Shown: positions 1 through 64,000 of the stretch, in pieces | How the letters are laid out: each line of letters starts with the position of its first letter | How positions within the stretch are numbered: the first letter of the stretch is position 1 | Translations under genes and position numbers: made by a program | The notes under the pieces: generated by a model | Seen by the model: only the letters and a program-made list of their open reading frames with translations | What the model was told of the DNA's origin: nothing | Databases searched by the model: none | Source of the DNA: Bradyrhizobium diazoefficiens | GTDB lineage: Bacteria; Pseudomonadota; Alphaproteobacteria; Rhizobiales; Xanthobacteraceae | DNA: 64,000 nt | NCBI RefSeq assembly: GCF_016616885.1 | Contig: NZ_CP067102.1 | Coordinates: forward strand, 682,001 to 746,000 | Reading direction: 5' to 3'

Positions 1-1
1 C

Positions 2-670
2 GATCACACCCCGATCAGCGAGGTCGTGCACACGCTGTTCTTCACCTATCGTCAGCGCGCGCTGGTCGGCCTCGTGCTGATGGTCGCGCAGGCCTTCTTC
101 TACAACGCGATCTTCTTCACTTTCGCGCTGGTGCTGACCGATTTCTACGGCATCAGCGCCGATCATGTCGGCTGGTACCTACTGCCGTTCGCGGCCGGAA
201 ACTTCCTCGGGCCGCTGCTGCTCGGCCGTCTGTTCGACACGTTGGGCCGCCGCGCCATGATCATGTTCACCTATGGCGTCTCGGGCCTGCTGCTGGCGGT
301 GTCGGGTTATCTGTTCTCGATCGGCGCGCTGAGCGCGCAGGGGCAGACCATCGCCTGGATGGTGATCTTCTTCTTTGCCTCGCCTGCGGCGAGTGCCGCC
401 TATCTCACGGTGAGCGAAACATTCCCGCTCGAAGTTCGCGCGCTGGCGATCGCCGTGTTTTATGCGGTGGGCACCGGCATCGGCGGCGTCGTAGGCCCGG
501 CGCTGTTCGGCGTCCTGATCGACACGGGATCACGCAACAGCGTGTTCGCCGGCTATTTGCTGGGGGCCTTCCTGATGATCGCGGCTGCGATCGTGGCGTG
601 GCGCTATGCCATCTCCGCGGAGCGTCAATCGCTCGAACAAGTCGCGCGGCCGCTCGCCTTTATGGAGTAG
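2..670 (+). CDS. MFS transporter, C-terminal part (5' end outside window)
   Basis: The reading frame is open from base 2, so the gene starts upstream of the window; 222 residues are visible. They hold about six hydrophobic segments. There is an MFS loop motif, RLFDTLGRR, and a SETFPLEVRALAIAVFYAVG stretch that resembles the signature after helix 6 or before helix 11 in sugar and organic-anion porters. It is therefore an inner-membrane secondary transporter; the substrate cannot be read. It ends 3 bp before otsB on the same strand, so the two may be co-transcribed, but a link to trehalose is only inferred from position. Confidence 0.85.
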   Translation, partial: DHTPISEVVHTLFFTYRQRALVGLVLMVAQAFFYNAIFFTFALVLTDFYGISADHVGWYLLPFAAGNFLGPLLLGRLFDTLGRRAMIMFTYGVSGLLLAVSGYLFSIGALSAQGQTIAWMVIFFFASPAASAAYLTVSETFPLEVRALAIAVFYAVGTGIGGVVGPALFGVLIDTGSRNSVFAGYLLGAFLMIAAAIVAWRYAISAERQSLEQVARPLAFME

Positions 671-673
671 ACT

Positions 674-1531
674 ATGAACTCGGAACTCGCTGAACTGGAC
701 CAGAAACACACCATGTCCGTCGATGAAACGCCCGACGCCGTGCCAGTGCCGCATGCACTCGTGCCGCATCTCGACGAGACCGCGATCCTGCTCGATATCG
801 ACGGCACGCTGCTCGATTTGATGCCGACGCCGCGCGAGGTGTGGGTGCCGCCGGGCTTGTCGGAAACGCTGAACCGGTTGACCGAGCGCACCTCGGGCGC
901 GTTGGCCATGGTCAGCGGCCGCTCGCTCAACGACATCGATTTGATCTTTGCGCCCGATGTGTTTCGCGCCGTCGCTGGTCACGGTGCGGAAATGCGGCTG
1001 TCGATCGGCAATGAAGCCGACGACGTGCACGCGCCGCCGATGGATAAGGAGCTGAAGCGGCGCCTGGCCGCAATCGCAAAGCTCAGCCCCGGCATTCTGC
1101 TCGAGGACAAGGGCTATTCGCTGGCGCTGCATTACCGCCTCGCGCCGCATGCGGAGAAGGCGATCTACGAAGCCGTTTCGCTGATCCGCGCCGATCTGCC
1201 CAATGCGCCGATCGAGGTGCTGCCCGGCAAGTTCGTCTGCGAGATCAAGCATTCCGGTTTCACCAAGGCGACCGGCGTGCGCGAGCTGATGAAGCATGAG
1301 CCCTTCAAGGGGCGCCGTCCGATCTTCATCGGCGACGACGTCACCGACGAAACCGTGTTCGCGATCATGCCCGACATGAACGGGCTTTCCTTCTCGGTCG
1401 GCCGTCGCGCCATCGGCGTCAACGGTCACTTTGATGCGCCGAACGACGTGCGTGCGTTCCTCGCGCGCCTGCTCGACGATACAAGGCTGGAAGACGATCC
1501 AAGGTTGGAAGACGATACAAGGTTGGAATAA
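674..1531 (+). CDS. otsB: Trehalose-6-phosphate phosphatase
   Basis: This cytoplasmic HAD-superfamily phosphatase (285 aa) removes phosphate from trehalose 6-phosphate, the second step of OtsAB trehalose synthesis. HAD motif I is visible as DIDGTL at residues 41-46 (nucleophile D41, acid D43) and motif IV as GDDVTDE near residue 221; length is typical. It starts 3 bp after the MFS gene and lies 238 bp upstream of otsA. The last 18 residues are an acidic tail built from three copies of a six-residue unit (DDxRLE) encoded by an 18-bp tandem repeat. That tail is not part of the catalytic fold and probably arose by slippage. Confidence 0.93.
   Translation: MNSELAELDQKHTMSVDETPDAVPVPHALVPHLDETAILLDIDGTLLDLMPTPREVWVPPGLSETLNRLTERTSGALAMVSGRSLNDIDLIFAPDVFRAVAGHGAEMRLSIGNEADDVHAPPMDKELKRRLAAIAKLSPGILLEDKGYSLALHYRLAPHAEKAIYEAVSLIRADLPNAPIEVLPGKFVCEIKHSGFTKATGVRELMKHEPFKGRRPIFIGDDVTDETVFAIMPDMNGLSFSVGRRAIGVNGHFDAPNDVRAFLARLLDDTRLEDDPRLEDDTRLE
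1475..1528 (+). repeat. Three tandem 18-bp units at the 3' end of otsB
   Basis: Units lie at 1475-1492, 1493-1510 and 1511-1528 and differ from each other at one or two bases. The stop codon follows immediately. Because the unit is a multiple of three, copy-number change lengthens or shortens the protein tail without a frameshift. Confidence 0.9.
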
Positions 1532-1711
1532 GGCACCGTCATCGCAGAGCCACATTGTTACGCGCGCGCAGTCCCATTGCGGGCGTAGCTTGTGCTTCGT
1601 GAACTGACGCCAAGACTTTCTTTCCCAAGTGAAAAACGCCGGGTTCCCTCGAAGAAAACGAGTTCCAACGCGCGCGCCTGACTTTGGTTTCATTTCGTAG
1701 AAATGATGACA

Positions 1712-1736
1712 GGAACCATATTGATGAACGGCAGTT
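1712..1736 (+). promoter_or_regulatory. EcfG-type (general stress sigma) promoter upstream of otsA
   Basis: GGAAC at 1712-1716 and GTT at 1734-1736 are separated by 17 bp. This matches the GGAAC-N16/17-GTT pattern recognised by the alphaproteobacterial general-stress sigma factor EcfG (PhyR/NepR cascade). The site ends 33 bp before the otsA start. Trehalose synthesis is a known output of this response in rhizobia, so position and function agree. Confidence 0.7.
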
Positions 1737-1769
1737 AAACGGGGTGGAATGAACAGGAGGGGACGACCT

Positions 1770-3233
1770 GTGAATTTAGTCGTCGTTTCGAATCGAGTTG
1801 CGCGCGGTAAACCCAACGAGCCCATGACGGGCGGCCTTGCTGCGGCATTGCTTCCTGTCGTGGAGCATTCGGGTGCCATCTGGGTGGGTTCCTCCGGCCG
1901 CGTGCGCGACGGCCATCAGAAGGAACCGTTCGCCGAGATCGAGGCGCTGGGATCGGGTGCAATTGCGACGCTGGATCTGCCGGCGGCGCATTACGGCGGT
2001 TACTATGAAGGCTTCGCCAATTCGGCGCTGTGGCCGGCACTGCATTCGCGCAGCGACCTGATCCGCGTCTCGCGCGACGACTATGTCAGCTATCGCGAGG
2101 TCAACGCGTTCATGGCGCGTGCCTTGATGCGATTCCGCAAGCCGCGAACCGCATTCTGGGTGCAAGATTATCATTTCGTCGCGCTCGGCGCGGAGCTGCG
2201 CGATCTCGGCGTCGATGATCCGATCGGCTTCTTCCTGCACACGCCGTGGCCGGTCGCTGCGGTGATGCAGGGCGTGCCCAATCATCGCGAGTTGATCACC
2301 GCGATGCTGGCTTATGACTTGATCGGTTTTCAGACCGACGAAGATTGCCAGAACTTTCTCGGCTATGCCGGTGGCGAGCTCGGCCTCATCGTCGAGGACG
2401 GCATCGTGCTCTCGCAGCACGGACGAACGCGCTGCGAAGTGTTCCCGATCGGCATCGATGCGGAGAAGTTCGCAGCCTATGCCGCGAAGTCGGCGTCGCA
2501 TCCGGACGTCTCGCGCCTGCGCCGCAGCCTCAACGGCGAGCGGCTCGCGATCGGCGTCGACCGGCTCGACTATTCCAAGGGCCTCGTCAACCGCATCAGC
2601 GCGTTCGACCGTCTCTGGACCGACCAGCCGCAGTTTGCGCGCAGCATCTCGCTGCTGCAGATCGCCAACCCGTCGCGTGGCGCGATCGAAGCGTATGGCA
2701 ATCTCCAGAACGAGGTCGCGCGCCTCGTCACCGACGTCAACGGCCGCCACGGCGAGGTCGACTGGACGCCGATCCGCTATCTCAACAAGGGTTTTAGCCA
2801 GACCGTGCTGGCAGGCCTCTATCGCACCGCGCAGGTCGGCGTGGTGACGCCGCTGCATGACGGCATGAACCTTGTCGCCAAGGAATATATCGCCGCGCAA
2901 AACCCGGCCGATCCCGGCGTGCTGGTGCTGTCGAAATTCGCCGGTGCCGCCAACGAGCTCGAGACCGCGCTGCTGGTCAATCCGCACGACATCGACGGCA
3001 TGGCCCGCGCCATTGCGGTCGCCGCCGCGATGCCGCTCACCGAGCGCAAGATGCGCTGGGACGCGATGATGAAGACGTTGCGCGGCCACACTATCCAGCA
3101 ATGGTCGTCGGATTTCGTCGCGGGGCTGGAGAAGTGCCGTACTGAGAAGGTTGCGACCGCCCCGCTCGCCGCGCAGCCACCGCAAGCCCTGCGCTGGCTG
3201 AAGTCGGCGATCTCAGGTGTGCGGTTGATCTAG
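1770..3233 (+). CDS. otsA: Trehalose-6-phosphate synthase
   Basis: This GT20-family enzyme (487 aa) joins UDP-glucose and glucose 6-phosphate to give trehalose 6-phosphate, the substrate of the OtsB encoded just upstream. The N-terminus NLVVVSNRVARG, the internal FFLHTPWP segment and the C-terminal LHDGMNLVAKEY block are diagnostic. An ATG at 1749 is in frame, but the GTG at 1770 is chosen: AGGAGGGG at 1755-1762 ends 7 bp before it, and the protein then begins exactly at the conserved N-terminus. The stop codon TAG is the first three bases of an intergenic repeat. An EcfG-type promoter lies upstream. Confidence 0.95.
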   Translation: MNLVVVSNRVARGKPNEPMTGGLAAALLPVVEHSGAIWVGSSGRVRDGHQKEPFAEIEALGSGAIATLDLPAAHYGGYYEGFANSALWPALHSRSDLIRVSRDDYVSYREVNAFMARALMRFRKPRTAFWVQDYHFVALGAELRDLGVDDPIGFFLHTPWPVAAVMQGVPNHRELITAMLAYDLIGFQTDEDCQNFLGYAGGELGLIVEDGIVLSQHGRTRCEVFPIGIDAEKFAAYAAKSASHPDVSRLRRSLNGERLAIGVDRLDYSKGLVNRISAFDRLWTDQPQFARSISLLQIANPSRGAIEAYGNLQNEVARLVTDVNGRHGEVDWTPIRYLNKGFSQTVLAGLYRTAQVGVVTPLHDGMNLVAKEYIAAQNPADPGVLVLSKFAGAANELETALLVNPHDIDGMARAIAVAAAMPLTERKMRWDAMMKTLRGHTIQQWSSDFVAGLEKCRTEKVATAPLAAQPPQALRWLKSAISGVRLI

Positions 3234-3335
3234 AGCGTTTTCGAGCGAAGTGGATACCGGTTCGCGTCAAGAAAACGCGTCAAAACAAGAATCTAGAGCC
3301 CCGTTCCGATTCCATCGGAACGGAAATGGCTCTAG
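3231..3335. repeat. Intergenic repeat, family A copy 1 (TAGAGCGTTTTCGAGCG...)
   Basis: The roughly 105-bp element starts with TAGAGCG and contains AAAACGCGTCAAAAC, then a TCTAGAG block and a small inverted repeat (GTTCCGATtcCATCGGAAC). The same element lies in opposite orientation at 52489-52594. Its first three bases are the otsA stop codon. No open reading frame is visible in it. Confidence 0.8.
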
Positions 3336-3417
3336 TCCCTCTCTCCGTTCTGACGGTCGCCTGCGGGAGAGGTGATCGAGCCCGCGGCCAGACCACTCGT
3401 GTCAACATGCACCGATA

Positions 3418-4392
3418 TCAGATCTGGCTGGCCTTCGGCCCGATCCCGAGCCGCCGGACGATTTCGGCGCCCACGGCGCGGGCTTCGTTGCGCGAGCCGA
3501 TCCGGGGGCTGCCAAACCGGCGTCCGGACTGCAATCGGATCGTCACGATGCAGTGCTCATCCTCGGACCGGCCGCGGCGTTCGACCGCGATCGCCTTCAC
3601 GTCGTGCCCCTCGATATGGTCCGCGCGCGGCTGGCCGTTGCCCCACAGGCGCTCGACGCGGATATCGCCCTCGCGAATGATCCAGAAGGCGCCGGTCACG
3701 AGATTGGCGAATCGGTAGACCGCGAAAGCTGCGATCACGCCAAGCGGCAGCAGCATGATGTCGATCAGATTGGGCGGCAATCCCCGCCAGAGCTTGTAGG
3801 CATAGGGTGCGACACTCAGCGCGACGGCGATCAGGGCCGCGATCCGGATGTCTCGCTGCGAAAACGGCTCGACCGGTTCGCCAAGACGCATCTCGGGATT
3901 GCTGGCATCGAGCGGATTGACCGGCGCCTCGACGTCGGGAACGTCGAATTGCGCGGCGATCCGCGCCACGGTGTCGCGAACATGCGTGACGTCTGCGAGG
4001 GGCGGGGAGATCAGGCGCTCGCCTGAGGCGAGCGTGAAGGCCAGCTGGAAGCGGGCTTTTGCGGTTTTGCTGCCGGGAACCTGAAGTCCTGTGATGTCGT
4101 CTTTCGCGACGATCCTGGTCTGGAGCTTCCCGAACGGACGTTGCCGTCCGATCAAGATTTCGTCGGGCGTGATGATCCACACCACGGCCGGGGTCAGCAT
4201 GACGACGCCGACGAACGCTGCGCCCGCCAGCAGCGCGACCACGGAGATCATCACCTCCAGCGCATCGTGCGTGAACAGGCCCGGCGTGAAGCAAAGCGCG
4301 ACGGCCGCCGCAGAGCCGGCCACGACGAGCCGCTGCGCGATCGAGGAGCCTTCGCGAAGGCGGATGTCGTTGCTGGTGGTCGCGTCGTCCAT
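3418..4392 (-). CDS. Membrane protein with two tandem TM-plus-PH-like halves, function unknown
   Basis: I do not recognise a named family. The 324-residue protein has two similar halves. Each has one or two hydrophobic helices (about residues 20-75 and 185-235), then WII, a D/E-I strand, a basic stretch, a D-I/V-x-x-L/I element and an L-x-SG-x-R-x-x-SP strand, which resembles a bacterial PH-type beta domain. The halves therefore look like an internal duplication. ATG at 4392 is chosen over 4476 because the longer reading adds a basic, unconserved extension. It is probably an inner-membrane protein. It follows the thioredoxin gene on the same strand with an 84-bp gap. Confidence 0.6.
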   Translation of the reverse strand: MDDATTSNDIRLREGSSIAQRLVVAGSAAAVALCFTPGLFTHDALEVMISVVALLAGAAFVGVVMLTPAVVWIITPDEILIGRQRPFGKLQTRIVAKDDITGLQVPGSKTAKARFQLAFTLASGERLISPPLADVTHVRDTVARIAAQFDVPDVEAPVNPLDASNPEMRLGEPVEPFSQRDIRIAALIAVALSVAPYAYKLWRGLPPNLIDIMLLPLGVIAAFAVYRFANLVTGAFWIIREGDIRVERLWGNGQPRADHIEGHDVKAIAVERRGRSEDEHCIVTIRLQSGRRFGSPRIGSRNEARAVGAEIVRRLGIGPKASQI

Positions 4393-4476
4393 TGCGGCGG
4401 CTGATTTCGAGGCTGCGAAACTCCACGGACGGGTCCGTGGAGTCAAGCAACAACGGTAACGCCGCCGGATGTGCAA

Positions 4477-5043
4477 TCAACTGTTGGCGTTCAGCAGCTT
4501 GGCCACGGTGCGGTCGATCTCGTCGTAGCGGCCTTCGCCTTCGTGCTGGAACACGATCTTGCCGCTCTGGTCGATGATGTATTGCGCCGGCCAATATTGG
4601 TTGCGGTAGGCGTTCCAGGTCTTGGAATCATTGTCCTGCGCCACCGGATAGGTGATGCCGTGCCGCTTCAGCGCGGCCTGCACGTTGGACGCCGAGCGCT
4701 CGAACGGGAATTCCGGCGTGTGCACGCCGACCACGACGAGGCCCTTATCCTTGTACTTGGCATAGAGGTCGGTGACGTGCGGCAGCGTGTTGACGCAGTT
4801 GACGCAGCCATAGGTCCAGAAGTCGACCAGCACGACCTTGCCGCGCAAATCGGCGATGTTGAGTGGCTTCGAGTTGAACCAGTTGCTGATACCGGCGAAG
4901 TCGGGTGCGGTCGCCGCTTGGCTGGCGGCCGCAACCTTGACCGGCGCCGCGGGCGTGGCCTCGTCGCAGATGCCGGGGATGACGGCGCCGGTCGCGGCGA
5001 AGCCAATCAGTGCGGCGGAGACGGCGAGCAGTTTGAAAGTCAT
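4477..5043 (-). CDS. TlpA/DipZ-like periplasmic thioredoxin
   Basis: This exported thiol-disulfide oxidoreductase has 188 residues. A signal peptide covers about residues 1-22. A thioredoxin fold follows, with the redox motif CVNC in WTYGCVNC near residues 79-82 and a later cis-proline loop (YWPAQY). It should keep periplasmic cysteines reduced, for example for cytochrome c maturation or repair of oxidised proteins. It lies 30 bp downstream of ccdA on the same strand, and CcdA-type proteins feed electrons from cytoplasmic thioredoxin to exactly this kind of partner. The pair therefore looks like a split version of the DipZ arrangement. Confidence 0.85.
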   Translation of the reverse strand: MTFKLLAVSAALIGFAATGAVIPGICDEATPAAPVKVAAASQAATAPDFAGISNWFNSKPLNIADLRGKVVLVDFWTYGCVNCVNTLPHVTDLYAKYKDKGLVVVGVHTPEFPFERSASNVQAALKRHGITYPVAQDNDSKTWNAYRNQYWPAQYIIDQSGKIVFQHEGEGRYDEIDRTVAKLLNANS

Positions 5044-5073
5044 GGAAGCGTCCTCCGTTGAGATATGAAGCGA

Positions 5074-5772
5074 TCACAGGCCGACCTGGCCGGTGGGATA
5101 GAAGCCGGTGAGCCACGCCACGATCAGCGTGTCGTATTGGAAGTAGGCGGCGAGCGCGAAGGCGATCACGATCACGCCGAAGCCCTGCTGCAGCCGCGGC
5201 GAGATGCGGGCGAGGCTGCGCACGCGCGTGGTCGCGGCCTGCCCGCCATAGGCGATCGCCAGCATCGGGATCGCCGCACCGATCGCGTAGGCGACCAGCA
5301 GCGTGCCGGCCCAGGCCAGGTTCTTCGAGGTCGCGACCAGTGTCAGGATCGAGCCGAGCACGGGGCCGGCGCATGGCGTCCAGACCAGGCCGAGCGTGGT
5401 GCCGAGCACGAGGCCGCCGAGCGCGCCCTCGTGCTGCACGCCGCCGGCAGCGCCGAGATTGAGCCAGCCATTGAGCCGGATCGACAGCCACTCGAACGGC
5501 GCCGGCCACAGCATCAACAGGCCAAAGCCGAGCAGCAGGATCGCCGCCGCCTCGCGCAGCACATTCGGATCGAAATCGAACAGCCGCGTCAGCGCGCCGA
5601 GCAGCAGCGCGACCGCAGAGAAAGAGGCGACGAAACCGAGCGCGATCATCGCGGGGCGCAGATGCGAGGAGCGCCCGATCGAGGCGCCGAGCAGGATCGG
5701 CAACATCGGCAGCGTGCAGGGCGCGGCGATGGTAAGGACACCGGCGAGGATGGCGAAGAGGAGTTCGAGCAT
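5074..5772 (-). CDS. ccdA: CcdA/DsbD-type transmembrane thiol transporter
   Basis: The 232-residue inner-membrane protein is almost entirely hydrophobic, with about six helices. It carries the CcdA hallmarks: an N-terminal cysteine within APCTLPMLP and a second within WTPCAGPVLG. This cysteine pair relays reducing equivalents across the membrane. The thioredoxin-like gene follows after 30 bp, and the two are probably one operon. The start is the ATG at 5772. Confidence 0.88.
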   Translation of the reverse strand: MLELLFAILAGVLTIAAPCTLPMLPILLGASIGRSSHLRPAMIALGFVASFSAVALLLGALTRLFDFDPNVLREAAAILLLGFGLLMLWPAPFEWLSIRLNGWLNLGAAGGVQHEGALGGLVLGTTLGLVWTPCAGPVLGSILTLVATSKNLAWAGTLLVAYAIGAAIPMLAIAYGGQAATTRVRSLARISPRLQQGFGVIVIAFALAAYFQYDTLIVAWLTGFYPTGQVGL

Positions 5773-6087
5773 GGGGCACTCGTGATGGAGTTCACGAGGG
5801 CAGTTCGGGATGGAGGCTGCGGTCGTTACGCGATGTCACGCGCTCGTGACAGGGGGCGGGCGGGGGCCCGCGGCGACAGCCCCCAAATAAAAACGACCCG
5901 GAGGGGGGCATCCCGTCCGGGTCGTTGGAGGTCTTGGGAGGCTTAAGCAAAACCGTATTGGTCTTTATAGGGACCAAGTTTTTCCGCCTGATGTTGTGCT
6001 TTGTTTCATTTGTTTCGTCGGCGGTAACGCTTTCGTGTCCCGGGACGGGGCTGGAAATCCGGCCCTATCCGATTGAAATCCTTGACC
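5773..6087. other. Intergenic region, 315 bp
   Basis: This stretch separates ccdA from the sigma factor gene, both on the minus strand. The only clear element is the terminator hairpin at 5892-5926. No supported gene is visible. Confidence 0.6.
5892..5926 (-). terminator. Rho-independent terminator of the ECF sigma gene
   Basis: Perfect 11-bp arms (5892-5902 and 5916-5926) enclose a 13-base loop. Read on the minus strand the hairpin is followed at once by a T-rich run (TTTTTATTT). It lies about 160 bp beyond the sigma factor stop codon and before ccdA, so it should separate the two units. Confidence 0.8.
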
Positions 6088-6699
6088 TTAGGCGGCGAAA
6101 CGGTCGACGCCGCAACCCTTAAGCAAATCGGCGAGCTGCTTGCGGGCGTAGAACATCCGGGTCTTCACCGTGCTCTGGGGGATGCCGATGATCTGCCCGA
6201 CCTCCTCCACCGACTTCTCATGGTAGTAGACGAGGGTGATGATCTCGCGATGTGCGGGCGACAGCTTTGCGACGCAGGCGCGCAGGATGGCGCTGGTGTC
6301 GCTGCGGTCGAGCGAAGTCTCGGGCGTGTCGCAACCATCTGGGATCTGGCGCACGTCTTCCTGGTCGATGTCCTCGAACCGGCGCTGGCGCATCGCGGTC
6401 AGCGCCTTGAAGCGGGCGATCGACAGCAGCCAGGTCGAGACCTGCGAGCGGCCCTGGAACTGGCCGGCGGTCCGCCACACGTCCAGAAATACCTGACTGA
6501 CCAGATCTTCCGCCGTGGTGGCGTCGCGGACGATGCGCAGAATGAAGCGGTACACACGCACATTGTGACGGCAATAAAGGATGTGCATGGACGTCCGGTT
6601 GCCGTCGGCAATGCTTTCGAGAAGCATATCGTCCGAGGTCGCCTGAGCGGCAATGATGCTCTGGCTGGCTTGGGCGTTGATGGCGATGACGTTCGGCAT
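6088..6699 (-). CDS. ECF-family RNA polymerase sigma factor
   Basis: The 203-residue protein has sigma region 2 at about residues 40-105 (AEDLVSQVFLDVWR) and region 4 at about 135-190. Region 4 includes the helix-turn-helix SVEEVGQIIGIPQSTVKTRM. It directs RNA polymerase to its own promoter class. No anti-sigma gene is adjacent: the next genes are ccdA downstream and a response regulator upstream, so its control cannot be inferred from neighbours. The upstream 250 bp carry two dyads with an ACGAAA/TTTCGT core that could be operators. Confidence 0.85.
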   Translation of the reverse strand: MPNVIAINAQASQSIIAAQATSDDMLLESIADGNRTSMHILYCRHNVRVYRFILRIVRDATTAEDLVSQVFLDVWRTAGQFQGRSQVSTWLLSIARFKALTAMRQRRFEDIDQEDVRQIPDGCDTPETSLDRSDTSAILRACVAKLSPAHREIITLVYYHEKSVEEVGQIIGIPQSTVKTRMFYARKQLADLLKGCGVDRFAA

Positions 6700-6780
6700 T
6701 GACTTGGCTCCCCGGTGCGCCGCAACCGAGCGGCGTTTCCTTGGACCAAAGTGTTAATGAGCCAACGTTTCGGGACGTCT

Positions 6781-6847
6781 GCACGAAAAGCGGAAAATGG
6801 TTTCGTGCGCCGTCAAATTGTTTCGTCAAACAAATCGCGACGAAACA
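6781..6847. promoter_or_regulatory. Two inverted repeats with an ACGAAA/TTTCGT core upstream of the ECF sigma gene
   Basis: GCACGAAA at 6781-6788 pairs with TTTCGTGC at 6801-6808. TGTTTCGTC at 6819-6827 pairs with GACGAAACA at 6839-6847. The dyads lie 80-150 bp upstream of the sigma gene start and share a core, so they look like two binding sites for one dimeric regulator. The regulator is unknown. Confidence 0.45.
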
Positions 6848-6953
6848 TTCGGACCAAAAAAGCGTGCAATTTCAACGGTTGGAAAATGCGGTACTGCGGA
6901 GTTGGACTGGGGGGAACGAATTTTTGGGGCTTGCGTTTGGTGCCGCTCGCCCC

Positions 6954-7691
6954 TTACGCCTTCTCGCCCGCCGGCGAGAACAGATAGCCGCCGCCGCGGA
7001 TGGTGCGGATCACGGCAGGCTTGGTCGGGTCGGGCTCGATCTTGCGGCGGATGCGCATGATGCGGAGGTCGACGGCGCGGTCGAACGCTTCGGCGTCGCG
7101 CGCATTGGCCAGCTCCAGCAGGCGCTCGCGCGACAGCACGCGCTTCGGATTCGCCGCGAACACTTTTAAGAGCCCGAATTCGGACGCGGTCAGCGGATGC
7201 TCGTTGCCTTCGTCATCGCGCAGGGCCTGGGCTTCGAGGTCGAGCCATTTGGTGCCGAAGCGCACCAATTGGTCCTTGTCCGATTTCGCGGGCGTCGCGT
7301 CGGCGCCAGCGGCTTTCGCCGGCGTGCTTCGCCGCAGCACCGAGCGGATGCGCGCCATCAGCTCGCGCAGCTCGCAGGGTTTTGCCACGTAATCGTCGGC
7401 GCCGAGCTCGAGACCGACGACGCGGTCGATCGGGCTCGCCGTCGCCGTGAGCATGATGACGGGAACGTTGATGCGGCTCTTGAGGTCGCGGATGATCGAG
7501 AGGCCGTCTTCCTCGGGCATGTTGAGGTCGAGCACGACGAGGTCGGGCATGCCGCCGTCGATCGCGGCGCGGAGCGACTTTCCGCCGTCGCACAGCGTCA
7601 CGGTGAAGCCGTGCATCTTGAGGTAATCGCCGACCATCTCCCGGGCCGGGGCCTCATCGTCGACGATCATGATGTGCTGGCTTTGTGTCAT
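6954..7691 (-). CDS. OmpR-family response regulator
   Basis: This 245-residue transcription factor has an N-terminal receiver domain with acidic residues D11-E13, phospho-acceptor D55 in LVVLDLNMP and the conserved lysine in VAKPCE. A winged-helix DNA-binding domain ends in IRTIRGGGYLFSP. An alanine/lysine-rich linker near residues 125-140 joins the two. It is the last gene of a minus-strand run with two histidine kinases and a TRAP-type binding protein, and is the likely output of that sensory system. The gap to the hybrid kinase is 35 bp. Confidence 0.9.
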   Translation of the reverse strand: MTQSQHIMIVDDEAPAREMVGDYLKMHGFTVTLCDGGKSLRAAIDGGMPDLVVLDLNMPEEDGLSIIRDLKSRINVPVIMLTATASPIDRVVGLELGADDYVAKPCELRELMARIRSVLRRSTPAKAAGADATPAKSDKDQLVRFGTKWLDLEAQALRDDEGNEHPLTASEFGLLKVFAANPKRVLSRERLLELANARDAEAFDRAVDLRIMRIRRKIEPDPTKPAVIRTIRGGGYLFSPAGEKA

Positions 7692-7726
7692 GTCACTTCG
7701 GAATCTTGCAGATCTCGGTGCTCAAA

Positions 7727-9472
7727 TCACGCCATCTCGGTCGCGGGCAGGGTGATGGTGAAGGTCGAACCCTTGCCCGGGCCGTCGCTCTCGGCGGTGA
7801 CCTCGCCGCCATGCATGTCGATAATACGCTTGACGATGGACAACCCAAGCCCCGTCGAGCTCTCACCTGCCGTCGGTTTTGCGGATAGCCGCTGGAACCG
7901 GCCGAACAGGCGGCCGAGATCCTCCGGCGACAGGCCGGCGCCCTCGTCGCTGACGCGAATGATGGTGTCGTGGCCTTCATGGCTGACCGCAACCGTGATC
8001 TTGCCGCCGATCGGTGAGTATTTGATGGCGTTGCTGATGAGATTGTCGATCGCCTCGCGGATGCGGTCGGTGTCGCACATGGTGACGATATTGGCCGGCG
8101 CCGTGAGGTGGATGGCCTGCTGCTTGTTGACCGCGAGCGGCTGGTTGGCCTCGGCGACCTCCTTCACCAGGGCTGCGACGTCGACCGGCTCGCGGCGGAT
8201 GGTGATGTCGAAGGCGTCAGCCATCGCGTCCGAGATCAGATGGTCGACCATCGTGGTCAGGCGCTTGGTGGCATCGCGGATGTGATCGACCTGGGCGACC
8301 ACGCCGCTCGACGAGGCGCCGGTCGAGATCAGCTCCTTCAGCATCTCGGTGCGGCCGAGAATGACGCCGAGCGGGTTCTTCAGATCGTGCGCGACCGTGC
8401 CCAGGATCTCGTTCTTGAAGCCGTTGGCGCGCTGCAGCCGCAGCCATTGTGCCGACAGCCGCCGGTTGGCCTGCATCAGCGCGCGGGTGCGCTGGGCGAC
8501 GCGGTCTTCCAGCTGGGTGTTGGCGTCCTGGAGCTGCTGGTAGAGGATGACGTTGTCGAACGCGATCGAGAGCCGGCTGGAGAAGATCTCGACCAGCGAG
8601 CGGTCGGTCTCCGACAGCTCGCGCTCGGCCTGCAGCAGCACCACGACCTCGCGGCCAGATCCGGTGCGCAGATAGATCACGCTGCGGTGGTCGGCGAACT
8701 CGTTCTTGCGACGCTGGAAGGCGTCCTCCACCATCTGACGCAGATCGGGGTCGAGCGCCTTCGACGAGGTCGTGCCGATGAAGCGGCTGTAGCAGCCGCT
8801 GCCGGCGAGCACCGAGAGCTCGGGATCGACGCCGCCATTGTCGCGCAAAACCAGGATGCCGGCGCAATCGACATTGAGCAGCGAGGCAAGCTGGGTCAGC
8901 ACGCCCTCGGCGAGCCGCTGCATCGACTTGAAGTCGTACAGCGTCGACGCCGCATCGATGATGATCTCGAGCCCGCGCCTGGTCTGCACCATGCGCTCGA
9001 GCTGCTGGTAGGAGCGCAGCGCCGCGGTCAGCGAGGTGAACAGCTTGTCGGCCGTGAGCTCGGTCTTGGCCTTGTAGTCGTTGATGTCGTACTGCACGAT
9101 TACGCGGCGCTCCGGCGCTTGGCCGGGCTGGCCGGTGCGCAAGATGATACGCACGGTCTCGTTCTTGAGCTCGTTGCGGATGTATTCGACCAGGTCGAGG
9201 CCGGCGACGTCGGTCTCCATGATGACATCGAGCAGCACGGCGGCGATGTCGTTGTGCGCGGCCATCAGCTTGCGACCTTCCGCCGCGGAATGGGCGGAGA
9301 GGATTTCCAGCCCCTGGCCGTTCAGGCTGTAGTCGGACAGCGCGAAGCGGGTGCCGTCATGCACGGCCGGATCGTCGTCGATCACGGCGATCTTCCATTT
9401 CCGCGCGTCCATATCCTCCGACGCGGTACCGGTGTCGTCGATCAGGTGGAGGACATCGTCCTGTTCGGCCAT
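7727..9472 (-). CDS. Hybrid sensor kinase: receiver, DUF3369-like region, HisKA, HATPase
   Basis: The 581-residue protein has no membrane segment and is cytoplasmic. A receiver domain (residues about 26-150, acceptor D82 in LLDVIME) precedes a GAF-like DUF3369 region (about 150-320) and a short coiled coil. The kinase core follows, with H-box AHDLKNPLGV (H362) and N-box NLISNAIKYSP. The N-terminal receiver suggests it accepts phosphate from, or is gated by, the membrane kinase encoded just upstream. It overlaps that gene by 31 bp, implying translational coupling. Confidence 0.88.
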   Translation of the reverse strand: MAEQDDVLHLIDDTGTASEDMDARKWKIAVIDDDPAVHDGTRFALSDYSLNGQGLEILSAHSAAEGRKLMAAHNDIAAVLLDVIMETDVAGLDLVEYIRNELKNETVRIILRTGQPGQAPERRVIVQYDINDYKAKTELTADKLFTSLTAALRSYQQLERMVQTRRGLEIIIDAASTLYDFKSMQRLAEGVLTQLASLLNVDCAGILVLRDNGGVDPELSVLAGSGCYSRFIGTTSSKALDPDLRQMVEDAFQRRKNEFADHRSVIYLRTGSGREVVVLLQAERELSETDRSLVEIFSSRLSIAFDNVILYQQLQDANTQLEDRVAQRTRALMQANRRLSAQWLRLQRANGFKNEILGTVAHDLKNPLGVILGRTEMLKELISTGASSSGVVAQVDHIRDATKRLTTMVDHLISDAMADAFDITIRREPVDVAALVKEVAEANQPLAVNKQQAIHLTAPANIVTMCDTDRIREAIDNLISNAIKYSPIGGKITVAVSHEGHDTIIRVSDEGAGLSPEDLGRLFGRFQRLSAKPTAGESSTGLGLSIVKRIIDMHGGEVTAESDGPGKGSTFTITLPATEMA

Positions 9473-11529
9473 TGAGAAGTCCCGTCGCTTTCTGTGCTTT
9501 CCGCGCCGCCCTTGGCGATCCGCGGCATGATAATCCGAAAAGTAGTGCCTTGTCCCAGCTTGGATTCCAGCATCATCCGCCCACCGAGCTGCTGGGTGAC
9601 AAGGTTATAGACGATATGCAAGCCCAGTCCCGTGCCACCTTCATTGCGCCGGGTGGTAAAGAATGGATCAAAGGCCTGGCGCTGCACGTCGGGGGTCATG
9701 CCGGCCCCGTCATCGGCGAAGATGATCTCGATATCATCGGTGCCGCGCGGCCGCGCCGAGATCGTGATGGTGCCGGCGCGGCCGTCGGCAAAGGCGTGGT
9801 TGGCGGCGTTGAGGAACAGATTGGTCAGGATCTGGCCGTAGGAGCCGGGATAGCCGTCGAGCAAGAGCCCCTCGGGCACGTCGACCTGGAGCGTGATCGG
9901 CGAGCGCTTCAGTACCGGGCGCAGGCTCGCGATGATCTGGTCGGTGGCTTCGCTCAATGAGAATTGCCGCCGCTCGGCGTGCGAACGGTCGACCGCAACC
10001 TGCTTGAACGACTGGATCAGCTCGCCGGCGCGGGTGAGGTTGGCGACCAGCTGCTGCGAGGCGTCGCGCGAGGACTGCACGAACTCTTCCAGCTGCGAGC
10101 GGCGCAAGCCCCCATCGCCCTTGAGCTGGGCCTCAAAGATCTCGCTGCGCCGGGCAAAGCTGGAGGCAACCGTCAGGCTGATGCCGATCGGGTTGTTGAC
10201 CTCATGCGCGACGCCGGCGACGAGGCCGCCGAGTGCAGCGAGCCGCTCTGCGTCGATCAGATTCTGCTGCGCCGTGTTGAGCTCGAGCAGCGCGCTCTCG
10301 GCCTTTTCCTTCGACGCCCGCAGCTCGTCCTCGGTCTCGCGTTTCGCGATCGCGTTCTCGCGGAACACCTCCACCGCGCGCGCCATGGCGCCGACCTCGT
10401 CGCGGGCCTTGGTGCCCTGCACCTCGCGGCCGAGATCGCCGAGCGTGATCGCGCGCATCGCCGCCATGATCTGCTGCAGCGGCAGCCGGATCGACAGCGC
10501 GATCAGCACGCCGGCGCTGAGGATGATGCCGAGGAAGATCACGGCGATCGACAGCACACGGCGCGAGATATCCGCCAGCGTGCGGTCAAACGTCGCCTGG
10601 GCCTTCTGCTCGCGCTGGCGCATCTTTGTCGAGAGATCGTCGATGGCGCCGATCGCCTCGGCCTGGCTGGCATCGATGGTGTTGCGCAGGAGTTCAGTGC
10701 GGCTGGTCAGCTGCTCGGACAGCTTTGCAAAGCCCTCGCGCAGCGCCGTGGTGCGGGCGCCGAGCTTTTGCAGCGCCATGCGCTGGAGATCGTTGTCGGC
10801 CAGATCGATCATGACCGGAATGGTCTTCTCGATCGTCTCGGTGTTGCGGCGCGCATCGTCGGCGGCGCCGGGCGACAGCGACAGGTAATAGGAATTGGCC
10901 GCGACCAGCATCGCGGTGAAGGCCTCGCGCGACTTGCCGAGCGAGGGCCAGATCAGCGCGTCGCGATGGCCGGTGGCGCCCTCGATGATGGAGTACAGGC
11001 CCGCCATGTCCCTGGCCGGGCCCTGTACCTGCTCCTCATAGGTCCTGGCGATGGTGGACTGCACGCTGCGCAGCTCGCCAAAGCCGTTGAGGAAGCGGTC
11101 GGTGGTGCGCTCCAGCTCCTCGACCGAGCCCGACAGCATCGGGTCCTTGGCGGCGCGGTCGGTCAGCGTGCCCAGCACGGCCTCGCGCAGCAGCAGGATC
11201 TCGGCGAACAGGTCCGGGCTCGGCTGATTGATGTAGCGGTGGATCAGGTTCTGGAGGCGCCCGGTCTCGCTTTCGAGCAGCGCCAGGATCCGGTCGGATT
11301 CGCGGACCTGGCGGACGTCGTCCCAGGCCGAGGACAGCACCTGCGCGCCGTTCCAGATCATCGCCACCAGCACGATCACGACGGCGGAGTTCAGCGCCGC
11401 GATCGACAGGATGCGCCAGCGGATCGGCACCGCCCGCAGCGCGCCGACAAGGCGCGCGCGCAGCCGCCCGATCGGGCCCGGTGGCCGCTCTGCGAGTTCG
11501 CTGTGTCCTGGCGCGGCCAGAAGGGTCAC
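9442..11529 (-). CDS. Membrane-bound sensor histidine kinase
   Basis: This 695-residue inner-membrane kinase has TM1 at about residues 40-60, a large alpha-helical periplasmic sensor (about 65-325) and TM2 at about 326-347. HAMP, a short coiled coil and the kinase core follow, with H442 in AHEVNNPIGI and the N-box NLFLNAANHAF. The GTG start at 11529 overlaps the stop codon of the TRAP-type binding protein gene as GTGA, so the two proteins are translationally coupled. This suggests that the binding protein presents a ligand to the periplasmic domain. Confidence 0.88.
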   Translation of the reverse strand: MTLLAAPGHSELAERPPGPIGRLRARLVGALRAVPIRWRILSIAALNSAVVIVLVAMIWNGAQVLSSAWDDVRQVRESDRILALLESETGRLQNLIHRYINQPSPDLFAEILLLREAVLGTLTDRAAKDPMLSGSVEELERTTDRFLNGFGELRSVQSTIARTYEEQVQGPARDMAGLYSIIEGATGHRDALIWPSLGKSREAFTAMLVAANSYYLSLSPGAADDARRNTETIEKTIPVMIDLADNDLQRMALQKLGARTTALREGFAKLSEQLTSRTELLRNTIDASQAEAIGAIDDLSTKMRQREQKAQATFDRTLADISRRVLSIAVIFLGIILSAGVLIALSIRLPLQQIMAAMRAITLGDLGREVQGTKARDEVGAMARAVEVFRENAIAKRETEDELRASKEKAESALLELNTAQQNLIDAERLAALGGLVAGVAHEVNNPIGISLTVASSFARRSEIFEAQLKGDGGLRRSQLEEFVQSSRDASQQLVANLTRAGELIQSFKQVAVDRSHAERRQFSLSEATDQIIASLRPVLKRSPITLQVDVPEGLLLDGYPGSYGQILTNLFLNAANHAFADGRAGTITISARPRGTDDIEIIFADDGAGMTPDVQRQAFDPFFTTRRNEGGTGLGLHIVYNLVTQQLGGRMMLESKLGQGTTFRIIMPRIAKGGAESTESDGTSQWPNRTMSST

Positions 11530-12521
11530 TCCACCTTGCGAATGCGGTCGATCAGCGCGGCGGCGGCGGGATCCTTCGCGGCCTTGGCGTAGATCGGCGC
11601 CATCGCATCCTCGAACGGCTTGCGGTCGATATCCTTGATGACGGTGATGCCGGCGGCCTCCGCTTTGAGCTGCGACTGCTCCTCGAGGTCACGCCACTTC
11701 TCGCGCATGAACTGGCTGGAGCGCACCGCGGCCTCCCTGAAGATGATCTGGTCGTCGGTCGACAGGCTGCGCCAGGCCTTGAGCGAGATCACCAGCACCT
11801 CCGGGCTCATCGTGTGCTCGGTCAGCGCAAGGTAGCCGGCATATTTGTAATGGTCTGTGGTCACGAAGGATGGCCAGTTGTTTTCAGCGCCGTCGATCAG
11901 ATGGGTCGCAAGCCCCGTGAGCACCTGCGCATAGGGCAATTCGACCGGCTCGGCACCGAGCGAGCGGATCATCTGGCTCATCAACTCCGATTGCTGCACC
12001 CGGATCCGCAATCCCCTGAGATCCGCGATGCTCTTCACGGGGCGGATCGCATTGTAGATCGAGCGTGCCCCGGAATCGTAGAAGGCGAGCCCGACGAAGC
12101 CGTAGGGCTCGAAGCTGCCGAGGATTTCGTTGCCGATCGGCCCGTCCAGCACCTTCTGCATGTGCTCGATGGACCGGAACAGGAACGGCATCGCCAGCAC
12201 GTTCATCGCCGGGACGAAATTGCCGATCAGAGCCACATTGGTCCGGTTGAGGTCGATCGCGCCGGCGCGGGTCTGCTCGATCGTCTCCTTCTCCTCGCCG
12301 AGCTGGCGGGAGTGAAATACCTTGATCTCGTGGCGTCCGCCGGTGCGCTCCGCGATCAGGGCGCTCATGTAGCGCAGCGCCTGCACGGTTGGGTAATCCT
12401 CGGTCTGGGTGTCGGCGGCGCGGAATTCGCGCGCAGCGGCGCTCGTCGCGCAAATGGCGAATAGAAGCGCGACGAAGATCACCCCGGTCCGCGAGAGTTC
12501 GGCACGGCTCAACACTGGCAC
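11526..12521 (-). CDS. TRAP-type (DctP family) periplasmic binding protein acting in a sensory operon
   Basis: The 331-residue protein has a signal peptide (about residues 1-29, TGVIFVALLF...SAAA) and a DctP-like fold. Family features include GAIDLNRTNVALIG and the R-I-R-V-Q strand that carries the carboxylate-binding arginine. No DctQ or DctM permease genes are nearby; the next genes are two kinases and a response regulator. A role in sensing, not transport, is inferred. GTG at 12521 is chosen because GAGGGG lies just upstream and the signal peptide then begins properly; a longer frame to 12737 would precede it with unconserved sequence. Confidence 0.8.
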   Translation of the reverse strand: MPVLSRAELSRTGVIFVALLFAICATSAAAREFRAADTQTEDYPTVQALRYMSALIAERTGGRHEIKVFHSRQLGEEKETIEQTRAGAIDLNRTNVALIGNFVPAMNVLAMPFLFRSIEHMQKVLDGPIGNEILGSFEPYGFVGLAFYDSGARSIYNAIRPVKSIADLRGLRIRVQQSELMSQMIRSLGAEPVELPYAQVLTGLATHLIDGAENNWPSFVTTDHYKYAGYLALTEHTMSPEVLVISLKAWRSLSTDDQIIFREAAVRSSQFMREKWRDLEEQSQLKAEAAGITVIKDIDRKPFEDAMAPIYAKAAKDPAAAALIDRIRKVE

Positions 12522-12724
12522 ACTCAGCCCCTCAGTGGTGGAGTCTATGGCGGGAGCAAAAGGTTCAATGCAATCTAGCAGATGGTAGAGGGAAGGCCAT
12601 CCCGGGCAGGGTCGCCGGGGCGATTGTGCGCTGCGGCCCGCTTTCATTCCCGGTTGAAACCGATGGTCGCGCGCCTTAAGCAGGGTGCGGTCGCCTTTTG
12701 GCGCTTGATCCGGGAAGAGCCATC

Positions 12725-14050
12725 GTGACTTCAGCATTGCGCTTTTTGCAGGTCGCCGCCGCCACCCTGGCTCTCATCCTGAGTTCGCAGGCGCATGCCG
12801 CCACCGACATCGCGCTGTGGCACGCCATGTCGGGTGAGCTCGGCAAGCAGCTCGAAAAGCTCACCTCCGACTTCAACGCCTCGCAGTCGGACTACCGCAT
12901 CGTGCCGAGCTACAAGGGCAGCTACACCGAGACGGTGACGGCCGCGATCTTCGCCTTCCGCTCGCGCAGCCAGCCCGCGATCGTCCAGGTCAACGAGGTC
13001 GCCACGGCGACCATGACCGCGGCCAAGGGCGCGATCTATCCGGTCTACAGCATGATGCGCGACATGGGCGAGCCGTTCTCGCTCAACGACTATCTTCCGG
13101 CGGTCTCCGGCTATTACACCGATGCGAGCGGCAATTTGCTGTCGTTCCCGTTCAACTCGTCGACGCCGATCCTCTATTACAACAAGACCATGTTTCGCGA
13201 CGCCGGCCTCGATCCCGAGACGCCGCCGAAGACGTGGCCCGAGCTGGGCGCCGCTGCAAAGCGCCTGCGTGACCGCGGTGCCGTCTGCGGCTTCACCACG
13301 TCCTGGCCGTCCTGGATCCATGTCGAGAATCTTTCGGCATTTCACAATCTGCCGTTGGCTACGCGCGCCAATGGCTTTGCCGGCCTGGATGCCGAGCTGA
13401 CCATCAACAATCCGGTCGTGGTCAAGCACATCGCCCAGCTTGCCGAATGGCAGAAGACAAAACTGTTCGACTATAGCGGCCGCGGGCAAGCGGCCGAGCC
13501 GCGCTTCCAGAACGGCGAGTGCGGCATCTTCATCGGCTCCTCGGCGACGCGCGCCGACATCAAGGCCAATTCGAAGTTCGAGATCGGCTACGGCATGATG
13601 CCGTACTGGCCCGACGTGAACGGCGCGCCGCAGAATTCCATCATTGGCGGCGCCACGCTGTGGGTGCTGCGCGACCGCCCGCGCGAGGAATACAAGGGCG
13701 TAGCGCGGTTCTTCGCCTATCTGTCGCAGCCCGGCGTGCAGGCGGCCTGGCACCAGAACACCGGCTACCTGCCGATCACCCGCGCTGCCTTCGAGCTGAC
13801 GCGCGCGCAGGGTTTTTACGAGCGCAATCCGGGCTCGGCGATCTCGTTCGAGGAGATCACGCTGCATCCACCGACCGAGAATTCGAAGGGCATAAGGCTT
13901 GGCTCCTTCAACCTGATCCGCGGCGCGATCGAGGAGGAGCTGGAGCAGGCCTTCGCCGGCCAGAAGAGCGCGCCAGCCGCGCTGGATGCCGCGGTCGAGC
14001 GCGGCAACAAGCTGCTGCGCCAGTTCGAGCGCGCCAGCCCGGAGCGGTAG
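12725..14050 (+). CDS. Orphan UgpB-like ABC substrate-binding protein
   Basis: The 441-residue periplasmic binding protein resembles the glycerol-3-phosphate binder UgpB. It has a signal peptide (about 1-26, ending SSQAHA), then DIALWHAMSG, and a C-terminal half with NSIIGGATLWVL and HQNTGYLPIT. The GTG at 12725 with GGAAGAG upstream is chosen over a TTG at 12698. No permease or ATPase genes adjoin it; the gene before is the divergent TRAP operon and the gene after is a phosphotransferase-like protein. It must use transporter parts encoded elsewhere, or have another role. Confidence 0.82.
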   Translation: MTSALRFLQVAAATLALILSSQAHAATDIALWHAMSGELGKQLEKLTSDFNASQSDYRIVPSYKGSYTETVTAAIFAFRSRSQPAIVQVNEVATATMTAAKGAIYPVYSMMRDMGEPFSLNDYLPAVSGYYTDASGNLLSFPFNSSTPILYYNKTMFRDAGLDPETPPKTWPELGAAAKRLRDRGAVCGFTTSWPSWIHVENLSAFHNLPLATRANGFAGLDAELTINNPVVVKHIAQLAEWQKTKLFDYSGRGQAAEPRFQNGECGIFIGSSATRADIKANSKFEIGYGMMPYWPDVNGAPQNSIIGGATLWVLRDRPREEYKGVARFFAYLSQPGVQAAWHQNTGYLPITRAAFELTRAQGFYERNPGSAISFEEITLHPPTENSKGIRLGSFNLIRGAIEEELEQAFAGQKSAPAALDAAVERGNKLLRQFERASPER

Positions 14051-14100
14051 TGGCCGTGGGATTAGAACTCGTTGTAGCCACGAACGAGGTGCGCTCCCTC

Positions 14101-14143
14101 CCCCGTGCCTTCGGCACGACCTCTCCCGCAAGCGGGAGAGGTG
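14101..14143. repeat. Short hairpin repeat, CCTCTCCCGC family
   Basis: CCTCTCCCGC (14130-14139) pairs with GCGGGAGAGG (14142-14151 region) around a tiny loop, next to GTGCCTTCGGCAC, another small hairpin. Related elements occur at about 19968, 29640, 32430, 37850-37978 and 43408. It fills the gap between the binding-protein and phosphotransferase genes. Confidence 0.6.
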
Positions 14144-14200
14144 CACTGTCTGCTCGGCTTGCATCGACTCCACGAAGCTTGTTCGGATGAGCCAGGGCGG

Positions 14201-15154
14201 ATGATCAACGTTCCGTCGCTACCAGCTTTCGCCGACGCGAAGGGCTTTCGCGTCTGGCGCTCCCAGCCCCCGCAATGGCTGCCGATCGCGCTCGATATCG
14301 CGCGCAGCCATGGCATCGATACCAGCTCGCCACATGTGTTCGCGACCGGCACCAATCTCGTGGTCGGCTTCGGCGAGAAGCTGATCCTGAAGATCTTCCC
14401 GCCGCTGCTGCGCGCGCAATTCGTCTCGGAACGCGGCTCGCTGATGCAGCTGAGGGGCCGGCTTCATCTGTCAATCCCCGAGATCGTCGCGGAGGGCGAG
14501 CGCGACGGCTGGCCCTATCTGATCATCACGCGCCTCGCCGGCACGCTCGGCTCGGAAGTCTGGCAGCAACTGCCGGAAGCGCAAAAGGAGCGCGTGTTGC
14601 GCCAGATCGGCGAGACCATTGTTGCCGTGCAGCGCGCGCCGCTCGGCCCGCTCGCGCACATCGAGCCGCGGTGGGATGCGTTCATGCACACGCAGATGCA
14701 GGGCTGTCGCGCGCGGCACACCCGTCTCGGCCTTGCCCCGAAATTCCTTGAAGGCCTCGACGATCTGCTGCGCGACGCCGCGACGCTGATTCCGAAGGAC
14801 GCGCCGCCGGTGATCCTGATCGGCGAATACATTCCGGAGAACTTTCTGCTCGCCTGCCACAATGGCGATTGGTCGCTCGCCGGCCTGTTCGACTTCGGCG
14901 ACGTCCGGGCGGGCTGGCGCGATTACGATCTGCTCGGCCCGAGCGCGTTCATGTCGGCGGGCTGGCCGGGGAGGGTCCGCAGCCTGCTCGAAGGTTTTGG
15001 CTATGCGAAGCCGGACTACGCGCTCAAGCGGCGCCTGATGGCCCTGATGCTGCTGCACTCGGCCAGCGACCTCAACAGCCACATCTGCATCGAGGGCTGG
15101 CAAGACAAGGCGGACGATCTGGTCGCGCTGCAGGATTTGATCTGGGCGGAGTGA
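14201..15154 (+). CDS. Aminoglycoside/choline phosphotransferase-fold protein with altered catalytic loop
   Basis: The 317-residue protein has the APH fold. FATGTNLVVGF and the lysine in KLILKIF make the N-lobe, and FDFGDVRAGWRDYDLLGP the metal-binding DFG-like region. The catalytic loop, normally H-x-D-x4-N, reads IGEYIPEN at about residues 206-213, so the histidine is isoleucine and the aspartate glutamate. It may be a family variant or an inactive paralogue. ATG 14201 is chosen because the longer frame from 14105 runs through a repeat. The substrate is unknown; resistance should not be assumed. Confidence 0.7.
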   Translation: MINVPSLPAFADAKGFRVWRSQPPQWLPIALDIARSHGIDTSSPHVFATGTNLVVGFGEKLILKIFPPLLRAQFVSERGSLMQLRGRLHLSIPEIVAEGERDGWPYLIITRLAGTLGSEVWQQLPEAQKERVLRQIGETIVAVQRAPLGPLAHIEPRWDAFMHTQMQGCRARHTRLGLAPKFLEGLDDLLRDAATLIPKDAPPVILIGEYIPENFLLACHNGDWSLAGLFDFGDVRAGWRDYDLLGPSAFMSAGWPGRVRSLLEGFGYAKPDYALKRRLMALMLLHSASDLNSHICIEGWQDKADDLVALQDLIWAE

Positions 15155-15279
15155 GATATGTCGCCTATCAAATAAGCCGATGTAGATTTGAGCCTAATTT
15201 TTGAGCACTCTGATCCTCTTTGTATGCAAGAAGAAAGGCTTGGGTGTCGAGGCATCATGCCGCAAATCCGCCATTAACT

Positions 15280-15294
15280 GCATAATATCAATGC
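15280..15294. promoter_or_regulatory. NtrC-like dyad upstream of the sigma-54 promoter
   Basis: GCAT at 15280-15283 and ATGC at 15291-15294 are separated by 7 bp, the half-site spacing of NtrC sites (GCAC-N7-GTGC). It lies 31 bp before the -24 element, closer than usual for an enhancer. The half-sites are also degenerate, so this is tentative. Confidence 0.35.
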
Positions 15295-15325
15295 GTTATA
15301 TCAGGCTTAAGATCCCATTAAGCCT

Positions 15326-15340
15326 TGGCACGAACCTTGC
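15326..15340 (+). promoter_or_regulatory. Sigma-54 (RpoN) promoter of the ABC-atzGEH operon
   Basis: TGGCAC at 15326-15331 and TTGC at 15337-15340 with 5 bp between them match the -24/-12 consensus TGGCAC-N5-TTGC exactly. Transcription would start near 15352, 30 bp before the binding-protein start. RpoN dependence implies activation by an enhancer-binding protein such as NtrC. Confidence 0.75.
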
Positions 15341-15381
15341 GAATCCGGTTCCAACCAAAAACTTTGAGTTGGAGCCGTTTC

Positions 15382-17004
15382 ATGAAGCGTCGCGATTTTC
15401 TCAAGTCCGTGTCCGGATTGGCCGCCGGCGCGGCGCTTCCGGCGATGCCGCAGGTCATGTCCTCGGCCTATGCCGACGCGCGCTCGGAGACGCTGCTGAT
15501 CGTCTCGGAAGGCGGCCCGAACAATCTCGACATCCACGGCGTCGGCACCAACGTGCCCGGCTATGAAGTGTCCTGGAATTGCTACGACCGGCTGATCAGC
15601 CACGAGATGAAGGTCGGCCCCGGCGGGGTGCCCTATTACGACCGCGACAAGTTCAAGGGCGAGCTCGCCGAGGAGTTCAAGATCGACGAGATGTCGGTCA
15701 CCTTCAAGCTGCGCAAGAACGCCAAATTCCACGACGGCACGCCGGTTACCGCCAAGGACGTGAAGTGGTCGCTCGATCGCGCGGTCAGCGTCGGCGGCTT
15801 CCCGACCTTCCAGATGAGTGCGGGCTCGCTGACCAAGCCTGAGCAGTTCGTCGTGATCGACGACTATACCGTGCGCGTCGATTTCCTGAAGAAGGACAGG
15901 CTGACGATCCCCGATCTCGCCGTGATCGTGCCCTGCATCGTCAACTCCGAGCTGGTGAAGAAGAACGCCAACGAGAAGGATCCCTGGGGTCTCGAATTTA
16001 CCAAACAGCAGACCGCGGGCTCCGGCGCCTACAAGGTGACGAAGTGGACGGCCGGCACCGAAGTGATCATGGAGCGCAACGAGGATTGGGTCTGCGGTCC
16101 GCTGCCGAAGATCAAGCGCGTGATCTGGCGCATGGTGCCGCAGGCCGGCAACCGCCGCGCGCTGCTCGAGCGCGGTGACGCCGATATCTCCTACGAGCTC
16201 CCGAACAAGGATTTCCAGGAGATGAAGGCCAGCGGCAAGCTCAACGTGGTGTCGCTGCCGTTCTCCAACGGGATCCAGTATATCGGCATGAACGTCACCA
16301 AGCCGCCCTTCGACAATCCAAAAGTTCGTCAGGCAGTCGCCTACGCGCTGCCCTATCAGAAGATCATGGACGCCGTGATGTTCGGGCTGGCGAACCCGAT
16401 GTTCGGCGCGGCAAAGGACAAGCCGACCGAAGTCGCCTGGCCGCAGCCGCACAAATACAACACCGACATCGAGAAGGCGAAGGCACTGATGGCGGAAGCC
16501 GGCCTCGCGGGCGGCTTCGAGACCACGATCTCGTTCGACCTCAATTTCGGCGGCGTCAACGAGCCGCTTTGCGTGCTGGTGCAGGAGAGTCTCGCGCAGA
16601 TCGGCATCAAGACCACCATCAACAAGGTGCCCGGCGCCAACTGGCGCACCGAGTTGAACAAGAAGGAGATGCCGCTCTTCACCAACGTGTTCTCGGGCTG
16701 GCTCGATTACCCCGAATACTTCTTCTATTGGTGCTATCACGGCAACAATTCCGTCTTCAACACCATGAGCTACAAGTCGGCGGAGATGGACAAGCTCATC
16801 GACGGCGCGCGCAACGCCGCCGCGATCGGCGACATCGCGACCTACGACACCGACGTGAAAGGCTTCGTCGATCTCGCCTACACCGACATCCCGCGCATCC
16901 CGCTGTACCAGCCCTTCGTCAACGTCGCGATGCAGAAGAACATCTCGGGCTACCAATACTGGTTCCACCGCCGCCTCGACTATCGCGCGATGGCGAAGGG
17001 GTGA
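15382..17004 (+). CDS. Peptide/nickel-family (SBP family 5) ABC binding protein, Tat-exported
   Basis: The 540-residue periplasmic binding protein has a twin-arginine signal (KRRDFLKS at residues 2-9, then a hydrophobic stretch to about 35). The family-5 fold follows, with KLRKNAKFHDGTPVTAKDV near residue 110 and later the NPKVRQAVAYAL block. It is the first gene of an operon with two permeases, a fused ATPase and AtzG/E/H-like genes, so the cargo is probably a ureide or other nitrogen compound, not a peptide. ATG 15382 is chosen over 15325 because the Tat motif then sits at the N-terminus and the longer frame overlaps the sigma-54 promoter. Confidence 0.88.
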   Translation: MKRRDFLKSVSGLAAGAALPAMPQVMSSAYADARSETLLIVSEGGPNNLDIHGVGTNVPGYEVSWNCYDRLISHEMKVGPGGVPYYDRDKFKGELAEEFKIDEMSVTFKLRKNAKFHDGTPVTAKDVKWSLDRAVSVGGFPTFQMSAGSLTKPEQFVVIDDYTVRVDFLKKDRLTIPDLAVIVPCIVNSELVKKNANEKDPWGLEFTKQQTAGSGAYKVTKWTAGTEVIMERNEDWVCGPLPKIKRVIWRMVPQAGNRRALLERGDADISYELPNKDFQEMKASGKLNVVSLPFSNGIQYIGMNVTKPPFDNPKVRQAVAYALPYQKIMDAVMFGLANPMFGAAKDKPTEVAWPQPHKYNTDIEKAKALMAEAGLAGGFETTISFDLNFGGVNEPLCVLVQESLAQIGIKTTINKVPGANWRTELNKKEMPLFTNVFSGWLDYPEYFFYWCYHGNNSVFNTMSYKSAEMDKLIDGARNAAAIGDIATYDTDVKGFVDLAYTDIPRIPLYQPFVNVAMQKNISGYQYWFHRRLDYRAMAKG

Positions 17005-17008
17005 GAGG

Positions 17009-17103
17009 GGCGAATAGCGAATGGCGAATAGGGAGTAGCGAACAGTGATCAGGAGCCGCCACCAGCGCCTACTCGCCATTCGCCATTCGCTATTCGCGCG
17101 AGC
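17009..17103. repeat. Intercistronic hairpin repeat, family B (GCGAATGGCGAATAGGG)
   Basis: The left arm (about 17010-17040) and right arm (about 17068-17100) are inverted copies of GCGAATAGCGAATGGCG-type sequence and can fold into a stem of about 30 bp with few mismatches. The element sits between the binding-protein and first permease genes. A shorter member lies at 58883-58947 between boxC and boxB. Confidence 0.75.
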
Positions 17104-17115
17104 GGAGCGAGCCCC

Positions 17116-18129
17116 ATGCTCACCATGATCGGCAAGCGCCTGATGTTCGCGATCCCCTCGCTCATCGGCGTCGTCATCGTCACCTTCCTGCTGACGCGCG
17201 CGCTGCCGGGTGATCCGGCCGCGTATTTTGCGGGGCCTGCCGCGACCAAGGAAGCGGTCGAGCAGATCCGCAAGAAGCTCGGCCTCGACAAGCCGCTGAT
17301 CGAGCAGTTCTTCCGCTACACCAACGACCTCGCGCATGGCGATTTCGGCAACTCGCTCACGACAGGCCAGCCCGTCGCTGCCGAAATTCGCAACCGCCTT
17401 CCGGCTTCCGCCGAGCTGACGCTGCTCGGCCTGATCGTCTCGATTGTCATCGCCATCCCGCTTGGCGTGCTCGCAGCAACGCGGCCGGGGTCATGGATCG
17501 ACCATTTATGTCGCGTCACGACAACGGCCGGCGTGTCGTTGCCGGTGTTCTTCACCGGCCTGGTGCTGGTCTATGTCTTTTACTTCCAGCTCGGCTGGTC
17601 GCCCGCGCCGCTCGGCCGGCTCGATGTATTCTACAGCGCGCCGTCGACGGTCACCGGCTTCTATCTGATCGACACGCTGATCGCGCGTGACCTCGAGGCG
17701 TTCCGCTCGGCGCTGAGCCAGCTCATCCTGCCGGCGACGACGCTTGCGATCTTCTCGCTGGCGCCGATCGCGCGCATGACGCGCGCCTCGATGCTGGCGG
17801 TGCTGTCATCCGAATTCGTCCGCACCGCGCGCGCCAGCGGCCTGTCGCCGGCGACCGTCATCGTCACCTACGCGTTCCGCAACGCAATGCTGCCTGTGAT
17901 CACCACGCTCAGCATGGTGTTCTCCTTCCTGCTTGGCGCCAACGTGCTGGTGGAAAAAGTCTTCGCCTGGCCCGGCATCGGCTCCTACGCGGTGGAAGCG
18001 CTGATCTCGTCGGACTTCGCGCCGGTGCAGGGCTTCGTGCTGACCATGGCGGTGATGTACGTGCTGCTCAATCTCGTGATCGACATTCTCTATGGCGTGA
18101 TCGATCCACGCGTCAGGCTTGAGGGCTGA
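17116..18129 (+). CDS. ABC transporter permease, DppB/GsiC type
   Basis: The 337-residue inner-membrane protein has about six helices. The N-terminal helix (MLTMIGKRLMFAIPSLIG) is followed by the ALPGDPA motif of this permease family, and the cytoplasmic EAA-type loop reads EFVRTARASGLSPATVI. It pairs with the DppC-type permease 3 bp downstream to form the channel. It follows the binding-protein gene after a hairpin repeat. Confidence 0.9.
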   Translation: MLTMIGKRLMFAIPSLIGVVIVTFLLTRALPGDPAAYFAGPAATKEAVEQIRKKLGLDKPLIEQFFRYTNDLAHGDFGNSLTTGQPVAAEIRNRLPASAELTLLGLIVSIVIAIPLGVLAATRPGSWIDHLCRVTTTAGVSLPVFFTGLVLVYVFYFQLGWSPAPLGRLDVFYSAPSTVTGFYLIDTLIARDLEAFRSALSQLILPATTLAIFSLAPIARMTRASMLAVLSSEFVRTARASGLSPATVIVTYAFRNAMLPVITTLSMVFSFLLGANVLVEKVFAWPGIGSYAVEALISSDFAPVQGFVLTMAVMYVLLNLVIDILYGVIDPRVRLEG

Positions 18130-18132
18130 ACC

Positions 18133-19032
18133 ATGAGCTCTGTTGCACCCGCCGTCGAACCCGCCGGTCCCGCGCGAACTTCGGGTCTGGTCGCGATCCT
18201 CGACCAGACCCGCTACGTTCTCGGCGAGAACAAGGTCACGGGCTTTTCCTTCGCCCTGCTGATCGTGATTCTGCTTGCCGCGGTCTTCGGCCCGTATGTC
18301 GTGCCGTACGATCCGCTCGCCTCGGACACGGCGGCGGCGCTGAAAGCACCGTCGGCCGCGCACTGGTTCGGCACCGATCAGCTCGGCCGCGACATCTTCA
18401 GCCGTGTCGTGGTGGCGACGCGGCTCGATACCTTCATCGCGGTCGCCTCCGTCGTGCTGGTGTTCCTGATGGGCGGGCTTGCCGGCATCGCGGCGGGCTA
18501 TTTCGGCGGCTGGACCGACCGTATCGTCGGCCGCATCGCCGACACCATCATGGCGTTCCCGCTGTTCGTGCTGGCGATGGGCATCGTCGCGGCGCTCGGC
18601 AACACTGTGCAGAACATCATTCTGGCCACGGCCATCGTCAACTTCCCGCTCTATGCCCGCGTCGCGCGCGCCGAAGCCAACGTCCGCCGCAATGCCGGCT
18701 TTGTGCAAGCCGCGCGGCTGTCGGGCAACGGCGAATTCCGCATCCTGCTGGTGCATATCCTGCCGAACATCATGCCGATCATGATCGTGCAGATGTCGCT
18801 GACCATGGGTTACGCCATTTTGAATGCCGCCGGCCTGTCTTTCATCGGCCTCGGTGTCCGGCCGCCGACCGCCGAATGGGGCATCATGGTCGCGGAAGGG
18901 GCGGGCTTCATGGTCTCCGGTGAATGGTGGATCGCGCTGTTCCCCGGCCTCGCGCTGATGATCGCCGTGTTCTGCTTCAATCTCCTCGGCGACGGCCTGC
19001 GCGATATCGTCGATCCCCAGCGGAGGACGTGA
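18133..19032 (+). CDS. ABC transporter permease, DppC type
   Basis: This 299-residue permease has the family's extended N-terminus, then about six helices. Typical motifs are HWFGTDQLGRDIFSRV near residue 75 and the EAA-like loop NAGFVQAARLSGNG. It forms the translocation path with the DppB-type subunit. The gap to the ATPase gene is about 95 bp, which holds the ATPase ribosome binding site (GAGGGGAGG near 19113). Confidence 0.9.
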   Translation: MSSVAPAVEPAGPARTSGLVAILDQTRYVLGENKVTGFSFALLIVILLAAVFGPYVVPYDPLASDTAAALKAPSAAHWFGTDQLGRDIFSRVVVATRLDTFIAVASVVLVFLMGGLAGIAAGYFGGWTDRIVGRIADTIMAFPLFVLAMGIVAALGNTVQNIILATAIVNFPLYARVARAEANVRRNAGFVQAARLSGNGEFRILLVHILPNIMPIMIVQMSLTMGYAILNAAGLSFIGLGVRPPTAEWGIMVAEGAGFMVSGEWWIALFPGLALMIAVFCFNLLGDGLRDIVDPQRRT

Positions 19033-19126
19033 TGGTCGATTTTCCGCGAAGATTCTTCAATGATTCCAATGCCGCTCTACTGTGCATGGGGTTGTTTTTG
19101 AGCGTCTTGGGCGAGGGGAGGTATCC

Positions 19127-20857
19127 ATGACCGCCCAGCCACTGCTCGACGTCCAGGACCTCACGGTCGAATTCACCACCCGCCGCGGCATCGTCAAGGC
19201 CGTGCAGCACGTCAACATCTCCGTGGCCAAGGGCGAGACGCTTGCCATCGTCGGCGAGTCCGGCTCCGGCAAGTCGGTGACGTCTTACGCGGTGATGCGC
19301 ATCCTCGACCGCGCCGGCAGGATCGCCGAGGGCTCGGTGATGTTTTCCGGCATCGACGTCAAGGCCGCGACCGAAGACCAGATGCGCGACCTGCGCGGCC
19401 GTGAAGTCTCGATGATCTTCCAGAACCCGCGCGCGGCGCTCAACCCGATCCGCAAGGTCGGCGACCAGATCGAGGACGTGCTGCGCACCCATGTGCAGCA
19501 GGCCCAGGTCACAGATCGCGGCGAGAAGGCGATCGAGGCGCTGGAGCAGGTCAAGATCGCCCGCCCGCGCGAGCGCTATCACGCCTATCCGTTCGAGCTG
19601 TCCGGCGGCATGTGCCAGCGCGTCGTCATCGCGCTCGCGCTCGCCTGCAATCCGCAATTGCTGATCGCGGACGAGCCGACCACCGGCCTCGACGTCACCA
19701 CCCAGAAGGCGGTGATGGATCTGATCGTCGAGCTGACCAAGCGCAAGGCGATGTCGACCATCCTGATCACCCACGATCTTGGCCTCGCCGCTGCCTATTG
19801 CGACCGCGTCGTGGTGATGGAGAAGGGCCGGGTGGTCGAGACCGCCAAGGCCGCCGACATTTTTGCCAATCCGCAGCACCCCTACACCAAGAAGCTCATG
19901 CGCGCGACACCGCGGCTTGGTGTGTCGTTGCGGGATTTGCTGCCCGAAGAGGAGGGCGCTGCCTTCGCCTCTCCCCGCGTGCGGGAAGAGGCCGACGCGC
20001 AAAGCGGGGCGAGGGAGAAGACACCCCTCCTGCGCATCGAAAAGCTCGTCAAGGAATACCCCCGCCAGGGCGCCACCGCCACGCTCGGAAAACTGTTCGG
20101 CCGCAAGCCGCCTGTGGAGCCGGATGTGTTCCGTGCCGTCGACGGCATCAGCTTCGCGATCGGCCATGGCGAGAGCGTCGGCCTGGTCGGCGAATCCGGC
20201 TGCGGCAAATCGACCACGTCGATGATGCTGATGCGGCTCCTGGACCAGACCTCCGGCCTGATCCAGTTCGACGGCGAGGACATCGGCGGCATCGCGCCAA
20301 CTTCGTTTGCCCGGCTGCCGCAGCGCAGCCGCATCCAGATGGTGTTCCAGGATCCGACCGACAGCCTCAACCCGCGCTTCACCGCCGCGCGCGCCATTGT
20401 CGATCCGATCATGCAGCTCGGCGGCATCAGGGGCCGCGACGGGCTCCGCACCCGCTGCGAGGACCTGGCCACCATGGTCGGCCTGCCGCACAATCTGCTC
20501 GATCGCTTCCCGCACCAGCTCTCCGGCGGCCAGAAGGCCCGCGTCGGCATCGCCCGCGCCATCGCGCTGCATCCAAAGCTCGTCATCCTGGACGAGCCGA
20601 CGGCGGCGCTCGACGTCTCGGTGCAGGCTGTCGTCCTGAATCTGCTTCAGGACCTGAAGGCGCGGCTAGGTATGAGCTATCTGTTCGTCTCGCATGATTT
20701 GAATGTAGTGCGCTTGTTGTGCGATCGTGTCATTGTGATGCGGACGGGGCGGATCGTCGAAGAGGGCTGTTCCGAGAAGGTCTTGAGCGATCCGCAGGAC
20801 GACTACACCAAGGAGCTGCTGACGGCGATCCCGCATCCGCCGTTGCAGGTACACTGA
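19127..20857 (+). CDS. Fused ABC transporter ATPase (DppD-DppF in one chain)
   Basis: The 576-residue protein contains two complete ABC ATPase domains. The first is at about residues 5-260 (Walker A GESGSGKS, signature LSGGMCQR, Walker B LLIADEPT); the second is at about 305-570 (GESGCGKS, LSGGQKAR, LVILDEPT). It powers import through the two permeases upstream. The linker at about residues 281-303 is encoded by a sequence that matches the genome's intergenic hairpin repeat, kept in frame. ATG 19127 is chosen over 19082 because of the strong ribosome binding site GAGGGGAGG. Confidence 0.92.
   Translation: MTAQPLLDVQDLTVEFTTRRGIVKAVQHVNISVAKGETLAIVGESGSGKSVTSYAVMRILDRAGRIAEGSVMFSGIDVKAATEDQMRDLRGREVSMIFQNPRAALNPIRKVGDQIEDVLRTHVQQAQVTDRGEKAIEALEQVKIARPRERYHAYPFELSGGMCQRVVIALALACNPQLLIADEPTTGLDVTTQKAVMDLIVELTKRKAMSTILITHDLGLAAAYCDRVVVMEKGRVVETAKAADIFANPQHPYTKKLMRATPRLGVSLRDLLPEEEGAAFASPRVREEADAQSGAREKTPLLRIEKLVKEYPRQGATATLGKLFGRKPPVEPDVFRAVDGISFAIGHGESVGLVGESGCGKSTTSMMLMRLLDQTSGLIQFDGEDIGGIAPTSFARLPQRSRIQMVFQDPTDSLNPRFTAARAIVDPIMQLGGIRGRDGLRTRCEDLATMVGLPHNLLDRFPHQLSGGQKARVGIARAIALHPKLVILDEPTAALDVSVQAVVLNLLQDLKARLGMSYLFVSHDLNVVRLLCDRVIVMRTGRIVEEGCSEKVLSDPQDDYTKELLTAIPHPPLQVH
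19968..20020. repeat. Hairpin repeat embedded in the ATPase coding sequence
   Basis: CCTCTCCCCGC at 19968-19978 and GCGGGAAGAGG at 19981-19991 form a stem with one mismatch, followed by a CGAC-GCG-CAAAGCG-GGGCGAGGGAG tail typical of the intergenic CCTCTCCCC family. It encodes part of the interdomain linker and causes no frameshift. Confidence 0.6.
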
Positions 20858-20883
20858 GAGTGCACTGATTGTTTGGGAGCGTG

Positions 20884-21063
20884 ATGGCCGAGCCGCTGGA
20901 CGATTATATCGACGCCGTATCGAAAGCGCTGGCGCTGCCGGTCAAGGAGGCCTGGCGGCCCGCGGTGCGCGCCAATCTCGAAGTGTCGCTGCGGCTTGGC
21001 CGCATGGTCGACGAATTCGTGCTGCCGGACGAGACCGAGCCGGCGCCGATCTTCACGGTCTGA
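20884..21063 (+). CDS. AtzG-like (DUF4089) small subunit of an amidase
   Basis: The 59-residue protein matches the DUF4089/AtzG/HpxX family in size and pattern: EPLDDYIDAVSKAL near the start and RANLEVSLRLGRMVDEF in the middle, ending APIFTV. In the cyanuric-acid pathway AtzG forms a complex with AtzE and is required for its folding and activity. The AtzE-like gene starts 7 bp downstream. GTG 20881 is an alternative start; ATG 20884 gives the conserved N-terminus. Confidence 0.8.
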   Translation: MAEPLDDYIDAVSKALALPVKEAWRPAVRANLEVSLRLGRMVDEFVLPDETEPAPIFTV

Positions 21064-21070
21064 CGCTGCC

Positions 21071-22465
21071 ATGACCACCAAGCCAGAGATGACGGCCTCC
21101 GAGATTGCGACCGCGGTTGCGGGCGGCAAGATGTCGGCGCTCGATGCCACTGAAGCGGCGCTCGCGCGCATCAAGCAGCACGACGGCATTCTCAATTCCT
21201 TCACCGACGTCACCGCCGACCGCGCGCGTGCGAAGGCGCGCGCGATCGATGCCGATATCGCGGCCGAAAAGACCGTCGGCCCGCTCGCCGGCGTGCCTTT
21301 TGCCGTGAAGAACCTGTTCGACGTCGCGGGTCTGCCCACGCGGGCCGGCTCGAAGATCAACCGCGATCTTGCGCCCGCCAAGCGCGACGCCACGCTGATC
21401 GAGCGCATGGAAGCCGCCGGCGCCGTGTTGGTCGGTGCGCTCAACATGGGCGAATACGCCTACGACTTCACCGGCGAGAACGTCCATGACGGTCCCTCGT
21501 GCAACCCGCATGACACCACGCGCATGACCGGTGGCTCCTCCGGCGGCTCGGGGAGCGCCGTCGGCGGCGCGCTGGTGCCGATCGCGCTCGGCTCGGACAC
21601 CAACGGTTCGATCCGCGTGCCGTCCTCGTTCTGCGGCATCTTCGGCCTGAAGCCGACCTATGGGCGGCTGTCGCGGGCGCGCTCGTTCCCGTTCGTGGCA
21701 AGCCTCGATCATCTCGGCCCGTTCGCCCGATCCGTCACCGATCTCGCGCTCGCCTATGACGCGATGCAGGGCCCGGATGCCGACGATGCCGCCTGCACCA
21801 CGCGTGGCCTGGAACCGACGCTGCCGCTGATCGCCAATCCGGTTTCGGATTTGCGCATCGCAATCGCCGGGGGCTATTTTCAGAAGAACGTGTTTCCGGA
21901 AGCTGTCGAAGCCATCGGCCGTATCGCCAAGGCGCTTGGCGCGACGAAAGTGGTCGATGTGCCCGAAGCCGCGCGCGCCCGCGCAGCAGCCTACGTCATC
22001 ACCACCACGGAAGGTGCCTCGCTGCATCTTGATCGCCTGCGCAGGCGCCCGAACGATTTCGATCCGGCCGTGCGCGACCGGCTGATCGCCGGCGCCATGG
22101 TGCCCGCGCCGCTGGTCGATCGCGCGCAAAAATTCCGCCGCTGGTATCGCGCGCAATTCGCAGAGATCTTCAAGTCCGTCGACGTGCTGATCGCACCGGC
22201 GACGCCCTGCACCGCGCCAAAACTCGGCCAGGTCAACTTCAACCTCGACGGCGTCGAGTTGCCGGTGCGCGCCAATATCGGCATCCACACCCAGCCGATC
22301 TCGTTCATCGGCTTGCCCGTGGTTGCCGTGCCGGTGCCGCTCGAGCCACTGCCGATCGGCGTGCAGATCATTGCTGCGCCCTGGCGCGAGGACATCGCGC
22401 TGCGCGTCGCCTACGCTTTGGAAAAGATGGGCGTTGCCGCCGCGCCGTCGCCAAGGGGACTTTAA
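21071..22465 (+). CDS. AtzE-family amidase (1-carboxybiuret-type amidohydrolase)
   Basis: The 464-residue cytoplasmic amidase-signature enzyme has its Ser-cisSer-Lys triad visible: the lysine in PFAVKNLFDVAG and the serines in the TGGSSGGSGSAVGG loop with the GSDTNGSIRVP block. AtzE hydrolyses the amide of 1-carboxybiuret. HpxY-type relatives act on other ureides, so the exact substrate is uncertain. It stands between AtzG-like and AtzH/HpxZ-like genes, the same order seen in characterised operons. ATG 21071 is chosen; the frame upstream overlaps the AtzG-like gene. Confidence 0.85.
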   Translation: MTTKPEMTASEIATAVAGGKMSALDATEAALARIKQHDGILNSFTDVTADRARAKARAIDADIAAEKTVGPLAGVPFAVKNLFDVAGLPTRAGSKINRDLAPAKRDATLIERMEAAGAVLVGALNMGEYAYDFTGENVHDGPSCNPHDTTRMTGGSSGGSGSAVGGALVPIALGSDTNGSIRVPSSFCGIFGLKPTYGRLSRARSFPFVASLDHLGPFARSVTDLALAYDAMQGPDADDAACTTRGLEPTLPLIANPVSDLRIAIAGGYFQKNVFPEAVEAIGRIAKALGATKVVDVPEAARARAAAYVITTTEGASLHLDRLRRRPNDFDPAVRDRLIAGAMVPAPLVDRAQKFRRWYRAQFAEIFKSVDVLIAPATPCTAPKLGQVNFNLDGVELPVRANIGIHTQPISFIGLPVVAVPVPLEPLPIGVQIIAAPWREDIALRVAYALEKMGVAAAPSPRGL

Positions 22466-22477
22466 GAGGAATTTGAG

Positions 22478-22870
22478 ATGGAGATCGATCTCCCCGACGT
22501 GATCGCGGAAGTCAAAGCCGCGTTCGAGCGCTATGAGCAGGCCCTCGTCAGCAATGACGTCGCCGTGCTCGGCGAGCTGCTTCGCAACGATCCCCGCACG
22601 CTGCGCTACGGCATCGGCGAGAACCTCTACGGCTATGAGGCGATCTCCGGCTTCCGCGCGGGCCGCTCGCCGGTCGGCCTCAACCGACGCACCGCCAAGA
22701 CCGTGATTTCGAGTTATGGTCGCGACACGGCCGTTGCCTCCACTCTGTTCTATCGCGACACGGCTCCCGGCAGGGTCGGCCGGCAGATGCAGACCTGGAT
22801 TCGCTTCCCGGAGGGCTGGCGCGTCGTCGCGGCCCATGTCAGCATCATCGACGAGTCGAAAGAGACCTGA
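22478..22870 (+). CDS. hpxZ: AtzH/HpxZ-like (DUF3225) protein
   Basis: The 130-residue protein has the SnoaL/NTF2-like DUF3225 fold: an N-terminal helix ([16 protein letters not shown]), a [13 protein letters not shown] turn, and a C-terminal [17 protein letters not shown] strand. AtzH relatives have been assigned decarboxylation of 1,3-dicarboxyurea to allophanate; HpxZ is linked to oxalurate or oxamate use. Either fits a ureide-degrading operon. The gap to the amidase gene is 12 bp and to the GntR gene 4 bp. Confidence 0.8.
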
Positions 22871-22874
22871 CCGT

Positions 22875-23597
22875 ATGACGCTTGACGATTTTCCGCCCGG
22901 GACACTGCCGGCCGAGCCGGTGGTGCCGCGCGTCGACCGTGCCTCGCCATCGGTGCAGAAGGTCACGCGCGCCGAGGAACTGCGTCTCCAGCTTGCCGAC
23001 GAGATCGTGCGTGGAACTCTCGCACCCGGCGCGCCGCTGGACGAGACCGACATCGCGCGGCGCTTCAGCGTTTCCCGCACGCCCGTGCGCGAAGCCTTGC
23101 GCCAGCTCGTCGCGAGCGGCCTCGTCGAATCGCGGGCCCATCGCGGTGCGGTGGTGGCGCAACCCTCGGTCGAGCGGCTGACAAGCATGTTCGAGGCGAT
23201 GGCGGAGCTGGAGGCGCTGTGCGCCGGTCTTGCCGCCGAGCGCATGTCGGCTGCCGAGCGTCACGGTCTCGAAGCCATCCACGAAGAGCTGCGCGTGCTC
23301 AGCTACGCCGGCAATCCCGACCGCTTCCACGAGGTCAACGAGCGTTTCCACAACGCGATCTATGCGGGATCGCAGAACGGCTACATCGCCGAGATCACGC
23401 TGGCGACGCGGGTCCGCGTGCAGCCGTTCCGCCGCGCCCAGTTCCGCAATCTCGGCCGTCTCGCAAAATCGCAGGCCGAGCACGACCGCGTCGTCGTCGC
23501 CATCATGCGCGGCGACAAGCAGGGCGCTACGGCGGCGATGCGCGCGCATATCGAGCTGGTGCGCGGGGAGTATGAGATCTACGCGGTGTCGGTGTGA
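22875..23597 (+). CDS. GntR-family (FadR/FCD type) regulator
   Basis: The 240-residue regulator has a winged helix at about residues 33-100 (GAPLDETDIARRFSVSRTPVREALRQL) and an all-helical FCD ligand domain after it, with the FHEVNERFHNAIY metal/ligand region. It is the last gene of the ABC-atzGEH operon, so it probably senses a pathway intermediate. It starts 4 bp after the HpxZ-like gene. Confidence 0.9.
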   Translation: MTLDDFPPGTLPAEPVVPRVDRASPSVQKVTRAEELRLQLADEIVRGTLAPGAPLDETDIARRFSVSRTPVREALRQLVASGLVESRAHRGAVVAQPSVERLTSMFEAMAELEALCAGLAAERMSAAERHGLEAIHEELRVLSYAGNPDRFHEVNERFHNAIYAGSQNGYIAEITLATRVRVQPFRRAQFRNLGRLAKSQAEHDRVVVAIMRGDKQGATAAMRAHIELVRGEYEIYAVSV

Positions 23598-23603
23598 TAC
23601 GGC

Positions 23604-25421
23604 CTATGCTGTCGCGGCTTCCTTCATATACGCGCGCCAGCCGCCATACGCCGTGATATCCCGCGCTTCGCCCAGCACTTCCGGCTCGACGAGAAACCCC
23701 TTCACGCTGCGGCCATCCGCAAGCCGGATCGTGCCAATCGCCATCGGCGCGGGAATCGCGTTGACGAACTTGCCGAAGGCCGATGACGACAGCGACCAGA
23801 TCTCCAGCTCGATCGGCGCACCCGTGCCGGCTTCGACGCGCAGCAGGCCAGGCTTCGGCGGCGTAGTCTTCAGCGCGTAGAGCTTGTAGTCCGGCGCGGT
23901 CCTGGTCGCCTCGATCAGCGTTGCGTTCAGCGTCTTCAACTCGCCGTTCAGCGCCATGCCGGAGAGATGCGCGCCGACCACGGCGATCGGGATCTCGTCG
24001 CCGCTGTTTGCGGGAAGCGGCGCGAGCGGTGCTTGCGCAACACCCTTGGCGCCGACAGTGAGCTTCGTATCCGCATGGAACACGCGGCCGATGCTCGCGA
24101 GCTGCGCATCGCGTCCCGTCGGCGCCAGCAGCGTGATGCCGAACGGAATGCCGTCCGCGCGCATCGCCGCCGGCACGGCGAGACCGCAGAGATCGAGCAA
24201 GTTCACAAAGTTGGTGTAGGTCCCGAGCCGGCTGTTGAGCTCGATCGGATTGGCCATCACCTGCGCGGTCGTATAGGCCGTCGGTGCCGTCGGTAGCACC
24301 AATGCGTCGATATTCGCAAACGTCCGCTCGGCGATCTTGCGCAGGCCCTGCAAGCGATAGAGTGCAGAGAAGGTCTCCGCCGCCGTCAGCCGTGCGCCCG
24401 CCGCGGTGATCTCGCGCGTCACCGGATGAATCGAATCAGGCGCTGAGGCCAGCAGATTCTTGATCACGAGATAGCGCTCGGCAACCCACGGCCCCTCATA
24501 GAGCAGCCGCGCCGTCTCGTAGAAAGGCTCGAGGTCGAACTCGACCAGCTCGGCGCCGAGTGCGGTCCAGCGCTTCAAGGCTTCGCCGTAAGCGGCCTCC
24601 GCCTTCTTGTCGCCGAAAAAGATCAGCTGCCCGTTGCGCGGCACGCCCAAGCGCAGATTTATAGGGAACGGCGTGATCGTGCCCAGCGGCCGGTCGCGTG
24701 AGAACGGATCGGCCTGATCAGGCCCCGTCATCACCGACAGCGCGAGCGCGGCATCATCCACCGTCAGCGCAAACACCGAGATGCAGTCGAGCGTGCGACA
24801 GGCCGGAACCAGGCCCGCGGTCGAGATCATGCCGAGGCTCGGCTTCAGCCCGACGATGTTGTTGAGCATCGCCGGCACGCGCCCGCTGCCGGCCGTGTCG
24901 GTGCCGAGCGATAGCGGCACGAGGCCAGCGCCGACCGCCACAGCCGAGCCCGAGCTCGATCCGCCGGGAATGAGGTCCTCACGAATCGCATTTTTGGGAA
25001 TGCCATAGGGCGAGCGCACGCCGACCAGGCCGGTTGCGAACTGGTCGAGATTGGTTTTTCCGATGATGATGGCGCCGGCCGCGCGCAGCCGCTCCACCGC
25101 AGTCGAGTCGTGCGTGGGCGTATAGGAGAAGGCCGGGCAGGCCGCCGTGGTCGGAAAGCCCAGCGCGTCGATATTGTCCTTCACGGCGACCGGCACGCCG
25201 TAGAGCGGCAGGCTGCCGGCATCCTTCGAGGCGAGCTTCTCTGCATCCGCGATCGCGTCCTTCTCGTCGCGCAGGCTGATGAAGATGGCGGGGTCGTTGT
25301 GGTCGCGGATGCGCTGATAGGTCCGCGCGACCGTCTGCGCCGGCGTGACCGTGCCAGCGCGATGCGCGGCCACAATCGCGGCGATCGTTTCAGGCTGCTC
25401 AGCCCCCAATTCAGCCCCCAT
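23604..25421 (-). CDS. atzF: Allophanate hydrolase
   Basis: The 605-residue enzyme splits allophanate to ammonia and CO2. The amidase domain covers about residues 1-440 (lysine in VAVKDNIDALG; serines in GGSSSGSAVAVGAG). The C-terminal domain typical of AtzF has AHLSGMALNGELKTL and KLYALKTTPPKPGL. Full length argues for function. It converges with the GntR gene (7-bp gap). ATG 25421 is chosen over 25451 because the upstream sigma-54 promoter would start transcription near 25450, leaving the longer version without a leader. Confidence 0.9.
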   Translation of the reverse strand: MGAELGAEQPETIAAIVAAHRAGTVTPAQTVARTYQRIRDHNDPAIFISLRDEKDAIADAEKLASKDAGSLPLYGVPVAVKDNIDALGFPTTAACPAFSYTPTHDSTAVERLRAAGAIIIGKTNLDQFATGLVGVRSPYGIPKNAIREDLIPGGSSSGSAVAVGAGLVPLSLGTDTAGSGRVPAMLNNIVGLKPSLGMISTAGLVPACRTLDCISVFALTVDDAALALSVMTGPDQADPFSRDRPLGTITPFPINLRLGVPRNGQLIFFGDKKAEAAYGEALKRWTALGAELVEFDLEPFYETARLLYEGPWVAERYLVIKNLLASAPDSIHPVTREITAAGARLTAAETFSALYRLQGLRKIAERTFANIDALVLPTAPTAYTTAQVMANPIELNSRLGTYTNFVNLLDLCGLAVPAAMRADGIPFGITLLAPTGRDAQLASIGRVFHADTKLTVGAKGVAQAPLAPLPANSGDEIPIAVVGAHLSGMALNGELKTLNATLIEATRTAPDYKLYALKTTPPKPGLLRVEAGTGAPIELEIWSLSSSAFGKFVNAIPAPMAIGTIRLADGRSVKGFLVEPEVLGEARDITAYGGWRAYMKEAATA

Positions 25422-25461
25422 GGCGATAAAACTCCGGCAACTTGTCTTCACCCGGAATGAA

Positions 25462-25476
25462 GCAAGCGATGTGCCA
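25462..25476 (-). promoter_or_regulatory. Sigma-54 (RpoN) promoter of atzF
   Basis: On the minus strand TGGCAC (25476-25471), five bases, then TTGC (25465-25462) match the -24/-12 consensus exactly. The start site would lie about 30 bp before the atzF ATG, the same geometry as the promoter at 15326. Confidence 0.75.
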
Positions 25477-25615
25477 TTGTGTACATTATCCGGGCAGCGC
25501 GGTCGCTCCGGATATTATCGAAAGATCAGCAGCTTGTGGGATGTCTCGATGATCGATTGGGCGGGCATGCCAAGGCCCTGTTGCGGGCATTTGCCCAAAT
25601 CATGAGCAGTCCGGA

Positions 25616-26110
25616 TCAGGTGAAGCCAGCGAGAATCTGGAGCAGCCGCTCCCGGTTCGCCTTCCCGATCTTCTCCTCGACATGCCGCTCGTGCTCGGCG
25701 GCGAGCCGCTTGAATTTGGCCAGCGCCGTCTCACCCTGGCCCGTGAGATGCAGCGCGTGCGCGCGCCGGTCCGATTTCGACTTGATCCGCTTCACCAGCT
25801 TGCGCTGTTCGAGGCTGTCGAGCAGATGCACCAAACGGGCCCGCTCTATCCCGAGGCGTTTTGCCACTGCCATCTGCGAAAGCCCGGGGTTGGCGCCGAT
25901 CACCGTCAGCACCGAATATTGCGTCGGCCGGATGTCGACGTCGCCGAGCGTCTTGATGAAATCCTGAAAAATCCAGATCTGGAAGCGCCGCACCGCGTAC
26001 CCGGCGTGACCGAGCAGCGCATCAAGGCCGATCTCGTCCGCGTCGATCCGCGGCGTCGTGCCGTTGCCGGTGTGCTTGCGGAAAGAAGTCTGGACTGCGC
26101 TGGCTGTCAC
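25616..26110 (-). CDS. MarR-family regulator, divergent from feruloyl-CoA synthase
   Basis: The 164-residue protein has a MarR winged helix (about 60-130; GLSQMAVAKRLGIERARLVHLLDSLE then KSKSDRRAHALHLT). It starts with GTG at 26110, preceded by AGGAG at a good distance. It is divergent from the fcs gene, and a perfect 21-bp inverted repeat lies between them. In Rhodopseudomonas the MarR protein CouR represses hydroxycinnamate genes and responds to the CoA thioester; the same arrangement is inferred here. Confidence 0.87.
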   Translation of the reverse strand: MTASAVQTSFRKHTGNGTTPRIDADEIGLDALLGHAGYAVRRFQIWIFQDFIKTLGDVDIRPTQYSVLTVIGANPGLSQMAVAKRLGIERARLVHLLDSLEQRKLVKRIKSKSDRRAHALHLTGQGETALAKFKRLAAEHERHVEEKIGKANRERLLQILAGFT

Positions 26111-26160
26111 ATCGTGTCTCCTGCCGGGCGACCTTAGCGCCTCGACGGTGCCAGCGGAAG

Positions 26161-26181
26161 ATTGTTGTTGACGACAACAAT
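26161..26181. promoter_or_regulatory. Inverted repeat, probable MarR operator of fcs
   Basis: ATTGTTGT at 26161-26168 and ACAACAAT at 26174-26181 are perfect 8-bp arms around 5 bp. The site is in the divergent region, 51 bp before the regulator and about 83 bp before the preferred fcs start. Size and symmetry are typical of a MarR dimer site. Confidence 0.6.
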
Positions 26182-26263
26182 TGCCGTACCCAACATTATG
26201 GCCAAAGCAGCCCGGAACGAGGCTGTCGCCGAGCCGGACGTTTCCCGGGGCGAGGAGGAAACC

Positions 26264-28114
26264 ATGACGTCAGCCACTCGCGGTGACGCTTCGAGCCTGT
26301 TCGCAATGCCAAAGACCGTCGCCGAGCATCGCGCCGACGGCAGTATCGTGCTGCGCTCGCCGGAGCCCTTGGGCGACTGCGCGCGCTGCATCGGCGACTG
26401 GCTGGAGCATTTTGCGCGGCAGACGCCAGACAAGATCTTCCTCGCCGAGCGTGACAGCGCCGATACGCCGTGGGCCACCGTGACCTACGCGGGTGCCCTA
26501 CGGCGGGTACGCGCGGCGGCAACCTGGATTCTGGCGCAAGGGCTCAGCGTCGAGCGCCCCATTGTCATCCTCTCCGACAACAGTATCGATCATGCGTTGC
26601 TCGCGCTGGCCGCCCAGCACGTCGGCGTTCCCACGGCCGCGATATCGCCGGCCTATTCGCTGATGTCGAAGGATTTCGACAAGCTCAAGAGCATGATCGC
26701 GCTGCTGGAGCCGGGCGCGATCTATGTTTCCGCGACAAAGCCGTTTGCGGCGGCGCTGGCCGCGATCAAGCCGCTGCACAAGGCGCAGATCATCAGCGGA
26801 AATGCTGGCGACGTCGATGCGCTCGCCTTCCGCACCGTCGCGGCAACGCCCGAAACTCCCGATGTCGCAACGGCCTTTGCCACAGTCACGCCTGACACGG
26901 TCGCAAAATTCCTGTTCACCTCGGGCTCGACCGGCACGCCCAAGGCGGTCATCAACACCCAGCGCATGCTGACCTCGAGCCAGCAGGCCAAGGCGCAGAC
27001 CTGGACCTTTCTGGAACAGGGGCGCGGCGATCTCGTCATCCTCGACTGGCTGCCCTGGAGCCACACCTTCGGCGCCAACCACAATTTCAATCTGGTGCTG
27101 CGCAACGGCGGCGCACTCTATATCGACGGCGGCAAGCCCGCGCCCGGACTGTTTGCGACGTCGCTTGCGAACCTGAAAAGCGTGATGCCGACGGTCTATT
27201 TCAACGTGCCGCGTGGCTTCGACATGCTGATTGCCGCGCTCCGTGCCGACGAGGAGCTGCGCCGGCGTTTCTTCGGCGAGGTGAAGTTTGCCTTCTATGC
27301 CGGCGCCGCGCTGCCGCAAAATCTGTGGGACGCACTCGCAGAGCTTTCGATCGAGACTGTCGGCCGTGCGCTGCCGATGGTCTCGGCCTGGGGCTCGACC
27401 GAGACTTCGCCGCTGGCGACCGACTGCCATTTCCTTGCTGAGCGTTCCGGCAATATCGGCGTGCCGATTCCCGGAACGGAGCTCAAGCTCGTTACCTCCG
27501 GCGACAAGCTGGAGGTGCGCGTGCGCGGCCCCAATGTCACGCCCGGCTACTGGAAGGCGCCCGAGCTGACCAGGCAGGCTTTTGATGAGGAAGGCTTTTA
27601 TCTCATCGGCGATGCCGTGAAGCTTGCGGACGTCGGCCGGCCCGAGCGCGGCCTGTTCTTCGACGGCCGTGTTGCGGAGGATTTCAAGCTCAATTCCGGC
27701 ACCTGGGTCAGCGTCGGCACCTTGCGTGTCGCGGGCATCGCAGCCCTTGCGCCTCTGGCGCAGGACATCGTCGTCACCGGTCACGGCGGCGACGAGGTGC
27801 GGTTTCTGGTGTTTCCGAACATCGGCGCCTGTCGCGCTCATTCCGGTCTGCCGGAGGCGGCAGGCGTCAGTGATGTGTTGGCCCATGACAAGGTCAGGAC
27901 TGCCATCGTGCGGGGGCTCTCAAGACTGAAGCAGCAGGGGGCCAATTCCTCCGGCCACGCCACGCGCGCGCTGCTGCTCGCCGAGCCGCCGTCGGTCGAT
28001 GGCGGCGAGATCACCGACAAGGGCTACATCAACCAGCGCGCGGTGTTGACGCGGCGCGCGGATGCCGTGGCGCGGTTGAATGATGACGCGTCGGGTGAGT
28101 GGATCGGGTTGTAG
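26264..28114 (+). CDS. fcs: Feruloyl-CoA synthase (hydroxycinnamate-CoA ligase)
   Basis: The 616-residue adenylate-forming enzyme should activate ferulate or a related hydroxycinnamate to its CoA thioester. The AMP-binding P-loop FTSGSTGTPKAV, the SAWGSTETSPLAT motif and a C-terminal SVDGGEITDKGYINQ lysine segment are visible. ATG 26264 is chosen because GAGGAGGAAACC precedes it; in-frame starts at 26162 and 26198 lack such a site. The hydratase/lyase and vanillin dehydrogenase genes that would continue the pathway are not in the window. Confidence 0.85.
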   Translation: MTSATRGDASSLFAMPKTVAEHRADGSIVLRSPEPLGDCARCIGDWLEHFARQTPDKIFLAERDSADTPWATVTYAGALRRVRAAATWILAQGLSVERPIVILSDNSIDHALLALAAQHVGVPTAAISPAYSLMSKDFDKLKSMIALLEPGAIYVSATKPFAAALAAIKPLHKAQIISGNAGDVDALAFRTVAATPETPDVATAFATVTPDTVAKFLFTSGSTGTPKAVINTQRMLTSSQQAKAQTWTFLEQGRGDLVILDWLPWSHTFGANHNFNLVLRNGGALYIDGGKPAPGLFATSLANLKSVMPTVYFNVPRGFDMLIAALRADEELRRRFFGEVKFAFYAGAALPQNLWDALAELSIETVGRALPMVSAWGSTETSPLATDCHFLAERSGNIGVPIPGTELKLVTSGDKLEVRVRGPNVTPGYWKAPELTRQAFDEEGFYLIGDAVKLADVGRPERGLFFDGRVAEDFKLNSGTWVSVGTLRVAGIAALAPLAQDIVVTGHGGDEVRFLVFPNIGACRAHSGLPEAAGVSDVLAHDKVRTAIVRGLSRLKQQGANSSGHATRALLLAEPPSVDGGEITDKGYINQRAVLTRRADAVARLNDDASGEWIGL

Positions 28115-28461
28115 CTAGTTGCTGATCAACCCGGTGTTAGGCAGGCTCGTCCCCCATCGTCATTGCGAGCGCAGCGAAGCAATCCAGAATCCCGCCGCGG
28201 AAAGACTCTGGATTGCTTCGCTTCGCTCGCAATGACGGGGGATGGAGCAGCAGCTCGCCCAAACACGCCAGCCATTCTGCGGCAATATCCTGCATGCTTC
28301 TTTTGTTGCCGAAGCAACTATTTCGTGCGAACCGTTCCGGACAGGGATGACGGCGCAGGAACCGCTGCGTCTGATCGGAGGAAACGATGCTCGGCAGAGA
28401 GGGTGCCGCGGGCAAATGCCAGCGCATGCCTGGAGGCGAATTGCGCCCGGCGCGTGGCCCG
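28115..28461. other. Intergenic region, 347 bp, with palindromic repeat
   Basis: Between the convergent fcs and MarR genes lies the repeat at 28158-28237 and then about 220 bp with no supported gene. A GGAGG before an ATG at 28387 is noted but the frame only runs antisense through the MarR gene. Confidence 0.6.
28158..28237. repeat. Palindromic repeat, family C (CGTCATTGCGAGCG...)
   Basis: The left arm at 28158-28191 and right arm at 28204-28237 are near-perfect inverted copies and form a stem of about 34 bp. The outer arms are shared with 32506-32585 and 47036-47086. Confidence 0.8.
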
Positions 28462-28965
28462 TCAGGCCCCGCTGCCGCCGGTCACTGCGCCGAGATTTTC
28501 GTGCAACCGGCGCAGCAGGTCGATCAGCACCTCGCGCTCGTCCTTGCTCAGACAGGACAGCAGGCGCCGCTCCCGTTCGAACGCAGCAACGATCACCTTG
28601 TCATGGGTGGCGCGGCCCTTCGCGGTCAGCGAGATCGAATGAGTCCGGCCGTCGTTCGGATCGGTGCGGATCGACACATGCCCGCGCTTCTCGAGGCCGG
28701 CGAGCGTGCGGCTCACCGGGCCCTTGTCGAAGCCGATGACGTGGCAGATGCGCGAGGCGGGGATGCCGGGCTCGATCGCCAGCAGCGACATGATCCGCCA
28801 TTCCGTGACGTTGACGCCGAACTGCCGTTGATAACGCGCAGTCGCGCTGTTCGAGAGCTTGTTGGCGATAAAGGTGATGAACGCCGGGACGTAACGATCG
28901 AGATCGAGCGTCGGCCCGACGTCGGCGGGCGCAGGTTTTTGGCGGGATCTGGTCGAAGGCGGCAT
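28462..28965 (-). CDS. MarR-family regulator, divergent from truncated P450
   Basis: The 167-residue protein has a MarR fold: RQFGVNVTEWRIMSLLAIEPG, recognition helix region ASRICHVIGFDKGPVSRTLAGLE, and wing RTDPNDGRTHSISLT. It is divergent from the P450 fragment with an 83-bp gap, so it probably once controlled aromatic O-demethylation. It is intact even though its neighbour is not, so it may have other targets. Confidence 0.87.
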   Translation of the reverse strand: MPPSTRSRQKPAPADVGPTLDLDRYVPAFITFIANKLSNSATARYQRQFGVNVTEWRIMSLLAIEPGIPASRICHVIGFDKGPVSRTLAGLEKRGHVSIRTDPNDGRTHSISLTAKGRATHDKVIVAAFERERRLLSCLSKDEREVLIDLLRRLHENLGAVTGGSGA

Positions 28966-29048
28966 ATCGGGAATCTGTCTCGCGGCGGGCCCAACGACCT
29001 AAGGGCAAGCGCCGCCCTTTCACAAGATCAAAATGAGGGAGGATCTTT

Positions 29049-29396
29049 ATGAGCGCACCCGGCTCGACCGCATCAGGCGTCCCGCATCTCGACGTCGACC
29101 CCTTCGATTTGAATTTTTTTGCCGACCCCTATCCCACGCATGAGCTGCTGCGCGAGACAGGGCCGGTCGTCTATCTCGACAAATGGAAGCTTTATGGTGT
29201 GGCGCGCTATGCCGAGGTTCATGCGGTTCTGAACGATCCCGCGACGTTCTGCTCCAGCCGCGGCGTCGGCCTGTCCGACTTCAAGAAGGAGACGCCGTGG
29301 CGGCCGCCGAGCCTGATCCTCGAGGCCGATCCGCCCGAGCACACCCGCACCCGCGCGGTGCTGTCAAAGGTGCTGTCGCCGACACCCTGCCGGTGA
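29049..29396 (+). pseudogene. Cytochrome P450, N-terminal fragment (CYP199-like)
   Basis: Only 115 residues remain of a protein normally about 400 long. They match the start of a P450 of the CYP199 type: DPFDLNFFADPYPTHELLRE, VARYAEVHAVLND, and EADPPEHTRTRAVLSKVLSP, after which three unrelated residues and a stop follow. The I-helix and heme-cysteine regions are absent. A good ribosome binding site (GGGAGGA) is still present. CYP199A enzymes demethylate 4-methoxybenzoate-type acids, which fits the neighbouring ferulate gene. Confidence 0.8.
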
Positions 29397-29672
29397 CAAT
29401 CACGCCGGCCTGACGCTGCCGGCGGCAACCGACCTGAACGAAACGAGAATTGTGTTATCCACGTCGTCGGTCTGAACCGTCACCTATGTCGGCGGTTGCT
29501 CAGCTTCGCGAAGCGAAGCCGGGTGAGCGTCCTCTCCTCACGAATGGTCTTGCTAGTGGAGAGAACCCCTCATCCGGCGCCATAGCCGAAGCTAAGCTTC
29601 GGCGTTCTTAAGGACGGCGGCCGAAGGCCGCCTATGCCACTTTCTCCCGCAAGGGGAGAAGGAAGAAAGAAG
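29397..29672. other. Gap after the P450 fragment, repeat-rich
   Basis: About 276 bp hold no gene. Small inverted repeats (AGCCGAAGCTtAGCTTCGGCG type near 29590) and a TTTCTCCCGCAAGGGGAGAA hairpin near 29641 resemble the CCTCTCCCC family. One frame at 29397-29470 is briefly open but unrecognised. This may be the scar of the deletion that removed the P450 body. Confidence 0.5.
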
Positions 29673-30935
29673 CTACACCACCTTGCTGCTCCCCTGTGTG
29701 ATCAACCGTGCCGCGCGCTGGTCGCGGGCGTAGATCCAGAGCCAGCTCAGCGCGACGCTGAGGCGGTGGCGGAGGCCGATCAGGAAGTAGATGTGGGCGA
29801 TGCCCCAGATCCACCAGGCGATGGTGCCGCGCAGTTTTATCCTGCCGAAGTCGATCACCGCGAGCCGCTTGCCGATTTGCGCAAGGCTGCCGGAATGCTT
29901 GTAGCGGAACGCTCCCTTGCTCTCGCCGCGCAGGCGGGCCTTGATCGTCTCGGCGACATGGCGGCCCTGCTGCTTCGCCGCCGGTGCGATGCCAGGCACC
30001 GGCTTGCCCTCCCAGGCATTGATGTTGATGGTGTCGCCGATCGCGAAGATTTCGGGATGGCCGGGAATGGTCAGGTCGTCCTCGACCTGCACGCGTCCGG
30101 CGCGATCGGCCGGGGCGCCCAGCCACTCCGCAGCGGGCGAGGCCCGCACGCCGGCGGCCCAGATCCTGGTCTTGGCCTCGAGCAGCTCGCCGCCGAACAC
30201 CACGCCGTCGCGGTTGATCTCGGTGACGGCCTGCCCGAGCACGACCTCGACGCCGATCTTCTCCAGCGAGGCTTGCGCATAGGCCGAGAGGTCGTCTGGA
30301 AAGCCCGCGAGCACGCGCGGGCCGGCCTCGATCAGCACGACGCGCGCCTTGGTCGTGTCGATGTTACGGAAATCGGCGGGCAGGGTGTGGTGCGCCATCT
30401 CGGCGATGGTGCCCGCGAGCTCGACGCCGGTCGGGCCGGCGCCGACGATGACGAAGGTCAGCCGCGCCGCGCGCTTCGCCGGATCGGTCTCGCGCTCGGC
30501 GCGCTCGAACGCCACCAGGATGTGACGGCGCAGTGTGGTCGCGTCTTCCAGCGTCTTCAGGCCGGGCGCCCACGTCTCCCACTCGTCGTGGCCGAAATAG
30601 GCGTGGCGCGCGCCGGTGGCGAGCACCAGCGTGTCGTAGGGCACCTCGCTGCCGTCGTCGATCAGCACGCAGCGCCTGCTGGCATCGACGCCGCTGACGG
30701 TCGCAAACAGCGTCGTCACTTCGCGCCGGTCGCGCATCAGGTGGCGAACCGGCCAAGCGATCTCGCTGGTCGAGAGCGAGGCGGTCGCGACCTGGTAGAG
30801 CAGCGGCTGAAACAAATGATGGTTGCGGCGGTCAATCAGCGTGATCTCGACCGGCGCGCCCGCCAGCCGGTAGGTCGTCTCCAGTCCGCCGAAGCCGGCG
30901 CCGACGATGACGACGCGATGCGGTGTCGTGGTCAT
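29673..30935 (-). CDS. ndh: Type II NADH dehydrogenase (NDH-2)
   Basis: The 420-residue flavoprotein oxidises NADH and reduces quinone without pumping protons. It has two dinucleotide-binding motifs: VGAGFGGLETTYRL at the N-terminus for FAD and VGAGPTGVELAG near residue 165 for NADH. The C-terminus holds a hydrophobic, aromatic segment (IAWWIWGIAHIYFLIG) that should anchor it to the inner membrane. It is alone on its strand, with no partner genes. Confidence 0.9.
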   Translation of the reverse strand: MTTTPHRVVIVGAGFGGLETTYRLAGAPVEITLIDRRNHHLFQPLLYQVATASLSTSEIAWPVRHLMRDRREVTTLFATVSGVDASRRCVLIDDGSEVPYDTLVLATGARHAYFGHDEWETWAPGLKTLEDATTLRRHILVAFERAERETDPAKRAARLTFVIVGAGPTGVELAGTIAEMAHHTLPADFRNIDTTKARVVLIEAGPRVLAGFPDDLSAYAQASLEKIGVEVVLGQAVTEINRDGVVFGGELLEAKTRIWAAGVRASPAAEWLGAPADRAGRVQVEDDLTIPGHPEIFAIGDTININAWEGKPVPGIAPAAKQQGRHVAETIKARLRGESKGAFRYKHSGSLAQIGKRLAVIDFGRIKLRGTIAWWIWGIAHIYFLIGLRHRLSVALSWLWIYARDQRAARLITQGSSKVV

Positions 30936-31250
30936 GATGTACCCTCGAATCTCGCTGCTCTACTCTCTCATTTAAGTGCGGATTGGCCTCCGTGGTCCAA
31001 TAGCCGTTATCAATCGGAGGATAGGCCTGATGTATCGATCCCGCGAAAAAGCGCCGCAGCCTTGGTCGAAGTGAGTAGAATTATATTTCTTGCCATCCCC
31101 GATTGGGGCGAAATATGGTGCAGGGGCGGGCGCTGAGCCATTGGCGGCGCGACAGATTTTGCGTTCAATAGCGACAGACCCGGGGCGGCGATCACCCCGT
31201 TTCCGGGATCAATAATGTTTCCGGGATCAATAATAAGGAGGGGAGTGGTT
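30936..31250. other. Intergenic region, 315 bp
   Basis: This is the divergent control region between ndh and the binding protein. The only structure seen is the 18-bp tandem duplication at 31199-31234, next to the ribosome binding site AAGGAGGGG. Confidence 0.5.
31199..31234 (+). repeat. Perfect 18-bp tandem duplication in a leader
   Basis: GTTTCCGGGATCAATAAT occurs at 31199-31216 and again at 31217-31234, ending directly before the AAGGAGGGG ribosome binding site of the binding-protein gene. Two identical copies suggest a recent duplication. Confidence 0.9.
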
Positions 31251-32423
31251 ATGAAGACAGCATTCTGGCTGGCGGGTGCGGCTGCGCTCGCGCTGGCGAG
31301 CCCAGCATTCGCCGGCGACACCATCAAGATCGGTTTCGTTTCGACCTTCAGCGGCCCGGGCGCCGTGATCGGCAACGACATGCGCAACTCCTTCGAGCTC
31401 GCGCTCGATCACATGGGCCGCAAGATGGACGGCAAGCCAGTCGAGGTGATCTACGAGGACGACGGCCAGAAGCCCGATGTTGGCAAGCAGAAGACCGAAA
31501 AGCTGGTGCAGTCCGACAAGGTCGATTTCCTCGCCGGCTACATCTGGTCGAACGTGCTGCTCGCCTCGCTCAAGACCGCGGTGGACTCGCAGACCTTCCT
31601 GATCTCGGCCAACGCCGGCCCGTCGCAGCTCGCGGGCGAGCTGTGCAGCCCTTACGTGTTCTCGACCTCCTGGCAGAACGACCAGACGCCGGCCGCGATG
31701 GGCCTCTACATGAACCAGAAGGGCGTCAAGAGCGTGTTCCTGATCGGGCCGAACTACGCGGCCGGCAAGGACATGCTCGCGGGCGTGAAGAGCACGTTCA
31801 AGGGTGAGGTCAAAGGCGAGGAATACACGGTCTGGCCGAGCCAGCTCGACTTCTCTGCCGAACTCTCCAAGGCGCGCGCCTCGGGCGCGGAATCGATCTT
31901 CGTATTCTATCCCGGTCCGGCCGGCGTGCAGTTCCTCAATCAATATGCGCAGGCGGGCCTGAAGAGCACGATGCCGCTCTACACGGCGTTCACCGTCGAC
32001 GAGCTCTCGCTGCCGCTGCAGAAGGAGAACGCGCTCGGCGTTCCCGGGGCGCAGGAATGGGTCAACGACCTCCCCAACGAGCAGAACAAGCGCTTCGTCG
32101 CCGACTATCGCAAGAAGTACACCGGCCTGCGCCCGACCTATTACGGTGCGCAAGCCTATGACGCGGCCCAGCTGATCAACAGCGCTGTGGTCGCGGTGAA
32201 AGGCGATACCAGCAAGAAGGACGCGATGAAGGCCGAGATGGAGAAGGCCAACATCAAGTCGCTGCGCGGCTCGTTCAAATACGGCAACAACCATATCCCG
32301 GTGCAGAGCTTCTATCTGCAGGACGTCGTCAAGGACGGCGACGGCCAGCTCTCGCTGAAGACGGTTGCCACCATCGTCGAGAACGACCAGGATCGCTTCC
32401 ACGACAAGTGTAAGATGAAGTGA
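31251..32423 (+). CDS. HAAT-family (branched-chain amino acid type) binding protein, no adjacent permease
   Basis: The 390-residue protein has a signal peptide (1-21, ending SPAFAG) and a LivJ-like fold: TIKIGFVSTFSGPGAVIG, VIYEDDGQKPDVGKQ, and AQAYDAAQLINSAV near the C-terminus. It should bind an amino acid or an aromatic or organic acid. The shikimate livHMGF operon downstream already has its own binding protein on the other strand. This one may instead serve the livHMGF set at 43.7-47 kb, which has none. ATG 31251 has a strong ribosome binding site. Confidence 0.88.
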   Translation: MKTAFWLAGAAALALASPAFAGDTIKIGFVSTFSGPGAVIGNDMRNSFELALDHMGRKMDGKPVEVIYEDDGQKPDVGKQKTEKLVQSDKVDFLAGYIWSNVLLASLKTAVDSQTFLISANAGPSQLAGELCSPYVFSTSWQNDQTPAAMGLYMNQKGVKSVFLIGPNYAAGKDMLAGVKSTFKGEVKGEEYTVWPSQLDFSAELSKARASGAESIFVFYPGPAGVQFLNQYAQAGLKSTMPLYTAFTVDELSLPLQKENALGVPGAQEWVNDLPNEQNKRFVADYRKKYTGLRPTYYGAQAYDAAQLINSAVVAVKGDTSKKDAMKAEMEKANIKSLRGSFKYGNNHIPVQSFYLQDVVKDGDGQLSLKTVATIVENDQDRFHDKCKMK

Positions 32424-32427
32424 GGCT

Positions 32428-32585
32428 TTGCCTCTCTCCCCGCGCTTGTCCCGCCGAAGCTTTAGCGAAGGCGGATGCGGGGAGGGAGCTCTCAGCACTC
32501 TCCTCCGTCATCGCGAGCGTAGCGAAGCAATCCAGAATCCCTCCGTGGAAATACTCGGGGTTGCTTCGCTCCGCTCGCAATGACG
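32428..32585. repeat. Composite repeat block (CCTCTCCCC family plus family C palindrome)
   Basis: A TCTCCCCGCGCTTG...GGCGGATGCGGGGAG hairpin (about 32432-32487) is followed by a family C palindrome with left arm near 32506-32539 and right arm 32561-32585. It lies between two convergent genes. Confidence 0.7.
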
Positions 32586-32598
32586 GCGTGGATGGAGC

Positions 32599-34470
32599 CT
32601 ACACCCTTGGCATGCTCGCGGGGCGCACCTCACGAGCCTGCGCTGCGAGCCTGATCCCTGCGTTTGCGGCGCCAAATCCCTGGTAGCTCCGTCGCTCCAC
32701 GATCTCAAAGAAGAAGCGCTCATCAAAGATGTGGGTGTAGACCTGGAAGAACTCGCCGTCGCCCTCGTGGTCGTAGAGGATGTGGTTGGCGCGGAGTTTT
32801 GCCATGATGTCGGGCGCGAGGTCGTACTTGGCTTCGATGTCGTCGTAATAGTTGTCAGGGATATCGAGAAAATCCGCGCCGCGGGCGCGCATCACGGCGA
32901 CGGTCGCGAAGATGTCTTTGCACGCAAACGCGACGTGCTGCACGCCTGAGCCGAAAAATTCCGAGATGAAGCGCGCCGGCAGCGTGCGGTTGGCCGAGGA
33001 GCCGTTGAGCACGAAGCACAGGCTCTGGTCACCGTTGATGACGGCCTGGCTCTGCACGAGGCCTCGGGGGTCGGCGATCTCCATCTGCGGCAGGCGCTTG
33101 AGGTCGAGGATGCCGGTGTAAAACAGCAGCCAGGACAGCATCTCGTCATAAGGCATCGACTGCGCGATGTGGTCGATGGCGAGCAGCGCATCCGCGCTTG
33201 CTTCGCTCGCAACCGGCGCAAAATCCGTGTCCCAGTTCTTGCCGGCCTGGTCGAGGAAATAAAGCAGGCTGCCGCCGACGCCGTGGATCGCGGGGATCTC
33301 CAGCTCGCCCGGCCCGACCGGCTGATAGAAGGTGCGTGCCTTCAGCGTTTCGGCTCGCTGCATGGCGAGGCCGGCATTGTCGACGTCGAGCGCGATGGCG
33401 CAGACGCCCGGGCCATGCGTGACATAGTGCGAATGCGCAAAGCCGTCGGTCTCTGAGTTGATCACGAGCTCGACCTCGCCCTGCGACCAGCGCTCCACCG
33501 CCTTGCTGCGGTGCTTGCCGGTCTTGCGGAAGCCGAGCCGCGAGAATAGATGCGCGAGCTCACCGGCCTTGGTCTCGTTGACGGCAAACTCGATGAAGCC
33601 CGTGCCGCTGCTCTTGGCCTTCGGTGCCAAGGGCTCGCCGACGAGCTTTGGCCAATCCGGGGCGAGCTGGTCCTGCAACAGGATCAGCGAGCGCAGGCCA
33701 TCGACGGCTGTCTGCGCCGCCGAGCCGGCGCGGAACTGGTCGTTGAAGATCTCCAGCGACCACGGACCGGAATAGCCGGTCGCCGCGATCGCCTGCATGA
33801 ACTCGACGACCGGCAGGTCGCCCTGGCCGGGAAAGGAGCGGAAGTGTCGGCTCCACGACAGGATGTCGAGCTCGAGCTTCGGTGCGTCGGCCAACTGCAC
33901 CAGAAAGATCTTGTCGCCGGGGATCGAGGCCATCGCGCGGACCGGGAAGCCGGGCGCCAGCGCGTGAAAGCTGTCGAGGATGACGCCGATCGCGGAATGA
34001 TCGGCGCGGCGCACGATCTCCCAGGCATCGCGATAGTCGTTGACATGCCGCCCCCAGGCCAGCGCCTCGTAGCCGACGCGCAAAGACCGCTCGGCGGCGC
34101 GGTCGCCGAGCTCGCGGAAATCATCGGCGGCGCGATCGATGCCGCCGAGCGAGGCCGGCGAGACGTTGGAGCAGATCAGCAGCAGATCGGTGCCGAGCTC
34201 CTGCATCAGATCGAACTTGCGCTCGGCGCGGGCAAAATTGCGCGAGCGCTGCGGCTCCGGCATGCCCTCGAAGTCGCGGAACGGCTGGAATGCGCAGATC
34301 TCGAGATTGAGGTCCTTGCAGAGATTTGCGATGTCGCGCGGGCTCGAACCGAACGACAGCAGGTCGTTCTCGAAGATCTCGACCGCCTCGAAGCCGGCGG
34401 ATGCGATGGCGCGAAGCTTTTCGTCGAGTGCGCCTGAGAGGGAAACGGTCGCGATCGAGCGCTTGTTCAT
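32599..34470 (-). CDS. quiC: 3-Dehydroshikimate dehydratase (QuiC type, isomerase-VOC fusion)
   Basis: The 623-residue protein has two parts. Residues about 1-275 form a sugar-isomerase-like TIM barrel (AGFEAVEIFENDLL, VGYEALAWGRHVNDY, EIFNDQF); residues about 290-610 are a VOC domain resembling 4-hydroxyphenylpyruvate dioxygenase (GVQHVAFACKDIFA, ERRSYQGFGAANAG). This fusion is the QuiC1 type of dehydratase that makes protocatechuate from 3-dehydroshikimate; catalysis is in the barrel. It is the last gene of the shikimate operon and overlaps livF by ATGA. Confidence 0.85.
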   Translation of the reverse strand: MNKRSIATVSLSGALDEKLRAIASAGFEAVEIFENDLLSFGSSPRDIANLCKDLNLEICAFQPFRDFEGMPEPQRSRNFARAERKFDLMQELGTDLLLICSNVSPASLGGIDRAADDFRELGDRAAERSLRVGYEALAWGRHVNDYRDAWEIVRRADHSAIGVILDSFHALAPGFPVRAMASIPGDKIFLVQLADAPKLELDILSWSRHFRSFPGQGDLPVVEFMQAIAATGYSGPWSLEIFNDQFRAGSAAQTAVDGLRSLILLQDQLAPDWPKLVGEPLAPKAKSSGTGFIEFAVNETKAGELAHLFSRLGFRKTGKHRSKAVERWSQGEVELVINSETDGFAHSHYVTHGPGVCAIALDVDNAGLAMQRAETLKARTFYQPVGPGELEIPAIHGVGGSLLYFLDQAGKNWDTDFAPVASEASADALLAIDHIAQSMPYDEMLSWLLFYTGILDLKRLPQMEIADPRGLVQSQAVINGDQSLCFVLNGSSANRTLPARFISEFFGSGVQHVAFACKDIFATVAVMRARGADFLDIPDNYYDDIEAKYDLAPDIMAKLRANHILYDHEGDGEFFQVYTHIFDERFFFEIVERRSYQGFGAANAGIRLAAQAREVRPASMPRV

Positions 34471-35204
34471 GCTGCGTTGTCCTCCATCGCGCCCCCAAGG
34501 AACAATTGTCCGATGCGCGGATCATTCAAAATGGGTTCCGCCTTGTCGACCATGCGGGTCTGGCCGAGTTCGAGCACGACGCCGATATCCGATATCTCCA
34601 GCGCCGAGCGCGCGTTCTGCTCGATCATCAGGATGGTGACGCCGCGGTCGCGCAGGCTTTTGAGGATGTCGAAAGTCTGCTGCACCATCAGCGGCGATAG
34701 GCCGATCGAGGGCTCGTCGATCAGCACGAGCTTTGGCTCGAGCAGCAGCGAGCGGGCGATCTCGAGTTGCTTCTGCTCGCCGCCCGAGAGGGTCGAGGCC
34801 TGCTGCGTCGACTTGCGGCGCAGCGCGGGAAACAGGTCGAGCGCCGCTTCGATCCGCGTGGGCAGGTCGATGCCTTTTCCGGCTGAGACTCCGCCGAGCT
34901 CGACGTTGCTGCGGACTGAGAGCTCGGGAAAGATGTTACGGCCCTGCGGCACGTAGCAGATGCCGGCATTGAGCAGCGCGCGCTGGCCCAAGCTGGTGAC
35001 GTCGCGACCGGCAAAACTGATCTTGCCCTCGCGCAGCTTCAGCAGGCCGAAGATCGCCTTGAACACGGTGGACTTGCCGGCGCCGTTCGGGCCGATGATG
35101 GTGGTAATGGTCGCCGGCGGCACCGAGAATGTCGTGCCGTTCAGGATCGTCATCTTGCCGTAGCCGCCGACGAGATTTTGAACCGAGAGGATCGGATCGC
35201 TCAT
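34467..35204 (-). CDS. livF: HAAT ABC ATPase LivF
   Basis: This 245-residue ATPase has Walker A GPNGAGKST, signature LSGGEQKQ, Walker B LVLIDEPSIGLSP and an RNIFPELSVRSN LivF-type segment. It energises the permease pair encoded upstream in the operon. Its stop overlaps the start of quiC and the gap to livG is 12 bp, so the transport and catabolic genes are one unit. Confidence 0.93.
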   Translation of the reverse strand: MSDPILSVQNLVGGYGKMTILNGTTFSVPPATITTIIGPNGAGKSTVFKAIFGLLKLREGKISFAGRDVTSLGQRALLNAGICYVPQGRNIFPELSVRSNVELGGVSAGKGIDLPTRIEAALDLFPALRRKSTQQASTLSGGEQKQLEIARSLLLEPKLVLIDEPSIGLSPLMVQQTFDILKSLRDRGVTILMIEQNARSALEISDIGVVLELGQTRMVDKAEPILNDPRIGQLFLGGAMEDNAA

Positions 35205-35216
35205 GGCTCGCTTTCC

Positions 35217-35960
35217 CTAATGTCCGAGATAGGCTTCGATCACGGCGGGGTTTTTCCGGACCTCGTCGGGCCGCCCCATCGCCAGCACCTTGCCTTCCGC
35301 CATCACCATCACCCGTGAGCACAGCGACATCACGAACTCCATGTTGTGCTCGATCACGACGAAGGTCGCGTTCTTCTCGCGGTTGATCGCAACCAGCCGT
35401 TCCTTCAAATCCGACAGCATCGTCGGATTGACGCCGCCGGCGGGCTCGTCGAGCAGTACCAGCCGCGGGCCGCCCATGAACGCCATGGCGGCATCGAGCA
35501 GCTTTTGCTGGCCGTAGGAGAGACCGCCGGCGGGTTCCGCTGCGAGATGATCGAGCTTGAAGAAGCCGATCATCTGGTTGGCGGTATCCGTCAGTCCGGC
35601 ATCGGAGCGGCCGGCCAAGCGCGAGGCCATGTTGCCCTGATGCTCCTGGCCTGCGAGGATCAAATTCTCGCGCACCGAGAGTTTTGGAAACACCTGCAGG
35701 AGCTGGAAGGTGCGGCTGACGCCGAGCTTGTTGAGCTCGGAGGGACGTAGGCCGGTGACGACCTTGCCGTCGAGCTTGACCTCGCCGCCTGATGGCGTGA
35801 GCTGGCCGAGAATGCAGTTGAACAAGGTCGACTTGCCGCAGCCGTTCGGGCCGATCAGGCCGAGGATCTCGCCCTCACGCACATCGAACGAGACGCCGTC
35901 GACCGCGGTGATGCCGCCAAAGCTCTTCTTGATGTCGGTGACTTCGAGGACCGCACTCAT
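35217..35960 (-). CDS. livG: HAAT ABC ATPase LivG
   Basis: The 247-residue ATPase has Walker A GPNGCGKST, the LivG-type QLLQVFPKLSVRENL loop, signature LSYGQQKL and Walker B LVLLDEPAGGVNP. ATG 35960 is chosen from the family N-terminus (MSAVLEVTDIKKSFGG) and overlaps the livM stop as ATGA. The open frame that extends further upstream is only the livM gene read in another frame. Confidence 0.92.
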   Translation of the reverse strand: MSAVLEVTDIKKSFGGITAVDGVSFDVREGEILGLIGPNGCGKSTLFNCILGQLTPSGGEVKLDGKVVTGLRPSELNKLGVSRTFQLLQVFPKLSVRENLILAGQEHQGNMASRLAGRSDAGLTDTANQMIGFFKLDHLAAEPAGGLSYGQQKLLDAAMAFMGGPRLVLLDEPAGGVNPTMLSDLKERLVAINREKNATFVVIEHNMEFVMSLCSRVMVMAEGKVLAMGRPDEVRKNPAVIEAYLGH

Positions 35961-36955
35961 TGCGCCGTCTCCAGTCGGGATTTTGCGACGGCGCGCAGCG
36001 CGGAGGCCGCCTTGGTGCGCCGCGCGGCCATATAACGGTCGAGGATTCCCAAGATGCCCGTCGGCGACCAGATCAGAAGCCCCATCACCGCGATCGCGTA
36101 GAGCATCAGATAATAGCCTTCCGTGAAGCGCAGCCATTCCGGCAGCAGCACCGCGATCATCGCCCCCAGGAAAGGACCGAAGTAAAAGCCGGCGCCGCCG
36201 ACGATCACCATCATCAGGAGATCGAGCGAGAGCGACAGGTTGAACGGCACGGGATCGATATATTGCGTCAGCGGCGCATAGAGCGCGCCAGCCACGCCGC
36301 CGAGAGCCGAGCCGATCGCGAAGGCCATCAGCGTGTAGCGGCGGGTATCGATGCCGAGCGACTGGGCGCGCAGCGGGTTCTCGCGCAGCGCCATGAAGGC
36401 CCGTCCCCAGGGCGAGCGGATCAGCCACCAGACCGCGACGGACACGATCGCGAGCGAGCCTAGGCAGACATAATAGAAAGGGAGCGGCTTGTTGGTCGCG
36501 ATGCCGAAGAAGTGCGGCCGCGGAATATTGGAAATGCCGTAGATGCCGCCGGTGAGCCAGCTCTCGTTGCGAAACACCAGGAACGCCAGCGTCGAGAAGG
36601 CGAGCGTGACGAAGGCAAGGTAGTGGTGCTGCACGCGCAATGCGGGATAGCCAAGCACCCAGCCGACCGCGAAGGCGAGCACGACCGCGACCACGATGGC
36701 GGCCGGCAGCGGCCAGCCATGGCTCGTCATGATCGCAGAAGCATAGGCGCCGATGCCGACGAAGGCGCCCTGCGCCAGCGACACCTGGCCGGCATAGCCG
36801 AGCGTGAGGTTGAGCCCCATCGCGGCGATCGTCATCACGGCCCACTGGCTCAGGATGAACAGGCCGTAGCGGTTGAAGTTCATGGGAATGACGATCAGGC
36901 CGGCAATGACGATGAGGCCGAGCGCGATCTTCAGGGGTTTGGCGAAGCTGCTCAT
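35957..36955 (-). CDS. livM: HAAT ABC permease LivM
   Basis: The 332-residue inner-membrane protein has about eight helices and the LivM hallmarks LNLTLGYAGQVSLAQGAFVGIGAY and SPWGRAFMALRENPLRAQSLGI (cytoplasmic coupling loop). Start ATG 36955 overlaps the livH stop as ATGA. Confidence 0.92.
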   Translation of the reverse strand: MSSFAKPLKIALGLIVIAGLIVIPMNFNRYGLFILSQWAVMTIAAMGLNLTLGYAGQVSLAQGAFVGIGAYASAIMTSHGWPLPAAIVVAVVLAFAVGWVLGYPALRVQHHYLAFVTLAFSTLAFLVFRNESWLTGGIYGISNIPRPHFFGIATNKPLPFYYVCLGSLAIVSVAVWWLIRSPWGRAFMALRENPLRAQSLGIDTRRYTLMAFAIGSALGGVAGALYAPLTQYIDPVPFNLSLSLDLLMMVIVGGAGFYFGPFLGAMIAVLLPEWLRFTEGYYLMLYAIAVMGLLIWSPTGILGILDRYMAARRTKAASALRAVAKSRLETAQ

Positions 36956-37827
36956 ACCGTGCGCTCCTCGGCGCGGCCGAGCAGTCCTTGCGGCCGGAAC
37001 AGGATGACGACGATCAGGAAGATCATCGGCACGGCGGCGCGGTACTGCGTCGAGACATAGGCGGCCGCGAGATTGTCGAGCACGCCGATCAGGAGGCCGC
37101 CGGCGATGGCGCCGCGCACCTGGTTGAAGCCGCCGACGATCGCAGCGACGAAGGCAGCCTGGCCGAGCACCTCTCCGGACGAGAACTTGGCGAGATAGAT
37201 CGGCGTGATCAGCAGCGAGGCCAGCGCGACCAGGAAAGCGTTGATCAGGAAGGTCAGCAGGATCATGCGCTCGACGGGCACGCCGATGATGCGCGCAACC
37301 GTCGGGTTTTGGGCAGCCGCCTGCATCTGGTGGCCGAGCGAAGTGCGGTTGAGCAGCGTGGTCAGGCCAAACACGGCAACAATGGCGACGACGAGCACGC
37401 CGATGCTTTGCAGCGAGACGGCGTGGCCGAGGATGTAGATGTCGCCGGTCGGCACGATCGACGGAAACGGCGAAGCCTCCGCGCTGAAGAATTGCTTGAC
37501 GGCCTCCTTGATGCCGATCGCCAGCGCCATGGTCGCGATGGCGAGCGGCAGCACGCCATGGCGCATCATCGGATCGACCAGCAGCATCTTGAAGCCCAGC
37601 CCAAGCAGGATCATCGAGAGCAGGATGCCAAGGATGATCGCGAGCCAGAACGGCGCGCCGGCATGCATCGCCGCCAGCATCAAAAACGCGGGCAGCATGA
37701 CGAACTCGCCTTGCGCGAAATTGATGGTCTGCGACGTCTGCCACAGCAGCGTGAACCCGACCGCGACCAGCGCATAGATCGCGCCAGTGGCAAGTCCCGC
37801 GACCAGAAGATCGAACAGATTGGACAT
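36952..37827 (-). CDS. livH: HAAT ABC permease LivH
   Basis: The 291-residue permease has about eight helices with LivH motifs: ATGAIYALVAVGFTLLW, INFAQGEFVML, and the coupling loop MQAAAQNPTVARIIGV. Start ATG 37827 follows GAGAGGGG. A longer frame to 37989 passes through the intercistronic repeat and is not used. It pairs with LivM for substrate passage. Confidence 0.92.
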   Translation of the reverse strand: MSNLFDLLVAGLATGAIYALVAVGFTLLWQTSQTINFAQGEFVMLPAFLMLAAMHAGAPFWLAIILGILLSMILLGLGFKMLLVDPMMRHGVLPLAIATMALAIGIKEAVKQFFSAEASPFPSIVPTGDIYILGHAVSLQSIGVLVVAIVAVFGLTTLLNRTSLGHQMQAAAQNPTVARIIGVPVERMILLTFLINAFLVALASLLITPIYLAKFSSGEVLGQAAFVAAIVGGFNQVRGAIAGGLLIGVLDNLAAAYVSTQYRAAVPMIFLIVVILFRPQGLLGRAEERTV

Positions 37828-37844
37828 TTTCCCCTCTCTCCTCT

Positions 37845-37978
37845 CCCTCGCCCCGCTCGGGGAGAGGTTGGGTGAGGGGAAGCCTCCGCGAGAATGGTGA
37901 CAGTTGGACTCGCGGAGGCTCCCCTCACCCGGAATTTGCTGCGCAAATTCCGGCCTCTCCCCGCAAGCGGGAGAGGCG
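37845..37978. repeat. Intercistronic double hairpin between binding protein and livH
   Basis: Arms 37870-37892 and 37909-37930 pair over about 22 bp with one bulge. CCGGAATTTGCTGCGCAAATTCCGG (about 37929-37953) forms a second hairpin, and CTCTCCCCGC/GCGGGAGAG (about 37955-37975) a third. The block belongs to the CCTCTCCCC family and separates the binding-protein gene from livH in one operon. Confidence 0.8.
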
Positions 37979-37985
37979 AAGAACC

Positions 37986-39116
37986 TCACTTCACCTTCGG
38001 CAGCACCTGCTTCACGACCTGCTTGCCTTCGACCACCTCGACCAGAAAACTCTGCCGGTCGATGTCGCCGGTCTCGTTGAAGGTGACGTCCATCAAAATG
38101 CCCGGCTCGTCCGTGGCCTTGATGGTCAAGCCATGCAGCGTGTCGGCGAAGGCCTTGGAATCGACCTTGCCCATCTTCTCGGTGGTTGCCTTCACCATGT
38201 AGACGGCGAGGTAGCCCTTCAGGCCGTTATGGTCAGGAACGTAATTGTACTTCTTCGAGAAGCGATCGCGGAATCCCTTGATCAAATCGACCGGGGCATC
38301 GGTGGTGAGGCCGACATGGCCGCGCGCGCCGTTGGCGGCATCGCCGGCGAGCTCGATCACCTTCTGGCCGATCAGCGTGGTCTCGCCCATCAGCGGTGCG
38401 GTGACGCCCTGGCGCTTGAGCTCCTTGAGAATACGCGCGCTCTCTTCCTCGTTCAGATAGACGAACACGGCGTCGGGATTGGCGGCCTTGATCTTGCCGA
38501 CGTCGGCGGCGAAATCGGCCTGCCCAGCTTCGGTGGAGAGATCGGCGACGACCTTGGAGCCGAGCCGCTCCAGCTCCTTGACCACGACGTCGCGTCCGCC
38601 GCGGCCGAAGTCATTGTTGACCCAGATCACCGCGACCGACTTCGCCTTCATGTCGTCGTGGATGTACTTTGCGACCTTCGGCATCGAGGACTGCTGGCCG
38701 AACGAGGTGCGGAACAGGAACTTGTTGCCGGCCTGCGTCAGCTCGGCGGCTTCACCGCCCATGATCTGCGCGATGCCGGCTTCTGCGGCGAGCGGGGCGG
38801 TGACCTTCACCGAGCCGGAATAGCCGGGTCCGAGCAGCACATAGGGCTCGGCGTCGAGCGCCTTCTGCACCTGCGCGCGCGCCACGCCGGGGTTGGACTG
38901 CGAGTCGGCATGGCTGACTTCAAGTTTGCGTCCGAGCACGCCGCCCTTGGCGTTGATCTCCTCGATCGCGAGGTCGATGCCGTTCTTCCAGTTAGTGCCG
39001 ACGGTGGCGCCGCCGCCGGAGAGTTCGGCGACGTCGGCAAGCTTGATCGCCTGTGCCAAGGCGCCCGATGTCGTGATTGCGGTGAGCAGCGCGCCCACCA
39101 GTAGCGTTGATTTCAT
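37986..39116 (-). CDS. HAAT-family binding protein of the shikimate operon
   Basis: The 376-residue periplasmic protein has a signal peptide (1-22, ending SGALAQ) and a LivJ-like fold (IKLADVAELSGGGATVG, LGPGYSGSVKVTAPLA, VIWVNNDFGRGGRD). It lies between aroE and livH, so shikimate or quinate is the inferred ligand. ATG 39116 follows GGGAGGAGAGG at the usual distance. Confidence 0.9.
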   Translation of the reverse strand: MKSTLLVGALLTAITTSGALAQAIKLADVAELSGGGATVGTNWKNGIDLAIEEINAKGGVLGRKLEVSHADSQSNPGVARAQVQKALDAEPYVLLGPGYSGSVKVTAPLAAEAGIAQIMGGEAAELTQAGNKFLFRTSFGQQSSMPKVAKYIHDDMKAKSVAVIWVNNDFGRGGRDVVVKELERLGSKVVADLSTEAGQADFAADVGKIKAANPDAVFVYLNEEESARILKELKRQGVTAPLMGETTLIGQKVIELAGDAANGARGHVGLTTDAPVDLIKGFRDRFSKKYNYVPDHNGLKGYLAVYMVKATTEKMGKVDSKAFADTLHGLTIKATDEPGILMDVTFNETGDIDRQSFLVEVVEGKQVVKQVLPKVK

Positions 39117-39143
39117 CGTCCTCTCCTCCCGTTTCAATTTCGC

Positions 39144-39167
39144 AAGCGGCCTTGTGTCCGGCCGCTT
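39144..39167. repeat. Small hairpin between aroE and the binding-protein gene
   Basis: AAGCGGCC at 39144-39151 and GGCCGCTT at 39160-39167 form perfect arms with an 8-base loop. No T-run follows on the minus strand, so it is not a simple terminator; it is more likely an mRNA stabiliser or attenuator. Confidence 0.6.
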
Positions 39168-39171
39168 CGCC

Positions 39172-40050
39172 TCAAGCTGCCTGATAGGCGGCGCTGCGCG
39201 CGGCCATCACGGCGTCAAAAGCCTCTCCCATGACTTCGGTCGACGGGGCAAGGCCTGTGAACAGTTCGAAGGCGTCGGCAGCCTGGTAGATCGCAAGCTC
39301 GCGCCCGGTCATGATTCGCGCGCCCATCGCTTGCGCTGCGGCAAGGAGCGGCGTGATCAGCGGCGAATAGACGGCGTCGGCGACCCACAGGCTCTGGCGC
39401 AGCAGCGCCGGCGCGACCGGGGTGTCCCGGTTCGGCAGCATGCCGACCGGCGTGCCGTTGACGAGGCCGGTTGCGCCGTCGAGCGCGTCCTCGACGCTCT
39501 TGGCCACCCGCGCGCCGCCATGCCCGGCCAGCAGCGCGGCGAGTTTTTCGGCCCGCGCCGGCTCGCTATCGAAGATGCGAAGCTCAGCCACATCAAGGCT
39601 TGCCAGCGCAAAGGCAATCGCCTTGCCGACGCCGCCGGTGCCGATGACGGCCACTGCATTCCCGGCAGGAGCCAGCAGCGGCTTGACGGCGCGCGCGAAG
39701 CCGGTGGTGTCGGTATTGTGGCCGATCAGGCGGCCGTCCTTGACGACGACGGTGTTGACCGCCGCCATCGTGGCCGCAGTCGTGGCCAGCTCGTCGAGCA
39801 GCGGGACCACCGCCTCCTTGTAGGGAAAGGTGACGTTGACGCCTGCAAAGCCGAGCCGCCGCACGCCCTCGAGCATCATGCTGAGACCGCTCGCATCCGC
39901 GCCGGCGACTTCGATGAGCTGGTAATGGCCGCGCAGGCCGCGTGCCTCGGCGGCGCACTCATGCATGGCAGGGGAGGCGGAATGGGCGATCGGCGCGCCG
40001 ATCAGGCCCGTCAGCAGTTTTTTGGGGGCAGCAGGTCCGCGGCTAGACAT
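39172..40050 (-). CDS. aroE: Shikimate/quinate dehydrogenase (catabolic AroE-like)
   Basis: The 292-residue enzyme has the AroE substrate site (IGAPIAHSASPAMHE, NVTFPYKE, GHNTDTTGF) and the cofactor loop GTGGVGKA. After the second strand the sequence reads IFDSEPARAEKLA. An aspartate here, in place of the N-R-T of biosynthetic NADP-dependent AroE, is typical of NAD-dependent quinate/shikimate dehydrogenases. It heads an operon with a HAAT importer and quiC, so it should oxidise imported shikimate to 3-dehydroshikimate. Confidence 0.87.
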   Translation of the reverse strand: MSSRGPAAPKKLLTGLIGAPIAHSASPAMHECAAEARGLRGHYQLIEVAGADASGLSMMLEGVRRLGFAGVNVTFPYKEAVVPLLDELATTAATMAAVNTVVVKDGRLIGHNTDTTGFARAVKPLLAPAGNAVAVIGTGGVGKAIAFALASLDVAELRIFDSEPARAEKLAALLAGHGGARVAKSVEDALDGATGLVNGTPVGMLPNRDTPVAPALLRQSLWVADAVYSPLITPLLAAAQAMGARIMTGRELAIYQAADAFELFTGLAPSTEVMGEAFDAVMAARSAAYQAA

Positions 40051-40171
40051 GATCCATTATCGTCTTGAGGGCGCGTTGATGTCCGGCCATTAGCGGGGAA
40101 ATCCGCGCCATTCCAAGAGGGACGATAGTCTTTCCCTTGCCTAACACAATTACCCATTTATCCGGCAAACC

Positions 40172-40184
40172 TAACATTATGTTA
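40172..40184. promoter_or_regulatory. TAACAT-T-ATGTTA dyad upstream of the shikimate operon
   Basis: A perfect 13-bp palindrome fits the T-N11-A LysR box. It lies 122-134 bp before the aroE start and overlaps the stop codon of the LysR gene. It is the likeliest operator in this gap, though LysR sites are usually nearer 60 bp from the promoter. Confidence 0.4.
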
Positions 40185-41120
40185 TTTTTTGCGTCCACGC
40201 GCCGAGCCGGCCTTGCCGTTGCCGCGGGACGGCTCGACCGCGCGCATCTCGGCGCGCAGGGACTCGATGAAATGCTCGACGTGGAGCGACAGCGGCGCGC
40301 CGCGCTTGACTGCGATGTAGGTGTCGAACCGGGTCGGCTCGGTGATCTTCAACAGCTCGATGCCGGGATAGCCGCCATGGGCGACCGTGAACTGGTCGAT
40401 GATGGCGATGCCGAGGCCGGCCTTCACCAGCGCGCAGACCGTGGTGCCGAACCGCGCGCGGATGGTGATGTTGTACTCCAGCCGGTTGCGCGCAAAAATC
40501 TCGGCCATGATCCGGCCGTAAGGGTCGTTGGGATCGATGCCGATCAGCGGATAGCGGGTGATCTCGGCGGCGGAGACCTGCTTGCGGCCGGCAAGCTCGT
40601 GGCCGGGCGGCACGATGCAATAGAGCTCGCCCGAGGCGAGCGGCATGAAGTCGAGGCCGGAGTGTTCCAGCCGGTAGCTCATCGCCACGCACTCGCCGCG
40701 GCCGAGCATGAGATAGTCGATCGCTTCCTCGATCTTGAGGATGTTGATGTCGATGCCGAGATCGGGATAGCGGCGGCGGACGCGCTCGATCGCGCGCGGC
40801 ACCATCACCTGCGAGATGCTCGGCACCGAGCCGATGCGCAGTTCCGACAATCCGCCGCGGCCGATCTTGGAGATGATCTCGGAGAGATCGTCAACCTTCT
40901 TGTAGACGCCGTTGATCTGCTCGAAAATGTTCTCGGCTTCGGGCGTCGGGAAGTAGCGGCCGTTCTGGCGCTGGAAGAAGCGGATGCCGAGCGAGCGCTC
41001 GGTGTATTTGACCAGCCGGCTGATCCCCGGCGCCGACACGTTCAACAGCTTCGCCGCGCCGCCAATGGTGCCCGTCACCATCACGGCACGGATCACTTCA
41101 ACCTGGCGCAGCGTCATCAT
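40182..41120 (-). CDS. LysR-family regulator upstream of the shikimate operon
   Basis: The 312-residue protein has an N-terminal winged helix (TLRQVEVIRAVMVTGTIGGAAKLLNVSAPGISRL, quoted in part: residues 3-36) and a C-terminal effector domain. It lies upstream of the aroE operon on the same strand with a 131-bp gap, so control of that operon by a shikimate-derived ligand is inferred. ATG 41120 is chosen over 41168 and a second ATG follows at 41117. The C-terminus is a basic tail. Confidence 0.87.
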   Translation of the reverse strand: MMTLRQVEVIRAVMVTGTIGGAAKLLNVSAPGISRLVKYTERSLGIRFFQRQNGRYFPTPEAENIFEQINGVYKKVDDLSEIISKIGRGGLSELRIGSVPSISQVMVPRAIERVRRRYPDLGIDINILKIEEAIDYLMLGRGECVAMSYRLEHSGLDFMPLASGELYCIVPPGHELAGRKQVSAAEITRYPLIGIDPNDPYGRIMAEIFARNRLEYNITIRARFGTTVCALVKAGLGIAIIDQFTVAHGGYPGIELLKITEPTRFDTYIAVKRGAPLSLHVEHFIESLRAEMRAVEPSRGNGKAGSARGRKK

Positions 41121-41345
41121 GGTCTTGAAATGTCCCTGGCATCCGAAAGAGATCGCGGCGGCGATCATCTCACGAGAGCCGTGACGTCATCCAGCGGCAA
41201 GTAGGGCTTTCAAGCGGGGCTTTAGTGGGAGCAGAAGGCCGGATGACTTCGCAGTCAGGGTGTGTCGACCAAAATCCGCGCGTTCAAATCGAAGGGCATC
41301 GTCGCGCGATCTGTTGCATCGGCGCGGTCTGATGCGACCTGTGTC

Positions 41346-41522
41346 CTAGCCCGCCGGACTCTCCGGCGAAGCGCTGTCGACGAGCTTGGGACGCTCGCTT
41401 TGCAGCACGTCGCGCGCGAACTCGATGATCTTCTGCTTGTTGGCCGTATCGCGCACGGCGAAAAACACGCGGTTCAATTCCAGGCCGAGCACGCTGTTGA
41501 GGGCAATGTTCTCGTCTTCCAT
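41346..41522 (-). CDS. Small hypothetical protein, 58 aa
   Basis: The frame from ATG 41522 to TAG 41346 gives a soluble, charged 58-residue protein: MEDENIALNSVLGLELNRVF, then a helical segment with KQKIIEFARDVLQSE and a short proline/serine tail. GGGAAAG lies upstream. Codon use is normal for the genome (G/C-rich third positions), while the opposite-strand frame reads like an antisense shadow. It is unrecognised and divergent from the quorum-sensing regulator. Confidence 0.6.
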   Translation of the reverse strand: MEDENIALNSVLGLELNRVFFAVRDTANKQKIIEFARDVLQSERPKLVDSASPESPAG

Positions 41523-41687
41523 CGTGGCTTTCCCGCTTTAGACGCCTTAGGTGTAACTTGGCGTCACTTCTCCACAAGTAGATTAAATCTTCGCGTTAAG
41601 GACTCACCGGAGAACTACGGAAGCGGTAAATAGAGGCAGCCCCCAAAGACGTGCTATACGGACCGGCGAGCGTCAGGAAACGCACCG

Positions 41688-42416
41688 ATGTCCGCCGTGG
41701 ATTATGGCCGGGAAGCGCTGGACTTCATCGAAGGGCTGGGAGCCTATGGCAGGGTCCCGGACGCTATGAATGCGCTTGAAACGGCCTTCGGTCGTTTCGG
41801 CTTCGAGACCATCATCGTGACCGGCTTGCCGAATCCCGATCAGCGGTTTGCGCAGATGGTACTCGCCAAGCGCTGGCCGGCGGGATGGTTCAGCCTCTAC
41901 ACCCAGAATAACTACGATCGCGCCGATCCCGTGGTGCGGCTGTGCCGGCAATCGGTTAACCCGTTCGAGTGGTCGGAAGCGCCCTACAATGCCGAGCTCG
42001 AGCCGACCGCAGCCGAGGTGATGAACCGCGCCACTGATTTTCGCATGTCGCGCGGTTTCATCGTGCCGATCCACGGACTCACGGGCTATGAAGCCGCGGT
42101 GTCACTCGGTGGCGTTCATTTGGACCTCAATCCTCGCAGCAAGCCGGCGTTGCACCTGATGGCGATGTACGGCTTTGACCAAATTCGCCGCCTGCTCGCG
42201 CCGACACCTTATTCAGCGACGCGTCTCACCCCGCGCGAGCGCGAGGTGATCTCCTGGGCTTCGCAGGGCAAGTCAGCCTGGGAGATTGGCGAAATCCTGC
42301 ACATCACGCAGCGCACGGCCGAAGAGCATCTTGCAACTGCCGCGCGCAAGCTCGGCGCCGTCAACCGTACGCATGCGGTCGCGCTGGCGATCAGGCACAA
42401 GATCATCAATCCCTAG
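41688..42416 (+). CDS. bjaR: LuxR-family quorum-sensing regulator (BjaR type)
   Basis: The 242-residue protein has an acyl-homoserine-lactone-binding domain (about 20-165). Its conserved pocket residues are W, Y, D and P in WFSLYTQNNYDRADP, and W in FEWSEAP. A LuxR helix-turn-helix (about 178-235; LTPREREVISWASQGKSAWE) follows. It should bind the signal made by the bjaI product encoded 81 bp downstream and act on the 20-bp palindrome between them. In Bradyrhizobium this pair uses branched-chain isovaleryl-HSL, and relatives use aryl-HSLs. Confidence 0.9.
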   Translation: MSAVDYGREALDFIEGLGAYGRVPDAMNALETAFGRFGFETIIVTGLPNPDQRFAQMVLAKRWPAGWFSLYTQNNYDRADPVVRLCRQSVNPFEWSEAPYNAELEPTAAEVMNRATDFRMSRGFIVPIHGLTGYEAAVSLGGVHLDLNPRSKPALHLMAMYGFDQIRRLLAPTPYSATRLTPREREVISWASQGKSAWEIGEILHITQRTAEEHLATAARKLGAVNRTHAVALAIRHKIINP

Positions 42417-42422
42417 GCGACG

Positions 42423-42442
42423 TATTGGGAAATTTCCCAATA
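42423..42442. promoter_or_regulatory. Lux-box-like 20-bp perfect palindrome upstream of bjaI
   Basis: TATTGGGAAA at 42423-42432 and its reverse complement at 42433-42442 form a perfect 20-bp dyad with no spacer, the size of a lux box. It ends 55 bp before the bjaI start, where a LuxR-type activator would overlap the -35 region. Confidence 0.8.
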
Positions 42443-42497
42443 TCGAACCCGCCTCTTTTCGCAGAGGCTGACCTCCATTGAGGCTGAATGGGGGGGC

Positions 42498-43157
42498 ATG
42501 ATTCACGCAATTTCCGCCGTCAATCGTCACCTTTACGAAGACGTACTCGAACAGCACTTCCGGCTGCGCCACGACGTCTTCGTCGAGGAGCGGCACTGGG
42601 AGACCTTGCGCAGGGCTGATTGCCGCGAGATCGATTCCTACGATGACGAGGATACCGTCTATCTCCTTGCGCTGGAGGGCCGGCGCGTCGTCGGCGGCCA
42701 CCGTCTCTACCCCACCACCAAGCCCTCGATGATGAGCGAGGTCTTCCCGCATCTGGCGTCGGTTCGCGGTTGCCCTTCGGATCCGCTGATCTGGGAATGG
42801 TCGCGTTACTTCGTCGTCCGTGATCGCCGCGACGGCGCGCTCAACCTTCAACTGATGGCGGCGGTACAGGAGTTTTGTCTCGGCCAGGGCATCGCACAAG
42901 TCAGCGCAATCATGGAAACCTGGTGGCTGCCGCGCTTTCACGAGTCCGGCTTCGTCGTGACTCCGCTCGGCCTGCCGGCGCTGGTGGAGAACGCCTGGAC
43001 TATGGCAGCAACCATCGACATTCGTCAGCAGACGGTCGATGCCCTGCATGGTCGCATCGGCATGACTTCGATCGTTCAACAGGACGGCCCGCGTCTGGAC
43101 GCTGTCGCCCGTGCCAACCTCTGCGGCCGCACCGCCGCCCAACGAAAGAGCGCCTGA
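42498..43157 (+). CDS. bjaI: Acyl-homoserine-lactone synthase (BjaI type)
   Basis: The 219-residue enzyme makes a quorum signal from S-adenosylmethionine and an acyl-CoA or acyl-ACP. The invariant residues of the family are visible: R and F in RLRHDVFVEERHW, the two aspartates in EIDSYDDED, R in GGHRLYP, and E-S-R in WEWSRYF. BjaI relatives are unusual in using acyl-CoA donors. The gene follows bjaR and a lux box. The ATG follows a run of G that serves as ribosome binding site. Confidence 0.92.
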   Translation: MIHAISAVNRHLYEDVLEQHFRLRHDVFVEERHWETLRRADCREIDSYDDEDTVYLLALEGRRVVGGHRLYPTTKPSMMSEVFPHLASVRGCPSDPLIWEWSRYFVVRDRRDGALNLQLMAAVQEFCLGQGIAQVSAIMETWWLPRFHESGFVVTPLGLPALVENAWTMAATIDIRQQTVDALHGRIGMTSIVQQDGPRLDAVARANLCGRTAAQRKSA

Positions 43158-43158
43158 G

Positions 43159-43377
43159 ATGTCGAATATGATACGAGATAGCCAGATCATGGCGCAAACC
43201 AAGGACGAGAATCTCGGCTACATGTCCGACATGGCGTTCGAGCTGGCGCAGATGGCCGAAGACACCGGGCTGGCGACGCTGGCCTATTTGTTCCGCATGG
43301 CGGCGCTGGAGGCCTCGACGGCCAACAGCGAGCTCAACGACACGGACGATCTTCCTCGCCAGGTCACGTCGCACTAG
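43159..43377 (+). CDS. Small protein downstream of bjaI, function unknown
   Basis: The 72-residue soluble, acidic protein is probably helical (NLGYMSDMAFELAQMAEDTG then LAYLFRMAALEAS). Its ATG overlaps the bjaI stop codon (TGAGATG), so it is co-translated with the signal synthase. No family is recognised. Confidence 0.7.
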   Translation: MSNMIRDSQIMAQTKDENLGYMSDMAFELAQMAEDTGLATLAYLFRMAALEASTANSELNDTDDLPRQVTSH

Positions 43378-43696
43378 ACGTCACTCTCTTATTCCGATCT
43401 CAATCGCACCCTCTCCCCGGCAATGTTCAGGCCGGGGGGGAGGGTGATCGTTTGGGTGCGGCAGGCTGACCCACCCAGCGCGGCAGCCTTTTTGCAGGGC
43501 AGATTTCTGCAAGGTAGATTTGGATCGCATGCATCGGCATGCAACAAAGTGCATGTTTGGTGTCGAATCGCTCTTGCCTCGGAACGATACTGCCATTACC
43601 CATTTTTCCGCCTTGTAGAGGCAGGGGGAGCTCTTTCACTGATGGCGACTGTGTCCGAACATCGGCGCGCGTCCGTATGCGTCTGAAAGAGTTTTG
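43378..43696. other. Control region upstream of the second livHMGF operon, 319 bp
   Basis: It holds a CCTCTCCCC-family hairpin near 43408-43446, then the TGCA-box array at 43527-43554, and about 140 bp before the livH start with no gene. Confidence 0.6.
43527..43554. promoter_or_regulatory. TGCA array, putative BoxR operator upstream of livHMGF
   Basis: TGCA occurs at 43530, 43540 and 43550, exactly one helical turn apart. The 16-bp segment 43539-43554 (ATGCAACAAAGTGCAT) matches 57093-57108 upstream of boxC at 15 of 16 positions. BzdR, the anaerobic relative of BoxR, is known to bind TGCA repeats. Confidence 0.55.
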
Positions 43697-44614
43697 ATGC
43701 TGCTCGTCGTCGAACAGTTCTTGAACGGATTGCAGTTCGGCCTGCTGCTGTTCCTGCTCGCCGCCGGCCTGACGCTGGTGTTCGGGATCATGGATCTCGT
43801 CAACCTCGCGCACGGCTCGCTCTACATGATGGGCGCCTATTTCGCCGCGACCTTCGCGGCGTGGACCGGCAGCTTCCTGCTCGGCGCGTTGCTGGCGCTC
43901 GGCGCGACACTTGTGCTCGGTATCGTGCTGGAAATGAGCGCACTGCGGCATCTCTATGGGCGCGACCATCTCGACCATGTGCTCGCGACCTTCGGCCTGA
44001 TTCTGTTCTTCAACGAGGCCGTGCGGCTGATCTGGGGCCCGGCGGGCCTCGCGCTGCCGCTGCCGGCCTGGCTCACGGTGCCGGTGCCGATCCTGCCCGG
44101 CATTCACTATCCTGCGTACCGCCTCGCCATCATCGTCGTCGCGCTGCTGGTGGCGCTGCTGCTTTATCTTGGCGTGATGCGCACCCGTGTCGGCATGCTG
44201 ATCCGCGCCGGCGCCTCCAACCGCGAGATGATCGGCGCGCTCGGCATCAACATCAAGCTGCTCTACACGCTGGTGTTCGGGCTCGGTGCGGCGCTCGCAG
44301 GGTTGGCCGGCATGATGCAGGCGCCGATCCTCACGGTGCAGATCGGCATGGGTGAGAACATCCTCATCCTCGCCTTCGTCATCATCGTGATCGGCGGCAT
44401 CGGCTCGATCCGTGGTGCGTTCCTCGCTGCGATCTTCGTCGGCATGGTCGACACGCTCGGCCGCGCCTTCCTGCCCAATCTGCTGCGGCAGGTGCTGAGC
44501 GGCGCCGCCGCCTCCACCGCCGCGCCCGCGCTGTCGTCCATGCTGATCTATCTGCTGATGGCGATCGTGCTGGTGGTGCGGCCGGAGGGGCTGTTTCCGG
44601 CCAACCGTCGATGA
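43697..44614 (+). CDS. livH: HAAT ABC permease LivH (second set)
   Basis: The 305-residue permease has about eight helices, with FLLAAGLTLVFGIMDLVNLAHGS and the coupling loop IRAGASNREMIGALGI. The ATG at 43697 is chosen; a TTG one codon earlier is unlikely. It is the first of four co-directional overlapping genes; no binding protein is encoded with them. The upstream TGCA array suggests aromatic-acid control. Confidence 0.9.
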   Translation: MLLVVEQFLNGLQFGLLLFLLAAGLTLVFGIMDLVNLAHGSLYMMGAYFAATFAAWTGSFLLGALLALGATLVLGIVLEMSALRHLYGRDHLDHVLATFGLILFFNEAVRLIWGPAGLALPLPAWLTVPVPILPGIHYPAYRLAIIVVALLVALLLYLGVMRTRVGMLIRAGASNREMIGALGINIKLLYTLVFGLGAALAGLAGMMQAPILTVQIGMGENILILAFVIIVIGGIGSIRGAFLAAIFVGMVDTLGRAFLPNLLRQVLSGAAASTAAPALSSMLIYLLMAIVLVVRPEGLFPANRR

Positions 44615-45555
44615 AGACTTTCTCGGCGAGCAAGGCCGTCACGGCCCTGATGCTGGCGGGACTCGTGCTGCTGCCGCTCTATTCGTATCTGTCCGGCAAC
44701 ATCTTCATCCTGACGCTTTTCACCCGCATCGTCATCCTGGCGCTGGCGGCGGCAAGCCTCAACCTCATCATGGGGTTTGGCGGCATGATGAGCTTTGGTC
44801 ACGCCGCCTATCTCGGCATCGGCGGCTACGCCGTCGGCATGCTGGCGCAAGAGGGTGTCGGCTCCGGCTTCATCCAGCTTCCCGTCGCGCTTGCAGCGTC
44901 TGCGATCTATGCGCTGGTGATCGGCGCGCTCTCTTTGCGCACCCGCGGCGTCTATTTCATTATGATCACGCTCGCCTTCGCGCAGATGGCCTATTACGTC
45001 GCCTCGGGCCTCGCGCGCTACGGCGGCGATGACGGCCTCACCGTCTACAAACGCAGCGACTTCTCCGGCCTGATCAACCTGTCGAACCGCACGCAGTTCT
45101 ATTATCTCTGCCTTGCCTGCCTGTTCGGCGTCATCTTCCTGATCTGGCGCATCGTCAATTCGCGCTTCGGTCTCGTCGTGCAGGGCCTGCGTTCCAACGA
45201 GCAGCGCATGCAGGCGATCGGCTTCCCGGCAAAGCGCTACCAGCTGGTCTGCTTCGTCATCTCCGGCACCATGTGCGGGCTCGCCGGCGCGCTGCTCGCC
45301 AACAACACCGATTTCGTCAGCCCGGCCGTGATGTACTGGACTCGCTCCGGCGATCTCATGGTGATGGTGATCCTGGGCGGCATGGGCACGCTGTTCGGCC
45401 CTGTCATGGGCGCGGTGGTCTATCTGCTGCTGGAAGAGTTTCTGTCGCAGCTCACCGAATATTGGGCGCTGATCATGGGCCCGCTGCTGCTGCTGATCGT
45501 GCTGTTCGGTCGTGGCGGCATCATGGGCCTGCTGGGGAGGCTCAATCGTGGCTGA
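44611..45555 (+). CDS. livM: HAAT ABC permease LivM (second set)
   Basis: The 314-residue permease has LNLIMGFGGMMSFGHAAYLGIGGY and the coupling loop LVVQGLRSNEQRMQAIGF. It overlaps livH by ATGA and livG by 8 bp, so the set is translationally coupled. Confidence 0.9.
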   Translation: MKTFSASKAVTALMLAGLVLLPLYSYLSGNIFILTLFTRIVILALAAASLNLIMGFGGMMSFGHAAYLGIGGYAVGMLAQEGVGSGFIQLPVALAASAIYALVIGALSLRTRGVYFIMITLAFAQMAYYVASGLARYGGDDGLTVYKRSDFSGLINLSNRTQFYYLCLACLFGVIFLIWRIVNSRFGLVVQGLRSNEQRMQAIGFPAKRYQLVCFVISGTMCGLAGALLANNTDFVSPAVMYWTRSGDLMVMVILGGMGTLFGPVMGAVVYLLLEEFLSQLTEYWALIMGPLLLLIVLFGRGGIMGLLGRLNRG

Positions 45556-46315
45556 ACCGCTGCTCCGCGTCGAAAAGCTGGTGCGCCGCTTCGGCGGCAT
45601 CACCGCGACGGACAACGTCTCGCTCGACGTTGCGAGCGGCGAGCTGCACGCCATCATCGGCCCGAACGGCGCTGGCAAGACCACGCTGATCAGCCAGCTC
45701 ACCGGGCATCTCGAACCCCATTCCGGCAGCGTCTCGCTCGGTGGCCGCGACATCACTTTTCTACCGGCCTATCGCCGCTGCGCGCTGGGCCTCGCGCGTT
45801 CGTTCCAGATCACCTCGCTGCTGCTCGACTTCACCGCTGCCGACAATGTGGCGCTGGCAGCCCAGGCGCAGGCCGGCCATTCGTTCCGCTTCTTCGCCAA
45901 TGCGCGCAAAGAGAAGGGCCTGCGCGATGCCGCGCATGCCGCGCTCGACCGCGTCGGCCTATTGCATCGCGCCGATGTCGTGGTGTCCAGGCTCAGCCAT
46001 GGCGAGCGGCGCCAGATCGAGTTTGCAGTCGCACTTGCGAGCAAGCCAAAGCTTTTGTTGCTCGACGAGCCGATGGCGGGTCTTGGCGTCACCGAATCCC
46101 AGCGCATGGTGCAGCTGCTCCAGGAGTTGCGCAAAGAGGTCTCGATCGTGCTGGTCGAGCACGACATGCCCGCTGTGTTCGCGCTTGCCGACCGCATCTC
46201 GGTGCTGGTCTATGGTCGCGTCATCGCCTCCGGCGATCCCGCCGCGATCCGCGCCAACGAGGACGTCAAGCGCGCCTATCTCGGCGACCAGCATGTGGTG
46301 ACGCACCATGGCTGA
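45548..46315 (+). CDS. livG: HAAT ABC ATPase LivG (second set)
   Basis: The 255-residue ATPase has Walker A GPNGAGKTT, a RSFQITSLLLDFTAADNV loop, signature LSHGERRQ and Walker B LLLLDEPMAGLG. The signature is LSHGE, as often in LivG. GTG 45548 is chosen because it gives the family N-terminus and overlaps the livM stop. Confidence 0.92.
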   Translation: MAEPLLRVEKLVRRFGGITATDNVSLDVASGELHAIIGPNGAGKTTLISQLTGHLEPHSGSVSLGGRDITFLPAYRRCALGLARSFQITSLLLDFTAADNVALAAQAQAGHSFRFFANARKEKGLRDAAHAALDRVGLLHRADVVVSRLSHGERRQIEFAVALASKPKLLLLDEPMAGLGVTESQRMVQLLQELRKEVSIVLVEHDMPAVFALADRISVLVYGRVIASGDPAAIRANEDVKRAYLGDQHVVTHHG

Positions 46316-47021
46316 CGCGCTACTCGACGTCGACGGCATCGAGACCTGCTACGGCCTCAGCCAAGTGCTGTTCGGCCTGTCGCTGTCGATCAAGCCCGGC
46401 GAGATGGTCTCGCTGATGGGCCGCAACGGCATGGGCAAAACCACGACGATCCGAGCGATCATGGGCCTGACGCCGGCGCGATCGGGCGCAATCCGCTTTG
46501 CGGGTACCGAAGTCCGGCAGCTTCCGTCGTACCGGATCGCCAAGCTCGGCATCGGGCTGGTGCCTGAGGGACGCCAGATCTTCCCGAACCTCACCGTGCG
46601 CGAAAACCTGGTTGCTGCCGCAGCTGATCGCTTCAACAGCGCCAATCCCTGGACGCTCGCCGCGATCTACGTGCTGTTCCCGCGGCTCGCCGAGCGCGCC
46701 GCCAACATGGGCAACCAGCTCTCCGGCGGCGAGCAGCAGATGCTCGCGATCGGCCGTGCGCTGATGACCAATCCAAAACTCCTGATCCTGGACGAAGCGA
46801 CCGAGGGGCTGGCGCCGCTGATCCGCGAAGAGATCTGGAACTGCCTGTCGCTGCTGAAGAGCCGTGGCCAGTCGATCCTGGTCGTCGACAAGAACGTCGA
46901 CCACCTCGCCCGCATCTGCGACCGCCACTTCATCATCGAGCGCGGCAAGACTGTATGGAGCGGCACGTCGGACGAGCTGATGGCCGAGCCGGATCTGCAG
47001 CACAAGTATTTGGGGATTTAG
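46308..47021 (+). CDS. livF: HAAT ABC ATPase LivF (second set)
   Basis: The 237-residue ATPase has Walker A GRNGMGKTT, the QIFPNLTVRENL loop, signature LSGGEQQM and Walker B LLILDEATEGLAP. It overlaps livG by 8 bp and ends the operon. The D-loop reads EATEGLAP in place of EPSxGLSP, a common LivF variant. Confidence 0.92.
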   Translation: MADALLDVDGIETCYGLSQVLFGLSLSIKPGEMVSLMGRNGMGKTTTIRAIMGLTPARSGAIRFAGTEVRQLPSYRIAKLGIGLVPEGRQIFPNLTVRENLVAAAADRFNSANPWTLAAIYVLFPRLAERAANMGNQLSGGEQQMLAIGRALMTNPKLLILDEATEGLAPLIREEIWNCLSLLKSRGQSILVVDKNVDHLARICDRHFIIERGKTVWSGTSDELMAEPDLQHKYLGI

Positions 47022-47035
47022 CCCCGTTCTCTCGC

Positions 47036-47086
47036 CGTCATTGCGAGTTGGGACCAGCATCGTCGCAAGGGCTCCTCGCAATGACG
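47036..47086. repeat. Family C palindrome after livF
   Basis: CGTCATTGCGAG at 47036-47047 and CTCGCAATGACG at 47075-47086 form perfect 12-bp arms. It lies between the convergent livF and small secreted-protein genes and could help end both transcripts. Confidence 0.8.
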
Positions 47087-47105
47087 GAGGAGCGGGCGAG
47101 AGCCC

Positions 47106-47450
47106 TCACCAATAAATCCCGTGCCGATGCAATTCGCGGATCACGCGCGCTTCGGTGGACGGCTGGCGGTGCTTCGGCTTGGCCGTCTCGGCAACGGGCG
47201 CAGCAGCTGGTTGTGCCGCTGTCACGGTCTGCGCCGGTGCGGCCGGCGAAGTTGAAGCTGGTGTCGTCGTCGCCGTCTGCACACTCGCTGGCGGCGTTGC
47301 TGTCGGGGCCTGGTTGGCCTGTGGCTGAGTTGCCGGCTGCTCGGTCGCCTGGCTCGCGTTGGTCGCAGCCAGACTGAGGCTCCGGGAACCGCCAGCATAG
47401 GCTTGGGTCACCAGGAGCGACATCGTCGCAATCAGGATCAGCTTGCGCAT
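47106..47450 (-). CDS. Small secreted protein with Ala/Pro/Thr/Gln-rich spacer, unknown function
   Basis: The 114-residue protein has a signal peptide (MRKLILIATMSLLVTQAYAG). A low-complexity region rich in A, P, T and Q (about residues 30-90) follows, then a short conserved-looking end (STEARVIRELHRHGIYW). A periplasmic or surface location is likely; the spacer looks extended and unstructured. GGAGGC precedes the ATG at 47450. No family is recognised. Confidence 0.7.
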   Translation of the reverse strand: MRKLILIATMSLLVTQAYAGGSRSLSLAATNASQATEQPATQPQANQAPTATPPASVQTATTTPASTSPAAPAQTVTAAQPAAAPVAETAKPKHRQPSTEARVIRELHRHGIYW

Positions 47451-47500
47451 GGAAGCCTCCTTGAATTGGTCAACTCGTCTGACCTGACTTGCTCGCGTGC

Positions 47501-47587
47501 TTAGCGGGCGAGATGATGCACGCCGATTTCGATCAGGGTGGTCCGGCAGGACAGGCGATAGATCAGGCTGAACAATTGACTCAACAT
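47501..47587 (-). CDS. Possible 28-residue peptide
   Basis: A short frame from ATG 47587 to TAA 47501 has GGAG eight bases upstream and encodes a hydrophobic-basic peptide (MLSQLFSLIYRLSC then a histidine/arginine end). Nothing else supports it, and it may be chance. Confidence 0.25.
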   Translation of the reverse strand: MLSQLFSLIYRLSCRTTLIEIGVHHLAR

Positions 47588-47745
47588 GGTCGCACTCCAG
47601 TGTTGAACACCAACGCAACAATAGACCTTGTGCATTTCACGCGATTGTCGCGGCGCAGGGAAAACGGCTTCGTCGCAGCACGGAGTGGTGTCGTCGGAAC
47701 AGACGGGACGAAATCGCCTCACGGGGCCGTGAGGCGGTTCTCCCC

Positions 47746-49191
47746 TCAAAACATCTCGAAATATTCGCGGTGTTCCCAGTCGGTCACCTCCGACAGGAAG
47801 CGGTCGATCTCGGCGTTCTTGATGTGGGTGTAATAATCCACGAACTCGGCGCCGAACTTTTCGCGGAAGAACGGATCATCCTTCAGCGCGGAGACCGCAT
47901 CGCGCAGACTCTTCGGCAGCAGCGGCGCCTTGGTCTCGTAGGGCATGTCGGCGGAAGGGCCGGGATCGAGCTTGCGGTCGACGCCGTCGAGGCCTGCGAG
48001 GATCTGGGCGGCCATGTAGAGATAGGGATTGGCGGCGGGCTCGCCGACGCGATTTTCCAGGCGCGTCGCGGCATCGCCGGCGCCGCCGAGCACGCGGATC
48101 ATCACGCCGCGGTTGTCACGGCCCCAGATCGCGCGGTCCGGCGCCAGCGAATAGGAGCGGTAGCGCTTGTAGCCGTTGATGGTCGGCGTGGTGAACACGG
48201 TGGCCGCACGGGCGTGGTCGAGCAGGCCGGCGAGCCAGGCCTTGCCAAAGGCGCTGAGCGGCTCGCCGTCCTTTGCTGTTTGCTTGGCCATGAACTGGTT
48301 TTCGCCGCTTGCGCGCGACACGACCGATTGATGCAGGTGCCAGCCGCTCGCAAACAGGTTCGGGAGCTTTGGCCGGCACATGAAGGTGGCGTGATAGCCG
48401 TGCCGGCGTGCGATCTGCTTCACGGCACTGCGAAACAGCACCATGTTGTCGGCCGGCTCCAGGCCCTTCTTCGGCGCGAAGGTGAATTCGCACTGGCTCG
48501 GCCCGAACTCGACCTCGACCGAGCGCAACGGCAGCCCGAGCGCGACGATGTCGCGGCGCAGGATCTCCAGCACGGGCTCCATCTGATCGAAGCGCTGCTC
48601 GGTGAGGTATTGATAGCCGTGAGAGAGCAGGCTCACCGACGGCGGCGTGCCCGGCTGTCCCGCGTCTTCCGGGCGCATGTGCGGGTCGTCGAGCCTGAAG
48701 ATGTGGAATTCAACTTCGAGCCCCGCGACAAAATCGTGGCCGCGGCGGCCGAGCTCGTCGAGCACCTTGCGATAGAGCACACGCGTCGCGAACGGCACCG
48801 GGCGGCCGTCATTGAAGTAGAGATCGCACAACACCCAACCCGTGGCGGGCGCCCAGGGCAGCACGCGGAACGTGGTAGGATCGGCGACCATCAGCACGTC
48901 GGCCGCGCCCTCCATCTCCTTCATGCCGAAGCCGCCGCCTGATGTGAACACCGGAAACACCGTGCGGTGCGAGGTGTCCTTGGCGAGCATGGTGGTGGTG
49001 ATGGAGCAGCCGTTCTCCAGCGAGGCGATCGCCTCGGAGGCGATGATGGTCTTGCCGCGCAAAATGCCGTGCTGGTCCGGGAAGGCGAGGCGGATGACCT
49101 CGAGGTTCTTGTCCTCGACGACACGGCGCATGCGCGCCGCGGCGTCGTTCTGTTCATCCGACCACAGCGCATGACGCGCGACGAAAGTCAC
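47746..49191 (-). CDS. Glutamine-synthetase-family ligase (GS-like, non-GlnA)
   Basis: The 481-residue enzyme has the GS catalytic core: the E-x-E pair in GLEVEFHIF, EVEFGPSQCEF, the histidine in ASGWHLHQS, arginine segment YKRYRSYSLAPDRAIWGRDNRG and ENRVGEPAANPYLYMAA. Spacing and length differ from GlnA and resemble gamma-glutamyl-amine or amide synthetases, which ligate glutamate to an amine. It lies 113 bp downstream of a Rieske oxygenase on the same strand, so activation or detoxification of an aromatic or alkyl amine is plausible but unproven. Confidence 0.8.
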   Translation of the reverse strand: MTFVARHALWSDEQNDAAARMRRVVEDKNLEVIRLAFPDQHGILRGKTIIASEAIASLENGCSITTTMLAKDTSHRTVFPVFTSGGGFGMKEMEGAADVLMVADPTTFRVLPWAPATGWVLCDLYFNDGRPVPFATRVLYRKVLDELGRRGHDFVAGLEVEFHIFRLDDPHMRPEDAGQPGTPPSVSLLSHGYQYLTEQRFDQMEPVLEILRRDIVALGLPLRSVEVEFGPSQCEFTFAPKKGLEPADNMVLFRSAVKQIARRHGYHATFMCRPKLPNLFASGWHLHQSVVSRASGENQFMAKQTAKDGEPLSAFGKAWLAGLLDHARAATVFTTPTINGYKRYRSYSLAPDRAIWGRDNRGVMIRVLGGAGDAATRLENRVGEPAANPYLYMAAQILAGLDGVDRKLDPGPSADMPYETKAPLLPKSLRDAVSALKDDPFFREKFGAEFVDYYTHIKNAEIDRFLSEVTDWEHREYFEMF

Positions 49192-49204
49192 TGTGCTACT
49201 CCCC

Positions 49205-49295
49205 GATAGCTGTCGTTCCGGGATGGTCCGAAGGACCAGACCCGGAACCTCGAGATTCCGGGCTCGATGCTATCGCATCGCCCCGGAATGACGAT
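49205..49295. repeat. Palindromic repeat, family D (GTCGTTCCGGG...CCCGGAATGACG)
   Basis: The element between the Rieske oxygenase and ligase genes has outer arms CGTTCCGGG and CCCCGGAATGACG and inner small hairpins (GGTCCGAAGGACC). A related element is at 56130-56231. Confidence 0.7.
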
Positions 49296-49304
49296 GTCCC
49301 AAAA

Positions 49305-50663
49305 TCACTCCGCCGCCGTCAGCCGGTGCACGTTGTCGGCGATCTCTTTCGGCACCGGCGCGGTCCACGGCGCGCCGCGGCGGCGCTTGACGTCGACTTC
49401 CATCCAGTAGTTCTCCCAGCCGCGCGTCGGCCCGATGCCGTCCATCGTCGCCGGGCCCTGGATGCTGCGTGCATTGGCCTCGTCCAAAAACAGCATCGGC
49501 TTCTCGCCGCCGCCGACCTTTTCGATCTCCTGCCGCAGCAGGCGGCGGTACTGCACGATCGCCTTGTCGCTCGAGCCGAGATGCTCCCTGGTGCGGTCCT
49601 GGATCGCGCCCATCGATTCCACCGCCCACTGGTCGTGGACGTTGATGTCGTTGCCCATGCCGGTAAAGGTCGCGGTCTGCTGCTCGTGCGGATCGAAGCC
49701 GTAATCGTTGCTGCGGTTCTTGCGCGAGACGTAGTCGGGCAGCTCGTAGAGCTCGAGCCGCTGGTCGCGCATTTTCTTCTTGTCGACCGGGTTCGAATAG
49801 CTGGTGAAGATCGCGTACCAGTAGCAGTTCTCGTCGTCGACCGGCACGTGCCACTGCGTGATCGTCATCTCCGTGCTCATGGGGATAACGAAGCCATGCG
49901 GAAAAAGCTGGTTGGTGACGCGCACATGCGTCCGCTCCTCGTCGATCTCGCGCAGCGCGATCAGCCGGAGGCCGTATTCGGTGTGCTCGACATTGATGAT
50001 GGGGCTGTCGTATTCGCGCAGGATCTTCGTCATCGGCAGGTCGCTTCCTGCGGAGGCACCGCGGAACTGCTTGCCGTAGGCCGTTGACGTGTCCTCGTCC
50101 TCGAAGAAACGATGCAGATAGGAGGCATGCGCGGGGTCGATGCCGACCTCGAGCGCCTGCAGCCAGTTGCAGGCCATGTGGCCCTTGAAGGCAAAAGTGT
50201 GCGTGCCCGGCGCGACGAAGCAGTCGAGCTCCGGGAATGCCGGCGGCTCGCCCTCGCCGAGATAGGCCCAGAGGATGCCGCTCTTCTCCACCACGGGATA
50301 CGAGCGCTGGCGGATGTTCTGGCAGAGTTTTGAATCTTTCGGCTCGGCCGGCGTCTCGATGCACTGGCCGGTGGCGTCGAACAGCCAGCCATGGAAGGCG
50401 CAGCGCAGGCCGCCATGCTCGAGCCGTCCGAAGGCGAGGTCGGCGCCGCGATGGGCGCAGTGGCGATCGATCAGGCCGTAGCGTCCGGTCTCGTCGCGAA
50501 ACAGCACCAGGTTCTCGCCGAGCAATTTGACGGGACGGATCGGCCGCTCGCCCTCGAGCTCGTCGACCAGGGCTGCCGGCTGCCAGTAGCTCCGCATCAG
50601 CTTGCCGCACGGATCTTTCGGCCCGGTGCGGGTGATCAGGTCGTTCTGCTCCTGGCTCATCAT
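49305..50663 (-). CDS. Rieske non-heme iron oxygenase, alpha subunit (phthalate-dioxygenase type)
   Basis: The 452-residue protein has a Rieske 2Fe-2S domain (CAHRGAD and CAFHGW near residues 69-93) and the mononuclear iron site (GIDPAHASYLH near residues 175-185, with histidines on either side). This is the phthalate/vanillate-demethylase-like class, which uses a separate reductase; none is encoded here. Substrate unknown. It is divergent from an IclR gene and followed by a GS-like ligase. MSQEQ from 50660 is an equal alternative start. Confidence 0.85.
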   Translation of the reverse strand: MMSQEQNDLITRTGPKDPCGKLMRSYWQPAALVDELEGERPIRPVKLLGENLVLFRDETGRYGLIDRHCAHRGADLAFGRLEHGGLRCAFHGWLFDATGQCIETPAEPKDSKLCQNIRQRSYPVVEKSGILWAYLGEGEPPAFPELDCFVAPGTHTFAFKGHMACNWLQALEVGIDPAHASYLHRFFEDEDTSTAYGKQFRGASAGSDLPMTKILREYDSPIINVEHTEYGLRLIALREIDEERTHVRVTNQLFPHGFVIPMSTEMTITQWHVPVDDENCYWYAIFTSYSNPVDKKKMRDQRLELYELPDYVSRKNRSNDYGFDPHEQQTATFTGMGNDINVHDQWAVESMGAIQDRTREHLGSSDKAIVQYRRLLRQEIEKVGGGEKPMLFLDEANARSIQGPATMDGIGPTRGWENYWMEVDVKRRRGAPWTAPVPKEIADNVHRLTAAE

Positions 50664-50697
50664 GGCGGTCGCGTCCTTTTTCTCGAGGGGCGTTTTG

Positions 50698-50722
50698 TTC
50701 GCCTATTGAACGAATGGGCGAA
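50698..50722. promoter_or_regulatory. Dyad between Rieske oxygenase and IclR genes
   Basis: TTCGCC at 50698-50703 and GGCGAA at 50717-50722 are inverted repeats with a GTTC-N7-GAAC overlap inside. It is midway between the divergent genes and is the best candidate for the IclR operator. Confidence 0.4.
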
Positions 50723-50776
50723 TTATGACATGCCTTGGACCGGCAGCAAGCACTATTTTGCAGGAACCCCGACGCC

Positions 50777-51562
50777 ATGCCCAAGCTGAAGCCGAGCGAG
50801 ACTGACGAGCGCAAGACAGATTTCGTCGAAGCCCTCGATCGCGGCCTGCGGCTGCTGCAATGCTTCGGCACCAACGCGGGTCCGATGACATTGAGCGATC
50901 TCGCTCGCGCCGCCGAGCTGCCGCGCGCCACCGCGCGGCGCATGCTGTTCACGCTCCAGCGCGGCGGCTTCGTCAGTGGCGACGGCAAACTGTTCTCGCT
51001 GACGCCGCATGTGCTGACCCTGGCGGCGTCCTATCTGCGCTCCAACCAGCTGGTCACGGTGCTGCAGCCAGTGCTCGATCGCGTCGCGATTGCGGCCAAC
51101 GAGATCTCCTCGCTCGCGGTGCTCGACGGCGACGACGTCGTGTTCGTCGCCCGCAGCAGCCCGGCCCGGATGTTCGCCGGCGGATTGGAAATCGGCTATC
51201 GGCTGCCGGCGTTCTGCACCTCGGTCGGCCGCGCTATGCTCGGCCAGCTCGGTGACGCCGATTGTCTCGCGCGCCTGAAGAAGATGAAGCGCGAGGCGCT
51301 GACGCTGGAGACCGTGACCGATGCCAAGACGCTGCTCGCGCGCATCGCCGCCGACCGCGCGCAGGGCTATTCGCTGGTCGACCGCGAGGCTGAGCCGCAT
51401 TTCCGCTCGATCTCGGTGCCGGTGCGCCGCTATGACGACGTGATCGTCGCCGCCATCAACATGGGCGCCCATGTCGATCGCGTGCCGGCGCAGGAACTGC
51501 TCGATCGCTTCCTGCCGCTGCTGCGCGAGGGCGCCGAGGCGGTGCGGTCGCAATTGCTGTAG
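50777..51562 (+). CDS. IclR-family regulator
   Basis: The 261-residue protein has an N-terminal winged helix (about 15-75; MTLSDLARAAELPRATARRML) and a C-terminal IclR effector domain with RLPAFCTSVGRAML and YSLVDREAEPHFRSISVPV. It resembles PcaR/PobR-type regulators of aromatic catabolism. It is divergent from the Rieske oxygenase and probably controls it. ATG 50777 gives the family N-terminus. Confidence 0.9.
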   Translation: MPKLKPSETDERKTDFVEALDRGLRLLQCFGTNAGPMTLSDLARAAELPRATARRMLFTLQRGGFVSGDGKLFSLTPHVLTLAASYLRSNQLVTVLQPVLDRVAIAANEISSLAVLDGDDVVFVARSSPARMFAGGLEIGYRLPAFCTSVGRAMLGQLGDADCLARLKKMKREALTLETVTDAKTLLARIAADRAQGYSLVDREAEPHFRSISVPVRRYDDVIVAAINMGAHVDRVPAQELLDRFLPLLREGAEAVRSQLL

Positions 51563-51639
51563 CTCACCCTACAACCGGCTTCGCTGATCCGAGCGAAAGC
51601 GCTATAATGCGGAAAATACCAGAAATCGAGGAGGACGCC

Positions 51640-51972
51640 ATGCAACACACCATGGTTCCCAGTGATCGCGTCGAGCGCGTCGCCGTTTACGGACGCGACG
51701 GCAGCAAGCTCGGCACGATCGAGCGATTGATGCTCGACAAGGTGAGCGGAACGGTCACTTACGCGGTCATCAAGACCGGCGGGCTGCTCGGCACTCGCCA
51801 TCATTATCCGGTGCAGTGGGGTGCGCTGAAATACGACCCCAGCCATCAGGCCTTCCAGGTCGCGCTGACGCTGGAGGAACTCAGCAGCGGCCCGTGCGAG
51901 TTCGACGGCGACGCATTCGACTGGGGCGACCGCTCGCAGCCCTACCCGCATCCGAACTACTGGTCGGTCTAG
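51640..51972 (+). CDS. PRC-barrel domain protein
   Basis: This 110-residue protein consists of one PRC-barrel: VERVAVYGRDGSKLGTIERL and VTYAVIKTGGLLG, ending in a proline-rich tail. Such proteins bind RNA or protein partners or sit in photosynthetic reaction centres; here no partner is apparent. GAGGAGGACGCC precedes the ATG. A TATAAT lies at 51603-51608, but without a clear -35. Confidence 0.8.
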   Translation: MQHTMVPSDRVERVAVYGRDGSKLGTIERLMLDKVSGTVTYAVIKTGGLLGTRHHYPVQWGALKYDPSHQAFQVALTLEELSSGPCEFDGDAFDWGDRSQPYPHPNYWSV

Positions 51973-51985
51973 TCGGGGGTGCGGC

Positions 51986-52420
51986 TCAGCCCGGCAGCGG
52001 CTCTTCGGCGACCTTGGGCCAATAGGTGCCAAAACTCCAAAGTCCGCCCTCGGGATCGCGGGCCGCGAAATCGCGGCTGCCATACTCGGTGTTGCGCAAT
52101 TCCATCTCGATCCGAGCGCCGGAGGCTTTGACCTTGTCGTGGAGCGCGTCGGGATCGTCGACCGCAAGATAGACTGCATCGGTCCGTCGCCCGCCGAGAT
52201 CGCCCACGAGCTTGGTGTACTCGTTGTCCCGATCCTGGCCGAGCATGAGGATCGACGAGCCGAACATCAGCTCGCCGTGGATGACCTTGCCGTCCCTCCG
52301 ATAGATCACGCGCTCGGTGAAGCCGAGCACGTCCTTCAGCCAGGTGATCATGGCCTCGGCGTCCCTGCAACGCATGGTGTGGTAGAGGCGCGGCGGTTCG
52401 TTGCCATTCTGCTGGTTCAT
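51986..52420 (-). CDS. VOC-superfamily (glyoxalase/PhnB-like) protein
   Basis: The 144-residue protein has the paired beta-alpha-beta-beta-beta modules of VOC proteins: MRCRDAEAMITWLKDVLGF at the start and RDPEGGLWSFGTYWP at the end. The metal-ligand pattern is incomplete, as in PhnB-like members. Function unknown. It converges with the PRC-barrel gene. Confidence 0.8.
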   Translation of the reverse strand: MNQQNGNEPPRLYHTMRCRDAEAMITWLKDVLGFTERVIYRRDGKVIHGELMFGSSILMLGQDRDNEYTKLVGDLGGRRTDAVYLAVDDPDALHDKVKASGARIEMELRNTEYGSRDFAARDPEGGLWSFGTYWPKVAEEPLPG

Positions 52421-52488
52421 GAAACTCTCCAGATCGTTTGCGCGACCAAGCTAGTCCCGTTCGCATCGGCCGGCTTGAACAAATGGGA

Positions 52489-52594
52489 CCTAGAGCTTCG
52501 GTTCTGATTAAATCAGAACCGAACCTCTAGATTTTTTTGTTTTGACGCGTTTTCTTCACGCGAACCAGCGTCCACTTCGCTCGAAAACGCTCTA
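52489..52594. repeat. Intergenic repeat, family A copy 2 (inverted relative to copy 1)
   Basis: Read on the minus strand it starts TAGAGCGTTTTCGAGCGAAG, runs through a GACGCGTTTT-type core (TTTTGACGCGTTTTC on the plus strand), then a TCTAGAG block and an inner hairpin (TTCTGATTaaATCAGAA). The first three bases are the stop codon of the AraC gene, just as copy 1 supplies the otsA stop. Confidence 0.8.
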
Positions 52595-53425
52595 TCCGCC
52601 GGCGTCGCGCAGCAGTCGTGGGTCTGCGCGTTCCAGCCGCGCCGCCCATCCGGTCGGGGTTTCGCCACAAAACACGCGGAAGTCGCGGGCAAGATGCGCC
52701 TGGTCGGCATAGCCTGCGTCCGCGGCGATGGCGGCCCAGCCGTCCACGGCCTCGGAGCGGGCGAGCCGGCAGGCGCGGTGAAAGCGCAGCATCTGCGCCA
52801 GCATCTTGGGCGCCACGCCGATCTCGTTGTGAAAGCGGCGGGTGAAATGCTTGCGGCTCCAGCCGATGTCGGCGGCGATGTCAGCGATCCGCGTCGAGCC
52901 CGCGCTCCGCCACAACATGTCGAGCGCCGAGGCAATTGCCGGCGACGGCTCATGCACGGCCCGACGCAGCACGAAGTCTTCCACGATCTCGAATCGCCGC
53001 TGCCATCCCGCAGCCTCGGCCACCTGGGCGGCAAGGCTTTCTCCAGCACGCCCCAGGACGTCGTCGAGGCCGACGATGCGCGCGGTCAGATCGGGCACCG
53101 CTCCGCCATAGAAGCGGTAGGCGCCGAGCGGAGTGAAATCAACCTGGACGCACTCGGCGCGGCCGTCCGACTCGATCAGGACGGGTCCGGGAAAAAGCCC
53201 GGCCGCAAAGCTCGGTCGACCGTCTTCACTCTTCGGCCGGCGGCCAAGCGCAATGCGGAATGGTGTTCCCAGGTTCACGAGTAAGGGCAACGCGAGCGGC
53301 GCCGCGTGCCGGAAGCCGGCCAAGCCAAGTCCACGTTCGCGGTAGAACGATATGCTGGACACCAGATGCGCAAGGTCCGGCGTGGCCGGCCGGCGGATGA
53401 CATCGGGAACTACGCTTGCGTCCAT
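52592..53425 (-). CDS. AraC-family regulator
   Basis: The 277-residue protein has an N-terminal effector domain (about 1-170) and a C-terminal pair of helix-turn-helices (about 175-275; RIADIAADIGWSRKHFTRRF and AIAADAGYADQAHLARDF). ATG 53425 is chosen; ATG 53455 is also possible. It is upstream of the VOC gene on the same strand with the family A repeat between them. Its stop lies at the repeat boundary. Confidence 0.87.
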   Translation of the reverse strand: MDASVVPDVIRRPATPDLAHLVSSISFYRERGLGLAGFRHAAPLALPLLVNLGTPFRIALGRRPKSEDGRPSFAAGLFPGPVLIESDGRAECVQVDFTPLGAYRFYGGAVPDLTARIVGLDDVLGRAGESLAAQVAEAAGWQRRFEIVEDFVLRRAVHEPSPAIASALDMLWRSAGSTRIADIAADIGWSRKHFTRRFHNEIGVAPKMLAQMLRFHRACRLARSEAVDGWAAIAADAGYADQAHLARDFRVFCGETPTGWAARLERADPRLLRDAGG

Positions 53426-53533
53426 CGCATGTCTCACTGCTTTGGCGCGTAACATAGCGATGCGGGCGCGCGTGACCAAGGGCACGCAGCGCAACGCTGC
53501 TTCAGCGATCCCGACGAGGCGAGAGCAATTGCA

Positions 53534-54442
53534 CTACAGCGCCACGCTGCGCAAGCCGAAGCTGCGGGCCTCGTTCTGCAGCACCGGGCGCACCGCGTCG
53601 ATCAGCCGGGCTGCTGCTGCGTCGACCGACAGCCCCGCCGTATCTACCACCGCCGTCGCGCGTGCATAGAGCGGCTCGCGGCTGAGCAAGATGTTGCGCA
53701 GCTCGGCCATCGCGGAGCGGTCATCCGCCATCGGGCGGAGATCGCCCTGGCGGCGGACGCGGGCCATGTGCTCTTCGGGCTCGGCCTTCAGCCAGATCGT
53801 GTAGAACGACGACAGGATCTGGTCGAAGGTCAGCGGCTCGGAGACGATGCCGCCGCCGGTTGCGAGCACCATCAGCTCGTTGCGTGCGAGCAGCTGTTGC
53901 AGCGCGGCCTGCTCCATGCGGCGAAAGCCTTCCTGGCCGTAGAGTGCGATGATCTCGGCGACCGAGAGGCCGTTCTGCTGCTCGACCTCCTTGTTGAGCT
54001 CGACAAAGCTCCAGCCGATCTTTTTCGCCAGCATTCTTCCCAGCGTCGATTTGCCGGCGCCGCGCAGGCCGATCAGTGCGATACCGCAGAACGGGGCGCG
54101 TCGGGGCGCGGAGGCACTGCCCCCGGCAAGCAGATCCTTGGCTTGCGCGATTTGCGCCGGCGTTGCCTTGCGCAGCAGGTCGCGAAACATCTGCCAGTCC
54201 GGCGTCGGATCGGCGGAGGGAAGCAGGTCTTCCAGATGCGCGCCCATCGCGTCGGAGACGCGGCGCAGCAGCACGATCGAGACGTTGCCCTTGCCGCTCT
54301 CGAGTTGCGCGATGTAGCGCTCCGAAATTCCTGATACCTTGGCGAGCACCTTGCGCGACATGCCGCGCAGCGCGCGCATGGTGCGCACGCGCTGGCCGAG
54401 CTGTTCGAGAAAGCGGGATTCGGCGTCGGGACTGTCGGTCAT
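53534..54442 (-). CDS. boxR: BoxR: XRE helix-turn-helix fused to shikimate-kinase-like domain
   Basis: This 302-residue repressor of the aerobic benzoyl-CoA genes has an N-terminal XRE domain (about 15-75; LAKVSGISERYIAQLESGKG), a linker, and a shikimate-kinase-like domain (about 118-290, P-loop GLRGAGKST). In the related BzdR this second domain binds benzoyl-CoA rather than acting as a kinase. It is divergent from the ligase gene, and the intergenic region contains several dyads. It belongs to the box cluster that follows. Confidence 0.9.
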   Translation of the reverse strand: MTDSPDAESRFLEQLGQRVRTMRALRGMSRKVLAKVSGISERYIAQLESGKGNVSIVLLRRVSDAMGAHLEDLLPSADPTPDWQMFRDLLRKATPAQIAQAKDLLAGGSASAPRRAPFCGIALIGLRGAGKSTLGRMLAKKIGWSFVELNKEVEQQNGLSVAEIIALYGQEGFRRMEQAALQQLLARNELMVLATGGGIVSEPLTFDQILSSFYTIWLKAEPEEHMARVRRQGDLRPMADDRSAMAELRNILLSREPLYARATAVVDTAGLSVDAAAARLIDAVRPVLQNEARSFGLRSVAL

Positions 54443-54580
54443 GAGCCTTCTTTAGCGGATGCCTTCTTTAAAGGAGGTCCTGCGGCGCGTTTTAATGAAA
54501 CATAATGCCTGCTGGCATTGACAGCAAGCTGTCACAGTGTCTTTCTATGAATTATAATTCTAAATTCGGGGGAGACGACC
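54443..54580. promoter_or_regulatory. Divergent boxR-ligase control region
   Basis: Several elements are packed into 138 bp. A 10-bp direct repeat GCCTTCTTTA lies at 54445 and 54461, covering the boxR ribosome binding site. AATGCC-tgct-GGCATT is at 54504-54519 and TGACAGC-aa-GCTGTCA at 54519-54534. A TATAAT at 54553 is a possible -10 for the ligase gene. Segment 54495-54510 resembles the 16-bp boxC motif with three mismatches. Confidence 0.5.
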
Positions 54581-56122
54581 GTGAGCGAGGGATCCTATAA
54601 CGCGGTGACCTGGCTGCTCGACCGTAACGTCGAGGAGGGCCGTGGCAACAAGATCGTGTTCGACGACACCGTCTCGCGGCTCACCTATGGCGAGCTCCAG
54701 CGTGAGACCCGCCGCGCCGCCAACATGCTGCGCCGTCTCGGCGTCCGCCGCGAAGAGCGCGTGGCGATGATCATGCTGGATACGGTCGATTTCCCGATCG
54801 TGTTTCTGGGCGCGATCCGCGCCGGCATCGTGCCGGTGCCTCTCAACACGCTGCTGACTGCGGACCAGTACGCCTACATCCTCGCCGACTGCCGCGCGCG
54901 CGTGCTGTTCGTCTCGGAAGCGCTCTATCCCGTCATCAAGGACGTGGTTGGCCGCATGCCGGATCTCGAGCATGTCGTCGTGTCCGGCGCCAAGCAGAAC
55001 GGCCACAGGCAGCTCGCCGAGGAGATCTCGGGCGAGAGCGATCAGTTCGCCACCGCTGCCACGCATCCGGACGAGCCGGCGTTCTGGCTCTATTCGTCCG
55101 GCTCGACCGGCATGCCCAAAGGCGTGCGCCACATCCATTCGAATCTGCAGGCGACGGCGGACACTTATGCGAAGCAGGTGCTCGGCATCCGCGAGAACGA
55201 CATCGGCCTCTCCGCGGCAAAGCTGTTCTTCGCCTATGGCCTTGGCAATGCGCTGACCTTCCCGATGTCGGTCGGCGCCACCACGATCCTGAACAGCGAG
55301 CGGCCGACCCCGGCGCGCATGTTCGACCTGATGAACAAGTACAAGCCGTCGATCTTTTACGGCGTGCCGACGCTGTTTGCGGCGATGCTCAACGACGAGG
55401 CGATGAAGAGCGAGCGTGGCGGCGGCGCCTTGCGCATCTGCACCTCGGCCGGCGAGGCGCTGCCGGAGTCCGTCGGCAATAGTTGGAAATCACGCTTCGG
55501 CGTCGACATTCTCGACGGCGTCGGGTCGACTGAACTGCTGCACATCTTTCTCTCGAATGCGCCGGGCGACATCAAATACGGCTCGTCCGGCAAGCCGGTG
55601 CCGGGCTATGCGGTGCGGCTCGTCAACGAGGCTGGGCAGGATGTGGCCGACGGGGAGGTCGGCGAGCTCCTGGTCGATGCGCCCTCGGCCGGCGAAGGTT
55701 ACTGGAACCAGCGCCATAAGAGCCGCCGCACCTTTGAGGGACCGTGGACCCGCACCGGCGACAAATATGTCCGCGACGCTGACGGCCGTTACACCTTCTG
55801 CGGTCGCGCCGACGACATGTTCAAGGTCTCCGGCATCTGGGTCTCGCCCTTCGAGGTCGAGAGCGCGCTGATCACGCATCCGGCCGTGCTGGAAGCCGCC
55901 GTCGTGCCCGAGGCCGATCCGGAAGGGTTGCTGAAGCCGAAAGCGTTCGTCGTGCTTCGTCCGGGCGTGAAGACGGCGAATCTGCAGGAGATGCTGAAGG
56001 AGCACGTCAAGCAGAAGATCGGCCCGTGGAAATATCCGCGCTGGATCGACGTGGTGGAGTCGCTGCCGAAGACCGCGACGGGGAAGATCCAGCGGTTCAA
56101 GCTGCGGGAAGGGGCGAATTGA
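54581..56122 (+). CDS. bclA: Benzoate-CoA ligase
   Basis: The 513-residue adenylate-forming ligase converts benzoate, ATP and CoA to benzoyl-CoA, the entry step of the box route. The P-loop is YSSGSTGMPKG; GVGSTELLHIF, GRADDMFKVSGIWVSP and the catalytic lysine in PKTATGKIQRFKL are present. Length and motifs match benzoate-CoA ligases. GTG start at 54581, preceded by GGGGGAGA. Confidence 0.92.
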   Translation: MSEGSYNAVTWLLDRNVEEGRGNKIVFDDTVSRLTYGELQRETRRAANMLRRLGVRREERVAMIMLDTVDFPIVFLGAIRAGIVPVPLNTLLTADQYAYILADCRARVLFVSEALYPVIKDVVGRMPDLEHVVVSGAKQNGHRQLAEEISGESDQFATAATHPDEPAFWLYSSGSTGMPKGVRHIHSNLQATADTYAKQVLGIRENDIGLSAAKLFFAYGLGNALTFPMSVGATTILNSERPTPARMFDLMNKYKPSIFYGVPTLFAAMLNDEAMKSERGGGALRICTSAGEALPESVGNSWKSRFGVDILDGVGSTELLHIFLSNAPGDIKYGSSGKPVPGYAVRLVNEAGQDVADGEVGELLVDAPSAGEGYWNQRHKSRRTFEGPWTRTGDKYVRDADGRYTFCGRADDMFKVSGIWVSPFEVESALITHPAVLEAAVVPEADPEGLLKPKAFVVLRPGVKTANLQEMLKEHVKQKIGPWKYPRWIDVVESLPKTATGKIQRFKLREGAN

Positions 56123-56129
56123 GCGGATC

Positions 56130-56231
56130 CGTCATTCCGGGGCGCGCGAAGCGCGAACCCGGAATCTCGAGCTAAAGACTGCAATGTCGAGATTCCGGAT
56201 CAGCTCGCGTTGCGAGCTGTCCGGAATGACG
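56130..56231. repeat. Palindromic repeat, family D, between ligase and hydrolase genes
   Basis: CGTCATTCCGG at 56130-56140 pairs with CCGGAATGACG at 56221-56231, with inner pairs (CCGGAATCTCGA with TCGAGATTCCGG). It is another repeat within a probable operon. Confidence 0.75.
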
Positions 56232-56251
56232 GAATGGATGGAAATGACAGC

Positions 56252-57070
56252 ATGACCAACCTCGCCCCCACCGGCTTCCTCAGCATTGGCACGGCCAGCC
56301 TCGAATACAAATGGCTGGCGCCGCTAGTCCCCGACGCGCCGACCATCGTCATGTTGCATGAAGGCCTCGGCTCCGTCGGTCTGTGGAACGACTTTCCGGA
56401 GAAACTGCAGCAGGCCACCGGCACCGGCATCTTCGTCTATTCGCGCGCAGGTTATGGCCAGTCGAGCCCGGTCGCGCTGCCGCGGCCGCTCGACTACATG
56501 CAGCGCGAGGCGCTCGACGTGCTGCCGAAAGTGCTGGATGCGATTGGCTTCAAGCGCGGCCTCCTGCTCGGCCATTCCGACGGCGGCTCGATCGCTGCGA
56601 TCTATGCCGGCGCGCATCAGGATCATCGCCTGCAAGGCATCGCGCTGATCGCGCCGCATTTCATCGTCGAGGACATCTCGGTGACATCGATCGCCGCGAT
56701 CAAAACGACGTATGAGACCACCGACCTCAAGCCAAAGCTCGCGCGCTGGCACAAGGACGTCGACAACGCCTTCTACGGCTGGAACGGCGCCTGGCTCGAT
56801 CCAAAATTCCGAGACTGGGACATCTCCGAATACCTCGCCTATATCCGCGTCCCCGTCATGGTCGTGCAAGGCGTGGACGACCAATATGGCACTCTGCGTC
56901 AGGTCGAGATTGCGCGGGAGGAATGTTACTGCCCAGTCGACGTGGAAGTCATTTCAGGCGCGGGGCATTCCCCGCATCGTGACGCGCCCGCAGCGACGCT
57001 TGACGCGATCGAGCAATTCGCAAGGGCGGCTCTGCGCGACGATCAAGGGCTGCAGGGACGCGCCGCGTGA
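56252..57070 (+). CDS. Alpha/beta hydrolase in the box cluster
   Basis: The 272-residue protein has the nucleophile elbow GHSDGGS (serine near residue 112), aspartate in VQGVDDQYG and histidine in ISGAGHSPH, so the triad is complete. In benzoate clusters such hydrolases may open lactones or cleave stalled CoA thioesters, but the role here is not shown. It is between the ligase and boxC. ATG 56252 is chosen; upstream starts fall in the repeat. Confidence 0.8.
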   Translation: MTNLAPTGFLSIGTASLEYKWLAPLVPDAPTIVMLHEGLGSVGLWNDFPEKLQQATGTGIFVYSRAGYGQSSPVALPRPLDYMQREALDVLPKVLDAIGFKRGLLLGHSDGGSIAAIYAGAHQDHRLQGIALIAPHFIVEDISVTSIAAIKTTYETTDLKPKLARWHKDVDNAFYGWNGAWLDPKFRDWDISEYLAYIRVPVMVVQGVDDQYGTLRQVEIAREECYCPVDVEVISGAGHSPHRDAPAATLDAIEQFARAALRDDQGLQGRAA

Positions 57071-57092
57071 GCTTGCGGCCGTCCCAATCTTC

Positions 57093-57108
57093 ATGAAACA
57101 AAGTGCAT
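57093..57108. promoter_or_regulatory. 16-bp motif upstream of boxC, putative BoxR site
   Basis: ATGAAACAAAGTGCAT shares 15 of 16 bases with 43539-43554, upstream of the second livHMGF. It contains one TGCA box. Confidence 0.55.
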
Positions 57109-57143
57109 ACCGCATCCGTTAATGACTAGACGCGCCCAAAAAT

Positions 57144-57159
57144 ATGCACTATTGTGCAT
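57144..57159. promoter_or_regulatory. ATGCAC-tatt-GTGCAT dyad upstream of boxC
   Basis: The arms are perfect (57144-57149 and 57154-57159) and place two TGCA boxes exactly 10 bp apart (57145 and 57155). The dyad lies 37 bp before boxC and is a good candidate operator for BoxR. Confidence 0.6.
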
Positions 57160-57195
57160 CTAACGGTAAAACCAAGACAAGCTCAAGGGTGGCCC

Positions 57196-58884
57196 ATGGC
57201 CGGGGAAGATCGGCGCCTCGCAGGCGGCGCGACATTCATCGATTTCCAGACCGAACCGTCCCGCTACAAGCACTGGAAGCTGGCGGTCGACGGGGACGTC
57301 GCGACGCTGACCATGGACGTCGACGAGAATGGCGGCCTGTTCGAGGGCTATCTGCTCAAGCTCAATTCCTACGATCTCGGCGTCGACATCGAGCTCGCGG
57401 ACGTGGTCCAGCGGCTGCGCTTCGAGCATCCCGAGGTGAAGGTCGTGGTGATGCGCTCGGCCAAGAACCGTGTGTTCTGCGCCGGCGCCAACATCCGCAT
57501 GCTCGCGGGCTCGACCCACGCCCACAAGGTGAACTTTTGCAAGTTCACCAACGAGACCCGCAACGGCATGGAGGATTCCAGCGAGAATTCCGGCCAGCGC
57601 TTCATCACCGTGGTGAACGGCTCCGCCGCCGGCGGCGGCTATGAGCTGGCGCTCGCGACCGATCACATCATCCTCGCCGACGATGGCGCCTCTGCTGTCG
57701 CGCTGCCCGAAGTGCCGCTGCTCGCAGTGCTGCCCGGCACCGGCGGTCTCACCCGCGTCGTCGACAAGCGCAAGGTGCGCCGCGACCACGCCGATTTCTT
57801 CTGCACCATCGAGGAAGGCGTCAAGGGCAAGCGCGCCGTGCAGTGGCGTCTCGTTGACGAGATCGCGCCGAACTCCAAGTTGGAATCAAAGATCGCCGAG
57901 CGCGCCAAGGAATTCGCGGCAGCTTCCAAGCGCAAGGGCAGCGGCAAGGGCGTTGCGCTGACGCCGCTCAAGCGCGTCATCGACCAAACCAGCATCCGCT
58001 ACGGCTTCGTCATGGTCGATGTCGACCGCGCCGCGCGCATCGCCTCCATCTCGATCAAGGCGCCGGAGACGGCGCCGCCTGCCGACATCGACGGCATGAT
58101 GGCACAGGGCGCGTCGTTCTGGCCGCTGCAGGTCGCGCGCGAGCTCGACGATGCCATCCTGCATCTGCGCATCAACGAGCTCGAGATCGCCATGCTGGTG
58201 TTCAAGAGCCATGGCGATCGCGCCCAGGTGCTCGCATCCGATGCTTTCCTCGAAACTCACAAGGCGCACTGGCTGGTCAACGAGATCCGCCATTACTGGA
58301 AGCGCGTGCTCAAGCGCATCGACGTGACCTCGCGCACGCTGGTGACGCTGGTCGAGCCCGGCTCCTGCTTCGCCGGCACGCTCGCCGAGCTCGTCTTCGC
58401 CGCCGACCGCTCCTACATGCTGATCGGCACGCGCCAGGGCGACAACCAGCCGCCGCCGTCGATCGAGCTGTCGGCGATGAATTTCGGTCCGTATCCGATG
58501 AGCCACGGCCTGACGCGGCTGGAGTCGCGCTTCCAGGCCGATCCGGCGGATGTGGAGCGAGCGGAAGCCACGCTCGGCACCGCGCTCGACGCCGAGCAGG
58601 CCGAGGAGCTCGGCCTCGTCACCTTCGCACTCGACGACATCGATTGGGACGACGAGGTTCGCGTCTTCCTGGAGGAACGCGCGAGCTTCTCGCCCGACAG
58701 CCTCACCGGCATGGAAGCGAGCCTGCGCTTCGTCGGCCCGGAGACGATGGAATCGAAAATCTTCTCGCGGCTCACCGCGTGGCAGAACTGGATCTTCCAA
58801 CGTCCGAACGCCGTCGGCGAAGAAGGCGCGCTCCGCCGCTACGGCAGCGGCCAGAAGCCGAAATTCGATATGACGAGAGTGTAG
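57196..58884 (+). CDS. boxC: Benzoyl-CoA-dihydrodiol lyase (BoxC)
   Basis: The 562-residue enzyme of the crotonase superfamily opens the ring of the benzoyl-CoA epoxide/diol, giving 3,4-dehydroadipyl-CoA semialdehyde and formate. It has two crotonase-like halves; the first carries VFCAGANIRMLAGS and NGSAAGGGYELALATD, the second ends with RRYGSGQKPKFDMTRV. Length is normal. ATG 57196 is chosen from the family N-terminus (MAGEDRRLAGG). Upstream lies a TGCA dyad. Confidence 0.93.
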   Translation: MAGEDRRLAGGATFIDFQTEPSRYKHWKLAVDGDVATLTMDVDENGGLFEGYLLKLNSYDLGVDIELADVVQRLRFEHPEVKVVVMRSAKNRVFCAGANIRMLAGSTHAHKVNFCKFTNETRNGMEDSSENSGQRFITVVNGSAAGGGYELALATDHIILADDGASAVALPEVPLLAVLPGTGGLTRVVDKRKVRRDHADFFCTIEEGVKGKRAVQWRLVDEIAPNSKLESKIAERAKEFAAASKRKGSGKGVALTPLKRVIDQTSIRYGFVMVDVDRAARIASISIKAPETAPPADIDGMMAQGASFWPLQVARELDDAILHLRINELEIAMLVFKSHGDRAQVLASDAFLETHKAHWLVNEIRHYWKRVLKRIDVTSRTLVTLVEPGSCFAGTLAELVFAADRSYMLIGTRQGDNQPPPSIELSAMNFGPYPMSHGLTRLESRFQADPADVERAEATLGTALDAEQAEELGLVTFALDDIDWDDEVRVFLEERASFSPDSLTGMEASLRFVGPETMESKIFSRLTAWQNWIFQRPNAVGEEGALRRYGSGQKPKFDMTRV

Positions 58885-58947
58885 CGAATAGGGAGTGGCG
58901 AATGGCGAACAGGGATCTCATTCGCTACTCGCCATTCGCCATTCGTG
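58883..58947. repeat. Intercistronic hairpin repeat, family B, between boxC and boxB
   Basis: Left arm 58883-58912 (AGCGAATAGGGAGTGGCG type) and right arm 58922-58946 pair over about 25 bp. It belongs to the same family as 17009-17103 and again separates two genes of one operon. Confidence 0.75.
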
Positions 58948-58985
58948 ACCCTTCAAACGAGTAAGTGCCCCACGGGAGGTCCACC

Positions 58986-60431
<1,446 letters not shown>

Positions 60432-60610
60432 GGGCTGCTCGCGAGACGCGACGGCCGCGCCTTACGAAGACTGTCATCACCCGCGAAAGCGGGTGATCCA
60501 GTACTCCGAGGCAGTAGTGATTAAGCCGAAGGGCCGCGGCGTACTGGATGCCCGCCTCCGCGGGGCATGACAGCGGAGTGTGAGGTGCGGTCTTTACCGA
60601 ACCGCGCCGC
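60432..60610. other. Gap after boxB with composite hairpin repeat
   Basis: Most of this gap is an element from CTGTCAT (60471-60477) to ATGACAG (60567-60573), with an inner CATCACCCGCgaaaGCGGGTGATCC hairpin and CCAGTAC/GTACTGG arms. No gene is visible. It may end transcription of the box and SDR units, which converge here. Confidence 0.65.
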
Positions 60611-61411
60611 CTACCCCGCAATCTCCAGTCCCGCATTCGCATACACCACGCCGCCATCGACCGCGATGGTGTTGCCGACCACATAGTCGCCCGCACGCGA
60701 GGCGAGGTAGATCGCAACGCCCGCCATGTCCTCGTCGGTGCCGATGCGCCGCGACGGAATGCGCTTGGCAACTTCATCCGAGTGGTCTCGCGCGGCGCGG
60801 TTCATATCGGACTTGAAGGCGCCCGGCGCGATCGCGGTGACGTTGATGTTGTCCTTGATCAGCTTCGTCGCCATGCGCCGCGTCAGATGGATCACCGCAG
60901 CCTTGCTCGCAGCGTAGGAATAGGTCTCGCTCGGATTGACGAAGATGCCGTCGACGGAGGCGATGTTGATGACCTTGGCGGGCCGCTCGTGCGAGGCCGC
61001 CGCGCGCAGCGGCGTGGCCAGCGCCTTGGTCAGGAAGAACAGCGATTTGACGTTGAGGTCCATCACCTTGTCCCAGCCGCTTTCGGGGAATTCGTCGAAC
61101 TCCGCGCCCCAGGCCGCACCCGCATTGTTGACGAGGATGTCGAGCTTCGGCTCGAGCTTGATGATTTCGGAAGCCAGCTTGTTGCAGCCTTCGACGGTCG
61201 AGATGTCGATCGGCAGCGCGATGCATTCGCCGTCATATTGCGCCGAGAGCTCTTTCGCCGTGGCTTCGCACGGACCGGCCTTGCGCGCGGTGATGTAGAC
61301 CTTCGCAGCTCCCGCACCGAGATAACCGGCCGCGATCATCTTGCCGATGCCGCGTGAGCCGCCGGTCACGAGAGCGATGCGGCCTTTGAGCGAAAACAGA
61401 TCGTTGGACAT
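60611..61411 (-). CDS. SDR-family NAD(P)-dependent oxidoreductase (RhlG-like)
   Basis: The 266-residue enzyme has a classical short-chain dehydrogenase fold: VTGGSRGIGKMIAAGYL cofactor loop, NNAGAAWG, and active site S with Y-x-x-x-K (YSYAASKAAV). It resembles RhlG-type beta-ketoacyl reductases. It converges with boxB and is probably not part of that operon. Substrate unknown. Confidence 0.85.
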   Translation of the reverse strand: MSNDLFSLKGRIALVTGGSRGIGKMIAAGYLGAGAAKVYITARKAGPCEATAKELSAQYDGECIALPIDISTVEGCNKLASEIIKLEPKLDILVNNAGAAWGAEFDEFPESGWDKVMDLNVKSLFFLTKALATPLRAAASHERPAKVINIASVDGIFVNPSETYSYAASKAAVIHLTRRMATKLIKDNINVTAIAPGAFKSDMNRAARDHSDEVAKRIPSRRIGTDEDMAGVAIYLASRAGDYVVGNTIAVDGGVVYANAGLEIAG

Positions 61412-61469
61412 GGTGCCTCCCTTGGGTTGGCGCCGTTTTGAGCGCCGCGGGGAGGGGAGTCAACTCAGT

Positions 61470-61500
61470 GTTGTTCCGGCGAAGGCCGGGACAACACTCA
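61470..61500. repeat. Small hairpin between SDR and deacetylase genes
   Basis: GTGTTGTTCCGGC and GCCGGGACAACAC form arms of about 12 bp with one bulge around GAAG (about 61469-61498). It could end the deacetylase transcript; no T-run follows. Confidence 0.5.
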
Positions 61501-62556
61501 CGCCGCAGCAAAGCGGCGAAAGCCGTTCCACATCGCGGTCGCGGCGCCCGATGTCAGCACCGGCAAGATTCGCGCGTCCTGGTAGTTGCCGTTGAGCGAG
61601 ACGCGCGGCAGCGCGGTCATGTGGCCGGCATTCTCTGCGAACAGCATGCCGGGACGTGTCGTCACCGCGGTCTTGAAGCCTGCGGATGCGGCCAGCGCGA
61701 ATTCGCGCATCCCCGCCGCCTCGCGGTCGCCATAGGGGTAGGCGAGATGCCGCACCGGGCGCTCCAGCGCATTCTCGATCTGCTCCCGGCTTACGGCCAT
61801 CTCCTGCGCGGCGATCTCCTCGCTCTGCTTGGCGAGATTGCAATGGCTGACGGTGTGGGCGCCGATCGTGACCAGCGGGTCGGCCGCGAGCCGTTTCACC
61901 TCGTCCCAGGACAAGCAGAGGCTGCGGCACAACGCTTCCATGTCGACACCATGCGCCGTGCAGAGCGCTTCGATCTCGCGCTTCAAATCGGGCTCGTCCG
62001 GCAATGCGCGCAGCCAGCCGTGCAGGCGATCGAACGCCGCCCGCTTCGCGGCAGGCGTGCTCGCATCGAGCCGAAGCGCGGAATGGCCGATCTGCACGTC
62101 GACCTGCTCCGCCTTGGCGATGACGGCCTCGAGCGCAACCCACCACAGCCGTCCGGTGCCCTCGGCGAAGTTGCTGGTGACATAGATGGTCGCGGGCGCG
62201 TCAAATTCGCGCAGCACCGGCAGGGCGTGCTCCCGGTTGTCGCGATAGCCGTCGTCGAGGGTGAAGGCGGCGATGCGGCGGTCGAAGCGGCCCTGAACCA
62301 GCCGTTCGTGCAGCTCGTCCATGCTGACGATGTCGATCTCGCGCGAGCGCAAATGGCACAGCGTCGCACGCAGGAAATCGGGGGTGACCTCAAGATGCCG
62401 GTTCGGCTGGAACGCGCCCTCACGGGCCGGCCGCACATGGTGCAGCATGAAAATGGCGCCGACGCCCGACAGCAGCGGGCGCAGCAGATGGTGCGCGCCG
62501 CTGAAATAGAGCGCTCCCAGTCCGGCGCGAATGACGTTGTTACGGAGTTGTTTCAT
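61498..62556 (-). CDS. Polysaccharide deacetylase (NodB-homology family)
   Basis: The 352-residue protein has NodB-type motifs: FTLDDGYRDNREHALPVL (motif 1, DDGY), VTSNFAEGT, and GAHTVSHCNLAK (H-x-x-x-H, motif 2). It should remove acetyl groups from an amino sugar polymer. A hydrophobic segment near the N-terminus (LGALYFSGAHHLLRPLL) may anchor it to the membrane. It is not NodB, whose context (nodABC) is absent. ATG 62556 follows GGAG at 62570. Confidence 0.85.
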   Translation of the reverse strand: MKQLRNNVIRAGLGALYFSGAHHLLRPLLSGVGAIFMLHHVRPAREGAFQPNRHLEVTPDFLRATLCHLRSREIDIVSMDELHERLVQGRFDRRIAAFTLDDGYRDNREHALPVLREFDAPATIYVTSNFAEGTGRLWWVALEAVIAKAEQVDVQIGHSALRLDASTPAAKRAAFDRLHGWLRALPDEPDLKREIEALCTAHGVDMEALCRSLCLSWDEVKRLAADPLVTIGAHTVSHCNLAKQSEEIAAQEMAVSREQIENALERPVRHLAYPYGDREAAGMREFALAASAGFKTAVTTRPGMLFAENAGHMTALPRVSLNGNYQDARILPVLTSGAATAMWNGFRRFAAA

Positions 62557-62721
62557 GACCGGCAGGCCGCCCCTGGGCATTCCGCCTACAACTTAGGGTG
62601 TGACCCTTGAAGAAAAAGTTATTCCAATTGTCCACGCGTGGTCCCCGAAAGGGCCCCATTTCCGGTTTGACAGCCTGCCAAGGGTTTGTTTTGTCTCCGG
62701 TTCCAGAGTTCGGGTCGTCGA

Positions 62722-64000
62722 ATGCAGATGCTTTTCAGGTGGGCCAGCAAATGGTGGCCGGGGCTGATTCCCCTGGCCGTCATGTGGGGATTTGCGGCCT
62801 GGAATAACACCTTGCCGGTCGAGGCCGATTTGTCGGCCCGCACCTCGGCCGCGCTCAAGGACACCGTCCTGGACAAGACCCGGATCGCGGTGGACGGCCG
62901 TGACGTCAGACTGGCCGCAGATGCCTTCTCCGAGGAGGGGCGCCGCGACGCCGTGACCTCGGTCGAGATGGCTCCCGGCGTACGGCTGGTCGACGACCAG
63001 ACCCGCCTGGCTCCCGAAGCCAAACCCTTCGTCTGGAACGCCGAACGCGACGTCGTGCGCGTGACGCTGTCGGGCTCCGCGCCGCTGCCGTCGATGAAAG
63101 CGCGCCTGACCGAGGCCGCGCGCAAGGAGGTCAACGGGACCGAGGTCGCCGATCAGATGGGGCTCGCCCGTGGCGCGCCGCTGCGGTTCGAGGCGGCCGC
63201 GATGCTGCTGCTCGACCAGATCGGCAAGCTGAAGGACGGCAAGATCACGATCTCCGACACCAAGGTCAATCTGTCAGGCATGGCGCGCGACCTCGGCGGC
63301 CGCGAGGCCATCGCCGCCGCGCTGAAGAACCTGCCCGAAGGCTTTGCGATCGCCGCCAACGAGATCCAGGCGCCGCCCTACATCTTCCAGGCCTACAAGG
63401 ATCCAGTCGCGGCCACCGTGACGCTGACCGGCTACGTGCCCGACAACAACGTGCACGCCGCGATCGCGACCAGCGCGTCGCGAAAATTCTTCACCGAGAA
63501 GGTCGTCGACAATCTCAAGGCCAGCGTCGGTGCGCCCGGCTCCTTCAACACCGCCGTGGTCGCAGCGCTCGGCGCGCTGTCGCGGCTGTCGACCGGCACG
63601 CTCGTCGTGTCCGATCGCGAGGTGAAGCTGTCGGGTGACGCGCTGTACGAAGGTGCGGCCAACGACATTCGCACAGGGCTCGGCAAGGACTTTCCAAAAA
63701 ACTGGCAATACAAGCCCGAAATCACGGTGAAGCCCGCGGCGGGGCCGGTCGACGGCACCGTCTGCCAGCAGTTGTTCTCGGAGCTACTGACCAAGGGCAA
63801 GATCCGCTTCGCAGCCAAGCGCGCCGACATCGATCCTGATTCGGCAGGCATTCTCGATCATCTGATCGAGACGGCGCTGCGTTGTCCGACCACCAATATC
63901 GAAGTCGCAGGCCACACCGATTCCGACGGCGAGGATGCCTTCAACCAGGCGCTCTCCGAGAAACGCGCACAGATGGTGATCGATTTTCTGGTCAAGGCCG
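62722..64000 (+). CDS. OmpA-family outer-membrane or cell-wall protein (3' end outside window)
   Basis: An open frame of 426 residues runs from ATG 62722 off the right edge. It has an N-terminal membrane anchor or signal (MQMLFRWASKWWPGLIPLAV then GFAAWNN), two or three BON-like repeats in the middle (VTLTGYVPDNN, VSDREVKLSGDALYEGAAN) and the beginning of an OmpA peptidoglycan-binding domain (KIRFAAKRADIDPDSAGILD, IEVAGHTDSDGE, LSEKRAQMVIDFLV). It should link the envelope to peptidoglycan. A second ATG at 62728 is an equal start. Confidence 0.88.
   Translation, partial: MQMLFRWASKWWPGLIPLAVMWGFAAWNNTLPVEADLSARTSAALKDTVLDKTRIAVDGRDVRLAADAFSEEGRRDAVTSVEMAPGVRLVDDQTRLAPEAKPFVWNAERDVVRVTLSGSAPLPSMKARLTEAARKEVNGTEVADQMGLARGAPLRFEAAAMLLLDQIGKLKDGKITISDTKVNLSGMARDLGGREAIAAALKNLPEGFAIAANEIQAPPYIFQAYKDPVAATVTLTGYVPDNNVHAAIATSASRKFFTEKVVDNLKASVGAPGSFNTAVVAALGALSRLSTGTLVVSDREVKLSGDALYEGAANDIRTGLGKDFPKNWQYKPEITVKPAAGPVDGTVCQQLFSELLTKGKIRFAAKRADIDPDSAGILDHLIETALRCPTTNIEVAGHTDSDGEDAFNQALSEKRAQMVIDFLVKA

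Follow-up and report, generated by a model that had tools for sequence, protein, structure and literature searches.

Genes of the Locus

The window, meaning the whole stretch of 64,000 nucleotides that was analysed, contains an operon in which ABC transporter genes are followed by atzG, atzE, atzH and a regulatory gene, and this operon converges on atzF.

15382..17004, plus strand: sbp, family-5 solute-binding protein (PF00496)
17116..18129, plus strand: ABC permease 1 (perm1)
18133..19032, plus strand: ABC permease 2
19127..20857, plus strand: ABC ATPase with two ABC domains
20869..21063, plus strand: atzG (PF13318); the reading frame as listed starts at TTG
21071..22465, plus strand: atzE (TIGR02715, 756 bits, cut-off 426)
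22478..22870, plus strand: atzH (PF11533; NCBIfam HpxZ 196 bits, cut-off 135)
22875..23597, plus strand: gntR, FCD-type GntR regulator, the last gene of the operon
23604..25421, minus strand: atzF, allophanate hydrolase (TIGR02713, 814 bits, cut-off 511), with its ATG at 25421

The stop codons of gntR and atzF are 6 bp apart. AtzG, AtzE, AtzH and AtzF all match the models of their carboxybiuret-pathway families above cut-off, the best solved relative of AtzE is 6c62, and in the alignment with AtzH 6bjt, Tyr19 and Arg43 of the present AtzH have a Tyr and an Arg as their counterparts. The GntR protein reaches the cut-off of none of the listed NCBIfam models. An earlier note on this DNA called the locus ureide-type; it is better described as the carboxybiuret/allophanate branch.

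The same families, AtzG, AtzE, AtzH and AtzF, occur in the atzDGEHF cyanuric acid operon of Pseudomonas sp. ADP, as described in the parts of PMC6219798 covered here, but in the present genome atzF is separate and convergent, an ABC transporter and gntR are part of the operon, and the AtzD relative is 6.4 Mb away along the contig. This relative, at 7.088 Mb, is the sole PF09663 match of the genome, and no sigma-54 box in the forms sought was found in its 4-kb locus, which weakens cyanuric acid as the obvious substrate. Oxalurate is an alternative to carboxybiuret insofar as AtzH matches HpxZ above cut-off, but carboxybiuret is favoured by the pairing with AtzF and by the regulon partners described below.

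Two Conserved Sigma-54 Promoters

Each of the two transcription units is preceded by an exact TGGCAC-N5-TTGC box, and both boxes lie where, and on the strands on which, the earlier note had placed them.

15326-15340, plus strand: sigma-54 −24/−12 element TGGCACGAACCTTGC of the transporter-atzGEH-gntR operon (sbp)
25462-25476, minus strand: sigma-54 −24/−12 element TGGCACATCGCTTGC of atzF

The distance of about 30 bp to the start codons given in that note must be corrected, since the boxes end 41 bp before the sbp ATG and 40 bp before the atzF ATG; about 30 nt is the predicted length of the 5′ untranslated regions, with transcription starts predicted near 15352 (sbp) and 25450 (atzF). The note also took the second box to settle the start codon of atzF. 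The box does favour the ATG at 25421, since the upstream GTG (25451) would sit on the predicted transcription start, but several relatives (e.g., L017, L018, L020, L035) lack an ATG at this place, so that the assignment is supported rather than settled.

That two such sites are unlikely to occur by chance, as was also claimed, is borne out by several calculations. No other exact box occurs in the window, and when the window was shuffled with its dinucleotides preserved (n = 100), the mean number of exact sites was 0.15, with two or more in 1 of 100 shuffles. A genome-wide count gave 36 exact sites in 8,085,095 bp, to be compared with 12 for the reversed control pattern. At this density 0.28 exact sites are expected per 64 kb, and the probability of two or more is 0.034, while the probability of a correctly oriented exact site within 100 bp of a given start is about 2.2e-4.

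Conservation of the boxes is a stronger test than these chance statistics. Among the loci of the best 80 of 585 AtzF relatives, the region upstream of sbp has the exact box in 19 of 21 Bradyrhizobium cases and TGGCAT in the other 2, and the region upstream of atzF has the exact box in 23 of 24 and TGGCAT in 1, at similar distances throughout the 21 + 24 loci. In the same scan, the exact box was found before none of the perm1 (0/40), ATPase (0/67), marR (0/21), acs (0/22), aph (0/3), atzH (0/40) or gntR (0/56) genes and before atzE in 4 of 80 rows; boxes with one mismatch occurred before perm1 (1), ATPase (1), atzH (2) and atzE (5). With GG and GC at −24 and −12, fixed spacing and conservation, the two sites are sigma-54 promoters and not chance matches. 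They are probably nitrogen-stress promoters of genes that degrade urea-like compounds.

NtrC-Type Palindromes

Further upstream there are palindromes of NtrC type.

15163..15177, no strand assigned: second NtrC-type palindrome GCCTATCAAATAAGC, 148 bp upstream of the sbp sigma-54 site
15192..15206, no strand assigned: main NtrC-type palindrome GCCTAATTTTTGAGC, 119 bp upstream of the sbp sigma-54 site
25593..25607, no strand assigned: NtrC-type palindrome GCTCATGATTTGGGC in its minus-strand reading, 116 bp upstream of the atzF sigma-54 site

A palindrome of consensus GCYYA-N5-TRRGC is found at sbp as well as at atzF, mostly about 105 or about 116 bp upstream. Counting the window, 21 of 22 sbp regions and 24 of 25 atzF regions reach a best score of 9 or 10 out of 10, a level attained by 4.8% of shuffled regions. 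When score ties are resolved towards 112 bp, the distance between palindrome and −24 box at atzF is 103-107 bp in 10 regions and 113-117 bp in 15, and at sbp it is 106-109 bp in 3, 116-119 bp in 14 and lies elsewhere in 5. The two spacing classes, the sequences behind which are related to one another, are about one helical turn apart, and this fits activation by looping; on the atzF tree, the class has changed at least 5 times for atzF and at least 3 times for sbp. The second sbp palindrome has a counterpart at 146 bp in loci L007 and L008.

Before glnII, the strict form of the palindrome stands in 17 of the 30 genomes, in each case 290-293 bp away from the sigma-54 box of that gene; the 13 glnII regions that lack it include three without a matched box. 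The gene glnII is said, with reference to Martin in 1988 (cited in PMC4842269), to be a classical target of NtrC. In the forms sought, the palindrome was not found at three P-II gene promoters (glnBA, glnK-amtB), it is not enriched genome-wide (87 sites, 112 for the reversed control), and within 250 bp of the 34 other exact sigma-54 boxes of the genome its strict form occurs at trtA only. The genome has one rpoN and encodes NtrC (L084; TIGR01818, 745 bits, cut-off 559). It also contains a second glutamine synthetase gene (L131). The presence of an NtrC-type palindrome upstream of each promoter supports nitrogen control, and we infer that NtrC is the activator at sbp and atzF. For Caulobacter, the parts of PMC10274813 covered here refer the NtrC motif to a figure.

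A Probable Operator for the GntR Regulator

A third element, TGYAYRCAA, is conserved at both promoters.

15219..15229, plus strand: probable GntR operator TTTGTATGCAA before sbp; the 11-mer is found once in the whole genome, at sbp
25476..25485, minus strand: probable GntR operator TGTACACAAT before atzF, with one base in common with the atzF −24 box

At sbp the element lies 96 bp upstream, beside the NtrC-type palindrome, and at atzF and trtA it abuts the −24 box; in all of the 8.08 Mb there are two exact copies of TGTACACAATGGC, one at atzF and the other at trtA, and a single further copy with a mismatch. The element is likely to be the operator of the operon's own GntR protein, as judged from its sequence and distribution: it is common to the targets and, outside Bradyrhizobium, tends to track the gntR gene, being present at sbp or atzF in only 11 of the 27 loci that have gntR and in 3 of the 29 that lack it (Fisher p 0.013). 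From the family of the regulator and the position of the element, GntR would most likely be a repressor.

At atzF the putative operator reaches the −24 box, and in the transporter operon it is a neighbour of the activator site, so that expression probably takes more than nitrogen limitation. The earlier note had held that the whole locus is switched on under nitrogen limitation. The sigma-54 boxes, the palindromes and, in the parts of PMC13207237 (2026) covered here, the lowered expression of atzF and atzE in rpoN mutants of Bradyrhizobium sp. DOA9 speak in favour of this, but the probable GntR operators at both promoters suggest that nitrogen limitation is probably needed but would not be enough, a compound of the pathway acting as second signal. 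In the parts of the literature surveyed, no report of a GntR regulator of trtA, biuH or atzF was found, though one may exist elsewhere in print; the covered part of PMC12625717 has a gntR gene named in the caption to a figure on biuH synteny, and PMC5806882 yielded nothing relevant on operons or regulators.

Probable Pathway Partners Elsewhere in the Chromosome

A trtA-type triuret hydrolase gene at 6.18 Mb in the same genome has all three elements in its upstream region as well. Its product has, in an alignment inspected by eye, all six residues (F35, N41, A134, E160, Y187, I205) that distinguish TrtA from BiuH according to the covered parts of PMC7948467, and it scores 263 bits on the NCBIfam BiuH model, below the cut-off of 370. 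Close relatives of this gene occur in 57 of the 60 Bradyrhizobium genomes sampled. In the promoters of the best 30 of 57 hits, the box TGGCAY-N5-TTGC is present in 30/30, the palindrome at 116 bp in 27/30, and TGTACACA abuts the sigma-54 box in 28/30. A biuH gene (NF050097, 414 bits, cut-off 370) lies at 2.89 Mb in an operon with a BMP transporter, upstream of which the three elements occur more loosely: a loose palindrome overlaps an operator-like stretch, which has the opposite orientation. The genes gntR, bmp, biuH, trtA and atzF occur together in 15 of 80 fetched loci; where gntR relatives adjoin biuH-trtA clusters, identity is no more than 45-52%. The locus, which the earlier note treated as one pathway, appears to make up just a part of a dispersed triuret/biuret/carboxybiuret regulon, which appears to consist of the sbp-to-gntR operon, atzF and trtA and, less surely, the BMP-transporter-biuH operon.

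Comparison with the RpoN regulon of DOA9 points the same way. Table 1 of PMC13207237, in the parts covered, lists TGGCACGAACCTTGC at −43 of a peptide/nickel solute-binding protein gene, TGGCACGGCGCTTGC at −37 of an isochorismatase gene and TGGCACGAAGCTTGC at −73/−76 of a BMP solute-binding protein gene, and these are identical to the sbp, trtA and bmp-biuH boxes, respectively, of the present genome; TGGCACGGCGCTTGC and TGGCACGAAGCTTGC are also given there for other genes, and atzF is absent from the table. Judging by box, position and annotation, the three DOA9 genes are presumably orthologs of those described here. In the covered parts of that study, isochorismatases are seen as infection- or virulence-like and the genes are not joined into one pathway; its main text gives no match to “GntR”.

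Discussion

It is probable that the two boxes are sigma-54 promoters of a dispersed carboxybiuret-type pathway with two inputs, NtrC and GntR. When nitrogen becomes limiting, phosphorylated NtrC would bind GCYYA-N5-TRRGC about 105 or about 116 bp upstream, form a loop and open the RNA polymerase held at the −24/−12 element. GntR, bound to TGYAYRCAA where it touches the −24 box (atzF and trtA) or adjoins the NtrC site (transporter operon), would most likely repress until it is released by a pathway compound. For the pathway substrates we infer that triuret would be converted to carboxybiuret by TrtA and further to allophanate via AtzGE/AtzH, that biuret would be converted to allophanate by BiuH, and that AtzF would free the last ammonia.

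Three other readings must be weighed against this one. It is improbable, but the least improbable of the three, that NtrC alone activates, so that nitrogen limitation suffices and TGYAYRCAA is an extended part of the promoter or a site for another protein. This would account for the conservation of box and palindrome, and it agrees with the NtrC control of atzF predicted for Rhizobiales in the covered parts of PMC5343134, but it fits badly with an element that, unlike an extended promoter, varies in position between sbp and atzF or trtA. Outside Bradyrhizobium, furthermore, the element precedes sbp, atzF or gntR in 24 of 27 loci with a gntR relative (counted from rows), and in loci L052 and L079 it precedes sbp where no sigma-54-like box scores above 6 of 10.

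That another sigma-54 activator takes the place of NtrC, for example NtrX, a protein resembling NtrC or, in microaerobic cells, NifA, is still more doubtful. The genome has 7 strong Sigma54_activat matches, four of which were compared with family models, and the DOA9 RNA-seq data in the covered parts of PMC13207237 come from nitrogen-fixing microaerobic culture, where indirect effects are possible. NifA control is nevertheless disfavoured, since no NifA-type TGT-N10-ACA occurs within 250 bp of either site, to be compared with 8 of the 34 other exact boxes (4 of these 8 are among 7 boxes at 1.57-1.66 Mb), and the palindrome shared with glnII, a reputed NtrC target, also argues against a different activator. 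Finally, the 12 genomic matches to the reversed control pattern imply that some exact boxes are there by chance, but that the present pair would be chance matches to a short consensus, devoid of promoter function, is hardly credible when the box, exact or as TGGCAT, is present in 21/21 sbp and 24/24 atzF regions of the fetched Bradyrhizobium loci and when expression in DOA9 is RpoN-dependent in the data covered. The reading with both NtrC and GntR is thus preferred.

Much of its sigma-54 part is known: the covered parts of PMC5343134 (2016) predict atzF to belong, as here, to the Rhizobiales NtrC-sigma-54 regulon, which in various taxa also takes in glnA, amtB, urt and nas genes, but they are silent on trtA, biuH, the ABC-atzGEH operon and any GntR co-regulator. 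The GntR layer and the link between the genes of the pathway, as deduced from sequence, would be new. In Herbaspirillum, the triuret pathway consists of trtA, trtB, biuH and atzF (PMC7948467, parts covered); a TrtA-type enzyme, BiuH and AtzF are found here too, but the genes are dispersed and carboxybiuret could pass through AtzGE/AtzH. Allophanate hydrolase genes are expressed in bacteroids according to the covered parts of PMC9927569.

The analysis gives Bradyrhizobium genes that are labelled peptide transporter, isochorismatase and amidase a testable function, and links them into one nitrogen-scavenging pathway of a soil bacterium whose genus includes the soybean symbiont. It also offers a concise example of two-level control of a sigma-54 promoter, by a global activator and probably by a GntR regulator of local range, for which an operator is proposed. 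With a trtA-type gene in 57 of 60 sampled genomes, triuret-type compounds may be a regular natural nitrogen source, and on balance we favour a Bradyrhizobium triuret/biuret/carboxybiuret regulon at three chromosomal places, held together by GntR and with dual input, that serves such use. If this is true, then these compounds, e.g., oxidation products of uric acid, may be a natural source of nitrogen and not a fertilizer impurity.

Genes of the locus

The genes and elements concerned are the following, in window coordinates.

15219-15229: conserved element TTTGTATGCAA at sbp, candidate GntR operator
15326-15340, plus strand: exact sigma-54 box before sbp
15382-17004, plus strand: sbp, family-5 solute-binding protein
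from sbp to 23597, plus strand: two permeases, double ATPase, atzG, atzE, atzH and gntR, in this order
25421-23604, minus strand: atzF
25462-25476, minus strand: exact sigma-54 box before atzF
25476-25485: conserved element TGTACACAAT, adjoining the atzF box, candidate GntR operator

The sbp operon and atzF are convergent, with stop codons 6 bp apart, and atzF is preceded on its own strand by a marR gene. The best solved relatives are 6c62 for AtzE (499 bits), 6bjt for AtzH (148 bits) and the allophanate hydrolase 4gyr for the atzF product (608 bits); those of the solute-binding protein are all distant (best 143 bits). For comparison, the best 80 of 585 AtzF relatives in named genomes were retained, 24 of which (L001-L021, L025, L027, L035) form the Bradyrhizobium set. 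In five loci outside this set (L043, L044, L066, L073, L078) the transporter genes lead directly into atzF, and the best atzE match there is atzF itself; this suggests, as cargo of the transporter, a compound that yields allophanate.

An AMP-ligase-like frame between two marR-type frames (25616-28965) adjoins atzF. The first marR, which is the one run against family models, is present in 21 of the 24 Bradyrhizobium loci, and the AMP-ligase-like frame in 22. Elsewhere in the window are a glutamine synthetase-type match (47761-48786, minus strand; PF00120, 272 bits) and, judged by the translations, what is probably a sensor-kinase-like frame adjoining a TRAP-type binding-protein-like frame (9442-12737, minus strand).

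Sigma-54 boxes

The two TGGCAC-N5-TTGC sites of the earlier note are confirmed by the sequence, and the window contains no other exact match (shuffled-sequence mean 0.15). The genome, a single contig of 8,085,095 bp with the window at 682001-746000, has 36 exact sites versus 12 for the reversed control pattern. At this density two sites in 64 kb have P = 0.034, so that the pair is unremarkable when taken alone; what is remarkable is its position and conservation. Elsewhere in the genome, seven exact boxes fall inside 90 kb (G000:C1:1571962-1660583); the one at 1644674 has the sequence of the atzF box, and a TGT-N10-ACA match lies upstream of four.

In the Bradyrhizobium set, among the best 80 of 585, the exact box precedes sbp in 19/21 loci and atzF in 23/24, with TGGCAT in the others (2/21 and 1/24). 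In the alignment the boxes are conserved islands, and the surrounding intergenic DNA has diverged. Outside the set, the best 80 include four loci with an exact box before sbp (L022, L031, L070, L075) and four with one before atzF (L059, L072, L074, L076). In the same 80 loci, none was found before perm1 (0/40), the ATPase gene (0/67), marR (0/21), acs (0/22), aph (0/3), atzH (0/40) or gntR (0/56); the 4/80 before atzE may reflect matches to its relative atzF.

The genome encodes one RpoN. Among its sigma-54 activators NtrC, NifA and FlbD score above the cut-offs of their models, and there are others besides. No NifA-type site occurs within 250 bp of the sbp or atzF promoter.

Candidate operator and palindrome

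The TGYAYRCAA element, the probable operator of the operon-encoded GntR, occurs before sbp or atzF in all 24 Bradyrhizobium loci among the best 80. In the other 56 it does so in 11/27 loci that have a gntR relative at 40% identity or above, versus 3/29 of those lacking one (p 0.013). When the region before gntR is included, the count by rows is 24/27 (missing in L034, L077, L080), a figure with no counterpart in loci lacking gntR, where this region does not exist. Among 5292 tiles of 300 bp taken as background, 90 contain the element. The genome has a single copy of TTTGTATGCAA and two exact copies of TGTACACAATGGC, one at atzF and the other at 6177878-6177890; a further place (2105405) matches TGTACACAATGGC with one mismatch.

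Both promoters also carry a GCYYA-N5-TRRGC palindrome of NtrC type, with a best score of 9 or 10 of 10 in 21/22 sbp and 24/25 atzF regions, window included, versus 4.8% of shuffled regions. With ties given to the match nearer 112 bp, its distance to the atzF box is 103-107 bp in 10 regions and 113-117 bp in 15; for sbp it is 106-109 bp in 3/22, 116-119 bp in 14/22, and 95, 123, 129, 146 and 147 bp in the other five. The distance classes lie about one DNA turn apart, with at least 5 and at least 3 switches on the atzF gene tree. At glnII, a classical NtrC target (Martin 1988, a title in the references of PMC4842269), the strict palindrome lies 290-293 bp from the sigma-54 box in 17/30 genomes; it is missing in 13, three of which (L189, L190, L193) have no matched box. 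Against an NtrC reading count the lack of genome-wide enrichment (87 sites versus 112 for the control), the presence of the strict form at just 1 of the 34 other exact boxes of the genome, that of trtA, and the three P-II gene promoters, where it was not found in the forms sought.

Other places in the genome

The second copy of TGTACACAATGGC, 5.47 Mb along the contig from the window's site, precedes a cysteine hydrolase gene whose product has 6xix as best solved relative (286 bits; BiuH 6azo, 229 bits). By alignment with the residues named in PMC7948467, we take 6xix to be TrtA, and the hydrolase, by our reading of the alignment, has 6/6 of the TrtA-typical residues given there. Its promoter is arranged like that of atzF, with the palindrome 116 bp from the box and the operator between them. 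A trtA-type gene at E 1e-80 or better is present in 57/60 Bradyrhizobium genomes sampled, this one included, and the 30 best-scoring loci have the box in 30/30, the palindrome at 116 bp in 27/30 (not L158, L160, L163) and an abutting operator in 28/30 (not L158, L163).

The case for the BMP-biuH operon as a third place of the regulon, as judged from its promoter sequence, is weaker. The biuH gene (product 414 bits, cut-off 370) lies downstream of three genes of the same strand, which encode a BMP-type binding protein and two permeases, with no ATPase gene seen between these and biuH. The promoter of the run has an exact sigma-54 box at 2893328 and, 118 bp from it, a loose palindrome. Two further features were read by eye: an operator-like TTTGCATACAA in opposite orientation, which the loose palindrome overlaps, and a near-palindrome at 85 bp. 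In 15 of the best 80 loci, most of them in Rhizobium, Mesorhizobium and related genera, bmp transporter genes, biuH, trtA and atzF are clustered with a gntR relative; L065 and L069 have the same genes without gntR.

A member of the AtzD/TrzD family (cyanuric acid hydrolase) is also encoded in the genome, at G000:C1:7088481-7089554 (L081, L126). Judged by translation, the frame downstream of this gene is probably amidase-like and the one upstream transposase-like. About 7-10 kb downstream of it are an exact sigma-54 box and a sigma-54 activator match.

Relation to earlier work

Three further boxes of the genome (L113, L114, L124) precede what are probably permease-like, ABC ATPase-like and glutathione transferase-like frames. 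Each is identical over its 15 bases to a box tabulated for DOA9 in PMC13207237. Sigma-54 control of the locus is already largely known, since PMC5343134 predicts atzF under NtrC in Rhizobiales, and PMC13207237 reports atzF strongly downregulated, and atzE downregulated, in rpoN mutants of Bradyrhizobium DOA9. Two isochorismatase genes are downregulated there as well, and the EMSA included a promoter labelled 'ABC-transporter'. The boxes found here at sbp, trtA and the BMP operon recur unchanged in the DOA9 list; the latter two sequences are assigned in DOA9 to other genes too.

What we infer here is the regulon and the GntR layer. The locus probably belongs to a dispersed regulon. The earlier claim that it is switched on under nitrogen limitation holds in part: such limitation is probably needed for expression, but it is likely to act together with another signal of local origin.
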